DNA from: Polytrichum commune
Taxonomy: Eukaryota; Streptophyta; Polytrichopsida; Polytrichales; Polytrichaceae
DNA length: 64,000 nucleotides
Assembly (NCBI GenBank): GCA_950295325.1
Contig: OX485808.1
Coordinates: 36,476,527-36,540,526, forward strand
Reading direction: 5' to 3'
The position numbers and the translations under genes are program-made. The notes beneath the pieces were generated by a model. That model saw only the letters and a list, made by a program, of their open reading frames with translations, ran no database searches and was not told the origin of the DNA. Below, in pieces: positions 1 through 64,000 of the stretch (positions are counted from its first letter, which is position 1; each line of letters opens with the position of its first letter).

Positions 1-897
1 CCCATCTACAAATGGGGAGATCTGACTGCTGGTTCCAGATGGGCTGCTTCGGGGAGATTTAGGGCACGAACGGTCGAGATGCGAGCGTTTCCAAGCCCAA
101 CCGGGTTGCGTGTAGATGTCTTTGGGTTTTCCTCTCTTCATTCAATTAGGTATAATCTATGGATTCCTGTAAAATGATCAGCCATTTGCCTAAAGTCTTG
201 AACTTGAATCGGTCATATCTCAAACCCAACCGGCCCATCTGTTACTAGCAGCCAGATCTCCCCATTCGTAGGGCTGGTTGAGTTTGAGAAACGACCGGTT
301 CAAATTCAAGAATCTAGGCAAAGTGTCGATCGTTTTAAAGAAATCTACAGGATGCACCTTAAATTAATAATGGAAACCCGAAAGGTATCAACATGTAACC
401 AGTTGGACTCGGAAACACTTGGATCTTGACAACTGATTGTGCCCAAAACCTCCCCGGAAACTGATCTCCATCTCGGGTTTACATAAGAGCTTTAGGTGCA
501 GGAACCATTGTCTTATCAGACATAATTAGGTCACTAACATATTGCACCCCCTACCCACCATAAAGAATTTGAACTTGAGTACCACATTAAGACGCTTTGG
601 TCTGTATTCACCATTAAGGATCAACCTCGCGATGACGGCTCCATTCTATATGAACGACTTTAAATGCTTCTAAAGAACTAATGACTTGCTATTTCACAAA
701 GAGCCATAGCAACATGCTTGGAAAGAAGGAAGGCAATGGGAGGAATCCATTGATCAGAACATTTGTGTTTAGAATAGAAAAAAATTATGTTTTCAAATGT
801 CGATGGTTTTTCAATTCAAAGCATTTTACCTAAAGCAAGGGTCACCATCCAAATCCAAACCTCCCTAGGTATTTAATTTTTCACTTTTAGAAATTTA
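1..897 (+). repeat. Large repeat R, copy R1 (left part)
   Basis: This stretch has no convincing gene. From about base 96 it aligns base for base with 59907-60703, and more loosely with 19111-19830 and 42440-42720. It is therefore a family of dispersed repeats. Copy R1 resumes at 13409 after element A. The first 95 bases are shared with the copy at 19111 but not with the one at 59907, so copies differ in their left borders. I see no terminal repeats that would class the family. Confidence 0.85.
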
Positions 898-907
898 CTT
901 AATTTCC

Positions 908-980
908 GGGGAGTGCTATCTTGTGAGCGGTGAGCAGTGAGCGGTGAGCGATGAGCGGTAATTTGTGAGCGGTGAAGAAA
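908..980 (+). repeat. Left terminal inverted repeat of element A (heptad repeats)
   Basis: It starts with GGGGAGTGCTATCT and then runs as consecutive 7-mers of the form TGAGCRR: CGG, CAG, CGG, CGA and CGG versions in series, then a TAATTTG spacer and another TGAGCGG. The same 7-bp periodicity is seen at the right end and at the left end of element B (53706 onward). Such an array is the expected binding platform for the transposase; that role is inferred. Confidence 0.85.
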
Positions 981-1603
981 ACAAAATATTTGGTAATAGG
1001 ACCCCGAGTATCCTATAACCGTGGTCTAAAGAAATAATTTTTTAGGGTTCAATAATAAGAAGATTGGGGAGGACAAATAATATGAATGCTAGATTGCAAG
1101 TAGTGAGCAATGCAAAAGACCAATATGTACACGACTTGGGGTTGCTAGTATGTGAGCATGCGAGCGTGAACATGTGAGCCTTCAATTTTATCCCGGTTAT
1201 GGTTTGTAAATCCGTTGGGGGCCTATGACTGTGGAATTACATGTAAGGGTCTATAGTCCAAATGAACAACAAATGAGAATGTTGCTATAACAATTTTGTA
1301 CTAAAAATGAACTAATATACATTCAACTGTTGAGATAATAATAATGTAATTGGAGACAATGTGTAAGCAAACTCATGTTGAAAACAAGTGTAGCATGTTA
1401 GAATGTTTCACTATAATACACATCAATGTAAAATTTAAATACATCATAACACCATCATGAGGGTGACATTTACGAAGTCCCAAACATAAAGAACAACAAA
1501 AGTGGATTGTAGATATAAATCGGGTAGTAGATTAAAATTGTTGAAGTTATTGGAAATCAAATTTCAAAAATCAAAAATCAAAAATCAAATCATGAATACA
1601 AAC

Positions 1604-4600
1604 TTAAATATCGTCGGACTCAGATGCACTGAGTTCAAAATAAGCACATACTCTAGTATCGTAATATCTACGAGGTGAAGGTGAAATTGAAGATGAAGTA
1701 GATGAAGCATTAGCATAAGCTTCAGCTAAAGCCTCAGCATACACAGGGAGGCTTTGAGGACTAAGAGAGGGGCTTCTCAATAATCCATGGTGCCGATAAA
1801 ATGACGAGATTTGTATCGGCGATGGATTCATCCAACTAAAAACAACAAACCATGTATTAGAATATGTAACAACAAATTAGAATACAAAATCTAGAATTTG
1901 CAATTGAAGTTGTTGAGAAAAAAACAATGAAAAAACTTACTCACATAAGTTAAGAAGTGCGGCGTCTTCTATTGGAGTATCATCATCAAAGTCCATACCA
2001 TCGCATGAGGTATCATTTGTAGGTGTTTGAAGAGGCTTTAGTACCTCATCAAACAGTTCGGCATCACTTTCTAATGCTAGAATATGACGATTGGATGAAT
2101 GAGCCGCTCTAATAGAAGAACATGGATGAAGCAGAACATTAATTAGGAAAATACGAACATTGAAGTATGAATTAAAAAACATATGAACCAATAATTGGAT
2201 ACTGTAATATACAATACCTGTAGAAGCAGTCATGTCTGCCACAATACCGCCTACAGGACTCAAACCATGAACAAATAACTTCATTAAATCTTCAGACTTC
2301 TCCTTTGCACCCCTCCATGGCTTGCCATCTCTTTGTCTACATAGTTGAGTTTCCATAGTAATAGAGTTGAAGAGAACGTCATATGTGGCTAAATCGACCT
2401 CAGGAATTGAAGGATGCATGGTGATCAGAAGTTCTTGAGGTTGCCTCGCAATGGGAATTGAAAATGATCGAACCAATAACAAAGCCTTGAACTTCAAAGT
2501 CTGAAAGTCAATATAAAATTGAAATTAAAAAATATATAACACATAAAAACAAATTCAAATATGAACCAATCAAAATGAAATGTCATAATTGCTACTTACA
2601 TTTTTGGACGGATTCATAGGATTTGCCAAGTGCAAGGAATTAATGATAGTCCACTCATCCTTGATTTTGAACTTATAGTTCTTGAAGAATCCTGCCACTT
2701 CTCTCTTCACGGCAGAACTGTCAGGATAAAACAAAAGGAATGCTCCATCATCATGAAGATAGGTAAGAGCAAATGCCATCAATATGTTAAGAAAACTTCG
2801 AATGTTGGCATTCCAAGGGGGAATTTGAGATGGCGGATCCGAGACACCTAGAACCCGAAGACCATCTGGGTAATCCGCAATAATGAGGTCCACAGCAGGT
2901 TTCTTTTGCAATTGGCCATAAAAAAAAAATTGTCTACCTTCACCAACCTACAAAGATAAAATATAAATATTACAATACATGAATAAAGACGACAATTAAA
3001 AGTAAAAAATAAAATAACGTGACAAAATATGAATGAAACTTTATAAAACTTGAATAAAGTAAAAATTGTAAAATAAAATGAACTCACCTTTGATAGAAAA
3101 GCCACAATGTCATCATATGGTGCACGAAATGTACCTGTTTGCTTCTTATCCTCGATAATCCTCACACAAGAATCATTCAAGATTAAATCCGAAGATGTTT
3201 GGTTTGCAGGTAAAGGAGGCAAGATATTCATCATACCTCTAAGCTTGGGAGGCATATCCAAGGTAGGAGAAGGGGTTGTTTTCTGCCGCTTTGAAGTATG
3301 AAACGTTGCCTCTAGATTTGAAGAAGAAGGTTCAGTAACTACAAGGTTGTTGAGACTGCTTTGAATTGGAGCATCCTCATCGCTATCATGAATGAGGAGG
3401 ATTGGTCTTTTAGGCTTAGACTTTTTTTTTTGGCATCTTGGCTGCATCCTCATCCATTATAGAGGGAACAATTTTAGTTGTACCCTTGAGGGCGGGTTGA
3501 ATGGAATCTCGAAGGGCAATATCAAAAGTGGGAGGTGATTTAAGAGGACAATCCAAATACCACCCACATTTTTCAAAATGCACAAGATCCCAAGATTTCA
3601 TGATCCCCTCTGTGAACATGCATTCTTCACTTTCGATATCCAAATAATTAGCCAAAAAAATGGGAGATTTGGAAATGGCTTTCGCAGGAAATAAGACATA
3701 TTTGAAGTACCTATAAAACACCCTTCGCATGGCCGGATAAAAATTGAGTTGCTTGTCAATGTTATGATTTTTGTGAACTCCCTTATCCACACCAAATTCA
3801 CGAAAAAATGCAGTATCCCACAATGATATGCGCATTGCCTCCACATAATAAAAAATAGTGGGCAAAGGATCCATACCATCTGGAAGGTACTTGATGGACA
3901 CATGCATATCAGCCACAGTAGCATCAAAGAGCTTCTCGGTCTCAATAGCCAACTGCCAAATACAAAATAAAGATTAGAAGAATTAAAGCATTGAAAAAAT
4001 ATTACAAATAAATTAAAAACACAGACCAAAAATAAATGAACCAAACATAATAGAAGCACAAAAATTATCACCTGAGCCCACCAAGTAGCTTTATGAAGCC
4101 ACTTAGGAAACTCTATATCATTGAATTTTGGTTTCGGAAACTTGAGAGCCTCACGAAGAGCAGGTGAACTGTTCCACCTCTCAAGCCACTTAATCTTCAT
4201 AGATGTGACCATTGCCGAAGTTGCTAACATCTAAAGTTTTTCTTGAGTCATCTCAGGGTTCTCATCGTGAGTTTCATAATGAGACTTCACATGCTCTAAG
4301 AACATAGGAGAATGTTTAGGATCCGCAATGGGAAGTTGTTTCTTCAATTCCGAATGGAAGTCAATCTCACCCTCTCAACAGCTTTGGAAACAAATTCATC
4401 CACTGCACTCGAAGTCCAATGTGCAGGATCAGAATATTTCTTATAAAATTTCCTTTGAGCAGTAGCAGCAGCATCTCCCAACTCTTGCTACACCAAGGAA
4501 AAAATATATAAGAATATGAATAATCACACACAACAAAAATAAGATGCAATAAAAAATATAGTTATAGAAATCCAAATAAAAACAAAACAAGAAAAATATA

Positions 4601-5542
4601 CAATAAAACAAAAATCGTAAAAAAACTAATACTTCAGAAAAAAATAACCTGGTATAGAAATCCATTAAGAGCCTCAACAGTCAAAGTAAACCAAGTCCTA
4701 TGTTTGGATTTTTGTTTGGCATCAGCGGCAGTAAGATCTTCTTTGGAAACAAGTTTTTCAAAATATGAAAGTGGTTGCCCAGCAATGCTTTGAATGCGGA
4801 AAAGCTTATGAACAAGATTGGTACAAACATGGGATTTTTGGTTCCTCCTGTCAAAACAAAACAACCAATGATAAGCCAAAGAAAAGAGATATACAATAAA
4901 AAAAAACAAAAAAAAACAAAAAAAAACAAAAAAAAACCAAATGAACCGAACAAATAAAAAGAGAAGAATGAAGTAATTACCAATTGACTTCATGTAAAGC
5001 TGCCAACATGGTTGCAATATCTCCCTTGACGTCTAAAATAATACTTTCAACAGCATAATGCCAAACCGGATCATGTGTGTGATCTCGATTAATAATGGGC
5101 AACCATGCTTGCAAACGGTGATTTCCGTCCCACACCATGAACATTTTGCCAGAGAAAACTTTGAGGTCCTCATCAGCTTGCAATATTTTTTCAAAGGCAT
5201 CATTAGCCCGCACCCAATTCTCACTCCAAGATTCAATGATACTATCGGTAACATGTACTGTTTTTCCCTCATTGTTTTCCAAGGCCACATAAAAAACCCC
5301 ATTGCCCTCCATATAACCACAAGCAACAAAATGTGCAGCCAGGTTCATAACGTCACTTTTTTAAAAAGGCCTTACAACAGGCAATGCAATCATTCGACAT
5401 AGTGAAATGTTGAATTTTGATTTTGCCCTTGGTTGATACCTCAACCGTTCAAGACGGGAAGATGTGTTGACAGTTTCTTTCTTAAAAAATGCATGTAATT
5501 GCATCTCCAATTGATCTTCAGAAAGAGGTACAACTTCCAAAT
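1604..5542 (-). pseudogene. ParB-like / DNA methyltransferase-like protein gene of element A (decayed)
   Basis: Exons chain through GT..AG borders on the minus strand: about 5542-4981, 4847-4650, 4489-4072, 3952-3090, 2947-2600, 2501-2218, 2113-1944 and 1841-1604. The first holds a ParB-like motif, VWDGNHRLQAW (about 5112-5135), preceded by an IALPVVRPF segment, the place of the PIRP region in ParB domains. Near the C-terminus come DLIIADYPDG (about 2850-2885), aligned with the DPPY motif IV, then GIVADMTASTG (about 2220) and ILALESDAELFDEVL, resembling motif I and the following acidic strand. Motif IV before motif I is the order of beta-class N4/N6 methyltransferases. The PPY part is not conserved, so activity is doubtful. 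A Ser-rich acidic tail ends the protein. Lesions: in-frame stops at about 5361 and 4231, a frameshift near 4371, and another in an A10 run at 3422-3431. Element B has a diverged homologue. Family calls are by eye. Confidence 0.6.
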
Positions 5543-5718
5543 CTAAAACACAAAACATATCACCCATTTGAAAAACAAAAACAAATCAAAAGAAATATAT
5601 ACATAGGAAATAAATCACATATGCAAACTAAAACAAAATGAAAAAAATTAAGGAAAGTGAGAATATACATAAGAGAGAAAACCACATATTCCCAAAAAGT
5701 CTGAATTTTGAATAAGGG

Positions 5719-7026
5719 TGGCCGTTAACGGCCACTCTTCTTGGAGGAAAAAAAATGAAGGAAATGAATGCATACACACATGCATGCATACATGTAGAAA
5801 CAAAATTTCAAATATAAATAAGGGTGGCCGTTAACGGCCACTCTTGTTGAAGGGAAAAAAAATGAGAGAAATGGGTGTATACATTTAGAAATAAACCCTT
5901 ATGAACAAAAATCCGAAATGTGAATAAGAGTGGCCGTTAACGGCCACCCTTATTGAAGGACTGAAAATGAGAAAAATGGGTGTATACATGTAGAAAGAAA
6001 CCCTTATGAACAAAAATCCGAAATGTGAATAAGAGTGGCCGTTAACGGCCACCCTTATTGAAGGACTGAAAATGAGAGAAATGGGTGTATACATGTAGAA
6101 AGAAACTCTTATGAACAAAAATCGGAAATGTGAATAAGGGTGGCCGTTAACGGCCACCCTTATTGAAGGAAAAAAAAATGAAAGAAATGGGTGTATACAT
6201 GTAGAAAGAAACCCTTATGAACAAGAATCGGAAATGTGAATAAGTGTGGCCGTTAACGGCCACCCTTATTGAAGGACTGAAAATGAGAGAAATGGGTGTA
6301 TCCATGTAGACAAAAACACTTATGAAAAAAAATCTGAAATATGAATAAGGGCCACCCTTGTTGAAGGGAAAAAAAATGAGAGAAATGGGTGTATACATGT
6401 AGAAACAAACCCTTATGAACAAAAATCCGAAATGTGAATAAGAGTGGCCGTTAACGGCCACCCTTATTGAAGGACTGAAAATGAGAGAAATGGGTGTATA
6501 CATGTACAAAGAAACCCTTATGAACAAAAATCCGAAATGTGAATAAGGGTGGCCGTTAACGGCCACCCTTATTGAAGGGAAAAAAAATGAGAGAAATGGG
6601 TGTATACATGTAGAAACAAACCCTTATGAACAAAAATCCGAAATGTGAATAAGGGTGGCCGTTTAACAACCACCCTTGTTGAAGGAAAGAAAAATGAGAG
6701 AAATGGGTGTATACATGTAGACAAAAACACTTATGAAAAAAATTCTGAAATGTGAATAAGGGTGGCCGTTAACGGCCACCCTTGTTGGACAAAAAAAAAA
6801 CGAAGCAAATGAGTGGATACATGAAGAAAAAAACACATATGGAGAAGAGTCTGAAATTTCAAGGACAAAAAATTGAAGGAAATGTGTGTATATTTGAAGA
6901 AAGAAACACATATACTCAGAAATATAAGATGCAACAAAGGGTGGCCGTTAACGGCCACACTTTTAGATGAAACAGACTACAATACAGAATTGGGCATCAT
7001 AGAAAGGGTGGCCGTTAACGGCTACC
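5719..7026. repeat. Phased array of 13 palindromes (GTGGCCGTTAACGGCCAC) in a 105-bp tandem repeat
   Basis: Perfect 18-bp palindromes start at 5719, 5824, 5930, 6035, 6140, 6246, 6444, 6549, 6762 and 6941. Degenerate sites lie at about 6350 (half-site), 6655 and 7009. At several sites the symmetry extends to 22 bp. Spacings are 105-107 bp for the regular part, equal to ten turns of B-DNA, so the sites face the same side of the helix. The intervening unit (ATGAGAGAAATGGGTGTATA and following) is also repeated, but less strictly than the palindrome. The array lies between the two divergent genes of element A, in what looks like an intron or leader of the minus-strand gene. Candidate roles are a protein-binding array for the element's own ParB-like or transposase protein, a promoter/enhancer, or a methylation target; all are inference. 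Confidence 0.9.
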
Positions 7027-7197
7027 CATTTGGAAGAGAAACACACTTTCATTTGAGTTGCTTTCCGGAGTTGCATCTTCTTTGTCGCTCTTGCTCGTTT
7101 TGTCTATGCGCCCACGTCGCCGCCTAGAACTTGTACCAGCATCTGCATCCTCCATGATGCGCGCTCTTGCTTCTTGCGTATGTTGTTGCCGCCGCAC
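7015..7197 (-). other. Possible 5' exon of the ParB/methyltransferase-like gene
   Basis: A minus-strand open segment encodes a basic/acidic low-complexity peptide (MEDADAGTSSRRRRGRID, then KSDKEDATPESNSNES). It ends next to the last palindrome of the array, where a GGTAGC could serve as a donor. Composition matches a disordered N-terminus or nuclear localisation region. Linkage to the downstream exons is a guess from strand and position. Confidence 0.3.
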
Positions 7198-7488
7198 TTC
7201 GAAAGAGGATGTCTGAAGACATTAGGAAGAGTATGGCTTCAAGAGATTAGGGTAAGTCGGACTCTAAAAATAAAAATAAAAAAACAAGTAAAAATTTGGT
7301 AGATTTCAGTCTATGGAATCTTTGCTATATACCGTTGGAATCGTATTTTCGGTGTGTACAATATGGTATACATTATATACCTCTAAATTTATTTTCATTT
7401 TAAATTTCTTCTCTTATCATTTCTTTCGTACAACTTACCTCCAACTCCGCCTCAGAAGATTGTTCTTCTTTTTCGTATTGTGTGGCTG

Positions 7489-7803
7489 CTATTCGTCGAT
7501 GCCTTTATCATAATCTTCCTCCTCTTCATCTTCTTCATTGCATTCAGAGACGATATGTGGTTGAGCTTCACATGTAGAAATTTGGTGTTCGAAGACATCT
7601 TCCGTTATCATTTCGCATGCCACAATATCTTCGTACGTCAAATTTCTTGTTGTACCTGATAGGTCCACTCCTTTCATTCGAGGAATACGTCTATTCATTC
7701 TAGCCCTTGACAATTGTCTCTTACTTGAAAAACGAAAGCTATTTTTTCGCCTATTTTTTTTCCTACCCTTCACTGGAGTAACCACTGCTAACATGAATAA
7801 ATG
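7489..7803 (-). other. Possible exon: basic then acidic low-complexity segment
   Basis: Minus-strand reading from a plausible acceptor (TTAGCAG, about 7805) gives AVVTPVKGRKKNRRKNSF, a middle part with SGTTRNLTYEDIVACEM, and an acidic tail ECNEEDEEEEDYDKG that stops at 7489. The stop means it is either a separate small gene or an end exon. I recognise no domain. It belongs to element A by position. Confidence 0.3.
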
Positions 7804-8145
7804 ACGTTCTTTTACATTTAAACGCATTCAGCTACCCTCTGCACTACATTGTTACTGTCAACAACATGTATTTCATGAATGTTAATCATGATTCGGCCAT
7901 TAAATTTATGAACTCCAAACAAAAGCCACGGTCTCAACATAGATAGGGAGGCTTCGTGAAGGTGATGGACTTGCTAGAAATTTTGGTTCTTCAAAAAAAA
8001 ATCGCCAACGTCACATAACTAGCACATGACAACATAGATGTGTTAATACCCATCATAATCCAACTAAATAAACAAGCAACATCTTGTTAAGGAATACATA
8101 GCAAAATAATTTCAAATCACACAATTTCAGAAGCTGACTTACCTT

Positions 8146-8298
8146 TTTGTTTGTTCTGTTTTGTGAACTCGTCTTCATTTCCGACTCCGAAATACCATCG
8201 TCTGCATGGTCTTTGTTCTTTGCACCTTTATCGTCCTCTGACTTCTTATGCCTTCTCTTCCGCCTTACTAGTGTTCTCTCTACATGTTCCACCATCAT
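8146..8298 (-). other. Possible first exon of a minus-strand element A gene
   Basis: A minus-strand ATG at 8298 opens MMVEHVERTLVRRKRRHKKS, then a Lys/Asp-rich stretch, and reaches a strong donor (AAAAAG then GTAAGT, about 8146). A short charged exon with a good donor, facing away from the transposase start at 8935, suits the 5' end of the minus-strand gene. No similarity is recognised. Confidence 0.35.
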
Positions 8299-8934
8299 TG
8301 CTGTCTATGATATATCTTCTACCACTCCATTTTCATACATTTGTTTAGTGTTTAGAGCTCACTTAAACTTGGCGCACATTACGATCATCAGTGTTGCAAT
8401 TGGCGTCCAATGATCAAGTTGTTTTAACGCGTCTTTCACTCTGCTTCTATTTTTATTATATCCGCCAAATTTCTCTGATATCCCAACCTACCACATTGAC
8501 TTTGTTCTATTTATAATGGCCAATCATTTACTTTGCCGGCCAATTTTAATTGTTCCTGCATCTACATCCAGCCTACACAGTCGTATTTTAAAACTTTGCC
8601 AACTTGTTTATTATTTGACGCCGTTTTCTCCATGATATCCGTGCCCGCATTTCTTCCATGTGATAATCTTATATTACACAACTCCATTGTGGGTTCAAGT
8701 TTCCTATGGCTTAGTTTCTAAAGGAGATATTTTTTAGGATCTGGTTTAGGATTCTATGTTTTCCTTGCAAATATTCTCTGTCTACTATTATGATCTGTCT
8801 CCTTTTGTGTTATTGGATGCTATGGTATCACCTCTTTTAATTTACATCCATTATTATATTCTCCATCATTCAATACAAAAGCGATGTTGATATAAGATTA
8901 TTGTCATGTGTTGTTCATCTATTCCTTCTTCTCC
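8299..8934. promoter_or_regulatory. Intergenic gap between the two outward-facing genes of element A
   Basis: About 640 bp of AT-rich DNA separate the last minus-strand exon candidate from the transposase start. Both genes would be initiated here or nearby, so a shared bidirectional promoter is expected. I see no single convincing TATA box and claim none. Confidence 0.35.
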
Positions 8935-11900
8935 ATGGCTACCATTAGAGCTCACGGATCTTTTGTTCCCTTCATTTTGCCACTTTAAGATGATGGTCAT
9001 GTCAATGTCTCAGAGGATTTTCCTAGTCTGAGATTCAACCTCCAGATAGAAACCATGTATTTAGAGCAGGAGATGTATTCTGCAGATGGAGAGGTGTATG
9101 AAACGGTTTTGGTTCAAAAAAACAGAACCGAGGTTGGTTTTATGTGGATCTTAGGACCTGGTTCATTTAGGGTAATAGGTCTTTCTGAATCTCAGATGCA
9201 AGCTTCAACTATCATCTTGACAAACGAATCCGGTACATCCACCGTTCAAATTCCCTATGTCGCACCTGTTAAGGTGGAACCCCTTGATGATAGTGTGTTT
9301 GTGCTATCAGATTCGGAAGATGACGTTTCTGCATCTGTTGATCTTTCAAACACATCGCCGTTTCCATTTTAAAATCTTCATTCCACTTCTTCACAGCTTC
9401 CTATACATGTAGCCAAATCTCCATGCGGTCCTATGTATAAGAGTTTGGTTCCCCAGCTCTCACCTTCTCATCGTCCTCCACTACACCCTTCACCTTCATC
9501 TATAGGGTTGACTATCGTTGATGCTTTGAAGCTTACAAAGTCTAGAAGAAAATCAAAGTCAGATCTCACATCCATTGATTTTGATAGTATAGATGTTCAT
9601 GATGTCAAGTACTTATCATCTTCTTTTAATGGTGATGTTTTGTTTCTCTAACCCCCTGTGGCACTCAAAGCTCTAAGTACGTATGGCCGCTCAATGGACG
9701 GCATGGACAAGATGTGCGAAGGTCACCCTTGGTGCACCACCAAAACCACCAATATCCAAATGATTTTGGATTGTCCTTCCGGCGCTCTACTTGTGCTGGT
9801 CATCTCCAATGTCCTAATGACTACTGTGATTACATGAATCGCAATGGAGGCCTCCGGAACAACACTGAATGGGCCGGTTCAACTCCTCTCCCATTTGCTG
9901 TGGGTAATGTTCCTCCTACTAGGTCCACTGTCGAGTGTAAGGTATGTCGTTCCACACCTGTGTGCATTGCTTTATGTCATGCTCGAATCCTATACATCCA
10001 CTCCACATCTGTTGGAATGTCCAGGGCTTGCATTTATATTGGTATACATTATCACCCTGTGGCCAATGGCACATGCCGTGAATCATTGGACATGGCATAC
10101 CAGTGCATTGCAAATGAAGTATTGAAAACACCCACAGCCAAAAATTCAGCCATAGTTATGGCAGCAAGCAAACAATTCTTGGCCGATTACCTTCTCAAAT
10201 CTCCCGCAAATGTCGAAGGCCATCACTTGGTTGGTTCATCCCTAGAGGTCGTCATGGACAAATTCAGCACTCTTGCATCTCCGAATTGTCGTAACTTTGT
10301 ATCTGGATCAAAGCGTTTTTTGCGTAATGGAATGGGAACTATGGATAGTATTATGGCATTCAACGACCACTCTGCTTTCAAGTTCGTCCATGGTAGTCGG
10401 TTTCCAGGACAGTCAAAGGACAAAGTGTTTGTTTTTAAGATGTTTGTAGACCTTCCAGGTAGTGGTGTGGAGCTTGTGAAGAGGATGCAAGTCGGTGGGG
10501 ACATGGAGAATTCATGGATTATGTTTGACCATGTCAAACGTTTGAAGGACTGGACGACCATAGCTTGTCATGTGTACGACAGTCGATACTGTAAAGTGTT
10601 GACTATTGCGTGTTGTGACATGCAATCTGAAGATGGTGCAGCACAAATTCTCTTTTGGGAAAATTTGAATGCTGTCATGGCAAAAAATGGTGTACCAAAC
10701 GTAAACTTCAAAGGGTTTATGGCTGATAGTGCTCAAGCTAATTGGAATGCAGTGAGGGCGATTTACGGGGATGGTGATCCAAGTCTACCCATGGTTGCAC
10801 GTGAGCGTACATGTCTTTTCCATTGGTCTGCAAGCTTGGATATGGTGACCCAAAAGTATATCAAACCATCCTTGCAGTTTCAACACAAACAAATATGCAA
10901 GGATTACAAAGACGCGAAAACAATGGACGACGCTGAGACTAAGTACCATGTGATTTGTTCTTGGTGGTTGTCATCTGGAGCTACCTCGGAAGAAGGCATC
11001 CTTGGCCTTTCAGAGTGGTTGGGTTTTTGGCACTTTCGTTATAGACAATGGGGTGGTCATATGCTACTTGTAAGTACATATCAAACTTCATTATTCACTG
11101 TCATTCAATATTTGGCCACTGATATATAATATATCTTATGTTTTTCTTATCTTTGTATTTGTGTGTTGTTCATAGGATATGACAATAGAAGAGCGTGCGG
11201 AAATGCCAACATGCAACCTTGCTGAGACTGTACACAACAAATGGCTCCAACAGTCCGGCAACAAGATGATTTGTTTATATGAAGCTACAGTGGACGACAT
11301 GATTCGTGCCTTCATGCAAATTGCAAATTACCGGACATGGTTGAAAGGGGGGTCTGATGGTAAAGGTCTTGATTCGGCATCCTTGAAACTCAAAGCGGCT
11401 GCCAGGTGTGGAGATCCAAAAACGTTGGCCGATGCCATGAAGTCTTATCTAGGGGCAGAAGACGTCAACACTAGAGATTGTGCATTGGAAGGGTCAGAGC
11501 TCTTTGGTTCCACGAAACGCAAACTCAACCTACCACCGGGTGCTGATTGTGATTCTCATCGACCCGACAAAGTGAACTATTCCATTCCTCGTCCCAACAC
11601 CCGAGCAACTCGTCAACGCATAGAGGAATCGTTGAGTTCTGCAATTCATGGTGTGGCTCATACTACATCCGTGTTAGAGACTGATTGTCTTGCTTCTAAG
11701 TGGCACATTGCAAGATTGCCACCCAACTCAGCCAAACGTTGTTGGGCACTGCAGGCCATTACAGGGACTATGTGCAATGCCAAAGTCGGGACTGGGAAAC
11801 ATGGCACACCTGCTCCAACATACAAAGGGCTCAGGAAGGAATTTCGTTCTCCCAACAATGTGGAGTATGAATTTTGGTTTTGTCCTGACGACATCAAACG

Positions 11901-12542
11901 TTGTATGAGTGGCAGTAAGAAGAAATATGTGTTGGATTGGCCTATAGTACCCAACACGTGGCCAGTGAAGATAGGTACCAATCTATCGAAAGAGGAGGTT
12001 TTGGCACTTGAAGATGTTGGATTTCAACTACAGCAGAGGGAGGCATTGTCTCCTCGTCGTAGGCTTTCAACAATCGCAACTCTTCCCATCCCTTGCTCGC
12101 ATATTCTATGCCACCAAACCCAGACGCCCACCCTACATTCAGATTTGGGAAGACAGTGCGTCGTAATCCAACAGCACCTCTGGCAGATCACAAAAACAAA
12201 TGGGAGAGCGCCGGACTCATGGAAGGTTACTATGTGGTTGGGGTCACTGCCATTCCATATCCGGGCTTTGGAGTGATAATCAACATTGTCTCCAAGCAGG
12301 ATATCACCTACCATGTCACAATTGGCGATATCCCGCATTGCACATGTCCAGATTTCACGAAAATATCCTCTCATACATTGGGAAAGAAAGGAAAATGGGT
12401 GTATTGTAAACATCTTTATTATGTGTTTAGATTTTTGTGCAAGGTGGATTACGAGAGTGACAAGTTCATTCATGCACCTATATATACCTATAATGAGGTC
12501 ATGCGACTACTTGAACTTGCTGGTATTGTAGAATGTGAGTAG
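8935..12542 (+). pseudogene. MULE transposase with WRKY/GCM-like zinc cluster, DDE core and SWIM finger (decayed)
   Basis: One gene can be followed from ATGGCT at 8935 to the stop at 12540. The N-terminal part has in-frame stops at 8986, 9370 and 9649 and a frameshift near 9765. Then comes a Cys/His cluster (RSTCAGHLQCPNDYCDY ... CKVC ... IHYHPVANGTCRES) typical of plant MULE DNA-binding regions. The catalytic part includes IACCDMQSEDG, FMADSAQANWNAVRAIYG and ERTCLFHWSASL, matching the D, D and CxxH signatures of the MULE family. A GTAAGT...ATAG intron (11070-11175) is in phase. Near 12063-12092 the frame shifts again, and the C-terminus carries the SWIM finger CTCPDF...KWVYCKHLYY. It would cut and paste element A by acting on the heptad TIRs. 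Start choice rests on frame continuity and the CCATGG context. With this many lesions the copy is dead. Confidence 0.85.
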
Positions 12543-13190
12543 TATTGCAAGTGTTCTATTAAGTAACATATATTTGAATGTCAATAAATGACATGTTTTG
12601 GTTTGGATTATTATAATAAAAATTAGCAGTGGACTGAAAGTATTTCAAATGATTCAGTAACTTCATTTTTATTTAGACTGCGACCCAACCATGTGTGGTT
12701 TGATTGATTCACACGGATAAATAATAACACGTTTCTAAAAATAAAAAACAATTAAGAAGATTCTACGCACATCCGCGTAGTAACGTCTTCTTGGTATCCG
12801 CCTATAGATTATTCCTACTTTATCACTAGCTCAATTTGGGATAGCACCAGTCAATGTAACCAACCGGATTCGAACCCGGGTTGATCCAGACCTAATACCA
12901 GTCTCTTACACAACTCACATCCACAGGCGGATGTCTCAAAACCTAGTAGCTACCTACATATTCACTATTTCTAATATCTAATTTTCTTCCTTTTGTAGAT
13001 TTTGGGCCTTTATTCAACCCGTGAGCAGTTTGAGTGGCTCACAATTATGGCACCGACATATATGTAGAATGTGAGTAGTTGTACAAGTGCTAGTTGTAGC
13101 TACATGTATAAGGATGTCAATAAATGACATGTATTGGTTTGAATTATTATAATAAAAATCAGCAATGGATTGAAAGTGTTCTAAATGATC
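12528..13190. repeat. Duplicated 3' end of the transposase gene flanking a SINE-like insert
   Basis: About 120 bp after the transposase stop (12528-12650, with GTAGAATGTGAGTAGT and TGTCAATAAATGACATG) recur at 13064-13190. Between them lies about 410 bp of unrelated sequence with a tRNA-like head (separate entry). The pattern looks like a local tandem duplication, with material lodged between the copies. TCAATAAATGACA may act in polyadenylation. Confidence 0.6.
12720..12960 (-). mobile_element. Probable tRNA-derived SINE (or tRNA relic)
   Basis: On the minus strand GGTTCGAATCC (about 12867-12877) is a perfect pol III B box. About 45 bases upstream, AGTTGTGTAAGAGACTGGT resembles an A box, as in tRNA-derived plant SINEs. 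No cloverleaf acceptor stem pairs, so it is not a functional tRNA. The 3' body runs towards lower coordinates and its end is not defined. Confidence 0.45.
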
Positions 13191-13318
13191 TATGGAAATA
13201 GGGCCCTTTCACTTGTGCTTCATTTAAAATATTGGCAATTTTCAATTGAAAATATGCAATTAATTTGTCAAAAATTTGGTTGTAAACCCTAAACCCGTGT
13301 GTCTTTACTAAATTTGGA

Positions 13319-13408
13319 TTCATTGCTTATATGTTACTGCTCATTGCTCATGTGTTACTGCTCACCACTCACCGCTCACTGCTCATCGCTCATAAGATAG
13401 CTTCTCTC
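13319..13408 (-). repeat. Right terminal inverted repeat of element A (heptad repeats)
   Basis: Read on the minus strand it begins GAGAGAAGCTATCT and continues in 7-bp steps (TGAGCGA, TGAGCAG, TGAGCGG, TGAGTGG, TGAGCAG, then TAACACA-type spacers alternating with TGAGCAA and TGAGCAG). It mirrors the left end and abuts the right target-site duplicate at 13409. Confidence 0.85.
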
Positions 13409-13693
13409 CTTAATTTCCTAGGATTTGTAGACAAACTTCTAATGAAAATACTGAATAAATATATCAAGTACTCAGGAGATAAATGGTACATTTTGACCTT
13501 CACTAGAATTCAAATTGCACTGACCTATTTCCATGATTTCCCTCAGCTAGCTTCAAATCATAGGTGATCCTACAACAATAATGTGAATTGGGCATCCAGG
13601 ATACATCCAAATAAATTGGCAACCCAAAATTGAATGTTACAACATCCAACAAGGTTGCTCACTAGAGGTCCTCCATTTGAACAATCCTGATCA

Positions 13694-14282
13694 CCCGGGT
13701 ACGCAACTCCCATATTATACGCAGGGGGCATCGTACTTAAAACGGCTTAGAGGACGGCTTTTGTAAAAATTATATCAAATTATATCAAATTAAAATGATC
13801 AAAAAGTTGGGTGAAGACCAAATTAAATAAAATGAGATGAAAAAAAAGTTGGGTAAAGACCAAATTAAATAAAATGAGACGAAAAAAAAGTTGGGTGAAG
13901 ACCAAATTAAATAAATGAGATGAAAAAAAAGTTGGGTTGCATATTTATTAAGCCTCCCATTAAAATTATAAGCCACAAATAGTTGCCTCCCATTAAAATT
14001 ATAATTCATTTGCAATGTTAAAATTTTATTAAAAAATCCAAAAAGTTGGGTAGTTTGACCTATGGTACTTGTATTAAAAAAATCATATAATTAGGTTTTT
14101 AATGCAATTATATGCTTCAAAATATATTCATTTCCTATATATAATTACATTTTTGGATTTCTTGTTGGAAGGGCTACAAGGGTTTCCTACATTAAAACAA
14201 ATTGTATCACTCAATATTGGACTAAAACGCATTATAAGTGATTATAATCAGGACCATATAATACGGGAGTTGCGTGCCCGGG
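13694..14282. mobile_element. 589-bp TIR element, hAT-like (non-autonomous)
   Basis: The ends are inverted, CCCGGGTACGCAACTCCC against CCCGGGCACGCAACTCCC, and extend another 8 bp or so with few mismatches. The flanking 8-bp direct repeat CCTGATCA occurs once at the matching empty site (about 60987). The interior is AT-rich with three tandem copies of an AAAAGTTGGGT-AAGACCAAATTAAATAAA type unit at 13800-13935, and codes for nothing recognisable. An 8-bp duplication suits hAT; the CCCGGG terminus is unusual for that family. Confidence 0.8.
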
Positions 14283-14841
14283 CCTGATCACTTTGGAGCA
14301 ATTCCTTGAACATTCTTCGCTCATTTCCAACCCCTCTAAATAATCATGTTACTATGGACCATGGTGATCTTCTCATATTCAAAATCAATGAGGACCACAT
14401 TGATTATTTTTCTAGGAAATTGATGTGGGTGGATATTTTCAGTTTATGCTAGGTTTGACATTTGGTGTAAGGTGACTCTTTGATTTCATATAAGGTGTTG
14501 ATCGGAAGTCGCAAGGAAGACTAAGTGGAAGTTATTTGTTATTTCCACCCCACTAATTATGTCCACGCCAATTTTCCACCCCCACTAATCGGACTGTTTA
14601 GAGCAGTGAGCAAGTGAGAGCGAATGCATTACCTACCTTAGAACTGATGACAGACCATTCGCTAGTGGCAGCACTGCGAATCATGGGACAACATCTGGCG
14701 ATTCACCAAGCCCAGGCTTGCGACAATTAATCCATCCTAAGCAATTTTGAGCGTTCAAAACAAACATCGGAGCACCATAATCCAACTTAGTGAGCAGCTG
14801 AGAGTGAAAGCACAATTGGTGAAGTAAGCATAATTATTGAT

Positions 14842-15089
14842 CGTTTGCCAGTGATGGCATTGCTCTCATGGGAGGCCAGAATGCCCTTGCTTCGCTGCGA
14901 GATGGAGGAGGCCGTCCGTCTCAGCTCCTCCGTGTATGGATTGGTGCTCTCGAACTCCGGCGGCATCACAATCTGCTGTGGAGATGGGCAGGAGCCCCGC
15001 TGAATTGTAGTGGCCTTGCGGGAGCAGTGCAGCCATGAATCCCCCAGGAACATGCTCCGTTCCAGGCCAGCGGATGCCGCCATCACCAT
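14842..15089 (-). pseudogene. Fructose-bisphosphate aldolase first-exon fragment in R1
   Basis: The minus-strand reading from ATG at 15089 gives about 82 residues ending NPYTEELRRTASSI...SKGILASHESNAITGKR. This matches the N-terminal region of class I fructose-bisphosphate aldolase, (A)SDELxxTAxxIxxxGKGILAxDESxxTxGKR, preceded by a transit-peptide-like Ser/Arg-rich leader (MAASAGLERSMFLGDSW). Only this exon is present. The base pair after it reads AT instead of the donor GT kept in R3, and ILASDES has become ILASHES. It is a gene fragment carried in repeat R, with no downstream exons and no catalytic lysine. Confidence 0.7.
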
Positions 15090-16511
15090 TGTGCTTTTCA
15101 CTTGAGGATTGAGTGTTTCCATAGGTGTTTGTGAAGAATTCTTCCTTTCCTTTCCTTTCCTTTCCGATCCGATCCGATCCGAAGAAGCATGGATCGTCGT
15201 GCGAGGAGAGGAGATGGGGAGTTCGGGACAGCAAAGCAGTGGCGGAGCGAGGCTGCCACACTGCCAATCTTGTGAGAGGCGCCTGCTGCCTGTTTCTTTA
15301 TCTACTAACCCACCTTTCTTCTCTTCTCTTCCTCCTTCCTCCCTCCCTTCCTGCCTGCCTGCCACCAGTGTTCAAGATTGAAGCCCTCATATGAGTTTCA
15401 TTTTGAAGGGTTCTCAAATTTCAGCCCTTCAATTGAAGAGTTGGTTCAAATTTAAGATGTCAAATTAAGAATATAGAAAGGAAATACAAAACTCATATTA
15501 AACTTGTGCGGGAATTATATGGTACATGTTTGCAGTACAATGTGAAAAATTAAGAACCAATCATCTAACTCCACTTCTTGTAGTGATAATGCCCTACGCT
15601 TGTTGGTTCTTGTGGTGGGCAAATTATATTGAGGACTTCAAGTGACGTTTTCATTTTCAATTTGGGGTCGTGTCCTGAAGGGTTGTTTTGAGAGAGGTAT
15701 ATTTTGAAAATGCCAAATCGCATTTGAAGGGCATTGAAGACTTCAATCTTGAACATTGCCTGCCACCCACATCCACACCCAATTGCCTCCTCCATTTCTA
15801 CAAAAAGATTTGTTGGCCCTGTCTCATGTCATGGGATAGAGGCGTTGTGGTAGAGATTGCCTTTGTGCAGTAATAGGGTCTAGGCAATGCATGTCATAAC
15901 TTAATGAATAAGGTTCGGTGAAGTTCAATGAAATTTCCATTGTAATATGTCATATAGGTTATCTTATAAACATTGATTGTTCAAAACATTCAAACTGTGA
16001 TTTTATGATGGAGCCTCTCGTGGCAAAACCACATTCCCTTGTTCATACCATGCCCACACTAGGACAGGCGACTGGCCCGCACCACTGGGAGAGTTTCCAT
16101 CTTGATAAGAGTTCTTGTCTTGTATGCACCGGTGAAACTACAGTACGTTGCATCTAGTGAGGTTATTGTGAGTACGAGGAGGAATCCTTACTGGTAACAA
16201 TAAATTTCAAAAAGAGATGCACTTTCCATATCAAGAGGGACTCCTCGTACTACCTAAGAGCAATGGGTAGCCTTAGGGTGGGCATGGTATAAGTGTGTGA
16301 TTTATTGAGATTAGAGTCATCCTTACAATCTCTCAAAAACTAATAGAAACGTTACTAATAAAAAACATTCTCACAAAAAAAATTACTTATATCGATGACG
16401 TTTTGTAGTATTATGTTGGCAATTAGCGGACATGACATTTTGAGACCTCTAGGCATTTGGTTTAGGCCTTCACAGATAATGTACGTGACACTAAATTGAT
16501 ATCATAAGTGG

Positions 16512-16655
16512 TGTAGTAGAAATGTGGTACCTACTCACATGGCACAACTATCTAATAGGAAGTCGCCAACATGACAAGTGGAGGTGGTATTTTCTGTTCA
16601 TTTCCTATTACTAGGTGGTCATGTCATCCCGGTAAGTACCACATTTCTATTAGTG
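16512..16655. repeat. Short fold-back sequence
   Basis: TAGAAATGTGGTACCTA near 16516 pairs with its inverted counterpart (TAAGTACCACATTTCTA, 16632-16649), and the inner flanks also pair partly. The same fold-back occurs in R3 at about 63277-63418. A degenerate MITE is likely. Confidence 0.55.
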
Positions 16656-16689
16656 TCAATTGCTTGCATAGTTTCAACGAAATATTTTT

Positions 16690-17095
16690 GAGATTAGAGT
16701 TATCCTTAAGGTCTCTCAAAAGCTCATATTTTGGAAGGGAGTTTCGCTCCTTTTTTTACAATTTCTAATGTTTCAGGTTCATTCAAGTGGTGATGGAACC
16801 CCCAACTTTGGTGAAACGAAGGGGAGGTGCTAGGCTTTGGCAAATAGACAGTCGTATAAAAATGAATTTCATGGCAAACTTTTGAAACTTAAGTTGTGCC
16901 CTCAAAAGTCTGAAAATGAATTCATTTTTATAGAACCGTCTCTTTGCCTAAGTCAAACACTTGCGCTTCACCATAATTGAGGGTCCCAACCCCACTTGAA
17001 TGCTCCTTAAACAATATAAATTGTCAAAGAAATGGCCAAATCTCCCTATCAAAACATGAGTTCTTGAGAGACCTTAAGGATAACTATATTTTTTT
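16690..17095. repeat. About 400-bp fold-back (long inverted repeat) element
   Basis: The outer arms, AGTTATCCTTAAGGTCTCTC on the left and its complement near 17065-17093 on the right, pair with few mismatches. Inner segments (TTCATTCAAGTGG, ACCCCCAACTTTGGTGAA, ATAAAAATGAATT) also recur inverted, so nearly the whole element can form one hairpin. The copy in R3 is at 63455-63850. A related terminus (GATTAGAGTCATCCTTAC) lies at 16310. Confidence 0.65.
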
Positions 17096-17241
17096 ATGCT
17101 AGATGAATGAGAGGTGCACTCATGTGCAACAATTCCCTTTCACTTAGTGGGTCACCAATGTAAGGTAGGTGGACCTTGTGTGATTGCTCTTCTTTTGATT
17201 GGATACATAACTCTGAGTGGTAACGGCAATAAATTGTGATA

Positions 17242-17790
17242 GTTATGGGCAACCCACTTATGAATAAGAAGTAACACAAAAGAAGACATGTGTTGCATTA
17301 AAGTAATATTTACTCATTGGGACCTTTCATTGGAAGTTGATCCTTTATGATTTTCCATTGGTTGTTTTGCATAAAAAGAAATCAATAATATATTTCTACT
17401 TGTGACAATGCATGCTCGGAGGTATGTAGTGAACTTTGAATTTAAATGAAGAGCAACCTAGTTTGCTTCATTAAGGGCCAAACTCATTTCAATGTGAGTT
17501 TGACCCTCAATGAATAGATTTAGAACATTCTCTGTTCAAATTCCCACACTACCTCCAAGCATGTACCAAAAATTTATTGAACATGAAAGGTCTTGTATGC
17601 ACATCAACTAATTCTCGTTCAAATGTTGTGTCGAGATAGGATAACTCCATTGAGACTAGGCTATATGCTCAATTTAGACATCGTTTTAGGTTCAATAGTG
17701 AACACATTTGGGAGGGCCTAAGCAATCACTTAAAAAAGAAGAGATTCATCACTTTTTCTTCCTACAACATTGCATCGCAACTTTGATTTA
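17242..17790. other. Non-coding stretch between R1 and the PIF-like element
   Basis: No gene, TIR or clear repeat is seen. It may still belong to repeat R, since the sister copy leaves the window at the corresponding point. Confidence 0.5.
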
Positions 17791-18924
17791 GGGGCGGTTT
17801 ACACTATGGACCATGAAGTTGGACCAGGGCTCTGCAAGGCAGCTGATTGGCTGTTGAAGTTCTCCCGGGACAACTTCGGTTTACACTAAGGAAAAAATGG
17901 CAGAGGGACCATGGAGGTCGAGGTCCCCAAAATATAAATTTTAAGGCCTAATAAATACACTGACATGGTCCAACGGGTTTTGCGTTGAGAGAGGCAAGAG
18001 AGGTGGTCTGGTAGGAAAAGGCAAGGGCCCATGTCAGAGAAATACTATTTCAATAAATTTTTAATGAATCTACCTTTTAAGCACCTTAATCATACCATAG
18101 CCCATTAGACATACCAGCACTACCTTGCCCTACCCCTTAAACCGGCTCACACGTGTTTCACCAAACAACGCGGGACATCTAGAACTCAAGAATTCAAGTG
18201 CATATTTGTTTTTTTGGTCTACCAAATGAAATGTTTGGAATTTTGGGGCTTGTAATATACCGTTGGAAAGGTCTTGAAAATACCTTTCCAACGGTATATT
18301 ACACACCCCAATATGATTACAAAATGAAGTTGAAAAACAAAAAACAAAAATCTGTAGTGGTTTAGTGACTGTAGATCAGGGTAGTCAAAAGAAGTGCAAT
18401 GGGAAATCTTCTAACATTCATTATCAAAGAATTGAAAATTAGTGTTGAGCAAGGTAGGGTGGTAACAACATTAAATATAATCAAACACTAAATATCCTAT
18501 TTAGTGTAGTGACAAAACAAGGTACATGTCACATGTAAATTACATTGAGCATGTACAAATTAAATTGCTCATTTTATTTTATTTAAAAAAAATTGTTGTG
18601 AGAAGATTTGCAAGCCACATCTTCGACACATTTAACAAGAAGTGAAGACAAGTGAAGCCCAAGAGAAGACAAGGAATGATCCAACTTATTTTTTTTTCAA
18701 AATTGCCCTTTTTGGGCATGTATTAAAAAAATCAGCACCTCCACTTTTTGGTGCATGGTCATTCTTTATGGTCCACATTCGGTTTACACTTAGTGAAGGG
18801 CCCATGAACCATGAAAACTAATATTTTAGTAGCTCGGACCATGAAAGTCGTCCCATGAAGTCGTCCCACGCAAAATAGGCCTCTTACGTGGGACAACTTC
18901 ATGGTCCATAGTGTAAACCGCCCC
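17791..18924. mobile_element. PIF/Harbinger-like non-autonomous TIR element (1.13 kb)
   Basis: A perfect inverted repeat of about 31 bp closes both ends, starting GGGGCGGTTTACACTATGGA. The flanking 3-bp direct repeat is TTA (17788-17790 and 18925-18927), the usual PIF/Harbinger target, and the GGG-rich terminus also fits. It has no transposase. A strong internal hairpin is listed separately. Confidence 0.85.
18252..18302. repeat. Perfect hairpin with 21-bp arms inside the PIF-like element
   Basis: The left arm (18252-18272, containing ATACCGTTGGAAAGGT) and right arm (18282-18302) are perfect inverted repeats around a 9-base loop. Pairing continues outward to about 28 bp with two mismatches. 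The size is compatible with a small-RNA precursor stem, but a simple structural palindrome is equally possible. Confidence 0.75.
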
Positions 18925-19110
18925 TTAGACCCTTAAAATGACGAATTGCCCTATTCCTAATTGCTAATCAAAAGAGACAATTCCCAATCTGACCCAACAA
19001 CAAAATTGCCACATACCTTATTGATACCTTATTGCCACTAATGGACTGCACCCACCATAGAGAATTGAAAACTTGAGTACCATTCTGGAGACAACATCCC
19101 AGACATGTAT

Positions 19111-19830
19111 TGATCCCCAATCTACGAATGGGGGCATCTGACCGCTGGTTCCAGATGGGCTGCTTCGGGGAGATTTAGGGCACGATCAGTCGAGATCCGA
19201 GCGTTTCCAAGCACAACCGAGTTACATGTTGATATCTTTGGGTTTTCCTGTCTTCATTTAATTAGGTATAATCTGTAGATTCCTCTAAAATGATGGGCGA
19301 TTTGCCCAAAGTCTTGAACTTGAACCGGTCATCTCTCATACCCAACCGGCCCATCTGTAACTAGCAGCCGGATCTCCCCATTCGTAGGGCTGGATGAGTT
19401 TGAGAAATGACTGGTTCAAATGCAAGATTTTAGGTAAAGTGTCGATCATTTCAAAGAAATCCAAATAATACGTCTTAAATTAATAATGGAAACCCGAAAG
19501 GTATCAACGTGTAACTGGTTGGACTTGGAAACACTTGGATCTTGACAACCGATTGTGTTTCAGAACCCAGAACCTTTCCAGAAATTGATCTCCAGCTCTT
19601 AAAAGAAATGACGATTTGCCATTTCACAAAGAGTCAAAGCAGAAGGCTTGGAAAGAAAGAAGGCAGTGAGAGGAATCCATTGATTGAAACATTTGTGTCT
19701 AAAGTAGAAAATATTGTGCTTTCAAATGTCGATGGTTCTACAATTTGAAGCATTTTACCTAAAGCAAGGGTCACCATCCAGATCTAGACCTCCCTAGGTA
19801 TTTAATTTTTCACTTCTAGAAAATTCAATT
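19111..19830 (+). repeat. Repeat R, copy R2 (rearranged)
   Basis: It aligns with the start of R1 (ATCTGACCGCTGGTTCCAGA, TTTAGGGCACGA) through to about 890. The segment matching R1 480-670 is missing, and a related piece (CCACCATAGAGAATTGAAAA) lies just upstream at 19045-19085. No gene is present. Confidence 0.75.
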
Positions 19831-22800
19831 AACTTCTCAAAATTTGTAGTCTTTAGAGATAATTATGATACAAAAGCAGCTCCATAATAATGCATATGCT
19901 CAAAAATGATGTTTTGGCAATTCTCGAGTAGGCTCTAAAGACACTCACCCTCAAGGGTGCTGCAGATAGTTATCACGCCAGGGAAGAATGTGATCTTGAG
20001 TGGCACCCTCAAACACTTTTGCTGTATATTTTCCATACATATGGCTACAACGACATGTGCAATTAGGTTCCCCCACAATAATACATCAACATCGCAAACT
20101 ATTTTATTATTATTTATCACCACAATAACAAGCAAAAACATAAATTAGGTTTTTACTGTAGTTTCTATACAGATGAATAACAAAGTTCTAAGTTTCTTCC
20201 CGATCTGGTTTTAACCCAAACTGATTTGCATGGGTAAAGAGGCAACCTATTGCAAAGGCAACGTGATTGCATAGTCTATCAGTGCAGCTCATTCTACTCG
20301 CATTGCAGCAAATATGAAAAGCAAGTACAAAACTCAAGAAACTCAAGCATACAGGGAAGCAGGGAAGTTACGTTTCCGAGGCCAGGAGGGGAGTAGAGAA
20401 GCTGGCGCCATGCTTGCCAGTTTTTGACAATGTTGTCAAGCCCAACTGTTGCCGACCTACAACAATCCATTGCCATACTTTCACCAAGGATCAGTCCCAG
20501 TTCCACTTCAACAAAGCACTAAACCTCTGCACAGGCAAGTTCCCCCATTACAATAGTTGTTAGATGGAGAGAGGGAATTATCGCATACGAGTGTACCTCT
20601 CTTGCATCTCACATAAAAGCCCTCAAATGGTATGCAACTTAGAGGTGAATACATCTTGTCAATTTCACACCTAAACTAGATGCCTAGATAGAGGTTTCAA
20701 AATGTCACACTTGCAAATTACTAATATGACTTCATTTTTCACATAAGTAACCTTTTTAAGTGAAAAATATCTACATTTTGGCATTAAGAGTAGCACATTG
20801 GGGTACATTAGATGATAATCTTGCGTTTTAGTATGCAAGAGGAAAATATTTTTGAGCATGCTAATGGTAGGTGTCATGTGTTTACATTTTAGTTAGCAAG
20901 CTGAAGATAATCTGAAGCATACTCATGGCATGTGTCATTTGTGTACACTTTAATCAACTTGGAGACCATTGTGTAACATCGGCATGCACACCATAACACT
21001 ATTGAATATACTCATGTCAAGATATTAGTAAGCGCACTTGATGCCAATTTTCATGAGTTGACGTTTATAGTGAAGGTTGTTAATCATCAACATAACCTAG
21101 GATATGCCTCAAAATAGGGCAAGTGACACTAAATACCATAAATGGTGTAGTACACTGATACATAAAATACGGTTGCCTTTGCAAATAAGTTGCCCCTTTA
21201 CACATCTAAATTACCTTGGGTGAGTACCACATCAAAAAAGCCTTGTAACTTTGTTTATTCATCTATGTGGCACCCACAGTAGAAATAATTACTACTGTAT
21301 TTGATCACTGTGGTAGCAAATACTGAAAATAGTGTAGAATGTCAATATATTAGTGTGGGCCAACCTAATTGCAGATATCAGTGCACTAAACAACTTTGAT
21401 GGCATTTATCTGTTGTCTTCCATGCACAAGGTTTGCATGTGTGGTGGCATTTGACGGGGGTTTTAGAACTTTGGTTGTGGAGATCTTGTCCTTGTGAACC
21501 ATAGCTATAAAAAGGGCGCAGCTCAGTTGTATCCGTACTACACCTACACTAAAATTGTCCTATCAGTACAGTGAGCTAGAGTAATTATCTATACCAATCA
21601 CATTAGTTTTGAACCCATGCTATATCTCCAGTTTGAAATATGTGTAATTTTAAAAAATCACATTATGAACTCATTGTCCAAAATTATTGACAAAAACAAA
21701 AGAAGAAGGGAAAAAAAGAGGGTTGGGCACCGTTTGAAAATGACATAAATGTAAGCCTAACTTCAAAGTTGAAGTCCCACTGCAAGTAGAGTGGATTTGT
21801 GGAAGTTTGAAATGGGCAGGGTAGCTTTGTCTAGTTTTGGTGGGTCCACATTATGAAAGAGCGTGACCAATATTGGGAGCCACAAATTTTTATGTTGTTA
21901 AATTTACCAATTTAAAAATACAATTTGCCTCAGGATAGGCGGAAGCCCTTAAAGTGGGCCCCAATTGGCCCACTCCTTCTTCAGGCCTTGGGGCTTCCTT
22001 GGCCTTGCATGGCCAAAGGCTCACCCCACTCATGCTCTTCTCTTTATACAACGAGGTAAGTTAAGGCAAGTAGGGCACACTTACTCGGATGTTTGACATA
22101 AGATTACTCAAATGCTTGCAATGACATTACTCAAATGCATCTCTCTCTTCTCTTTCTATTTCTAAGTAGTGCAATGCAGGGAGACTCAAATTCAGTTTGG
22201 ATTGCTGCAAATTTCGGCATCCTAGCTCTTTGTGCCCAAATCTTATGTGGCAATTTGCCAAGCTTATAGAACAATTGAGAAACCGTGGGTAATGTTATCA
22301 TGGCCCAAGACTGACACTCCCCCCCCAAAAAAATAGAAACTTATGTGTGGCCAACGATATGATCTTCTTTTTTTGATGGTATCACAAAACTTGAAGTGGC
22401 TTCAAAATAAAGGCCCCACACAATATGACACTTTGAGTTCAATATAATGTAGGTTCTTATAAATTCCATGAAAATTTAAGATATCAATCATATATCAAAT
22501 CAATCTATGGTTCCATAATAAAAGCAATTCATGTTGTTCTTGAGTGCAAATCTTTTTTGTGTATGTATTGTTTTGTATTGTGGATTTCTAAAATTGCTCA
22601 AAGGCTAATCTACATTGCAATGAATTATTGGCCTTGCCTTTTGAGATGGCTTTTGAAATGAGCCAAAGTTTGGCCTTAGTTGGACAACCAACTGGGATTG
22701 ACCATGTGTGGAGGATAATCATAGGGCATAGCACTCTTTCGACAAGCCGCTTGTTAATTTATAATAAGCACATAGTACATGAAAATAACTCACCTCGTCC

Positions 22801-24239
22801 TTTTAAAGTAATTGAAGGTACTACAAGATATGCGTAATTAAAAAATTTACCAAATCAAATGGGTCATTTAATTGTTTATCACCAAGATAACACCCCTCAA
22901 ACAATTATACCCTTGCCACACATGGTTCCTGGAAGTCACACTAAGTGTCAGCCTCAGGGGTGCTTGCGACAATGCGTCTAAAGTATGTGGGTGTTACTCA
23001 GTTTGCTTTTCATGTTCTCCAACTTTTTCCAATGAGAGTTACTAGAAAAAAAAACTTTGTCACAATAACAAATCATTGATATAGCTTCAACAAAAATCAG
23101 ATTGAAATTAGACCTCACCTTAATACAGTTATGATCATCGGAAGTGCATGTTTGTTGATTCTTTAACTAAATATGTGGTGAGATCCTTGCAATTGTGTTC
23201 ATAGTGAGTAAGGAAAAGTTAATAAAATTCAAAGACTTGACCTCTTAATATCCTCCTAAACATGCATCTTTTATGGTGTTTGTTCTTTGGTCTTCACCAA
23301 ACTGTACACCCATCAAATATAGGGGTCCAATTATTAAGAAAAATAATCAAATAACACCCGCACTGTACCTTAAGTCCTAACTCATAAGGGTTCCCTCCAT
23401 ATTATAATACAAATGTTCAATTTTATGCTCTATTCCATTATATTTGCCTATTTCTCTTATAGTAAGACGTTAATACATACTACACTAAATAGTCTTACTA
23501 ATGTGGATATTGAATTAATGTGGAAATAATTAACGTGGGTTGCTCTAATTGTCTAAGCATGGTGGAAATAACGTAGGTCCAAGATATTAGGTCTTCCCAT
23601 GATTCTTCATGAAGACTTCCAACCACAAGGATAGAGTGTCATGGCAATAGTTCTAAGACCAAAAATATAGCATTAAATAAAATAGTCACCCTTATCAATT
23701 TCTAAAATCAACTAACATGGTCCACATTGATTTTAAATTGAAGATTTGATGCCCATTTGATGTCAGCTGAAAAGCTATGTGGGGCCCATTAATTTAAACC
23801 AAAGATATGGTGTGGGTTGAAATTCAACATGGCCCACTTTGAGTGCATTACGAGTATTAATGTGGGTTCTGGAGAATTATTGTGGACCACAGTAATAGGA
23901 CTACTCAATGTAGGTCCTCCCTAGTTCCAACTCTAACTTTAAACAAACCCCTACATATTGATTGTTATAAAATGTATACTTACTTATATATAATAATGAT
24001 TCTAACTCCTTAGTCTCCAAGATGGCCAATCCGAGTTTTTTTATGCAGAAATAGGTGTACTTGAGCTACATATTTTCATGTTGAGCTAGTTGTGTATGAT
24101 CCTATAATCTAAAACAATTCATCATTTATGTGGACTTCTTGAATCGCCTGAATACATATTGTGATTGAGCATTTATGTTCAAACAAAAAATAAGGGTTTT
24201 CTTCAAAGCTTGTATTTAAGCAAATATGGACACATTCAT
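19831..24239. other. 4.4 kb without recognisable genes
   Basis: Both strands hold only short chance reading frames. A TATAAAA box with a CT-rich downstream segment occurs at about 21510, with nothing recognisable after it. A C-run/A-run lies at 22319-22331. No terminal repeats were found. Likely old, diverged repeats. Confidence 0.55.
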
Positions 24240-25250
24240 AAAACCTTGATACTTTGGTTGCCTTAATTATATGGGCGGATCCATCAACACACTTTTACTA
24301 TACTTGATTTTGTGGGAGATGTATGAATCCACTATAATTATATGAATGCAATGCTATCAAAATATGATAGGAAATACCAAATATTTATTTTTTGATGTTA
24401 AATGGGTGCAAGCATATTAAAGTTGACAATTATTGATCCTTGCAAAGGTTTAAGTGAAAGTGATTCAAAATTATATTCTAGCTTTGACTTTTGTGAAAAA
24501 TGTCATAAAGTTATTTTAAAAGCTCATTGTTTACAAAACCAAGTAATATATGTTGTCGAAAGTAATTAAAAAAATACACATATTTTGGAATACAATGCAA
24601 GTGGTGTGCAAGTAGGTGATGTTGAACAAGTCATTGTCTAATATATATACAAATTATGATAAAATTACATAAAATAGATTTTATCTATACTTTACGATGC
24701 CTTTAAGTTTAAAATAAATCAAAAAAATATGGAAAAAAAACTCCAAGTTCAACATAGTTAAGGTTATGAAATTTACATCCAAACCCAAATTTAGCCATTT
24801 GCTTTTGAGCATTACTTTTAATGATAAGTTCAGAAGTTGGACTTAGTCCAATTTTACTTAAACAGCGGCTTCAACTCATAACTCTTTTTCAACTCATAGC
24901 ATCTTCTTGAACTCTTAATTTCAAAATCAGGCTATAAAAGGTTTTCCACATTAACTTTTCTGGTCAACTACAACAATGAAAAATTGGGAACTTGAGGTGA
25001 TTTGCACTTCATAGGTGTTGGAAACTCGAGTCTAATACTCACGTGATTCATGCGTTGTAAGTGTGGGAGAGGTGGCCCTCAATTCGGTCTTCCAAAACCA
25101 GTTGCGTCAAACATCATAATATACCTTATGATGTTGAATGGAAAACATAGTTTTCTTTTTCCAGTAAAATAGTCAATACTAAACAATGTGATTGTAGGAA
25201 CAGTATTCCCTTATTGCCAGTGCAACTTACAGACAGAAACGTGTGCAGAC
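24240..25250 (+). repeat. Repeat S, uninterrupted copy
   Basis: This matches two separated blocks further on, 27204-27495 and 31138-32120, in the same order and strand. Shared landmarks are GATGTTAAATGGGTGCAA, CAAGTGGTGTGCAAGTAGGT and CGATTCATGCGTTGTAAGTG-like text. No protein is recognised. Confidence 0.75.
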
Positions 25251-25257
25251 AGTGGGA

Positions 25258-25622
25258 GGCAATTTCTAGGTGTTGGTGGTAACCCTAACCTCTACACTCG
25301 GCCTACATATATACCGTAATGCAAATGTGGAGCAGGAGACCTGCACTTGGACCTGGACCCAAGGAAGGCGTAACTGTTGGTAACTGTTGAGCTTCATCTA
25401 ATTTGGCTTGGGATCCGGGTCCCATAATTGAGTTAGAGTGAGTTTTCATGTAGGCTGCGCGTCCACTAGATTCTAGAAAATCATGGGTCGGAGGTGTTCT
25501 CATGTACTTAACCACAAGCCATCATCCATCCATATTTTGGCAATCCGTTAGACTATGGAGGGTTGTGGACATGGGCTGTTAGGTTTCCATGCGCTCGCTA
25601 AAGAGTCTTTAACCTACAAGTT
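25258..25622 (+). repeat. Repeat U, copy 1
   Basis: This copy (GCAAATGTGGAGCAGGAGAC, CTGGACCCAAGGAAGGCGTA and TTGGGATCCGGGTCCCATA) recurs at 39391-39742 with high identity. Weaker partial copies follow at 39850-40370. Non-coding. Confidence 0.75.
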
Positions 25623-27203
25623 TTGATTGAAGGACCGAAGTCCGGTCAAATTATTTTTAGTTTTCAAAGTGTGAATATGAATTACGAAACTATTGTCCAT
25701 CGTTAAAGTTGCAATCGTCCGAGTGAGAGTTTGCGAGTATAATTGAGCAAGCCAACATGTGAATTCGAATTGATAAGAGTAATATGAGATTGGGAGGGAG
25801 TTGGTCAACCTCTGAGAGAAAGAGGAGGATATGGGTCAGAAAGATGAATCAATGACGGAAAAACGAATGAGAGAGGGAAGAATGGAAAGGCATACAAGAT
25901 CAAAGAGTGAATTCGGAAATTAAGATCATTGTCGGAACAAATTGGAGATTGTGTAACTAGTCCTAGGACCAAAATCCTTTTCAAAGTTTCAGTAGCAAAG
26001 GATAGTAGAGAGGAGAGGGTTAACCTTAAAAGATAAAGATATAACTATTAGCGTAGAGAGCCCGTTGAGTTAAAGAGCATCTATAGAATCTTTGGGCAAA
26101 GAAGGTGGTAGGAATGAGAGAAGTGAGAACGGAATTATCTCGGAGCGAAGTCAAATGAACTATAGGCAGGAGTCACCGAAGAGCAATGATCCGAGCGACC
26201 TGGGCACATTGAGGGATAGGGTGTGAGAGTCGAGCCCTAGGTTAAGCCCATAGTTAAGTGCAACCATTGAAGTCCCTGTGAGAGGGAGGAACCGAGAGGT
26301 CAAGGGTCAATCTAGGAAGGAGTCTATTGACAATGGTTAAGGTTGTGTAAGGCAGTGAGAAATAAAGAAAGAGAAGATAATTGTTAAACTTGAGAAATGC
26401 AGAATGAGAGGGTAAAACGAAAAGAGAAGATAATTGGCACATATAAATCATGACTATAGTAGAAGTAAATACTATAGGCTGGTAGTAGTAAAATTTATCA
26501 AGTTAGTCAATGAGAGAACCCCCAAATCAACTGAAAATGATGAGAAGGTAATTATGATCAGTTGATTAGCGGTGGATTAAGGGAATTAAGATTGATTGAG
26601 TGTCCCAAGTTAGGATGAACTTTGTATTATCAAATAGATTTAGGCGTAAGTTGTCCTAGACTTAATTAGGAGTTTTATATTAATATATAGTCTTGAGATG
26701 AGATCTTTGAGTAAGGATTTGCAAGCTGAGCAAACCAACTATTGTCTTGTGTGTTACCTTGGTTGTTGTTGTTGTTGTTGTTACATGTTGTGCATGGCAA
26801 TCCAGACTATAGCTTGATCCTAATAATTATTGTTAGTTGCATAAATTATGAGTAATGATTAAACCTTGGAATTAAGGATTAATTTTTTTTTGTCTTGCAT
26901 TGGAATTAACATTGACCAAGTAATGAAGGAATCGTCGTGATTTGAAGATGCATTGGCCAATGGTTACCAAAGATAATTATGATATTTAAAGACTATTGTT
27001 CTCAAAAGACTATTGTTCTACAATCTCATGACAAGATGGAAACTTACAATGACTGACACACATACCCTACTAGATGAGAAACAATGAGAGGAAACCTATA
27101 AAGAAAGGAGAGTTAAAGATGATTGAATAATGTTTTAGAGTGAAGATAACAACCCTAATGTTTGATTGATGCACTATAATGTGACAATTGCCTATAATAG
27201 ACA
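25623..27203. other. 1.6 kb without recognisable genes; GTT microsatellite
   Basis: Purine-rich, with repeated GAGAG motifs at 25790-26420, and no coding similarity. A (GTT)n run lies at about 26762-26782. No structured element found. Confidence 0.5.
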
Positions 27204-27495
27204 CTAGTAAAGCCTTCCTTGAGAGTTTGTACCCTGGGTTTTGGCTAAATTAGTTATAGTAAAAACCTTATTACAAAGATGTATGGATCCTCTATAATTA
27301 TTTGAATGCAACGCTATCAAATATGATGGGAATCTTTTTTTAATGTTAAATGGGTGCAAACATATTAAAGTAGAAAACCTTGATCCTTGCATAGGTTAAA
27401 TTGAAAGTGATCCAAAACTATATACTAACTTTGAATTTTATGAAAAATACCACAAGTGTTTTTTAAAAACTCATTTTTTACAAAACCAAGCAACT
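27204..27495 (+). repeat. Repeat S, interrupted copy (left block)
   Basis: It aligns with about 24290-24545 of the uninterrupted copy and stops at CAAAACCAAGCAAC. The continuation is found at 31138, so about 3.6 kb have been inserted between. Confidence 0.65.
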
Positions 27496-30400
27496 TTATT
27501 GAAGTCACCTTCAACCCTTAGCCTTAGACGGTGTAACCCGTTGTTGACCAGTTACATGAACAATTTTCCTATCCAAATTAGATTGCTCATAACCTCCAAC
27601 TCTTTGAAGGTGGACATATGCATGTCAATATTGGAACTTAGATTGATGTTGGTAATTTTGATGTGGTGTATTCTTTTCAAGGTAAACTTTCATTTCTCTG
27701 GTTCTACAATTATCTTAGTGCATTCACCTTGGGTAATCCTATAGTTCCTAATCCTTTAAAATCTAGTACTCATGTACCTTTATTAACTTCAAAATGTTCC
27801 TTGTATAATCCTTCAAGAATCCCTAGGGGATAGGTGCCCAAGGCTTATAAGTTCATGTTCCCCTAAATATTAATGTCAAGGTTAAGAGTCTTTGGAGTAG
27901 AATCCGTTCATATTCCCAATGTCTAATGTAATTACTCTTATTCATTTCATGGTTTGAATGGCTTATATTAACATTCATTCAATCATGTTCCAATTGTGCT
28001 TAGTCAAAGTTTCAAGATCTTCACAATTGTAATTTGAGTATTTCCCTATTTGATTATACCAAATCTACCTAGATTGGTATGAAATACTTAATGATGTGAA
28101 ATCTTAGTTTATAAAGATGATGGGCAAGATGATGTATGATTTGGCCTACTTGACGGCCTCTCATGAAGCTCATTCACCTCTATGAGGCCAAACCACCCAC
28201 CCTTATGCGTCGTAGTCCGGGTGAGGGCATGGGGATCACATTCATGTTCACATAACTCCCTCTTCCCAACGTCATTTAAATCCATTACATTTCCCATCAA
28301 CTTTGGCACACCAATTTATTCCATGACATGAGTACAAGCGTTGAAAAATGCTTTTCTCTATTGTCACCCCCTAATCCCACACTCACACACACTTTCCCAC
28401 TTAAAACCTCCTTCCTAACATCGTCACTTTGCACTTGGCAATCTCCTATTTCACTAATAATCTAAATTCCTAGTTTAACCCCTTGCCTATAGCCTAATTA
28501 ACTAATCCACCACCTAATATACTACTAACCCTACCCCCCCCTACCCTAAATCAATCTCAGTCTCGGTATTGGCTCCCTCATTTAATGTTGTTTGGGCTCC
28601 GGGACCAGCCCGTCACTGCCCGTCACCGGACAAGTGTCCTAACTCAAATTCCCAGCCAGCCTCGAAGCTCAGAGCTCCCTTCGAACTCAGATTCTCAGAA
28701 CCCAAGTTCCCAGCTAGACCTCGAAGCAATCTGCAAGCTCCCCACTCCCGGAGCTCAGCTCCAGGACCTCCAAAACCAGAAAAAAGAGTTCGAGTTCGTT
28801 AGCGGCTGCCGCCTCTACTTCCTCGCAGCTGATCCATTCCGAGGATCCCGCATTCTCCCCGCCCTGCAGAGCTGCCACTTACCTACTCCGCACCATGCTA
28901 CAACCTAATTTAAACAGCCCCCGATCCCAATGTAGGCAGCCTCCATGCCCAATTCGGACACTTAAACCAGCCTTAAGCCCCAAGCTCACATCCCCTTACC
29001 TAATAACAAAATTACTAACTACAATTACTTTAATTAAATCTAATTAACACTAACCCTCTCTCAACACACAAATGACGTAAATCACTTGTTAACACAAAAA
29101 CACACTAAACCCAAGGGTTACACTCTTTTTAGTTTTGAAATAGCAATCACAATAAAAAGGGACCAACTCCTAATAACTTTTGAGGTTAACCACACATGTG
29201 GGCACCGTTTTGGGCTCACAACCTCGTATTTCCTATTCTTGAATGATGGCTTCCATCTATTTCAACTTGATTTCATCCGTCATTCTTAAATTACCTTGAT
29301 GTATCAAATCCGATGCTAGTTGAGAAGTACCTTGTCGGTCGACAAGTTAATGCTAAGTAATTTTTTTGGAAATCATTCATTTCATTTCATGAGTTGCTTT
29401 CTTGCAAGGTTTCAACATTTTTGTCCATTTGTTGTGCCCGGCGTAATTTTTCATTTGTTTTATGTTCTAATTCTTCAGTTTGTGTGACATCTCCAAGTAC
29501 TCTTGTTGGTATTTCTACCTTCTAGTTCTTGGGTTCATATTTCCAAGAACTTTAGTAATCCTTTTTGTTTGGTTTCCCTATCTTCTACTTAATTTGACCT
29601 ATCGGTTGCTTTTGATTTCTCAAATTTCCAAGTAGTTTGTTGTCCCCTTTCTTTTTGGGAAATTTGATTGGTAATTTTTTTTTTGGTTTGGTTTCCCTTG
29701 AGTTCTCTAATTTTGAGCTTCGGTAACCTTTGTGTAATTTCTCAAGTTTTACCGAGTTCCAAACCTTTTTGGATTCAAGAAGTTTCCTTTATTCATATTT
29801 CGAATAGCTTCTTTATTATTTTCTAAGTCTTAAGTTGTTGCTTGATCTTCAACAATTTTGAGTCCAAGTTTAATTATGGTTTACGAATCCTTTGGTTTCC
29901 CAAAAGTTTCTCTTTGGCCTCTAAGGAATCCGAAAGCTCTTCAACGTCCTCCGGGCTTCAAAAGTCCTTTAGGTCTTGTAGTCGTCCCACTCAAGTACAT
30001 CCTTCAAAGCCTCGGATTTTTCATTAAGTCCCTTAGACTCCGAGGTTCTTGACTTGCATTCAATTTCCTCAAATCCCTTAGTCTCCCAAGGGTCTTGAAG
30101 CCGGCCGAGTCTAAGTTTTCTAAGTTTTACGAGTCCTTTGGTTTTCCAAAGGTTTCACGTTTGGCCTCAAAGGTATCCGAAAGCTCTTCAAGAGTTTTTT
30201 CAACGTCCTCCAGCCTTCAAAAGTCTTCAAGTAAGCTTTCAAAAAGTCTTTGAGAAAACGCTCCCGATAAATCTTCACAACGCTCACGTAGAATTGCTCG
30301 TGGTTGAATGAGGTGCCTTAGGGGCCTTAAGTGCCCTCGTATGTAGGGTTCAAAATCTAGGAAATTCTTGCTAGGGCGGTTACACTACCTACCCCTATTA

Positions 30401-31137
30401 CCCAATGTTTCAATTGCCTAATTTTTAGCCTTATATGTTCTTATCTTCTAATTTTGTCATTGTATATCCATTTTTAGCAATAAGTACGTGCCTAATTTCA
30501 ATGTTTTTGTGAGGAACATATGCTTCATTTCACCCATATGCCTAGATGTGCCATGGTCCAAAGTTAAGTATTTTAAGATATTTTCCATTGCATTCATTGA
30601 AAATAAGTTAATCTGGTTATGATCATCCCGAAGGATGGTCATTCTTCTTGACTATCTATTCATCCACTAGTTTTTCATCTAATGTTAATTCTATTAATCT
30701 ATCCCAAGCACGGCTTCTTGCTACTCTTTTACCCTAAGATTTTGCGTTTGGTCTTAGAGCCCGCAGCTCCCGTCCTAGGCTCCCAGTCGGTTCTCGAGGC
30801 TTGATGGTCCGTTCTCAGGGCTAACTAGTCCGCTTCCCGTTTCATCCCCGCTGGCTACTCCCTAGTCGGTTTGTGATACTTGTTGGTTCCCCGGTCCGTT
30901 CCTGAGGCATACTGGCCCGTTCTTGGGGCTTGATGGCATGTTCCCCATTGCGTTCCTGTTGGCTTCACGTTCCCAGTCTTGCGGCTTTGTTCCCGGCCAC
31001 GTTCCCACGGCTTCACTCCCATTCCTGCCACTTCCACCCCTAAGGCTACCATCCCCAAGGCCCTACTCATTTCGCAACTTCTCCTCCAACTTCACAATTC
31101 CTCTTTCATGCTGTTCACTTGGCTTGAGGGTCTACAA
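27496..31137. mobile_element. 3.6-kb insertion of unknown class splitting repeat S
   Basis: The borders come from comparison with the intact copy at 24240-25250. The insert includes repeat V (28100-29230), also seen at 58300-59870. Inside, 29880-29970 is duplicated at 30130-30230 (CTTTGG...CCGAAAGCTCTTCAA). A stretch at 30750-31060 has loose CGTTC/TTCCC-rich repetition. No target duplication, LTR or transposase is clear. A decayed LTR element or several nested insertions would fit. Confidence 0.45.
28100..29230 (+). repeat. Repeat V, copy 1
   Basis: Blocks shared with 58300-59870 in the same order are GAGGCCAAACCAC / CGTAGTCCGGGTGA, GCGTTGAAAAATGCTTTTCTC-like text, CTCAGTCTCGGT, and CACATGTGGGCACCGTTTTG near the end. 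The conserved end block could be an LTR leader or border; this is undetermined. Confidence 0.6.
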
Positions 31138-32120
31138 ATGTATGTTGTCAAAATCAATTAAAAAAGTACACATACTTTGGATCACAATGCAAGTGGTGTG
31201 CAAGTAGGTGACGTTGAACAAGTCATTGTTTAATATCTATATAAACTATGATAAAGTTACATTAAATGAATAGTTTTATATTTTATATGCTGTCATCAAG
31301 TTTATAAAGAATTCAACAAACATGAAACAATATTCCAAGCTTAACATATTTAAGGTCATAAAATTTACATCCAAACCCAAATTTAGTCATTTGCTTTTGA
31401 GCATTACTTTTGATGATAAGTTTTGAAAATCTCATCTTGATATTTTGTGTTTCAGTACTTAACAAAAGAATAGAGGACACCATGAAAAACACTCCAACTT
31501 ATACAACATTTTGCTAGGATTTTTAGACATTTGACCAAAATAGTTATGGTTGTAGTATACCAACGCACTATTTTGGTCCACTTTACCATGCTTGCACCAA
31601 AACTTATATCACTGAATGTTAAGTAATGAGAAATAGAACTAATTCAATTGATATACTATTATAATGATAAACTTTGAATATTATATCAATGGATCCTACT
31701 ATAAAATCCAACACGTTGTAATTTAAACTTGAACTTAGTCTGATTTTACTTAAATAGTGGCTTCAACTCATAGCATCTTCTTCAACTCTTAAATCAAGAT
31801 CAGGCTATAAGAGGTTTTCCACATTAATTTTTTTGGTCAACTATAACAACAAAAACTGGGAACTTGAGGTGATTTGCACTTCATAGGTGTTGGAGTCTGG
31901 AGTCTAATACTCACGTGATTCATGCGTTGTAAGTGTGGGAGAGTTGGCCCTGAATTCGGTCTTCCAAAACCAGTTGCGTCAAACATCACCATTTACTTCA
32001 AGATGTTAAATGAAAACCATGGTTTCTATCACAGTAAAATAGTCAATCCTAACCAATGTGATTGTAGGAACAATATTTTCTTATTGCCGGTGCAACTTAC
32101 AAACAGAAACTTGTGCAGAC
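31138..32120 (+). repeat. Repeat S, interrupted copy (right block)
   Basis: It resumes the alignment with about 24550-25245 (TATGTTGTC, CAAGTGGTGTGCAAGTAGGT, GACTCACGTGATTCATGC-like text) and diverges after GTGCAGACAGTGGG. An extra approximately 200 bp at 31480-31700 is absent from the other copy. Non-coding. Confidence 0.65.
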
Positions 32121-32401
32121 AGTGGGTGCAGGTAAACGTGTGCCAGAGTCCGGGAAGTTCTGGGAGGCAACCGGTAGATTTCCTGCAAATTTTCATTCAT
32201 CCCGGTTTTTTTTAAATTTGCCCGGAAGTGGCAGTGAGGTGGTAAGAGTAGTCGGAAAATTTCCCAGAATTTCAATTTCTTTCGGTGGCATTGCCTCCAT
32301 TGGCCAATTTCAATTGGCAAATTTCCTACACTAAGAAAATATAGCCGGTTTTTTTTTTTTTTCATGTATTCTTTGATTTTTTTGTACTTCTAAAGTATTG
32401 T
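32121..32401. other. Short non-coding stretch before the G-run element
   Basis: It contains CCGG-rich text and a T-run at about 32350; no gene is seen. The last 8 bases (AGTATTGT) are the target duplicate of the next element. Confidence 0.5.
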
Positions 32402-34007
32402 CACGGGGGGGTCACACCCCCTTACATTTTGTAACCACGTGCGATAATGGGGTATTTAATGGGGGGGTATTTATGCACCTCTCGGTATTTTTTCCCTCCC
32501 TATTTGTAGATATAAAGTTGCTTTGACATATTTTTAAGCACCCTATGTTTATTTGTAATTTTTTAGAGAGACCAATTTTTGGCATCATATTTTTTTTATA
32601 AATCGTACAAGTACCAAATAGTGAATGGAATACTATAGCATTGCAAAATCAACTATGTGAGCAACAAATGTTCCACACCATCCATTTTATCATTTAATCG
32701 GTTTCAATTAGTTATACCAATGCTAAAGCATTCAAAATGCCATTCAAAACACAACCAATAACACTTGGAGTTTAGTTAAAAGATTACCAATGAACATGAA
32801 GATAACAAAATGTACAAGCCAACATAGACAAGTTGTAAACACGGATAGAACAAAACAAGAATTATAATCAATTGTCATTAGACATGAAATTTGCATAATT
32901 ATCTACTTCAAAACAAAAAATTGCATTCAATTGAAAAAACCAAATACAAAAATTGAAAACATTTACTTTAATTGTGTTCACAAACACATTCAACCTTGTA
33001 CCAAATATTTACAATGTGAAGGGTTGGGATATAACTATGCACCCTCCAATACATGTCAATGTACATATCGATATCCTCTACAATGTCATGATAAGACAAA
33101 ATGTTTTGGAGAGGTTTAACACCAATGATGACAAATAACTAAAACTAATTGTTGGCATGAGGCGGGCAACCTTCGAAGTCTCCAACCACTCCATCACATA
33201 TCCTCCAAGGCAAAGCGCAATCCTCCGAGTCTACCATGGTGAGGTGCCAAATGTTGTAGCGCATCATCGATCATCTACAAAAGGTTGTTGTAGCAAAAAG
33301 GCAATGAATAGAATGTTGGCATATTAGACACTACTAGCAAGACAAGTAAAACTAATAACAAAAATTTATGAAGAATGAACTACATTCCAATCTTAATTCT
33401 CATAATTTCATGGCTTGAAAACTAGGTTTTTTGAGTTAGAGAATTGAACATGCTCATTCAAAAATGTGAATGCTATGGAGCAACGAAGAAAGCTCCAAAA
33501 AATGAGTCTTACCTACCGCCTTTGTGCCACGCTTCACTGCTTCACCCCTTCACGCTTCACCAACGCAAGACCTCCTACCCAAACGCTTCACCGCCTTCAC
33601 GCCACTATGCTTGTTCAAACCCTAAGCCAACCCAAGGGCCGTTGAGAAGTCACAATGTTCTTTCCCCCAAAAAAATCCACAACATTTTTCCCTCCATACT
33701 AACTTTTCATTCAAATTTGGACAGAATTTACACAATTCTTCATCTAAGTAGTCAAACCCATAATTATTCTATTGATTCTACTACACACATTTGGGGGGAT
33801 CCAATATCTATAATCCTATTTTTTTTCTACTGATTACTAAAATGGAGGAATTATTCACCGCCCTATTTTATATATAATCATGTATGGGACATATTTCCAA
33901 AGCTATGGTAGATCTAACGAAGTTATAAATTTTACCCTCAACGTATTTAATTTACCCTATTTTTTATCTCACGTGGTTTCTAAAATTCCGATAGTCACCC
34001 CCCCGTG
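32402..34007. mobile_element. G-run TIR element, 1.6 kb, 8-bp target duplication
   Basis: The ends are inverted: CACGGGGGGGTCAC left, CACGGGGGGGTGAC right (minus strand). AGTATTGT directly flanks both sides (32394-32401, 34008-34015). Subterminal ACCACGTG-GATAA motifs also match between the ends, as does a second G-run about 60 bp in. A shorter relative is at 48374-48708. The interior codes for nothing recognisable. An 8-bp duplication suits hAT (or MULE); the CACGGG start is odd for both. Confidence 0.75.
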
Positions 34008-34027
34008 AGTATTGTTTTGTTCCATAT

Positions 34028-34076
34028 CTTTGTCAGGATTTGAACCTGGCTTTGCCCCTACCAAATTAGGGCCAGA
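34028..34076 (-). other. tRNA-like 3' half (B box)
   Basis: The minus strand reads GGGGCAAAGCCAGGTTCAAATCC, here as GGGGCAAAGCCA followed by the B box GGTTCAAATCC, like a tRNA T-arm. A convincing A box or acceptor stem is lacking. A SINE head or tRNA relic is possible. Confidence 0.25.
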
Positions 34077-34080
34077 GATT

Positions 34081-34138
34081 CAGCCTCCCAAAAATGCACA
34101 AACCTAGAATAAGATTCATGCATTTTTGGGAAGCTGGT
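34081..34138. repeat. Short hairpin
   Basis: CAGCCTCCCAAAAATGCA pairs with TGCATTTTTGGGAAGCTG (one mismatch) across a loop of about 20 bases. It lies 140 bp from the 3' end of the hAT gene and could be a terminator-like or terminal structure. Confidence 0.55.
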
Positions 34139-34280
34139 TAGTACGACATGCCCACACATATGCAAAAATCAAAGCATGTGTTAAAAAACATAGAGGAAAG
34201 AACATACAATCCACCACTAATAACAATCAAAACATGTGGGAAGAGAATGGAAAGCATAAGATGCAACCAAATGCAAGGTA

Positions 34281-36569
34281 TCAAGACAAATCATCATATA
34301 CTGAAGTGGAAGTGCTAGCTGTAGGACCCGTGGCTGCACCAGACAGATAAGTAGTTGGGTTAGCATAAAGAAACTTGTATTTTGTTTCATTCTTCCACAT
34401 GGGTATGGCATCCATCAAAATAGCATCATACTCCTCTTCAGGCCCTTCTAAAGCAACTCTGAGTAAAGCTTCCAAGTTTTTGCTTCCCAATCTATTCCTT
34501 ACCCGTGTTTTAATCAAATTTTGAATGCTAAAGGCTCTCTCACATGTAGCAGTGGAAACGCATTGCACTCTAGCAATTTCAGCAAGAATAAGTAGATTTG
34601 GGTACCTTATTTGTAAAGCATGATTCCAAGTAATCATACCCCACAAATCTCGAAAGGTCTTGTCCCCCCATTCGGTTGTGCATTGCAATTTGAAGGACAA
34701 AAACTCCCTCTTACAAGCCTGGACATCTAGAAGAGGAGGGAAAGAAAAACCTGCATGACTACGATCAGTTCCATAAAGCTCAAGCAATTTTTCCAACTCA
34801 ATAATCTCCCAACTGTGCAATCCAACTTGCTTTGATGGCATGTTAGAGGGATTTAGTATCTTGAAGCAGGAAATCAAGTCATTGTCAGTAAATCTAGCTT
34901 GCAAACCATCACAAACAGCCTCAACAAATGACCGTTGGAATTGTAGAGCTTCTTCTAAGTCTACTCCCAACCTAGAGCGTTGAATCTCAAAACCATGATA
35001 CATGTTACCTCGAATCTCTGATGGCAATTTCCTAAGCAATCCACCAAAAGAGCCATACTCAGGAAGCACATGGTAGCCTGATTCTTCGTTGAATGTTTGT
35101 GCATTCAAATCTGTAGTTTCCACAATGAACAACATACGAATTTGGGCTATCTCGGAACGGACAATACTACCAACAGTGGTCACATCCACAAATTTGCACT
35201 GAAATACCTTTGACAACATAGCCAAGCAATGCAAGATGTCAGCAAGGAAATACAATATGTAGATGAATTTGAACTGCCCTAACATTTATAAGATTGGAGT
35301 GGTTGTATCTGCATCGCGGCCCTTGCAATCATGAAAGAATGCTAACACAGACTCTAAAGACTCACATAGGGTTGTTACAGCTTGCCATAGACTCAACCAT
35401 CTAATTTTGTGGTAACGCGTCATTGATTTCTTAACATCAAAGAACTCCTCTTGAAGTTTAGAAAGACCATGCTTGCGCTTGCTAGACTTGTTGAAAAACC
35501 CAGCAATTGAATTCAAGAGAGAATCAACTTGGGAAGATATTACCTTGCAATCAGGAGACTTGGCTGCGTCCAAGGCCGCCAAATTCGTTCGATGAGCAAC
35601 GCAGTGACATGCTAAAAGGTAAGGATTTACCTTCTCCTTGATTTGGGCAGCCACTTCCCTTGAATTGCCCATCATGGTGCTGGCACCGTCACTCCCAAAT
35701 CCGACAAATTTGTTCAAATCCAACCCCCACTTTCGGATGCTAGAAATCAAGGTCTCATAAATCATTGTTGAGTCCTTCTTGCCTTCTTCAATCTGCAACA
35801 AGCCAAGAAACAAAGTAACCAGCAAACCCTCCTCAATGATGGTGGCAAACACGACAAGGTGTCCTGTGACACTAATGTCGGTTGACTCATCTATCATCAC
35901 ACCGTAGAACGCTGAATTCTTCACACGGGCAAGGACTCGCTTCTGTATCACAACTGAAATGCACATCATCAAATCAACGCAAGATTTTTCATCTTGGTAC
36001 ATTGACAAGGTCATGGGGGCTTTCACAGTGACTAACAAGTTGCACAAAGCAGGGAATTTGGAATAGGGTAAAGATTGCTTCCCAAAAAAATATGCGGCCC
36101 GGAAGAGTGAAGCTACTGCTTCATCACATGCCTTCTGCCCTTGCAAGATTGCCTTCTCCATAACCTTCTCACCACTTTGTAATGCCCAAGCTAGTCGCCT
36201 GTGCTCTCCAGATCGAGCATGGTCATGGAAAGAGCTAACCTTCAAGTTCTTGGCACCATCTTTGGCATATGCTGATCTCCCACCTTTTTCCCTGCACACC
36301 TTACAAAAAACCTTCCCAACTTTTGCACAAAAATATATCCAAGGAAACTGAATTCCCCATTGCTCTTTCCAATGTGAAGCAACAATTTCGATCTCTGAAG
36401 GCGGATTGCAAGGAACTAATGAATCCCCAGTTTCAGGAGATGAGTTTTCAGAGCCTGAAGACAAAATTTCGATACACTCAACTTCCCTTGATTTAGCAAA
36501 GTAATGGTCCCTCAAGGACTTCTGCCTTTTAGCCATGAAGCCTGAGCGATGGAGTATGTATGGCTGCAA
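34281..36569 (-). pseudogene. hAT-superfamily transposase (one in-frame stop)
   Basis: The reading frame of about 761 codons runs from 36569 (more likely start MAKRQKSLRDHYF at about 36536) to 34281, broken only by a TAA at 35286-35288. Residues 60-125 form a TTF/BED-like finger (FCKVC ... SFHDHARSGEH). Catalytic blocks are GVMIDESTDI (first D), VGFGSDGAST (second D) followed by LACHCVAHRTN, and near the C-terminus the dimerisation region with QCVSTATCERAFS (glutamate). All three acidic positions survive, so the single stop is probably recent. The set resembles the ZNF862/ZMYM-like branch of hAT. Termini and an 8-bp duplication were not found, so the element's limits are unknown. Confidence 0.85.
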
Positions 36570-36770
36570 TCAAACAGACGTATCAAACTTGGTCCCAATC
36601 GGCAAAAAATACTTTATGGTTCACTCAAACATTCTCCAATTGCTGATACTACTGCTGATCCAACTAGCTTTGAAGGCATAAGTGTGTGGATTCGATTGAA
36701 CAAACTTTCATGTAAAAGCTAGAAAACAACAGCGACAACAAAAGATTCTTAGTGTGTATTTCTTTTTTAC

Positions 36771-38452
36771 CTTTTGACGGAGATCTGCTCCTGCCCTTTC
36801 CAATGCTCCTACCCAACCTAATCGAGCAAGATTTCTTTGCTCTATCTCTGCATTCCGTCTCTGCAGTACAAACCACCTGAAGGCCGGGATTGCAAAGAAA
36901 GAAGCTGTGTAAGCCTGCAAGAGACAAAAGTACATTAGCATCAGCATCCTGCAAGCCAAATCAGAAGCATAAAATCCCTCCCAAATTGACTGTCACCTTT
37001 TACAAGTACCTAATTCACAAGAACATTCATGTTATTTTCTTCACCAATGCTAAGCCTTCCATTTAAAAGGGTACAGAAAGGTTTAAAAAAGCAAGAACAG
37101 AGTCACCATCAATACCCTAAACGTGAAAGACTCTTCTACATGAGGACGTACCTGCAAGAGTGGTAAGACTTTGGCAGCAAATGGAACAAGCCCACTCCCA
37201 CAAAGGGATTGAAGCAAAGAGTAATCTCTGAAAGAGAAAGATTGCTACATTAATACCAGACCACAACCCATTAAGTCGGACAAATGTTGACAACCCAAAA
37301 AATGCACTACTTTGAACCACAAAGTAATTATGGTGACCAATACAGCAGTTATGCAGCAAGAACTCTTTCTAACCCATCATAACAAAAGCTCTCTGGTCAC
37401 CACCAATTCCACAATGATAGGAACAATGTCAATTATATTGAAAATTAAAAATATGTAAGTGAGGCATTCAAGAAAAGAGCAAGGTGGGCTCTATTCCCAT
37501 ATCAGTAGTACATATTCACATGCAACAAGTCATTCACAGTAAATAGAGACTGCAAATGCTCCCTTAGAATCCCTATTACAAGAATCCTCACGACCAGAGG
37601 CAGCAAAAATAACAATTCCCCAATTCATCTAACATTCATAGAGATATGTAATCAAAAACCAGGCACCTAAGCTTTAAAAAAATAAGAGGTCATCATCCCT
37701 AACTCTCCCGTACCAGCAAACCAGCATACTCTCCCTAACACGATACAGCATGAAGTGCCCACAGAATTCTAGCTATACCTGCCTTGCATGTGAAGGCTTC
37801 AATTCTATTGGTACTTCACCCACTTTATATGCGGGATACTGAGCATCACATGGATGGGACAATTGCCCAGTTCCAAGTGCCCATTCCCCCTACCAGTCAA
37901 AGCACGATGTCAGAAGCTGATATCATGCAAGAGAAATGGGATTTACTCTTGAAGAAACAGAAAGCTTGTAATGTGTGGTAAGCATCCACCAGAACCATTG
38001 GATACATACACACACTTTAAACATCATTAAAGACTGGCTCCAGAAGACGTATACTACTCTTAAGAGTATATGTAGGGATTCAGAGACAAAAGGTGCATAT
38101 AACCTGCATTGTTGAGATCCAATTATAAAGAAAATGTAGTATATCAACCACGAAGGGTTTTCCTTCACCAATAAATAAACAACAATAAGGCACTGTACCT
38201 CACTATCCAATACACTTGTACGTACACAATAAATTTGTGTTCAAAAAGAAGTCCATCAACATTCATCTGTATCAACCATGAGGGCCTCAAGAATATCTAT
38301 ACAGAAAACCTTGAATTTCTAATTAAAAATCAAACTATCCTCGAATCCTTGGATGTCACCAGACTCACCAAATATTCAGTAGATTCCTCCTTAATATAGC
38401 TTGAACATCTTCAGGTAATTTCTTCCTCGTGAGTGAAACCGGATGTTGTTGC
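36771..38452 (-). pseudogene. Four exon-like blocks of an unidentified plant gene
   Basis: The minus-strand blocks have good splice borders: 38452-38369 (QQHPVSLTRKKLPEDVQAIL), about 37886-37776 (GTGQLSHPCDAQYPAYKVGE, ending SHARQ), 37227-37152 (DYSLLQSLCGSGLVPFAAKV) and 36914-36771 (AYTASFFAIPAFRWFVLQRR then NAEIEQRNLARLGW). The last two join in phase (..LPLLQ + AYTAS..), giving a membrane-like hydrophobic stretch followed by a charged helix. The text looks like a conserved plant or plastid membrane protein, but I cannot name it. The first blocks do not join in phase without another exon. No later exons are seen before the hAT gene on the same strand, so this is either a truncated gene or a fragment carried with the hAT element. 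Confidence 0.5.
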
Positions 38453-38819
38453 CTGTAAGGTCAAATTAGGGATTTCGTATAGAATTAGACCGACTTGAAA
38501 AGATGAAGCAACATTTTGGGCTTACAAATAGACTATAACAAGCTCAAAGATGAAGCATTCACAACATAATTCACAACCGAGGCAACATGGAGTCGTCACT
38601 TCTTCTTTTCAATTCTGTCATCTCAAAATTGCCAGTGCCACAAATTTCCCTGTTGCACACAATGCAGTCACTTGAATGCACACAAGAATTCGCACACATT
38701 CAAACACAGAAGCAATCCAGGAGAGAATCGTCCAGAATGACATACGGGCAGTAAGATTTGGACCACACAACCACAGGCTCCGACGAATTGGTCTTCTTGA
38801 TCTGAGTGAGTTGCGGGCA

Positions 38820-39118
38820 CTAGCCAAGCCCAGTAGGGATAGCGCCGGTGAAGTCGTTGAAAGAGAGGCTCAGCACCTGCAAGCTGCTGCAATTGATCTC
38901 AGTTGGGAGGGTCCCAGTGAGAGAATTGTGAGAAAGGTCGATCGCTTTGATGGACGGCAGCTGTGTGTACATCCCCGCAGGTATGCTACGGTTGCTACCC
39001 ACAAGCTCATTGCTTGTTAGGTTTAGGGTTTGCAGCCCCTTGCAGACACCGAACCCATTTTATGTGAAGTTCCCTTGGAGGATATTGTAGGAGAGATCCA
39101 GTTTGCTGGTTTGAGATC
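38820..39118 (-). pseudogene. LRR receptor-like protein fragment
   Basis: The minus strand reads KLDLSYNILQGNFT, a stop (TAA), then GLQTLNLTSNELVGSNRSIP, a further repeat with IDLSHNSLTGTLPTEI, and LQVLSLSFNDFTGAIP. These are extracellular plant-type LRRs (LxLxxNxLxGxIP) of receptor kinases or receptor-like proteins. With only about four repeats, an internal stop and abrupt ends, this is a scrap. Confidence 0.75.
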
Positions 39119-39390
39119 CAGTATGAAAATTAATTCCTATAAAGTATGAGATTGGCCGGCTACTAGCCTACAAAAATTATTTACAGTAGGTAAATTTCCC
39201 CCTTACACTAAAGGTAAAAGGCAAAATTCCTACACATAATTTTCTAGACCGGTCCATTTCCTACCAAAAAAAATTTCATCCGGAAGCTCATCCTACACTT
39301 TGCTATTTCATTCGGAAATTCTCAATTTCAACCGGCTAGGTCGTAACTAAATGCCGGTACTCCCCGTTCATAGACGTGTGCGTAGTTTGG
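39119..39390. other. Non-coding stretch
   Basis: No gene or known repeat is seen. CCGG-containing motifs (GGCCGGCTA, ACCGGCTAGG) resemble 32130-32340 but do not align clearly. Confidence 0.4.
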
Positions 39391-40370
39391 GGCAATTTTT
39401 AGGGGTTGGTGGTAGCCCTAAACTCTACAAACCGCCTATATATATAATGCAAATGTGGAGCAGGAGACCTGCATTTGGACCTGGACCCAAGGAAGGCGTA
39501 ACTGTTGGGAACTGTTGAGCTTCATCTCATTAGGCTTGGGATCCGGGTCCCATAGTTGACTTAGAGTGAGTTTCCATGAAGGCCGCTCGTCCGCTAGATT
39601 CTATAAAATAATGGGTCGGTGGTGTTCTCATGTATTTAAGCGCAATCATATTATGGCAATCCGTTAGATTCTGGAGGGTGGTGGACAAGGGCCGTCAGAC
39701 TTTCATGCGATCACTAAAGAATCTTTCACCTACAAGTTTTGGTCACTGAATGTTTTGAGGACTGGTTTTAGGAGGAGGAGAAGGATAGTAGGTGGGCTTG
39801 GATTTGAGAAGATGGGAGTAGCTAGTTGGTGCATGTGAACCCAACCCCACCCCACTAGATTCCCTTACAGTTGGATGGGTTTGTCCTTATGCACACTAGA
39901 ATATGATGGGCGAGTGGCCTACATGGGAACTCACCCTTAGGGTGAGGTTTCCATGTAGGCCACTTGCCCACTATATTCTAGGAATAGTGGGTTGGAGGTG
40001 TTCACATGTAGTTAAGCACAAGCCGCCATCCAACCACATTATGATGGTATGCTAGAATATGGAGGGTCATGAAGACGGACATGTAGACTTCCATGTGTTC
40101 AGTAAAGAATATTCAACCTACAAGTGTCGGTCACCGAAGGATTAAGACCGATTGAAGACTCAAAAGAACCAAGGTTGGTCTAGAACTCCTCCTTTGATAA
40201 CTTGGATGAGGAGGTTAGTAGATGGACGTGGATTTGAGAAGATGCGAAGTAACTAGTTGGCACATACGAACCCTACCCCACCATATTCCCTCTACATTTG
40301 GACGGGTTTGTCCTAACTCACACTAAAATCTGATGGGCGACCGGCCTACATGCAAACTCACCTTTGGCCG
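39391..40370 (+). repeat. Repeat U, copy 2 and degenerate partial copies
   Basis: 39391-39742 matches 25258-25622. Further partial units follow: GATGGGCGAGTGGCCTACAT at about 39906 and GATGGGCGACCGGCCTACAT at 40331, with TTGAGAAGATG blocks at 39804 and 40231. Non-coding. Confidence 0.65.
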
Positions 40371-40424
40371 ACCCATTTGGCATCTGGAGACTGGAATCCA
40401 GTTTTGTCGATGGCGTGCAGTTTA

Positions 40425-40725
40425 CCTCACCATAGCCACAGTATTCTGTTGGCATCACTTTAGTTGCCAGTGTGTCCTCTCGCATTGCCAAAGTACTTCG
40501 TCAGCATTGCTTAGCAGTGAGTGTGATCTCTCGCCATAGTCAAAGTGCTTTGTGGGCATAACTTAGTAGTAGCCAGTGTGATCTCTCGCCATAGTCAAAG
40601 TGCTTTGTGGGCATAACTTAGTAGTAGCCAGTGTACTCTGTCGCCATAGTCAAAGCCCTTTGTCGGCATAACTTAGTAGTCGCCAGTGTGTTCTCTTGCC
40701 ATAGCCAAAGTTTCCACTCGTCATG
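40425..40725 (+). repeat. Minisatellite with unit of about 55 bp
   Basis: Five to six imperfect units contain CTCTCGCCATAGTCAAAGTG, TTTGTGGGCATAACTTAGTA and GCCAGTGTG. The two central units (about 40525-40635) are nearly identical. The run is open in no consistent frame. Confidence 0.8.
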
Positions 40726-42439
40726 TTCAATTCATACACATAGATAGTTGCTTAGGCAGTTCTAGATTGATCTCGAGGTTTGTGTTGTGGCTTACCATGG
40801 CTGCACTTCCCTGGAACCCAAGCGTTGTATGATTACTTGAGAAGGGACCGCATTTGTGTGAATTAATTAAGTTCCACCGACTGCGATGGGGGCTTGTGGC
40901 GCTAAAGAAGATGGCGCTCGATAGCGAGGTAATTATTCTTACAACTTCAAGCTTTCGACCAGTGTGTTCTTTCTTAATCATTTGAAGACGTTTGTCATAT
41001 TTTTGGTTCAAACGTCTACCCCTTTGGTTTGGTTTATCTAGATGAGGGTTTGCGATTCTTATTTATGTTCCTCTATTGTGACGGTCGCTCTTTTTCATCT
41101 CGGTATCTTTTGTTGCCAAAGGCCAAGTTCGTAGAAGGTATACATCTATCTTATCGGTGTGCAAAGAGGTGAGGAAGTTGGACTTTTTGTCTGTCTGTTT
41201 TATTGCTCCACATGTTGGCGAATTGGACCATTTGCACATCGGTGTGCTCTCTGTCGCTCTCTCTCTGTCTCTCTCTGTGTGTGTCTCTTTCTCAATTGGG
41301 TTGGAATGTGTTGAAGTCAAACCGTTTTGGTCTGATATTCCATTTGTTCATATATATTACAATGTTGAAGTTCCAACGCCATCCTTAGGAAATTAGAGAT
41401 CTGTGGATTTATTGGGCAATTTGAAGATGTTTGTGAAGAGTCAGGATCTATGTAGGTTGCAGACACTTGTATAGAGGATGTGTGCTCTTGACAATTTGAG
41501 CACCTAGTTGCTGGAACCCTGCCTGAGTCCACCTTCTTGGCCCATGGCGGAACCTATTAATACTTCGCTTTCATTCCTTCGCACAGTTTTGTTGGAATTC
41601 CCTGGGGCAGATAATTGCAGTACCTTTAATCTCCGTATAGTCTGCAGCCTCCTCTTGTCCCCTGGACTCTAGTTGTTACGCTCATACAAGTCATGGATCT
41701 TATGGGCTAAGGATCTTGTTGGGAGTGTTGTGATCATCCCGCAGATTCATATTCTAATGCTTGTCAACTAGTTGCGCAACAACCTAAAATTATGCTTTAA
41801 CTTGCACAACAGAGTTTGTGTTGATCGATGAGATAGAATAGAAGAACACTCTTGAGGCACCGCAAACCTCGAAATCTCCACCACAGAGACTCCATTAATT
41901 CAACACGCACGATCCTAGGCGAGTGGATGTTGAGGACCTCACTTCTCTGATTTCGACGCTCTCTTTGCCTGCCTTCATTCTTGTCTAGGAATTAGACTGA
42001 ACAAATATATATATATATATATATATATCAGAGATCATAGCAGTTGGGTGAAAATCGATGATCACTTGGGTTTTCTAACTTTGTGGACGAGCCGAGTCGG
42101 AGTAGTGTTTTTGATACCTACTGTTTTGAGAGGAATCCAATACTGCAAGCCAGACAGACACTTGGATTATCTGCACCTAGCAGCAACATTCGTAGACGAC
42201 CTTGGCAAGCTGAGAGGCGTGTTTACAGGATCATAGCTGACTCCTCACTCACGTGCGGCGAAGTCCTGACACCCACCTTCCAATCAACTTGCTTGCAACT
42301 CGGGAAAGCCAGCCGCCGTGGAAGAGAGCGATTCGAACGGATCTGCAAGGAGACAAGTGAGATAGACTTCCATGATATCATGTTTGTCAGACTCAACCCA
42401 ACCGTGTTCTTTTCGCACACTGCTTACCAGGGAGTTAAT
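40726..42439. other. 1.7 kb without recognisable genes; two microsatellites
   Basis: A CT/GT-rich simple repeat lies at about 41246-41292 and an (AT)12 tract at 42004-42029. Short frames here show no similarity I recognise. Confidence 0.5.
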
Positions 42440-42720
42440 AGAATCAATGAACGGGGTGAACCGAACCGCTAGTTACAGATGAACTGGTGGAGTTTGAGAA
42501 ATAACTGGTTCAAATTCAAGACTACAGTAAGGCTACCAATCCATTTAGCATATTTTACAGAATATTCTCCAATATTTCTAATGCAGTAATTTCTAATAGA
42601 GTAATAGAGTTATTTCTAATAAAGGAAAACCGAAAGGTGTCAACATGTAACCAGTTGGTCTTGTAAACAGTAAGATCTCGACTGATTATGCCCAAAATCC
42701 TCCCCGGACACTGAATAGAA
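42440..42720 (+). repeat. Repeat R, short diverged piece
   Basis: GAGTTTGAGAAATAACTGGT and AAACCGAAAGGTGTCAACAT align with R1 270-470. The last bases CCAAAATCCTCCCCGGA still match. A similar piece is at 56480-56560. Confidence 0.65.
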
Positions 42721-43675
42721 TCAACAGAGAGGGAATGCACAGTAAAAACCACAGTGACTATTCCAATTTTAAGTTGTTGGTTGTCTGTGTGATCTAAACC
42801 TGCCCCAACATCCAAAACCTTGGTTTGAGAACTCAATTGGAACTGCCGAGGTCAAGTTAATTGTGTGCTTTTCACAGGGGAACCTGTAGAGTAGTGCACC
42901 AGCTGTGAGGTCTATGGGTAACTTGACAGAACACCCACGGTGTTAGCATGTGGGTGAATGCTTTTAGAAATTCTACAGTGTCTTCCCCACACTGGAGTCT
43001 TTGTAACAGGGTATGTGTCTAAACTCACAGGTGTTGTTAAGACTTCACTTTGTTGACGATAGGTCAATCTTGTCAATGTATATTGTGCCATTAAGCTGGA
43101 CTAGTTTGACTTCAATTACAGAGCTCTGATATCTTGAAGAAACCTTGGGCCCAGTGCTGCTGCGGAGACGCTGTTGCAGGGGTTCAGTCCTCCAAGTTTA
43201 TTCTTGCAGTACCAAGATTATTCTGTAGCCAGCTTGCTGGATCCTAGAAAACTTCTTGTTCTTTTGCAAATATTGTGATTTGATTTTTGAATGGGAGCAA
43301 AGGAGTGGAGGAAACATTGAAATTATGTTGTTGTTGCATGTAACCATGCGAACTAGTGATTGGGGAAGCGCCACTTGCACGTGAACTTCATCCTAAACGT
43401 GTATAGTTGCATAGGGAAAATATATCCCCAAGCAAGATAGTCACTACAACACTTAGATGCTTGAGAAATGGAAGACGGTTGTGTGCACACCTATTCCAAA
43501 GAAACAACCTTCTTCAAGAGGACATTTGCTTCAAAAGGTTGCACTTGAGCCTTGTGCCAGGTATTGGCCCACATCTTCGAGGATCCACTCCAAGGCCTTC
43601 CAGCTTGGTATTGGCACTTCAACATCAAAATCGAAAAGGGCAGAATAATTGCCCAAAAACTTGTGGGCTAAGGGC
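42721..43675. other. Non-coding stretch
   Basis: I find no gene, TIR or repeat that I can support here. Confidence 0.4.
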
Positions 43676-44260
43676 GTTAGGGATTGCATGTTGGGAAAGA
43701 TCATTTACACAAAATCATTGCTTTTGATTGACATTAAGTTTGAGTATTGATGGAAGAGAATATGATCTCAGTAATAAAAGTAGTTGTAAGAGTATTCCAT
43801 GTTGGACTTCAACAGTAAGGATGATTGACAATGTTGTTAATGTCTTGTAGGGGGAAGTTGAAAAATTAAGTGCAAAAGTTTTGTTACTCAAGAATCATAT
43901 ATGTTGATTGTCGTTCTTAGTAACAAATGTTCAACACAAATTGGTGAGGTGAGTTTGAGATTATATGGAGAGATCTGTTAATCCATTTCATGTTTTTGGC
44001 TTTGGAGTGTTGATGTCATCATTTTCAATGGAACATTCATGAACTTATTTCTAACCATGTCCATTGGAGATTGGTCTTGTTATGAATTGGGATTCTAATG
44101 GCACTTTGGTTCATTGTGGATAAAAATTGAAAAAGGGTGGCGTGTTTGAAAATTACTTCTACTTTTCAATTGAATGGAGAACCAAAGACCACTACGCCAA
44201 AGTACAGTAGAGTGCATGTGACAATATCAAAGCATGCTAGAAAGCAAGGTGTGTTTTCAT
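43676..44260 (+). repeat. 0.6-kb direct repeat W, copy 1
   Basis: It matches 46333-46945 in the same orientation (AATAAAAGTAGTTGTAAGAG, AAGGATGATTGAC, ATATGTTGATTGTCGTTC). The two copies enclose 2.1 kb with the Rab fragment and a copia remnant. They could be LTRs, but no TG..CA ends, primer-binding site or duplication is evident. Confidence 0.7.
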
Positions 44261-44596
44261 AAAGCCACCGGGGGAGGTTTTGCTCACTCCCCTTCCAAAT
44301 CCGTGGGTGGGGGGGAAGTTGTGTGTTGTGTGTTGGGTTGGAAATAGTAGTGAGAAGGATCGAGAAGGATCCGGGATTGTCTGGGCCATGTTATAGGATG
44401 CTTTCTGATTGTTGTACCATGTGGTGGCGTGGGGTTGGATTCGGGCGCATGTGTGGGTCTTGGTGAGGGGAAGGGTCTAGCTGGAGGCCATTTGTGGATT
44501 TGCGGTATAGGTTCCATGCGTTTTGGTGATGAAGGTGTGTGGGAGGTTTGCAGTGGGTTTGTGAAAGTGGGGAGCAATCTTCTCCAAGCAAGAAGA

Positions 44597-44753
44597 ATGC
44601 ATGAAGAGATTGTCGCACAAACAGGTGATGAGTACGACATTCTGTTCAAGGTAGTGTTGATAGGAGACTCCGGAGTTGGGAAGTTTGATCTGCGCGTAAC
44701 AAGTTTTGCGTGACGATTGGTGTAAAGTTTCCCACTAGCTCCATCCAGGTATT
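44597..44753 (+). pseudogene. Rab GTPase N-terminal fragment
   Basis: ATG at 44597 gives MHEEIVAQTGDEYDILFKVV then LIGDSGVGKF. GDEYDxLFKVVLIGDSGVGK is the start of plant Rab (RabA/Rab11-type) GTPases. The P-loop Ser/Thr after GK is Phe here, and the next residues (DLRVTSFA) lead to a stop. After a frame change VTIGVKFPTSSIQ resumes the switch I region (TIGVEFATRxIQ). At GGTATT the sequence passes directly into antisense copia sequence. It is a broken fragment. Confidence 0.75.
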
Positions 44754-45540
44754 GTCTCCCTTGTATCAGCAATTTGTAACGCTGTTGGAATATATTCAAG
44801 GTCTATGACCTTGTCCTGAAACTGATCTCGTATAAAGAGATATTGGATGTCCATGTGCTTAGTACGCTTGTAAAATTCAGGATTCTTCACAAGACGTGTA
44901 GCAGACTGATTATCACTACGAATCAATGTTGGTTTGGTGAGGTTAATACCGAAAGTCCCCAGCAATCACTTGAGCCAGACAACTTCTTCTGTGGCTGCAC
45001 AAATTGCAATGTATTATGCTTCTGTAGTACTTACAACTATGCACCTCTGCTATTGTGAGTGCCAAGCAATTAAGCTGTCGTCGAGTTTGAACAAATATCT
45101 TGTACGTGCTTTGTCGGTATCGATGTCACCTCCGTAGTGCCAGTCGCAACAACGTGCAAGTACAGGTGCACTAGCACATTGTTTATATAGCAAACCGTAA
45201 TTAGCTCTCCCTTTGAGATAATGAAAAGTTCGTTTGATAGTTGTCCAATGCATTTGTCAAGGACATTCGGCATATTTAGCCACAGTGTCCAGAGTGTATG
45301 GGCGAGTGAAGAGCACGTATTGGAGAGCACGTGTCACGTGTTGCAGATTTATACTTATCAATCTGTCCTGAAGGCTTATATTTCACCTTAAAACACAATT
45401 TTCTTTTCAGAGCGAAGGAAAACATGGGAAAACTCATAGGGTGCCTTCTCTTGTGAATCGAACATGCCGTTCCAAAAAGGGTGAACTTGGCGAGTTGGTA
45501 GCTGACGCACAAATATGGTGGCCTCATATCGTCGTTCATC
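44735..45540 (-). pseudogene. Ty1/copia retrotransposon pol remnant (RT end and RNase H)
   Basis: On the minus strand, about 45410-45360 gives FKVKYKPSGQIDKYK (RT). Next come WTTIKRTFHYLKGRANYGLL and an IDTDKARTRYLFKLDDSLIAWHSQ-type segment (45253-45050). Then IRSDNQSATRLVKNPEFYK and TKHMDIQYLFIRDQFQDK (44920-44800) match the RNase H region up to IPTALQIAD. Frames change between pieces and much of RT is deleted between 45360 and 45340. It is a dead fragment. Confidence 0.85.
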
Positions 45541-46332
45541 TAGATCAGACATCTGTATTTACATTGTACATAACAAGGCTAAAGTTTTGAAACAATAACT
45601 AAAAGGAAATGCGTTATGCTGAGATTTGGACTATGTGCTCAAAATACATACACCATTCTAGGTTATATTGTTAATGAAATTTGGGAGGACCGTTGTGATT
45701 AGTCATAGAGGAAAGGAAGCTTGGCTTGACTTCCTAATACCCTTTGCATCTCAACTCCGAACCCAAAACTGGAAATGACAATCTTCACGATTGGCAAGTG
45801 GTAATTGTTCAATTGACAATCTTCAACATTGGCAAGATGAGACAATCCCCGATGTAATCCACTGACATTCCAAATGGTATGTGGAGTGAAAAGTGCCTGC
45901 AGTAGGCCGCATACCTTATGCAGAGAAGCGATTCATACGGGTTAATATCGTACTTCTCTAATTTTTTTGACATGATTGAAGTAGACATCTCTACTTAGTC
46001 CCTAGTTTTCACATAGCGATCTTTAATTGAAGACGATTGAAAATTTATAGACGAACTCGCACATGTGTGAAAATGTAGGTTGTCTCTCTACACAAATTCA
46101 ATCACTTTAGATTACATAGAAGTGATCGTTTGTTAAATTGCATAGATTCAGGTCATGAAGTAGGTTGGCTAAGTTTTTACTGAATTTGATTGCCATCCAT
46201 GGTGTTCCATTCTAATGTCTTCTTTTCTGCAACATCTTTCAGGTGGACAAGTTTCAAATAGACAAGGTGGTTGTGAAGGATATTCAAATAAGGTGCCATT
46301 AAATACATTCAGGGTTACTTTTTTTTCTTGTA
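45541..46332. other. Non-coding stretch between copia remnant and repeat W copy 2
   Basis: No gene or structured repeat is seen. It may be decayed retrotransposon sequence, given its position between the W copies. Confidence 0.4.
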
Positions 46333-46945
46333 AGGTATTGCATGTTGGGGATGATCATTTACATGAAATTGTGGCCTTTGGTTGATGTAAGGTTTGGGAT
46401 AATATCTGTAAACCAATGTTAGACTCATTTGTGTGTTGGGTTGAATGAGTATTGATGAAAGAGAATGTGATCTCAACAATAAAAGTAGTTGTAAGAGAAT
46501 TCCATCTTGGACTTGGACATTAAGGATGATTGACCATGTTGTTGATGCCTTGCAAGGGGAAGCTGAAAATTCAGTGCAATAGTTTGGTTATTCAAAAATG
46601 ATATATGTTGATTGTCGTTCCTAATAACAAATGTTTAACACAAATTGGTGAGGTGAGTCAGAGATTATGTGGAGATATTTGTTTATTCATTTCATCTTTT
46701 TGGCTTTGGAGAGTTGATGCAATCATTTTGAGTGGAACCCATGAACTTGTTTCTAACCATGTCCAAGATTGGTCTTGTTATAAATAGGGATTGTAATGGC
46801 ATTTTGGTTCATTGTGGAGGAAAATTGAAAAAGGTTGGTGTTTTAAAATTAAGTTTTATTTTTCAATTGAGCTGAGATCAAAGGCCATTATGCCAAAGTA
46901 TGGTAGAGTGCATGTGACTATATCAAAGTATGCTAGAAAACGAGG
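46333..46945 (+). repeat. 0.6-kb direct repeat W, copy 2
   Basis: It aligns with 43676-44260, with an extra approximately 50 bases (46390-46440) absent from copy 1. Non-coding. Confidence 0.7.
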
Positions 46946-48365
46946 TGTGGTTAGTGAAGATCATTGAAATGACAAAATGAAAGCTGGACTAAAATAAATT
47001 TAAAAAGATAATTGTTTGTATTGCAGTTTGAGGTGGATGAGATGATATGAAGGATTAGTACAACACTTTGGAAAATTTCATCTTTCAAGTCGTGGAACTG
47101 TGAAGCTGCATTCAATTATAAAACGAAGAGCACACATAGGTGTTTGAAAGAGGCCATTATGCAAGAAGAAACTGAAGGTTCACCCCCCTTGACTTAGGTA
47201 TTTATTTCCCCACAACATGTCTCACGTGCTCAAAGAATTCGTAAAAGTTGCTATAGTGTTTTACAATTGCAGTTTTTGAAACTTCCTAGTGTGTTGTTGA
47301 TGACCTCCAATGTTTCGTTAAACACCCACAATTGAAAGGCCAATTGTTGATTCTTCCATAGTTGTTTTGAATGGTTAAATAAAGGGATTTGATTTATATG
47401 CTCTTTGTAGTTGTTAGTCACATTGTTGATAACAAGTTTTATGCTCAAATTTTCTTGTTGGCTATGATTCTCAATGCGTTAGGGATAAGAGTGGGTTTGT
47501 GGTTGTGATGAACAGTGAATTCTTGTTGAAATTCCACTTCAATTTCGCCACTTGATGTCTTATATTGTTCTCTTCTTTTGTCCCTCCAAACTTGAAGTTG
47601 ACAACATTTTGAATAGTAATAATTTTATTGAGATCATAGTAATTTAATGTGGATATTTTAGAGTTTTCAAATTATTCACATACAAGGAACGAATCATTAG
47701 ACTTTATAAATTTGAACTTGGAATTAAATCTCTATAATTGCCGTGAACAAAACAATAGTTTCAATTTATGTGTCGCACATAACTTTATGTGCTTTCTTAT
47801 ATATTTTTAGGTCTACAAGACTTAGCAAGTAGACTTGAACAATTCTCTACAAAGTTTGGATGGGTGAAGAATTTTATATCGTATCCACTTAGGAAGAGCT
47901 TATTTGCACCTCATGCATGGTACTCCAACCGTATTGGGTGTGCACAATAAATTGGTATTTGTCTCATGTTGGACTTCATACGAAACCTTTAATAAATTAG
48001 TGATACATAAAGCATAATGTTATACTAATTGGCAAGGATTTAAGCATGTTATTCATGGGTTCATTTTTATGTTGTAGACATTAAAGTGTGACAGTGCAAT
48101 GTTATGTATTGTATATATTGCAAAACCAATATGTCAATAAATGCCATGTCATGAATAATATTGAAATCTAGAGTTGACATATTAGTTCAATCTACAATGT
48201 CAAGTTATGTATTAAATTATGATGTTGATATGTTAGGTGTGTTCCATATAAAGTAATGTTTGAAAACAACACAACAATGACACAAAGTGGGCATCAAGCA
48301 TAAAAAAAACCTAGCAATATGTATACAAATTATGCCAAATGCTATTGTCTATTCATTAGTGTGAT
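46946..48365. other. 1.4 kb upstream of the kinase-NBS-LRR gene
   Basis: AT-rich, with no exon I can support. Because an acceptor-like TTTTATATGCAG sits just before the first coding ATG (48776), a 5' untranslated exon and the promoter may lie here; neither can be placed. Confidence 0.4.
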
Positions 48366-48373
48366 GTGGCATT

Positions 48374-48708
48374 CTCGGGGGGGGCAGTGTGTTAAAAAGT
48401 TAAGGATATAGGTGCGAACAACCACTATTTTATAGGGGGGTATTACTTTCACTTCTCTTCTTTTTTTCACATGCTATCATTATGTAAATTTCTACTTTGG
48501 GTTAATAGAAAAATGGCTTGCATTACTTATAATTCCAAATTACCTATTATTCCATACCCTATAGTACTTTAAAGATGTCCAATGCCATTTTTGATACCCT
48601 ATATTACTCTTAAGCCCAATTATAATTTTTTGCTCCCATGTTTTTAAAATACCCTATCATTTGTTCGCACGTATATTGCTACTCCAACCAATGACTACCC
48701 CCCCCGAG
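48374..48708. mobile_element. G-run MITE, 335 bp, 8-bp target duplication
   Basis: The ends are CTCGGGGGGGGCAGT and, inverted, CTCGGGGGGGGTAGT. GTGGCATT flanks both sides (48366-48373, 48709-48716). Internal landmarks (GTGCGAAC near each end, then TTATAGGGGGG-TATTACTTTCA on the left) resemble the larger element at 32402. It sits about 65 bp before the acceptor of the kinase-NBS-LRR gene, probably in an intron or leader. Confidence 0.85.
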
Positions 48709-48775
48709 GTGGCATTGAATTTGTGGATGCGACGTGACTCTAATTCTTACCCCTTTTTTGTTTTATATGCAGGAT

Positions 48776-51700
48776 ATGATGGCTAATCAATCCAATATCT
48801 TGGCGCTTTGTATACTCAATACTGACTACATACAACAAATTGTGCATGAGGGGGGTGCCAAATTTGCATTGAATCAACGCCAATGCACATGTCTTGCACA
48901 AACGCTCAAAAAATTCACCACTACCATACAAATTATTTTCTCCCATACAAATGAGTTTCTTGACAATTGTGATTTGCTCTTAAAGGAGTTGTTTCTAGTT
49001 ATTGAAAGGGCCAAGTTGTTGGTACAAGAGTGTTATGGTGAGAAATGGTGGCATGTAGCATTGCTCCAAATCCACAATGAAGAGGCGTTCCAAGACTTGT
49101 TCATGGATCTCAAATCTTGTCATGATGATATTTATCGACACTTGAAAGGCCAATGTGTTGGACAGTTGGACCAAGTTCAAGATGATGTGAGTTTTTCATT
49201 GAGCACCATGAGTGAATTGGGAGTTGAAGATCATCGCGTGTTGGTGACGCGATTACAAGCAACTATAGAACCCACACATTCATCCTCTAAGAACAAGGTT
49301 GCTAGTGAAGAGTCAACGATTGCGGCATACTTGTTGAAAAGATATGACAATCGAGGAAACTATGTGAATGGTGGACACCATGTGGAGGTTGATGCACGAT
49401 TGGGTTGGCGAGGCTCAAGCCGACTTGGAGAAGGTGCATGTGGCAATGTAGAGAAAACAACTTGGTTTGGTTTGCCGTGTGCAAAGAAGGTTCAAGATTT
49501 GGGTCAGACAAAAGATGGGGACAAAAGCTTCAAGAAAGAGGTAGGCATACTTGCAAGTGCCAATCATCCAAATGTCGTGAAATTCATATGTTGTGGTCGA
49601 AAAGCAGAGAAACGCAAATGTTTCATTGCTATGGAAATTCTAGACACAAGCTTGGAGGCATTGATTGAGGAGGTATCGAATGGCGGAACAAAAACACCCT
49701 TCCCAATTCAAGTAGCTATGGACATCATCTTACAAATCGCGAAGGGCATGAGTTATCTACATGGGAAGAAAATTGCACATCGGGATTTAAAACCTGCCAA
49801 TGTATTGGTGCATAAAATCATGGTGGATGAATTGCACAAGGACAACTATGTGAATGTGAAGTTGGCTGATTTTGGGCTTTCAAAAACGGATACGCATAGC
49901 AATATTTCTGAGGAATTAAGCCAAGGTATTGGGACAAGGTTGTATAAAGCACCTGAGCTATTCCACTACACCAACCAAAAAACAAAGAACACGATGCTTT
50001 TGGCAGTGGAAAAGGTCAATGCACATGAAGCTGATGTATACAGTTTTGGTGTGATGTGTGCAACTATACTCTCAGGAAACCAACCATTTGAAGGCGATGG
50101 TCATGATCTTCCTACAAGGCTAAGGTCAGGTGAGAGGCCATGGGTGCCTGATGATTGCCCCGAAGCTTTGGTCTCCTTGATCGACGAATGTTGGTCATTA
50201 GACCGAACAAAGAGACCCAAGTTCAAGGAGATTTGCACAACATTAAAAGAATTGAGAAGTTCCATTTTACGGGGAAATGTTGCACTTAGAAATGAAGAGG
50301 TGCAAAATGAGACAACCTTGTTTCAAAGGATTTCAAATTTGCCTCAGGACGTCATGTATTTGTGCAAACGCTTTTGGAGGACACCAAATTTGGAGGGGAG
50401 AGAAGCTAATGAGGCCCAACATACAAGTCAAATTCATACCAAGGTATTAATCCTACCAATATATTAAATGGTTTAGAATTAATTCACATCAACTTTCAAA
50501 TGGGCTAACAAATATAATCAATTTATCTTGTTTTATCCGTTTTTACAAAATATTGGATCCAAATACAAATTTGAAATCTTATTAAATGAGATAGTGTATT
50601 TTCTAAGTGAGATGATCAAGGTACTAATATCAAATTTTGTATCTATGGAGTTCTCAGCTTTTTGCACCATTGTCATGGGCAAACCGAATACTTCCATCAC
50701 AAGTGCGGTCCACACATTCATTACCGTCACTCCCGGTTCATTTTGTCAATATTGATATGAAAATCTCAAACGTGTTATTTCAACTAGAATCCAATCAAAT
50801 TCTAGGCATCGTCGGGATGGGTGGAAGTGGAAAGACCACTTTGACAAAGGCCATTCTCCATCGTGTGCATGAAGGCTTTGAAGCAACAAGCTTTGTGGCA
50901 AATATGAAAGACTCCAAAAACATCTTGGATATACAAAGACAATTGTTGGAGGATCTCAAGTGCGAGAGGCCCGTAAAGATCGCAGAAGAGGGGTTTAAGT
51001 ACTTACAAGAGATATTTGAAAGAAAAAAAGTCTTTGTTGTCTTTGATGATGTTGCCTCTCAAGAACAACTCCATGGGCTAGTTTCATCTAGTAAGTGGAA
51101 GTTTGCTAACGGTAGCAAGATCATTGCCACAAGCCGAAATTGGCAAGACTTAAAAACAACGTGTATCTCACACAATGGAAAGATGGACATGGAGTTATTG
51201 GACGAAGATGAAGCAAAGGAGCTATTCTACAAGCATGCATTCTTACAACAACGACCTCAAGGGCCGCAATATGAAACAATTGCCAACAAAGTCATCGAAG
51301 CATGTGGTGGACTACCTTTGAGCTTGGAAGTATTGGGAAGTTATTTGTGTGGAGTTCAAAGGCTTAGGGTATGGCAACAAGCATTGCGAAGATTACAGAA
51401 GGGACAATGCCTTGGTGGTAGTTGGGACAACGAAAGGATATTTAGAACGTTGAGGATAAGCTACGATAATTTGGATGAAGAAGAGAAAAACATGTTTTTG
51501 GACATTGCTTGTTTTTTTTGTCGGGATGTTCTCAAGCAAGGGATGGAGGAAGAGAAGGCGTTAAAAATATGGGATTGTGATGATAGTAACGCACATTCTG
51601 CACTTTTGAATCTCATGGACCGAAGTCTTGTGCGAATGGATTCGGATGGGATGTTGACAATGCATGATCATTTACGTGACATGGGACGTATGATAGCATG

Positions 51701-53488
51701 CAAAGAGCATATTGGAGGACAAAGAATTTGGAATTTGGATGAGTTTGAGCCCACCAAATCAAATACGAACATGGTAAATGAATATATTCATCATCTTTGT
51801 CTAGTTTCATAATCATAAAGCGTCCAATTTTGATGAAATTGAGTTTGCACATATAAGATTTTTGTAGAAAAATTGTAAGGAAGTAAATGTATATGTTTGA
51901 TGGTTTTTTAAACAATTCATAGAGTATTAAAAAATCCACACACATAATGGATTGCCATAAACAATGATTTATGACATGGTTGATGCAGATGATGCAAAAC
52001 GTGGAAGGTCTTCATGTGGCCGGATCTCAATGTAATTATGATATGATTACAAGTTTGGGTATGGCAAACATAAGGCTCTTGCATATGGCAAACATAAGGC
52101 AATTTGATTGTAAGAATTTGGATTATTTTTACAAAACAATGAAGAATGCGAGTAAATTGAGGTGGATGCGGATAAGCATGAGGTGTAGCCAATATAGATG
52201 TGAAGAAATTGAAGAGCTGCCACCATCATTTTTCATTCCATTCAAACAGTTGCGTGTGTTGGAGATGGAAGGGTTTGTGCATTTGCAACAATTTCCACTT
52301 GAAATTGGAACCCTTAAGATGTTACAATACCTTACCTTAGTTGATTGTAACGCATTGGAATTCATACCAGAGACATTGGGCAACTTGACTTCATTGGTGA
52401 CATTGGACTTGAGTGGTTGCTCGAGCTTGAAGGAGGTACCACAGACCTTGGGCAACTTGACTTCATTGGTTACATTGAAGTTGAGTGGTTGCTCGAGCTT
52501 GAAGGAAATACTGAAGACATTGGGCAACTTGACTTCATTGGTGACATTAGACTTGAGTATTTGCTCGAGCTTGAGGGAAGTCCCGGAGACATTGGGGAAC
52601 TTGACTTCATTGGTGACATTGGACTTGCACAATTGCTCGAGCTTGAAGGAATTACCGAAGACATTGGGCAACTTGACTTCATTGGTGACATTAGACTTGA
52701 GTATTTGCTCGAGCTTGAGGGAAGTCCCGGAGACATTGGGCAATTTGACTTTATTGGTGAAATTAGACTTGAGTGGTTGCTCGAGCTTGAGGGAAGTCCC
52801 GGAGACATTGGGCAACTTGACTTCATTGGCGACATTGGTCTTGGTTGGTTGTTGGGACTTGAAGGAAGTACCACATGCATTGGGCAACTTGACTTCATTG
52901 GTGACATTGGACTTGCGTGGTTGCTCGAGCTTGAGGGAAGTCCCGGAGACATTGGGCAACTTGACTTCATTGGTGACATTGGACTTGCGTGGTTGCTCGA
53001 GCTTGAGGGAAGTCCCGGAGACATTGGGCAACTTGACTTCATTGGTGAAATTGAACTTGTTTCATTGCGAGAGCTTGAAGGAAGTACCGAAGACATTGGG
53101 CAACTTGATTTCATTGGTTGCATTGGACTTGCGGTATTGCAAGAGTTTGAAAGAAGTACCGGAGACATTGAGCGACTTGACTTCATTGGTGACATTGGAA
53201 TTGAATGGTTGCTCGAGCTTGAAAGAATTACCGGAGACATTGGGCAACTTGACTTCATTGGTGACATTGAACTTGAGTGGTTGCTCGAGCTTGACGGAAG
53301 TACCAGAGACATTGGGCAACTTGACTTCATTGGTGACATTGGACTTGTTTCATTGCGAGAGCTTGAAGGAAATACCGAAGACATTGGGCAACTTGACTTC
53401 ATTGGTGACATTGGACTTAGGATTGTGCAAGAGCTTGAAAGAAGTGCCGGAGACATTGGGCAACCTGACTTCATTGGTGACATTGTAA
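48776..53488 (+). CDS. Kinase-NB-ARC-LRR immune receptor-like protein
   Basis: The exons 48776-50443, 50658-51773 and 51989-53488 join in phase 0 with GT..AG borders and give about 1427 residues. Residues 1-120 are a helical Cys/Leu-rich region, perhaps a four-helix bundle. The kinase (about 210-500) is complete: GEGACGNV, CAKKV lysine, HRDLKPANV, ADFGLSK, YKAPE. The NB-ARC has GMGGSGKTT (about 608), KKVFVVFDDV, GSKIIATSRN, CGGLPLSLEVLG, a FLDIACFF block (TIR-type RNBS-D) and MHDHLRDMG (about 890). The LRR has about 15 units of 24 residues. A kinase fused to NBS-LRR is the class described in mosses, so a role in intracellular immunity is likely. The stop lies exactly at the junction with a duplicated 3' segment, so the original C-terminus may be lost. 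No upstream coding exon was found. Confidence 0.85.
52366..53488 (+). repeat. 72-bp coding tandem array (24-residue LRRs)
   Basis: Sixteen LGNLTSL starts occur in register; consensus LGNLTSLVTLDLSGCSSL then KEVPET. Some neighbouring units are identical at DNA level, for example around 52917-53060, indicating recent unequal exchange. Because 72 is divisible by 3, several other frames on both strands stay open for 300-390 codons; I treat those as by-products. Confidence 0.9.
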
Positions 53489-53705
53489 TTATGATAGAAT
53501 TACAGGTTTGGATATGGCTAACTTTAGGCTCTTGCATATCAAAAATTGTGAAAATTTGGATTATTTTTACAAAACAATGAAGAATGCAAGTAAATTGAGG
53601 TGGATGCGGATGCGCATGAGGTTTAGCCGATATAGAGGAGAAAAAATCAAAGAGTTGCGACCATCGTTTTTCGTTCCATTCAAACTATTGCGTGTGTTCT
53701 CCGGT
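53489..53705 (+). pseudogene. Duplicated exon 3 start of the NBS-LRR gene, cut by element B
   Basis: From TGTAATTATGAT (about 53486) the sequence repeats 52031-52260 (LGMANIRLLH / LDMANFRLLH, NLDYFYKTMKNASKLRWMR, PSFFVPFKLLRV). It is out of frame with the LRR array before it, which ends at the junction stop. At about 53700 it breaks off at the terminus of element B. The rest of the duplicate is not in the window. Confidence 0.8.
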
Positions 53706-56330
53706 GGAGAGTGCTATCATCGGAGCGGTGTGCAGTGAGCGATGAGCACTGAGCAGTAACTAATGAGCGGATTAGGGTGAGAAAATTTCAAGAAACATAT
53801 CCATCACCGTGGGTTTGGTATTCTATTACCACATATTTGTAGCTCAAACATGAACACATGTTACATGCTGAAAACTAATTTGCCAATCGATTGTTCCAAT
53901 CTATGTCAACATTTGAAACAATGATGGAAGCTATAAAACAATGATGTTGTGGAAATCATTAGGGTTTAGGGATTTTAGACAATGGTCACACAAATCAATG
54001 TCCACTCTTAGTGGTTATTTTATAAGAACTAGATAATTGCCACAAAAAAAGACATGCGCACATATATACCAAATCATGTGCAAGACCTCTTCATGCACTT
54101 ATATTCTATTCTATTCTATAAACTATTATTCTCCTTATTATTAAAAACACGAACATTACATTCATCTGCCTCTATATCTATGAATGTCAAGATACAAAGA
54201 TCATAATGTTTAGATCTACTTCGCCTTGAAGGTGTAATGACGGTTGCTAACCGTATCGACTCAGACTCGACACACAGGAAGAACCAATTGATGTGGCTTG
54301 TACATCGCTTCCTTCATTTTTCTACACACAATATCCAAAAATGTTAGAAACAATTGGTGAAAGACTAAATAGTCCACAAGAAAAACCAAAATTTTAAAAT
54401 CATTAAAACCAACAAACTTACGCAGTCAAGTGAGATTTCCTTAGAACTTTCCGAATAGGCTCGTCATCATGTTCGCATGCCATGTTAATTGATTGCAACC
54501 CCTGGACAATAGGAGGTGGCAATGAATCACACAAAAGGGCTAGTATTGCGTCCAAAATTGCCGAATCTCTCTCCAATGCAACAAGTTGTCGGCCACTACG
54601 ACAACAAACATGAATAAATGCACCTACAATAAATACAATCGTACACATCAAAACATATTTGTCATGTACAAAAAACTTAAATTCAAAAATTCAAAAAAAA
54701 CAAAAATAATTTGTTTCTAACCTGTAAATGCATAAGCATCAAAGACAACATCTCCTGGATTAGTCAATACTTTAATAACAAATTACAAAAAAATTGGGTC
54801 TTTCTCACGTGCTTCTCTCCATGGGATATTTTTGTACATCAATCGAGTCTTGGACGTAGTACGATTGAAGAAAATATCTAGGGTCCCTACTTCCTTTGGA
54901 GATAGACCACCCACTTTGTTGAAAACAAATTGTGGACGGGGCTCCAATCAAAAGAACATCATGAGCCCAAACCATCGAATCTATATACAATGTTGTATCT
55001 TCATTATTAGAAAATAGTTATTTGTCATGATATCAAACAGCAAATATAATCCACACATATTCGAAAAAAATACTTGAAGATTTAAGATAGGTTTGTACCG
55101 TAAGTTTTGTGTCTATTGGCAGATACAATGGCAATTCATTTATTTCCCACCAATCCTTTGTCAATGCAAATCCATATGAAGCAGCATAAGCCTTAACATC
55201 ATCCCTAACTATTTGAACTCCGGAAAAAATAATACCAATAGAGCATCATATGTGAGAAAACCATCTGCAAACTCAAACAAAGCTTCTATGTTCTTTGAGT
55301 TGTGTGCATTCCAAGATGGAATTAAATCTGGAGGGGAAGACACATTTGGAACAAATAGACCCTCTAGCAAATCTGCAATGATAAGATCAAATCCACCAAA
55401 TTTATAAATTTCGGATGAAATACGAGTCATGCGAGCATGACCAATCTATAAATCAAAATGAAATACATTAGAATCTCATAAGCAACAAAGAGTTGTCTCA
55501 AGCTCACTAACATTATTGATAAATTGAAACGCAAATATTAAAATTGGGTTGTCGATTGCACCATTCTCCAATATATTGGAGATGGACTCATTCTTCACAA
55601 ACGTAGAATCCTTGTGTATATTGGATCCATCAAAAGCTTTAATAACCGCATGTTGAAATTGAAAAACAAAATTTGAAGATGTTGAAAAAATAACAATTTG
55701 GAGTGGACTAAGAGTTAATTTAGAAGAATAAAACAACTTAATGTAAGAACATGAAATTGATGTAAACTTTAAGATATTAAAGACTCACCTTGTAGATGAT
55801 AGCTGCAAAAATGTCTGCAGTAAGAAGATACCATATAGTCAATGGGCGTTTTTTCTTGCATTTATCCTCCCAATACTAAAAAAAAATTACTTTTAAAAAT
55901 CTTCAAATTTTCATCTCGGGAAAGTGACTGCTCCAAAACATCATTCACTTGTTGTCATATTGGATCCCAAGAACTCAATTTGTCCTATGTTATACATAAA
56001 TTCTGACCACGATCGTTGACGATAGAAACATACAAGACACGATCACCTTCTCTATATCCATTAAAAAAGTCATTCTCCAACAACTGAACATCAAATTCTA
56101 GAATTGGCCTAATAAAAGGCAATGGCTCCAAGCGGCATATAGGAATGGATAGACGAGATTTAGAAAGAAATCAAATTCGTAAACAATTGATGACATAGTT
56201 GAAATCTTCTTTCTCCAACTTATTTTTTTATACTTCTTTAATGTTAGTGTCTGCCAAAATGTTATTCTACATATTAATAACCAAATCAAATTCTTATTTC
56301 ACAATTTTTCACAACATGAAATTATTTACT
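53706..56330. mobile_element. Element B: truncated relative of element A
   Basis: The left end GGAGAGTGCTATC followed by TGAGCGA/TGAGCAG heptads matches the left terminus of element A. A minus-strand gene begins its last exon about 700 bp in, as in A. No right terminus, transposase or palindrome array is found, so the right limit is approximate and the element is deleted or broken there. Confidence 0.75.
54418..56160 (-). pseudogene. ParB-like / methyltransferase-like gene of element B (decayed)
   Basis: About 56150-55860 reads PICRLEPLPFIRPILEFDVQ ... YREGDRVLYVSIVNDRG ... ENLKIFKSNFFLVWED, colinear with the ParB-like part of element A (LCRMIALPVVRPF ... YMEGNGVFYVALENNEG ... EDLKVFSGKMFMVWDG). 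Here the GNHRLQAW core is replaced, and stops lie at about 55989 and 55956. Then come FDLIIADLLEGL (about 55361-55390), TLDIFFNRTTSKTRLMYKN with PWREAREKD (about 54890-54810), DVVFDAYAFTG (about 54722-54755, motif I-like) and GRQLVALERDSAILDAIL (about 54600-54545). Motif IV has no PPY. Order matches element A, but the middle is much shorter. Not functional. Confidence 0.55.
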
Positions 56331-58299
56331 GAGAAGTATATTGTTTGAAGAAACTCTGTGATAAATGTATTTTAGGGTATGATAGTATACCATCGCAAAT
56401 TTATATATTTATGTGTGTTTTAGTATGGACATACAAATGCCATCCAAAGCATATGAATATATGATGGTATATGTATCAATGAACAGGATGAATCGACTGC
56501 TAGTTATAGATGAATCGTTTGAGTTTGAAAAATAACTGGTTGAAGTTCAAGACTTCATGACAATTACCGTAAGCTCAAGTTTTTGGCTATAGCTTGGCCT
56601 ATAGGCTAAATTTTATAGCTAAGTGAGAATTAACAACAATAGGCAGTTAGAAATTCATCCTCTGTGGGTTCAAGGGGCTATTGTCATTTCAAGATGCTTG
56701 TTGTAACCACCTTATCCTCCCCTCTAATAAGAAGGAGGTCGGCCACCAGAGAATTATGCTATTTTCTTAAGGTAGAATCCAAGGTAGTCTGAAGTTAGAA
56801 GCAAGAGGCTTCCTTGAAGCTTCGACCGCAAGCACCGAACGCCCCAAGAGATCCGCCTATCTTCATGTTACTGATAAATTGTAAAATCATTTACACACAT
56901 ACAACCCTTTTCTATTTTTGAAGAAATCAAATACCTCAAAGGTGGAGTTAACAGCTAGCTTGTACTCATTCAGAAGTTGGAAAAATGTGAGTTGACCTTT
57001 TTGGAAATGTAGGCTGTTCACTCGATGCTGCATGTAGAACAGAAGAAACAATTCTCCGCTTTGATAATGAATAAGATGTTCATATGAGCTCCAGAAACTA
57101 TGAGGAAGAATGGCTACAACCTCAATTTGGATTTGCTAAGATCATTTTATACTATTCAGTTTTTTAATGTTCTAGGAGAAGTGGGAAGTTTTAAAATTTG
57201 TGAGTATACTAGAAGTTGTGTGGAATGATTTGAGCACCAATGTGCATTTATTGTGTGGGCCAGGTACCCTGTGTCCATTACAAAAAAGGCTTTTTTACAC
57301 CGTCTTCATGTACTTCTAGTCCCATAAGCCGTTTGGCTTCCTGGACCTTAACAACAATTCCAAATCATTAGAGTGAGCCTTTAATTTGAACATAGTTTGG
57401 GTTGGAAGTTAGTTGTTTTGCGTACAAAACTTTCCACGTTCAGTAAGTTTCCGGTGCATGCTTGGAATCGGTGCAGAGTTCTCATTGAAGAACTTTCTAT
57501 ATTGGTTCTTCAAGGACCAATGTCGTTCGTTTAAACCTCCACATTGACTCCAAGCATGTGTTCAAATTTTACCAAATATCGAAATTTTCGTATGCAAAAC
57601 AACCAACTCCTGACTGAAATTCCGGTTGAAATCAACAATAACTCTACTGGCTTAACAAAGACAACATGCTCCAGCTTACATTGCCATAATATAGTCTCAG
57701 GACGTGAACCATGACCATGTGACATATTTGAGCCTAATGAGCAAGTCCATGTGCGGTCTCAAGGATGGCAGTGGAGGAGGGATGGATTGTGGAGTCCACC
57801 TAATTACAACCCTCCCACTTTGCAAATCGAACCCCCTGTTGGTAACACCTTCACAAAGCAAGCAATTGTAGACAAATAGTTGAACTCAAAGCTTTTAAGA
57901 AGAGTTCCACACTTACCAACAAAGCAATCAAATTGACACCCCGTAGTGTGATCCCTGGTTCAACACCAAAAAATCAAGTTAGATGCATTTTGCCATGTGA
58001 CATATCCGCATTGGTCAAGACCATGCTCAATCCGTCATGGAAACTAGCTTTCAACACTTGGAAGTGTTGAACCAAACATCACTCTACGGTAATCACAAAC
58101 TAAAATGAAATATATCAAAATAATTCACACATGCGGCAATAGCCCAAATGGTAGCCACCAATTCGACCGTGGGCCATTTACAACAATAAATTGTTCCTGT
58201 AAGTGCGTCTGTGTCTTGAGTTTCTGCTAAGTACTGATCTCCATAGGTGGTGGGAAGACTCATGCAAATTGTTAAATGCACAAGGAAACCAGGAGAGAT
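56331..58299. other. 2 kb without recognisable genes
   Basis: A short piece at about 56480-56560 (GAGTTTGAAAAATAACTGGT) belongs to repeat R. CTGGCCACC/CTTCCTTGAAGCTTC-type text at 56740-56830 shows no match I can name. The rest holds only short frames. Confidence 0.45.
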
Positions 58300-59870
58300 A
58301 AGACAAACACCTCGATGTGAGGCCAAACCCACCACCCTTAAGCGTCCTAGTCCGGGTGATGGTTTTGAGAATCACATGTATCTCCTACAACCTTGAACCA
58401 TGTGCAAAGTAATTTTCATGTTCAAAGGAACACATATTGTTTCACTCATTGTGCTTTATTAATGTTAGCCTCTTGGCTTGTGGTAGAGTTGGCTTTCTCA
58501 AGAGTCCAACCCGCGACTTTAGCCACACATGCCCTTAAGGACATTCCCCTCACTATTTTAATCTTCACTTCCTTTTTCTTGCCATTGCAAGAATCCTCCA
58601 CATTCTCCATTAATAATGCAAGTGAGTTATGTTGACCAAGAGGTGCAAGTGTTGAAAAACACTTTTCTCAATGGTTAAACACACTCATACAAACCCACGC
58701 GTGGCACCAACTAGCCTAATGAATCTAACTACTTAGCCACCACTAAAATGGCCTAATGTGATTTAGTTTTTAATGTGCTAACACCCACTAATTGGGTTTA
58801 GCCTTGCTAACCCCTAGATGGCCTAATTATGGTTTGTTATTAAGCAGCTCGGCTGCAGTCTCATCCCACAGTCTCGGTGTTGTTAGCCCCTCCAGCAGCT
58901 CAGCTGCAGTCTGGTCCACGGTCTCGATGTTGTTAGGCCCTCCAGCAGCTCAGCTGCAGTCTGGTCCACGGTCTCGGTGCTGTTAGCCCCTCCAGCAGCT
59001 CAGCTGCAGTCTAGTCCACGGTCTCGATGCTGTTAGCCCCTCCAGCAGCTCAGCTGCAATCTAGTCCACGGTCTCGGTGCTGTTAGCCCTCCAGCAGCTC
59101 AGCTGCAGTCTAATCCACAGTCTCGGTGCTGTTAGGCCCTCCAGCAGCTCAGCTGCAGTCTAGTCCACGGTCTCGGTGTTGTTAGCCCCTCCAGCAACTC
59201 AGCTGCAGTCTAATCCCTCAAAGCTCCAATACCCGAATAGGCAACCCAGCTACTAACGGCACCTTAATACAAACCCTCTCATCCACTAATCAAATGTTTT
59301 CTAGGTTCTTCTTTTCTTTTCTTTTCTTTGCTCCTAAGTAATGAACTAATCTAACACACTAATTTCACTAACTACTACCTAATCACCACGTGCAATCTTA
59401 AGCTCTAAGAGCTCACTCACTTGGGAGGCATTGAGAGAGAGAGCAAAAATGAGAGAGGGAAGCCTTAAGTACCAAAGAGAGAGAGAGGTCATGAGGTAAG
59501 GATAGGGTGAGAGGATTAGCACCTCCAATCACAACCCCTTAATCCCTTCCTCCTAAGTAGGGACTCATCCCATCCACAAAGCTCTTACATTCCTAAATCA
59601 ACAAGGTGGATCCTAATGTGGGCATTTAATCCGCAGAGCTCACCTTGCCTCACCTTACTCCATACTCACCTAGTCAAGGCATCATTTATTGAACTTAAAC
59701 CTTGAAACAATCACACAACACCACCTAATGTTTAAACTTAAATCCACACCGCACTTCACTCTTTTTATATTTTTGTGAACAATCATAACACTTCAAAGTC
59801 TAACTACAATTGGTTTCAAAGAGTTAATCACCACATGTGGGCACCATTTTGGGCTCACACTCGAGTAGAA
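58300..59870 (+). repeat. Repeat V, copy 2
   Basis: It is colinear with 28100-29230 (GAGGCCAAACC, CTAGTCCGGGTGA, GTGTTGAAAAACACTTTTCT, CACATGTGGGCACCATTTTG). It is longer because of the internal minisatellite. It ends about 40 bp before repeat R copy R3 begins. Confidence 0.6.
58838..59215 (+). repeat. Minisatellite, about 50-bp unit, 8 copies
   Basis: Each unit carries AGCAGCTCAGCTGCAGTCT, then CCACGGTCTCGGTG and TGTTAGCCCCTCC. The AGCAGCTCAGCTGCA part can form a small hairpin. Units differ by single bases and by one or two bases in length, so no reading frame persists. Confidence 0.9.
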
Positions 59871-61562
59871 AAAAAAAATTTGCTTACTTGGAAGAAGTAG
59901 CCCAACTGGGTTGCGTGGAGATGTCTTTGGGTTTTCCTCTCTTCATTCAATTAGGTATAATCTATGGATTCTTGTAAAATGATCAGCCATTTGCCTAAAC
60001 TCTTGAACTTGAACCGGTCATATCTCAAACCCAACCGGCCCATCTGTAACTAGCAGCCAGATCTCCCCATTTGTAGGGCTGGTTGAGATCAAGAAACAAC
60101 CGGTCCAAATTCAAGAATCTAGGCAAAGTGTCGATCGTTTTAAAGAAATCTACAGGATGCATATTAAATTAATAATGGAAATCCGAAAGGTATCAACATG
60201 TAACCGGTTGGACTCGGAAACACTTGGATCTTGACGACCGATTGTGCCTAAAACCTCCCCGGAAACTAATCTCCATCTCGGGTTTACATAAGAGCTTTAG
60301 GTGCAGGAACCATTGTCTTATCATACATAATTAGGTCACTAACATATTGCACCCCCCACCCACCATAAAGAATTTGATCTTGAGTACCACATTCCCACGC
60401 TTTGGTCTGCATTCACCATTAAGGATCAACCTCGCGATGATGGCTCCATTCTATATAAACGACTTTAAATGCTTCTAAAGAACTAATGACTTGCTATTTC
60501 ACAAAGAGCCATAGCAACATGCTTGGAAAGAAGGAAGGCAAGGAGAGGAATCCATTGATCACAACATTTGTGTTTAGAGCAGAAAAAAATTATGCTTTCA
60601 AATGTCGATGGTTTTCCAATTCAAAGCATTTTACCTAAAGCAAAGGTCACCATCCAAATCCAAACCTCCCTAGGTACTTCATTTTTCACTTTTAGAAATT
60701 TACTTAATTTCCTAGGATTTGTAGACAAACTTCTAATGAAAATATTCAATAAATATATCAAGTACTCAGGAGATAGATGGTACATCTTGACCTTCACCAG
60801 AAATCAAATTGCAGTGATCTCTTCCCATGATTTCCCTCGGCTTGCTTCAAATAAGATGTGATCCTACAACAGTAATGTGAATTGGGCATCCAGGAAAATT
60901 GATACATCCAAATAAATTGGCAACCCAAAATTGAATGTTACAACATCCAACAAGGCTGCTCACTAGAGGTCCTCCATTTGAACAATCCTGATCACTTTGG
61001 AGCAATTCCTTGAACATTCTCGCTCATTTCCAACCCCACTAAATAATCATGTTACTGTGGACCATGGTGATCTTCTAGAACCCACACTCATTCTCATATT
61101 CAGAATCAATGTGGACCACATTGATTATTTTTCTAGGAAATTGATGTGGGTGGATATTTTCAGTTTATGCTAGGTTTGACGTTTGGTGTAAGGTGACTCT
61201 TTGATTTCATATAAGGCATTGATCGGAAGTCACAAGGAAGACTGAGTGGAAGTTATTTGTTATTTCCACCCCACTAATTATGTCCACGCCAATTTTCCAC
61301 CCCCACTAATCGGACTGTTTAGAGCAGTGAGCAAGTGAGAGCGAATGCATTACCTACCTTAGAACTGATGACAGACCATTCGCCAGTGGCAGCACTGCGA
61401 ATCATGGGACAACATCCGGCGATTCACCAGGCCCAGGCTTGCAACAATTAATGCATCCTGAGCAATTTCGAGCGTTTAAAACAAACATCAGAGCACCATA
61501 ATCCAACTTAGTGAGCAGCTGAGAGTGAAAGCACAATTGGTGAAGTAAGCATAATTACTGAC

Positions 61563-61810
61563 CGTTTGCCAGTGATGGCATTGCTCTCATCGGAGGCCAG
61601 AATGCCCTTGCTTTGCTGCGAGATGGAGGAGGCCGTCCGTCTCAGCTCCTCCGTGTATGGATTGGTGCTCTCGAACTCTGGCGGCATCACAATCTGCTGT
61701 GGAGATGGGCAGGAGCCCCGCTGAATTGTAGTGGCCTTGCGGGAGCAGTGCAGCCATGAATCCCCCAGGAACATGCTCCGTTCCAGGCCACCGGATGCGG
61801 CCATCACCAT
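61563..61810 (-). pseudogene. Fructose-bisphosphate aldolase first-exon fragment in R3
   Basis: ATG at 61810 gives a plastid-leader-like start (MAASGGLERSMFLGDSW), then MPPEFESTNPYTEELRRTAS, SISQQSKGILASDES and NAITGKR, matching the N-terminus of class I aldolase. The exon ends at a GTCAGT donor, lost in R1. Within the next 1.5 kb on this strand I find no further aldolase exon, so it is a captured or stranded exon, better preserved here than in R1. Confidence 0.7.
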
Positions 61811-61854
61811 TGTGCGTTTCACTTGAGGATTGAGTGTTTCCGTACGTGTTTGTG

Positions 61855-61930
61855 AAGAATTCTTCCTTTCCTTTCCTACGTGTTTGTGAAGAATTCTTCC
61901 TTTCCTTTCCTTTCCTTTCCTTTCCTTGGC
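61855..61930 (+). repeat. TTTCC microsatellite with local duplication
   Basis: Runs of TTTCC follow GTGTTTGTGAAGAATTC twice here, against once in R1 (15125-15165). They lie just upstream of the aldolase exon on its strand and would be its leader. Confidence 0.85.
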
Positions 61931-64000
61931 TTTCCGATCCGATCCGAAGAAGCATGGATCGTCGTGCGAGGAGAGGAGATGGGGAGTTCGGGACAGCAAA
62001 GCAGTGGCGGAGCGAGGCTGCCACACTACCAATCTTGTGAGAGGCGCCTGCTGCCTATTTCTTTATCTACTAACCCACCTTTCTTCTCTTCTCTTCCTCC
62101 TTCCTCCCTCCCTTCCTGCCTGCCTGCCACCAGTGTTCAAGATTGAAGCCCTCATATGAGTTTCATTTTGAAGGGCTCTCAAATTTCAGCGCTTCAATTG
62201 AAGGGTTGGTTCAAATCCAAGACGTCAAATTAAGAATATAGAAAGGAACTACAAAACTCATATTAAACTTGTGCATGAATTATATGGTACATGTTTGTAG
62301 TACAATGTGAAAAATTAAGAACCAACCATCAAACTCCACTTCTTGTAGTGACAATGCCCTACGCTTGTTGGTTCTTGTGGTGGGCAAATTATGTTGAGGA
62401 CTTCAAGCGACATTTCCATTTTCAATTTGGGGTCGTGTCCTGAAGGGTTGTTTTGAGAGAGGTATATTTTGAAAGGGCCAAATCTCATTTGAAGGGCATT
62501 GAAGACCTCAATCTTGAACATTGCCTGCCACCCACAACCACACCTAACTGCCTCCTCCATTTCTATAAAAAGATTTGTTGGTCATGTCCCATGTCATGGG
62601 ATAGAGGCGTTGTGGTGGAGATTGCCTTTGTGCGGTAATAGGGTCCATGCAATGCATGTCGGAACTTAATGAATAAGGTTCGGTGAAGTTCAATGAAATT
62701 TCCATTGTAATATGTCATATAGATAATCTTATAAACATTGATTGTTCAAAACATTCAAACTGTGATTTTAGGATGGAGCCTCTCGTGGCAAAACCACATT
62801 CCCTTGTTCATACCATGCCCACACTAGGACAGGCGACCGGCCGCACCATTGGGAGAGTTTCCATCTTGATAAGAGTTCTTGTCTTGTATGCACCGGCGAA
62901 CCTACAGTACGTTGCATCTAGTGAGGTTACTGTGAGTACTAGGAGGAATCCTTATTGGTAGCAGTAAATTTCGGAAAGAGATGCATTTTCCATATCAAGA
63001 GGGACTCCTCGTACTGCCTAGGAGCAATGGGTAGCCTTAGGGTGGGCATGGTATAAGTGTGCGATTTATTGAGATTAGAGTCATCCTTATAATCTCTCAA
63101 AAACTAATAGAAACATTACTAATAAAAAACATTCTCATAAAAAATTTACTTATATCGATGACGTTTTGTAGTATTATGTTGGCAATTAGCGGACGTGACA
63201 TTTTGAGACCTCTAGGCATTTGGTTTAGGCCCTTCACAGATAATGTACGTGACACTAAATTGATATCATAAGTGGTGTAGTAGAAATGTGGTACCTACTC
63301 ACATGGCATGACTATCTAATAGGAAGTCGCCAAGATGACAAGTGGAGGTGGTATTTTATATTCATTTCCTGTTACTAGGTGGTCATGTCATCCCGGTAAG
63401 TACCACATTTCTATTAGTGCCAATTGCTTGTATAGTTTCAACAAAATATTTTTTGAGATTAGAGTTATCCTTAAGGTCTCTCAAAAGCTCATATTTGGAA
63501 GGGAGTTTTGCTCCTTTTTTAACAATTTCTAATGTTTCAGGTTCATTCAAGTGGTGATGGAACCCCCAACTTTGGTGAAACGAAGGGGAGGCGCTAGGCT
63601 TTGCAAATAGACAGTCGTATAAAAATGAATTTCATGGCAAACTTTTGAAACTTAAGTTGTGCCCTCAAAAGTTTGAAAATGAATTCATTTTTATAGAACC
63701 GTCTCTTTGCCTAAGTCAAACACTTGCACTTCACCATAATTGAGGGTCCCAGCCCCACTTGAATGCTCCTTAAACAATATAAATTGTCAAAGAAAGGGCC
63801 AAATCTCCCTATCAAAACATGAGTTCTTGAGAGACCTTAAGGATAACTATATTTTTAATGCTAGATGAATGAGAGGTGCACTCATGTGCAACAATTCCCT
63901 TTCACTTAGTGGGTCACCAATGTAAGGTACGTGGACCTTGTGTGATTGCTCTTCTTTTGATTGGAAACATAACCCTGAGTGGTAACGGCAATAAATTGTG

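Follow-up and report, generated by a model that had tools for sequence, protein, structure and literature searches.

In Polytrichum commune, a 12.5-kb transposon (element A) carries a transposase gene and, divergent from it, a multi-exon second gene (gene 2). Across the genome gene 2 and a tandem array of palindromes lying upstream of its coding body are linked, on the sites listed below, and in two comparisons gene 2 and array vary together, apart from the transposase, like one cassette. The reading that we prefer, at somewhat less than even confidence and by analogy with Arabidopsis elements, is that of a two-gene MULE-like family in which the gene-2 protein would recognise its own element's array as VANC does, although built from unrelated parts.

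Element A lies in a stretch of 64,000 nucleotides (the window; contig OX485808.1, positions 36,476,527 to 36,540,526, forward strand), which also contains a kinase-NBS-LRR gene. The earlier note on this DNA had reported a MULE-type transposon with a ParB-like plus methyltransferase-like gene. That observation holds and reaches wider than reported; the palindrome array, of which the note makes no mention, is an addition to it.

Layout of element A

Element A is flanked on both sides by the 9-bp target duplication TTAATTTCC (Table 1). The ends of a second element (L126+L128) agree with its ends, and the target duplication there is 9-10 bp; at L017+L127 the left end was not found within the stretch of DNA examined. 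The transposase of L017 is a 741-aa open frame. Searched against Pfam with E values up to 10 allowed, the transposase matches SWIM weakly (E 0.016) and none of the transposase families. The MULE type is supported by the ends, the 9-bp target duplication and the layout, and not by a Pfam transposase model; because no Pfam MULE-type DDE transposase was recognised, the element is called MULE-like and not a MULE member.

Gene 2 had been placed at 5542-1604 on the minus strand, and its exon borders there fit GT..AG. Two open frames further upstream are candidate 5' exons: over part of the first, DNA at 8134-8238 shows 83% identity with the L126 element, and a frame that by eye resembles the second is found at L007 7370-7753. 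The gene probably starts upstream of 5542, and the palindrome array probably sits in one of its introns. The window copy is broken, with stops and a frame break in gene 2 and a broken transposase frame as well.

Table 1. Features of element A in the window (positions of the window; left blank where nothing applies)
Feature	Position	Strand	Remarks
Left target-site duplication TTAATTTCC	899..907		border +/- one base
Transposon (element A), MULE-like	908..13409		12.5 kb, both ends present; inverted repeats and target duplication
Left terminal inverted repeat, best-matching 47 nt	915..961		42/47 identical to right end
Gene 2, last exon	1604..1835	-	with stop codon
Gene 2 exon, SAM-binding half continued	1937..2108	-	RAAHSSNRHILALESD; 3' border +/- few bases
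Gene 2 exon, motif X/I region	2218..2500	-	WRGAKEK ... ADMTASTG
Gene 2 exon, degenerate methyltransferase motif IV	2600..2947	-	DLIIADYP at 2867-2890
Gene 2 exon, middle region and linker	3088..3952	-	
Gene 2 exon, middle region	4072..4487	-	stop and frame break in window copy
Gene 2 exon, middle region	4649..4847	-	
Gene 2, ParB-like exon	4981..5542	-	one in-frame stop in window copy
VWDGNHRLQAW box of gene 2	5103..5135	-	
Tandem array, 12 palindromic units, core GGGTGGCCGTTAACGGCCACCC	5696..7036		units mostly 105-107 nt apart; upstream of ParB exon
Gene 2, candidate further 5' exon	7489..7827	-	basic, then acidic; open frame, putative
Gene 2, candidate first coding exon	8140..8304	-	basic; open frame, putative
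Transposase gene, divergent from gene 2	8935..12542	+	frame broken in window copy; by-eye DDE-like pattern and CxxHW
Right terminal inverted repeat, best-matching 47 nt	13355..13401		
Right target-site duplication TTAATTTCC	13410..13418		

A divergent gene-2 piece lies within 16 kb of 109 of the 131 scored transposases; at 8 a piece is arranged in some other way (at 5 of them next to a divergent one as well), and 19 have no gene-2 piece, divergent or otherwise. A count that placed a piece within 25 kb of 23 of the 131 had suggested that most transposases lack gene 2; this was wrong, as a more distant gene-2 type adjoins them.

The two halves of gene 2

The ParB-like motif that the earlier note had pointed out, a PVVRP segment followed by the VWDGNHRLQAW box, is present. 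Proteins of the ParB/Srx superfamily have a G-x-x-R box after a strand and, some 35-47 residues further on, another conserved box with N; among 18 copies of the ParB exon, G112, H114, R115 and N159 are invariant, N113 and A118 are nearly so, and the box spacing is 47. The ParB assignment is one of motifs, and profile searches do not confirm it: no ParB match was obtained from Pfam (0 of 12 ParB-exon members), NCBIfam (0 matches for the exon) or PDB profiles (no ParB chain). The ParB-like PHROG_1033 is matched weakly, by 6 of 10 members at E 0.046-0.51 and only over the GNHR box. Comparison by hhalign with 50 phage ParB domains, columns with half or more gaps having been removed, gave probabilities of 1.8-4.3%, and 4-6 of 200 column shuffles scored as high. 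The single-sequence AlphaFold2 model of the window exon has a mean pLDDT of 35, too low to use for a fold search, and of the 5 phage records that tblastn gave for one ParB exon (E 0.03 at best) not one carries a ParB annotation. The N-terminal part of gene 2 is probably, though not with certainty, ParB-superfamily-like.

Other candidate relatives of the ParB exon were set aside as weak: katanin p60 (E 0.023, over one short stretch), MSL3_chromo-like (E 0.0089, one member only) and phrog_9020, of unknown function (E 0.01, one member only). Matches to PF02195/PF01555 on three small contigs (C10, C12, C23) look like prokaryote or phage contamination and were not counted among the moss genes.

The C-terminal half is shown by profile to have a permuted beta-class DNA methyltransferase fold. 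The motif IV-like DLIIADYP block precedes the motif-X/I-like block, which ends in GGIVADMTASTG near 2216; this is the beta-class order first read by eye. A profile built from 8 genomic copies, with exons joined by hand, finds DpnA (1.2e-6, profile positions 180-240) and CcrM (2.3e-5, profile positions 18-236) in the PDB. Pfam N6_N4_Mtase is matched by 7 of the 8 members (best 2e-9) and, above its cut-off, by the 577-aa open frame of one copy (1.5e-8); the window's own piece scores 4.5e-4, under the cut-off, and the window's motif-IV and motif-I exons, searched alone, do not match it. Profile searches had been proposed as the check on this assignment, and the Pfam and PDB matches bear it out; neither half of gene 2 is confidently placed in an unrelated fold by such searches. 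Phage DNA-MTase PHROGs match as many as 6 of the 8 members (1.7e-12 for the strongest match), tblastn of one methyltransferase copy against phages gave 446 records (E up to 0.1), and a Pfam PF01555 scan of the genome found two nuclear places above cut-off. When prokaryotic or viral relatives of the ParB exon and the methyltransferase were sought by pattern, 24, 95 and 26 candidate stretches came up, 0 of them confirmed. The VANC family is absent from the Pfam scans of gene-2 parts, in which no other family matched significantly; the middle and 5' exons have no significant Pfam match, and several hundred residues separate the two halves.

The first residue of motif IV is D in 4, E in 3 and Q in 1 of the 8 members, followed by Y/I/F-P; DPPY is absent from all 8, the catalytic form (D/N/S)PP(Y/F/W) is not found in them, and one further copy has DIPYG. 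Because the first residue varies in this way without DPPY, the residue that would contact the target amine is not conserved, and because the catalytic motif is degenerate, the fold is more likely to be a SAM/DNA-binding module than a normal methylase. An active enzyme, which would add methyl groups to adenine (or to cytosine at N4) within or close to the palindromes and so mark element DNA for different treatment by host machinery or transposase, is not our choice but an unlikely alternative with points in its favour: the CcrM profile match spans motif IV and motif I, the SAM-binding block D-x-[TK]-[AC]-[GS]-T-G is kept in 8/8 members, and GTTAAC, a possible adenine target, lies within some palindromes. 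The D/E/Q-x-P form of motif IV speaks against it.

Copies, selection and palindromes

The exon set of gene 2 is not due to chance, because the same exons recur across the host genome. The ParB piece gave 150 scored matches of 1143 candidates and the methyltransferase piece 150 of 1097, with a scored methyltransferase piece downstream, within 15 kb and on the same strand, in 65 of the 150 ParB places; in all, there are 294 scored places of the ParB-like exon. Subfamilies range down to about 40% identity with exon order unchanged. The dN/dS ratio of the ParB exon is 0.12, 0.14 and 0.18 in three of the five pairs for which it is defined, showing purifying selection in these three; it is 0.47 and 0.74 in two young pairs and undefined in four further ones, and the methyltransferase exons of the window and L010 give 0.67 and 1.48. 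Three ParB pieces are identical as protein over 164 aa, and two elements are 98.9-99.4% alike as DNA over long stretches. The genomic-copy alignments A1/A4 leave out L003, L007, L010, L018, L116, L119, L120, L122 and L123 (stops, breaks or N), and also L125 and L126.

Palindromes and gene 2 are linked on the sites listed. Genome-wide the pattern GGGTGN{1,2}CGTTNNCGN{1,2}CACCC is matched 809 times on the forward and 153 times on the reverse strand (962 together, a palindromic site counting on both), against 3 + 2 = 5 for the reversed control. The 61 distinct sites listed come from C1 and from part of C2 and form about 30 clusters; 58 of them have a scored ParB or MTase piece within 10 kb, in every case with the site on the upstream side of the piece, a zone that takes in no more than 0.7% of C1+C2. 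Repeated palindromic cores are found by a strict test in the 5' region of 10 of 17 loci, which were chosen to span identities and not at random and include several close relatives (L003, half N, was excluded), as compared with 0 of 9-15 control windows per locus. No repeated palindrome was found at 5 of the 17 (L009, L011, L012, L015, L016); L015 and L004, which has one, have ParB pieces that are 94% identical. A CGTTAACG core is common to the window and L017 arrays, so that a gene-2 type does not have its palindromes wholly to itself.

The comparisons that bear on a cassette are few, between pairs that we selected. The window and L126 elements align as DNA at 908-1086 (80%), 8134-8627 (73-83%) and 8755-13408 (90-93%); at 1087-8133, where the body of gene 2 and the array lie, they do not align. 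The transposases of window and L017 are 84-91% identical, their ParB pieces only 41%, and their palindromes differ; in L006 and L007 the transposases are 50% and the ParB pieces 87% identical, with a shared palindrome core and different unit lengths.

How gene 2 may act, and systems it resembles

On the preferred reading, self-recognition in the manner of VANC, gene 1 would supply the transposase, and the gene-2 protein, composed of ParB-like N-terminal part, middle region and methyltransferase fold, would bind its own element's palindromes and might, like ParB-type proteins, spread outward from there. So bound, it would keep the element open to transcription or transposition against host silencing, as VANC does for VANDAL MULEs. 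The model is directly testable because one genome holds hundreds of copies with differing palindromes, some of them young-looking. The palindromes could instead serve the transposase or transcription. A parABS-like form of self-recognition, in which a ParB-type/methyltransferase-fold protein would load on element-specific arrays and spread, or mark copies, against silencing, gene and array being traded as a specificity cassette, we hold to be doubtful.

It is likewise improbable that gene 2 encodes an accessory factor of transposition, a DNA-binding helper for which the palindromes would be internal sites for building the transposition complex. DNA-binding helpers of this kind are mudrB of MuDR and TnpA of En/Spm, and the divergent pairing with transposase at 109/131 places and the conservation of gene 2 across subfamilies are in favour of such a role; but the window array is mid-element, 4.8 kb from one end and 6.4 kb from the other, and gene 2 and array differ between elements with like transposase and like ends. 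The notion that host factors act on the palindromes as on a promoter, an insulator, a small-RNA source or some other regulatory or hairpin-RNA feature, with an unrelated role for gene 2, draws on their location between two divergent genes or in a 5' intron of gene 2 and on the description of tandem repeats as possible RdDM targets (PMC10398659); it is distinctly unlikely, for inside one host differences in palindrome accompany differences in gene 2 rather than in the transposase. A captured passenger gene without function (Pack-MULE type), which the broken window copy and the ratios of the young pairs (0.47-1.48) might suggest, is hardly credible in the face of 294 scored places, the same exon order down to about 40% identity and dN/dS of 0.12-0.18 in three pairs.

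ParB/methylase fusions are, as the earlier note had it, known from phage and bacteria (surveyed in PMC12704722, whose main text contains 'plant' and 'transpos' 0 times). As described there, these ParB/N6_N4-methyltransferase fusions likewise have the ParB-like box first and the permuted beta-class methyltransferase second, and are borne on mobile elements; gene 2 differs in its introns, its place in a eukaryotic DNA transposon, its long inter-half stretch, a ParB part undetected by the HMMs tried, a degenerate motif IV and the palindrome array. Literature searches among open-licence papers listed no MULE that carries a ParB or beta-class methylase gene. The main text of a MULE survey (PMC6446971), in which mudrB of MuDR and other second ORFs likewise stand beside the transposase, has 'methyltransferase' and 'moss' 0 times, with no array mentioned in the available passages, and the available text of a 6mA survey (PMC12695648) has 'moss', 'bryophyt' and 'ParB' 0 times.

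N4CMT of bdelloid rotifers, a host gene with a chromodomain fusion that deposits 4mC and is stated in the available text to have no eukaryotic homologs (PMC8885841), shares with gene 2 the permuted beta-class PF01555 fold in a eukaryote, introns and a link to transposons and tandem repeats, whereas gene 2 is the transposon's own and has a degenerate motif IV. Retrotransposons of Symbiodinium and Klebsormidium have acquired DNA methyltransferases, and DIRS elements a Dam-like one (PMC5890265, in part); these too are eukaryotic transposable elements with a DNA methyltransferase gene of their own, but of C5 or Dam-like type, in contrast to a DNA transposon with a beta-class fold, a ParB-like part and palindromes.

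A parallel in action may be the VANC system of the VANDAL/Hiun MULEs of Arabidopsis, which have an extra gene whose targets are tandem short-motif repeats in non-coding parts, differing between related elements, expanding and contracting (PMC5735166, PMC10398659, as far as their available text goes). An element-encoded gene with tandem motif arrays that differ between related elements is present here too; gene 2, with a methyltransferase fold and a ParB-like box, and with long palindromes as motifs, may work like VANC and is not filed as VANC. If the preferred reading is true, the elements would provide a natural repertoire of protein/palindrome pairs with which to target specific sequences, and an instance, on a eukaryotic transposon, of the ParB/methylase pairing that phages are known to have, and plant MULE-like elements would twice or more have evolved a self-encoded reader of an element-specific repeat array, from unrelated proteins.

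Element A, its transposase and the condition of gene 2

Element A of the window spans 908-13409, delimited by a 47-nt inverted repeat (42 positions identical) and a 9-bp duplication, TTAATTTCC; a second element on contig C1 (loci L126 and L128) has ends of the same kind with a 9-10 bp duplication, and no left end of the L017+L127 element was found in the stretch examined. The transposase is encoded on the plus strand, in a frame that is broken in the window copy and open over 741 aa at L017, and gene 2 diverges from it on the minus strand. The description of the element as a MULE-type transposon in the earlier note is upheld by its ends, duplication and layout but not by Pfam, which fails to recognize the transposase; "MULE-like" therefore refers to those three features. 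In the assembly (407.8 Mb, 64 contigs, seven of them large), 109 of 131 scored transposase matches have a divergent gene 2 piece within 16 kb (median 5.2 kb), eight have one in any other arrangement (five of them in addition to a divergent piece) and 19 lack a piece of either kind; leaving out the PF01555 pieces changes these counts to 98, 5 and 31.

The layout that had been claimed for gene 2, a PVVRP segment, VWDGNHRLQAW, a motif-IV-like and then a motif-X/I-like block, was recovered in that order. The window copy of element A is not intact: the ParB-like exon contains one in-frame stop, and exon 4487-4072 a stop and a frame break. Less damaged relatives exist, for example L017, whose 164-aa ParB piece is free of stops and has 100% protein matches at two further places. 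Two genome searches scored at least 294 distinct places with the ParB-like exon; each gave its best 150 matches, so that the true number is probably higher. A single 577-aa open frame runs through both the middle region and the methyltransferase in L026-L028 (contigs C4, C1 and C5), so that the two belong to one protein; the basis for assigning the ParB-like exon to the same predicted protein is its order, spacing and splice sites. At L018 (C1:42556801-42565800) and similar places, ParB pieces are ~80-90% identical; one TGA is common to most of them, and no methyltransferase piece was scored within 15 kb. These copies probably form a non-autonomous branch that nevertheless spread.

Features of the window and palindromes of gene 2 loci
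Feature	Position or sequence	Strand	Remark
Gene 2 exons	5542-4981, 4847-4649, 4487-4072, 3952-3088	minus	GT..AG borders
Gene 2 exons, continued	2947-2600, 2500-2218, 2108 to about 1937, 1835-1604	minus	GT..AG borders
L005-L007 palindrome	GGGTGCCGTTGCCGGCACCC		upstream of ParB-like exon
L008 palindrome	GGGTGTCGTTTACGGCACCC		94-nt units
L004 palindrome	GGGTGCCTGAGGCACCC		128-nt units
L013 palindrome	CTCTCGGAGCCGAGAG		
L017/L126 palindromes	GTGCGTTAACGCAC and TGGGTCGACCGACCCA		
L014 palindrome	CAGAATTCTG		six
Protein kinase/NB-ARC/LRR gene	48719-53577	plus	many near-identical leucine-rich repeats; by eye, open frames
hAT-type transposase-like frames	34284-36569	minus	two, adjoining; by eye
Aldolase-like N-terminal pieces	14790-15371 and 61511-62062	minus	similar, truncated, ~46 kb apart; by eye

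Elsewhere in the window, inverted repeats related to each other occupy 16.5-17.1 and 63.3-63.9 kb, one stretch near each aldolase-like piece; repeats and pieces together are perhaps a duplicated segment. Fusions of protein kinase, NB-ARC and LRR are typical of bryophytes.

The two halves of gene 2

The motif-IV and motif-I exons of the window, taken alone, find no methyltransferase in Pfam. A profile of eight gene 2 copies (A3), with the following exon added and the exons joined by hand, matches DpnA in the PDB over its C-terminal block (E 1.2e-6 and 1.4e-6) and CcrM over nearly its full length (E 2.3e-5), with DLIIADYP beneath the motif-IV region. Pfam N6_N4_Mtase matches seven of the eight members (best 2e-9) and, above cut-off, the open frame of L026 (1.5e-8); the window's own piece stays below cut-off (4.5e-4). 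Phage methyltransferase PHROGs match up to six of the eight (best 1.7e-12), and tblastn with one copy, L008, retrieves 446 phage records. At the level of sequence comparison, these matches establish the methyltransferase fold and its permuted order, the beta-class order previously assigned by eye. DPPY is present at motif IV in none of the eight members (D in four, E in three and Q in one, then Y, I or F, then P; one further copy has DIPYG), which makes enzymatic activity doubtful despite retention of the SAM-binding block in all eight; this half of the protein is probably impaired.

The ParB-like exon is well conserved. A strand with R-P, a helix, G and a strand precede the box [KL]-M-F-x-V-x-[DE]-G-x-H-R-x-x-A-W, whose G, H and R are invariant in 18 of 18 aligned copies, and after it come another strand and, at the close, a helix whose N is invariant, an order known from ParB-type domains. 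Profile searches do not bear this out: Pfam ParB matches none of 12 members, NCBIfam yields no match, no ParB chain appears in the PDB search and a genome scan with PF02195 finds nothing at gene 2 loci. The commonest match, PHROG_1033 (ParB-like partition protein; six of ten members), covers only the box, at E 0.046-0.51. Matches just as weak, to katanin p60 (E 0.023) and, in single members, to MSL3_chromo-like (0.0089) and phrog_9020 (0.01), speak against the label. It is mainly the box that hhalign aligns with 50 phage ParB domains, and column shuffles score as high in 6 of 200 trials for the whole exon and 4 of 200 for its C-terminal part. Single-sequence fold prediction was unusable. Of the reading in the earlier note, the methyltransferase thus stands, and the ParB-like label, favored by motif order and conserved box, is kept as probable and unproven.

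Small contigs of the same assembly (C10, C12 and C23; L019-L025) carry genes for ParB and ParB-methyltransferase of prokaryote or phage type, the one on C10 with an apparent intein (by eye); these contigs are probably microbe or phage contamination.

The palindrome array and the cassette

Upstream of the ParB-like exon, the window has 12 units around GGGTGGCCGTTAACGGCCACCC, mostly 105-107 nt apart, and diverged gene 2 copies have arrays in the same place with different spacers. A strict test (arms of at least 7, loop of at most 4, the same core three times) is passed by 10 of 17 loci and by none of the equal-length controls taken elsewhere in the window (9-15 per locus). L008 and L014 pass looser tests only; L009, L011, L012, L015 and L016 fail, yet L015 and L004 agree at 94% in their ParB pieces. 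Genome-wide, the pattern GGGTGN{1,2}CGTTNNCGN{1,2}CACCC occurs 809 times forward and 153 times in reverse, and its mirror pattern 3 and 2 times, palindromic sites counting on both strands. Of 61 distinct sites listed, 58 lie within 10 kb of a scored gene 2 piece, all upstream of it, in a zone that makes up at most 0.7% of the chromosomes concerned; since the pattern was derived from arrays already known beside gene 2, this is a test of location rather than a blind discovery. The other three (C2:30655141, C2:30655351 and C1:14263387) have no scored gene 2 piece within 20 kb, and are possibly non-autonomous elements retaining only the array.

Between the window and L126 elements, DNA aligns at 80% over the left end (908-1086), 73-83% over 8134-8627, which includes a candidate first exon of gene 2, and 90-93% from 8755 to the right end, and not at all over 1087-8133, the gene 2 body and array. 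Transposases of the window and L017 are 84-91% alike and their ParB pieces 41%, and the palindromes differ; conversely, for L006 and L007 the figures are 50% for the transposases and 87% for the ParB pieces, and the palindrome core is identical, with unit lengths of 340 and 373 nt. Palindrome arms are similar between the window and L007, where transposases match at 34-45% and ParB pieces at 55%, and differ between L013 and L007 (57% and 37%). In these few, chosen pairs, gene 2 and its array act as a cassette, and in the clearest comparisons palindrome type tracks gene 2, not the transposase. The types are not fully separate, since the core CGTTAACG is common to the window and L017 arrays. L017 and L126 differ in array length and are ~99% alike elsewhere.

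Selection, a possible function and known systems

Among nine pairs, dN/dS of the ParB-like exon is 0.12 (L005-L006), 0.14 (L006-L124) and 0.18 (L014-L016), which is purifying selection. Two young pairs give 0.47 and 0.74, and in the other four, with silent sites saturated, the ratio is undefined. For the methyltransferase exons, 3 of 10 comparisons are defined: 0.14 for the window-L003 motif-I exon (dS 2.0), and 0.67 and 1.48 for window-L010, with few changes. The pattern fits a gene kept working in the long term while many young copies decay.

Documented here are the architecture, the family size, the palindrome link, the cassette behavior of the pairs compared and purifying selection in three pairs. 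In the reading we favor, the gene 2 protein would bind its own palindromes, and such binding might, a step further on, relieve host silencing. We found no published report of a ParB-like and methyltransferase gene combined with palindromes in a MULE, and it is the added palindrome cassette that makes the case interesting. Retroelements carrying other DNA methyltransferases are known (PMC5890265), and bdelloid rotifers have a permuted N6_N4 enzyme as a host gene, described, in the passages cited, as having no eukaryotic homologs (PMC8885841). In protein architecture, the nearest known counterpart is the phage ParB/N6_N4 fusion (PMC12704722). In behavior, it is VANC of the VANDAL elements, whose targets often come as tandem repeats and differ from one related element to the next (PMC5735166; PMC10398659); the gene 2 protein is not classed as a VANC.
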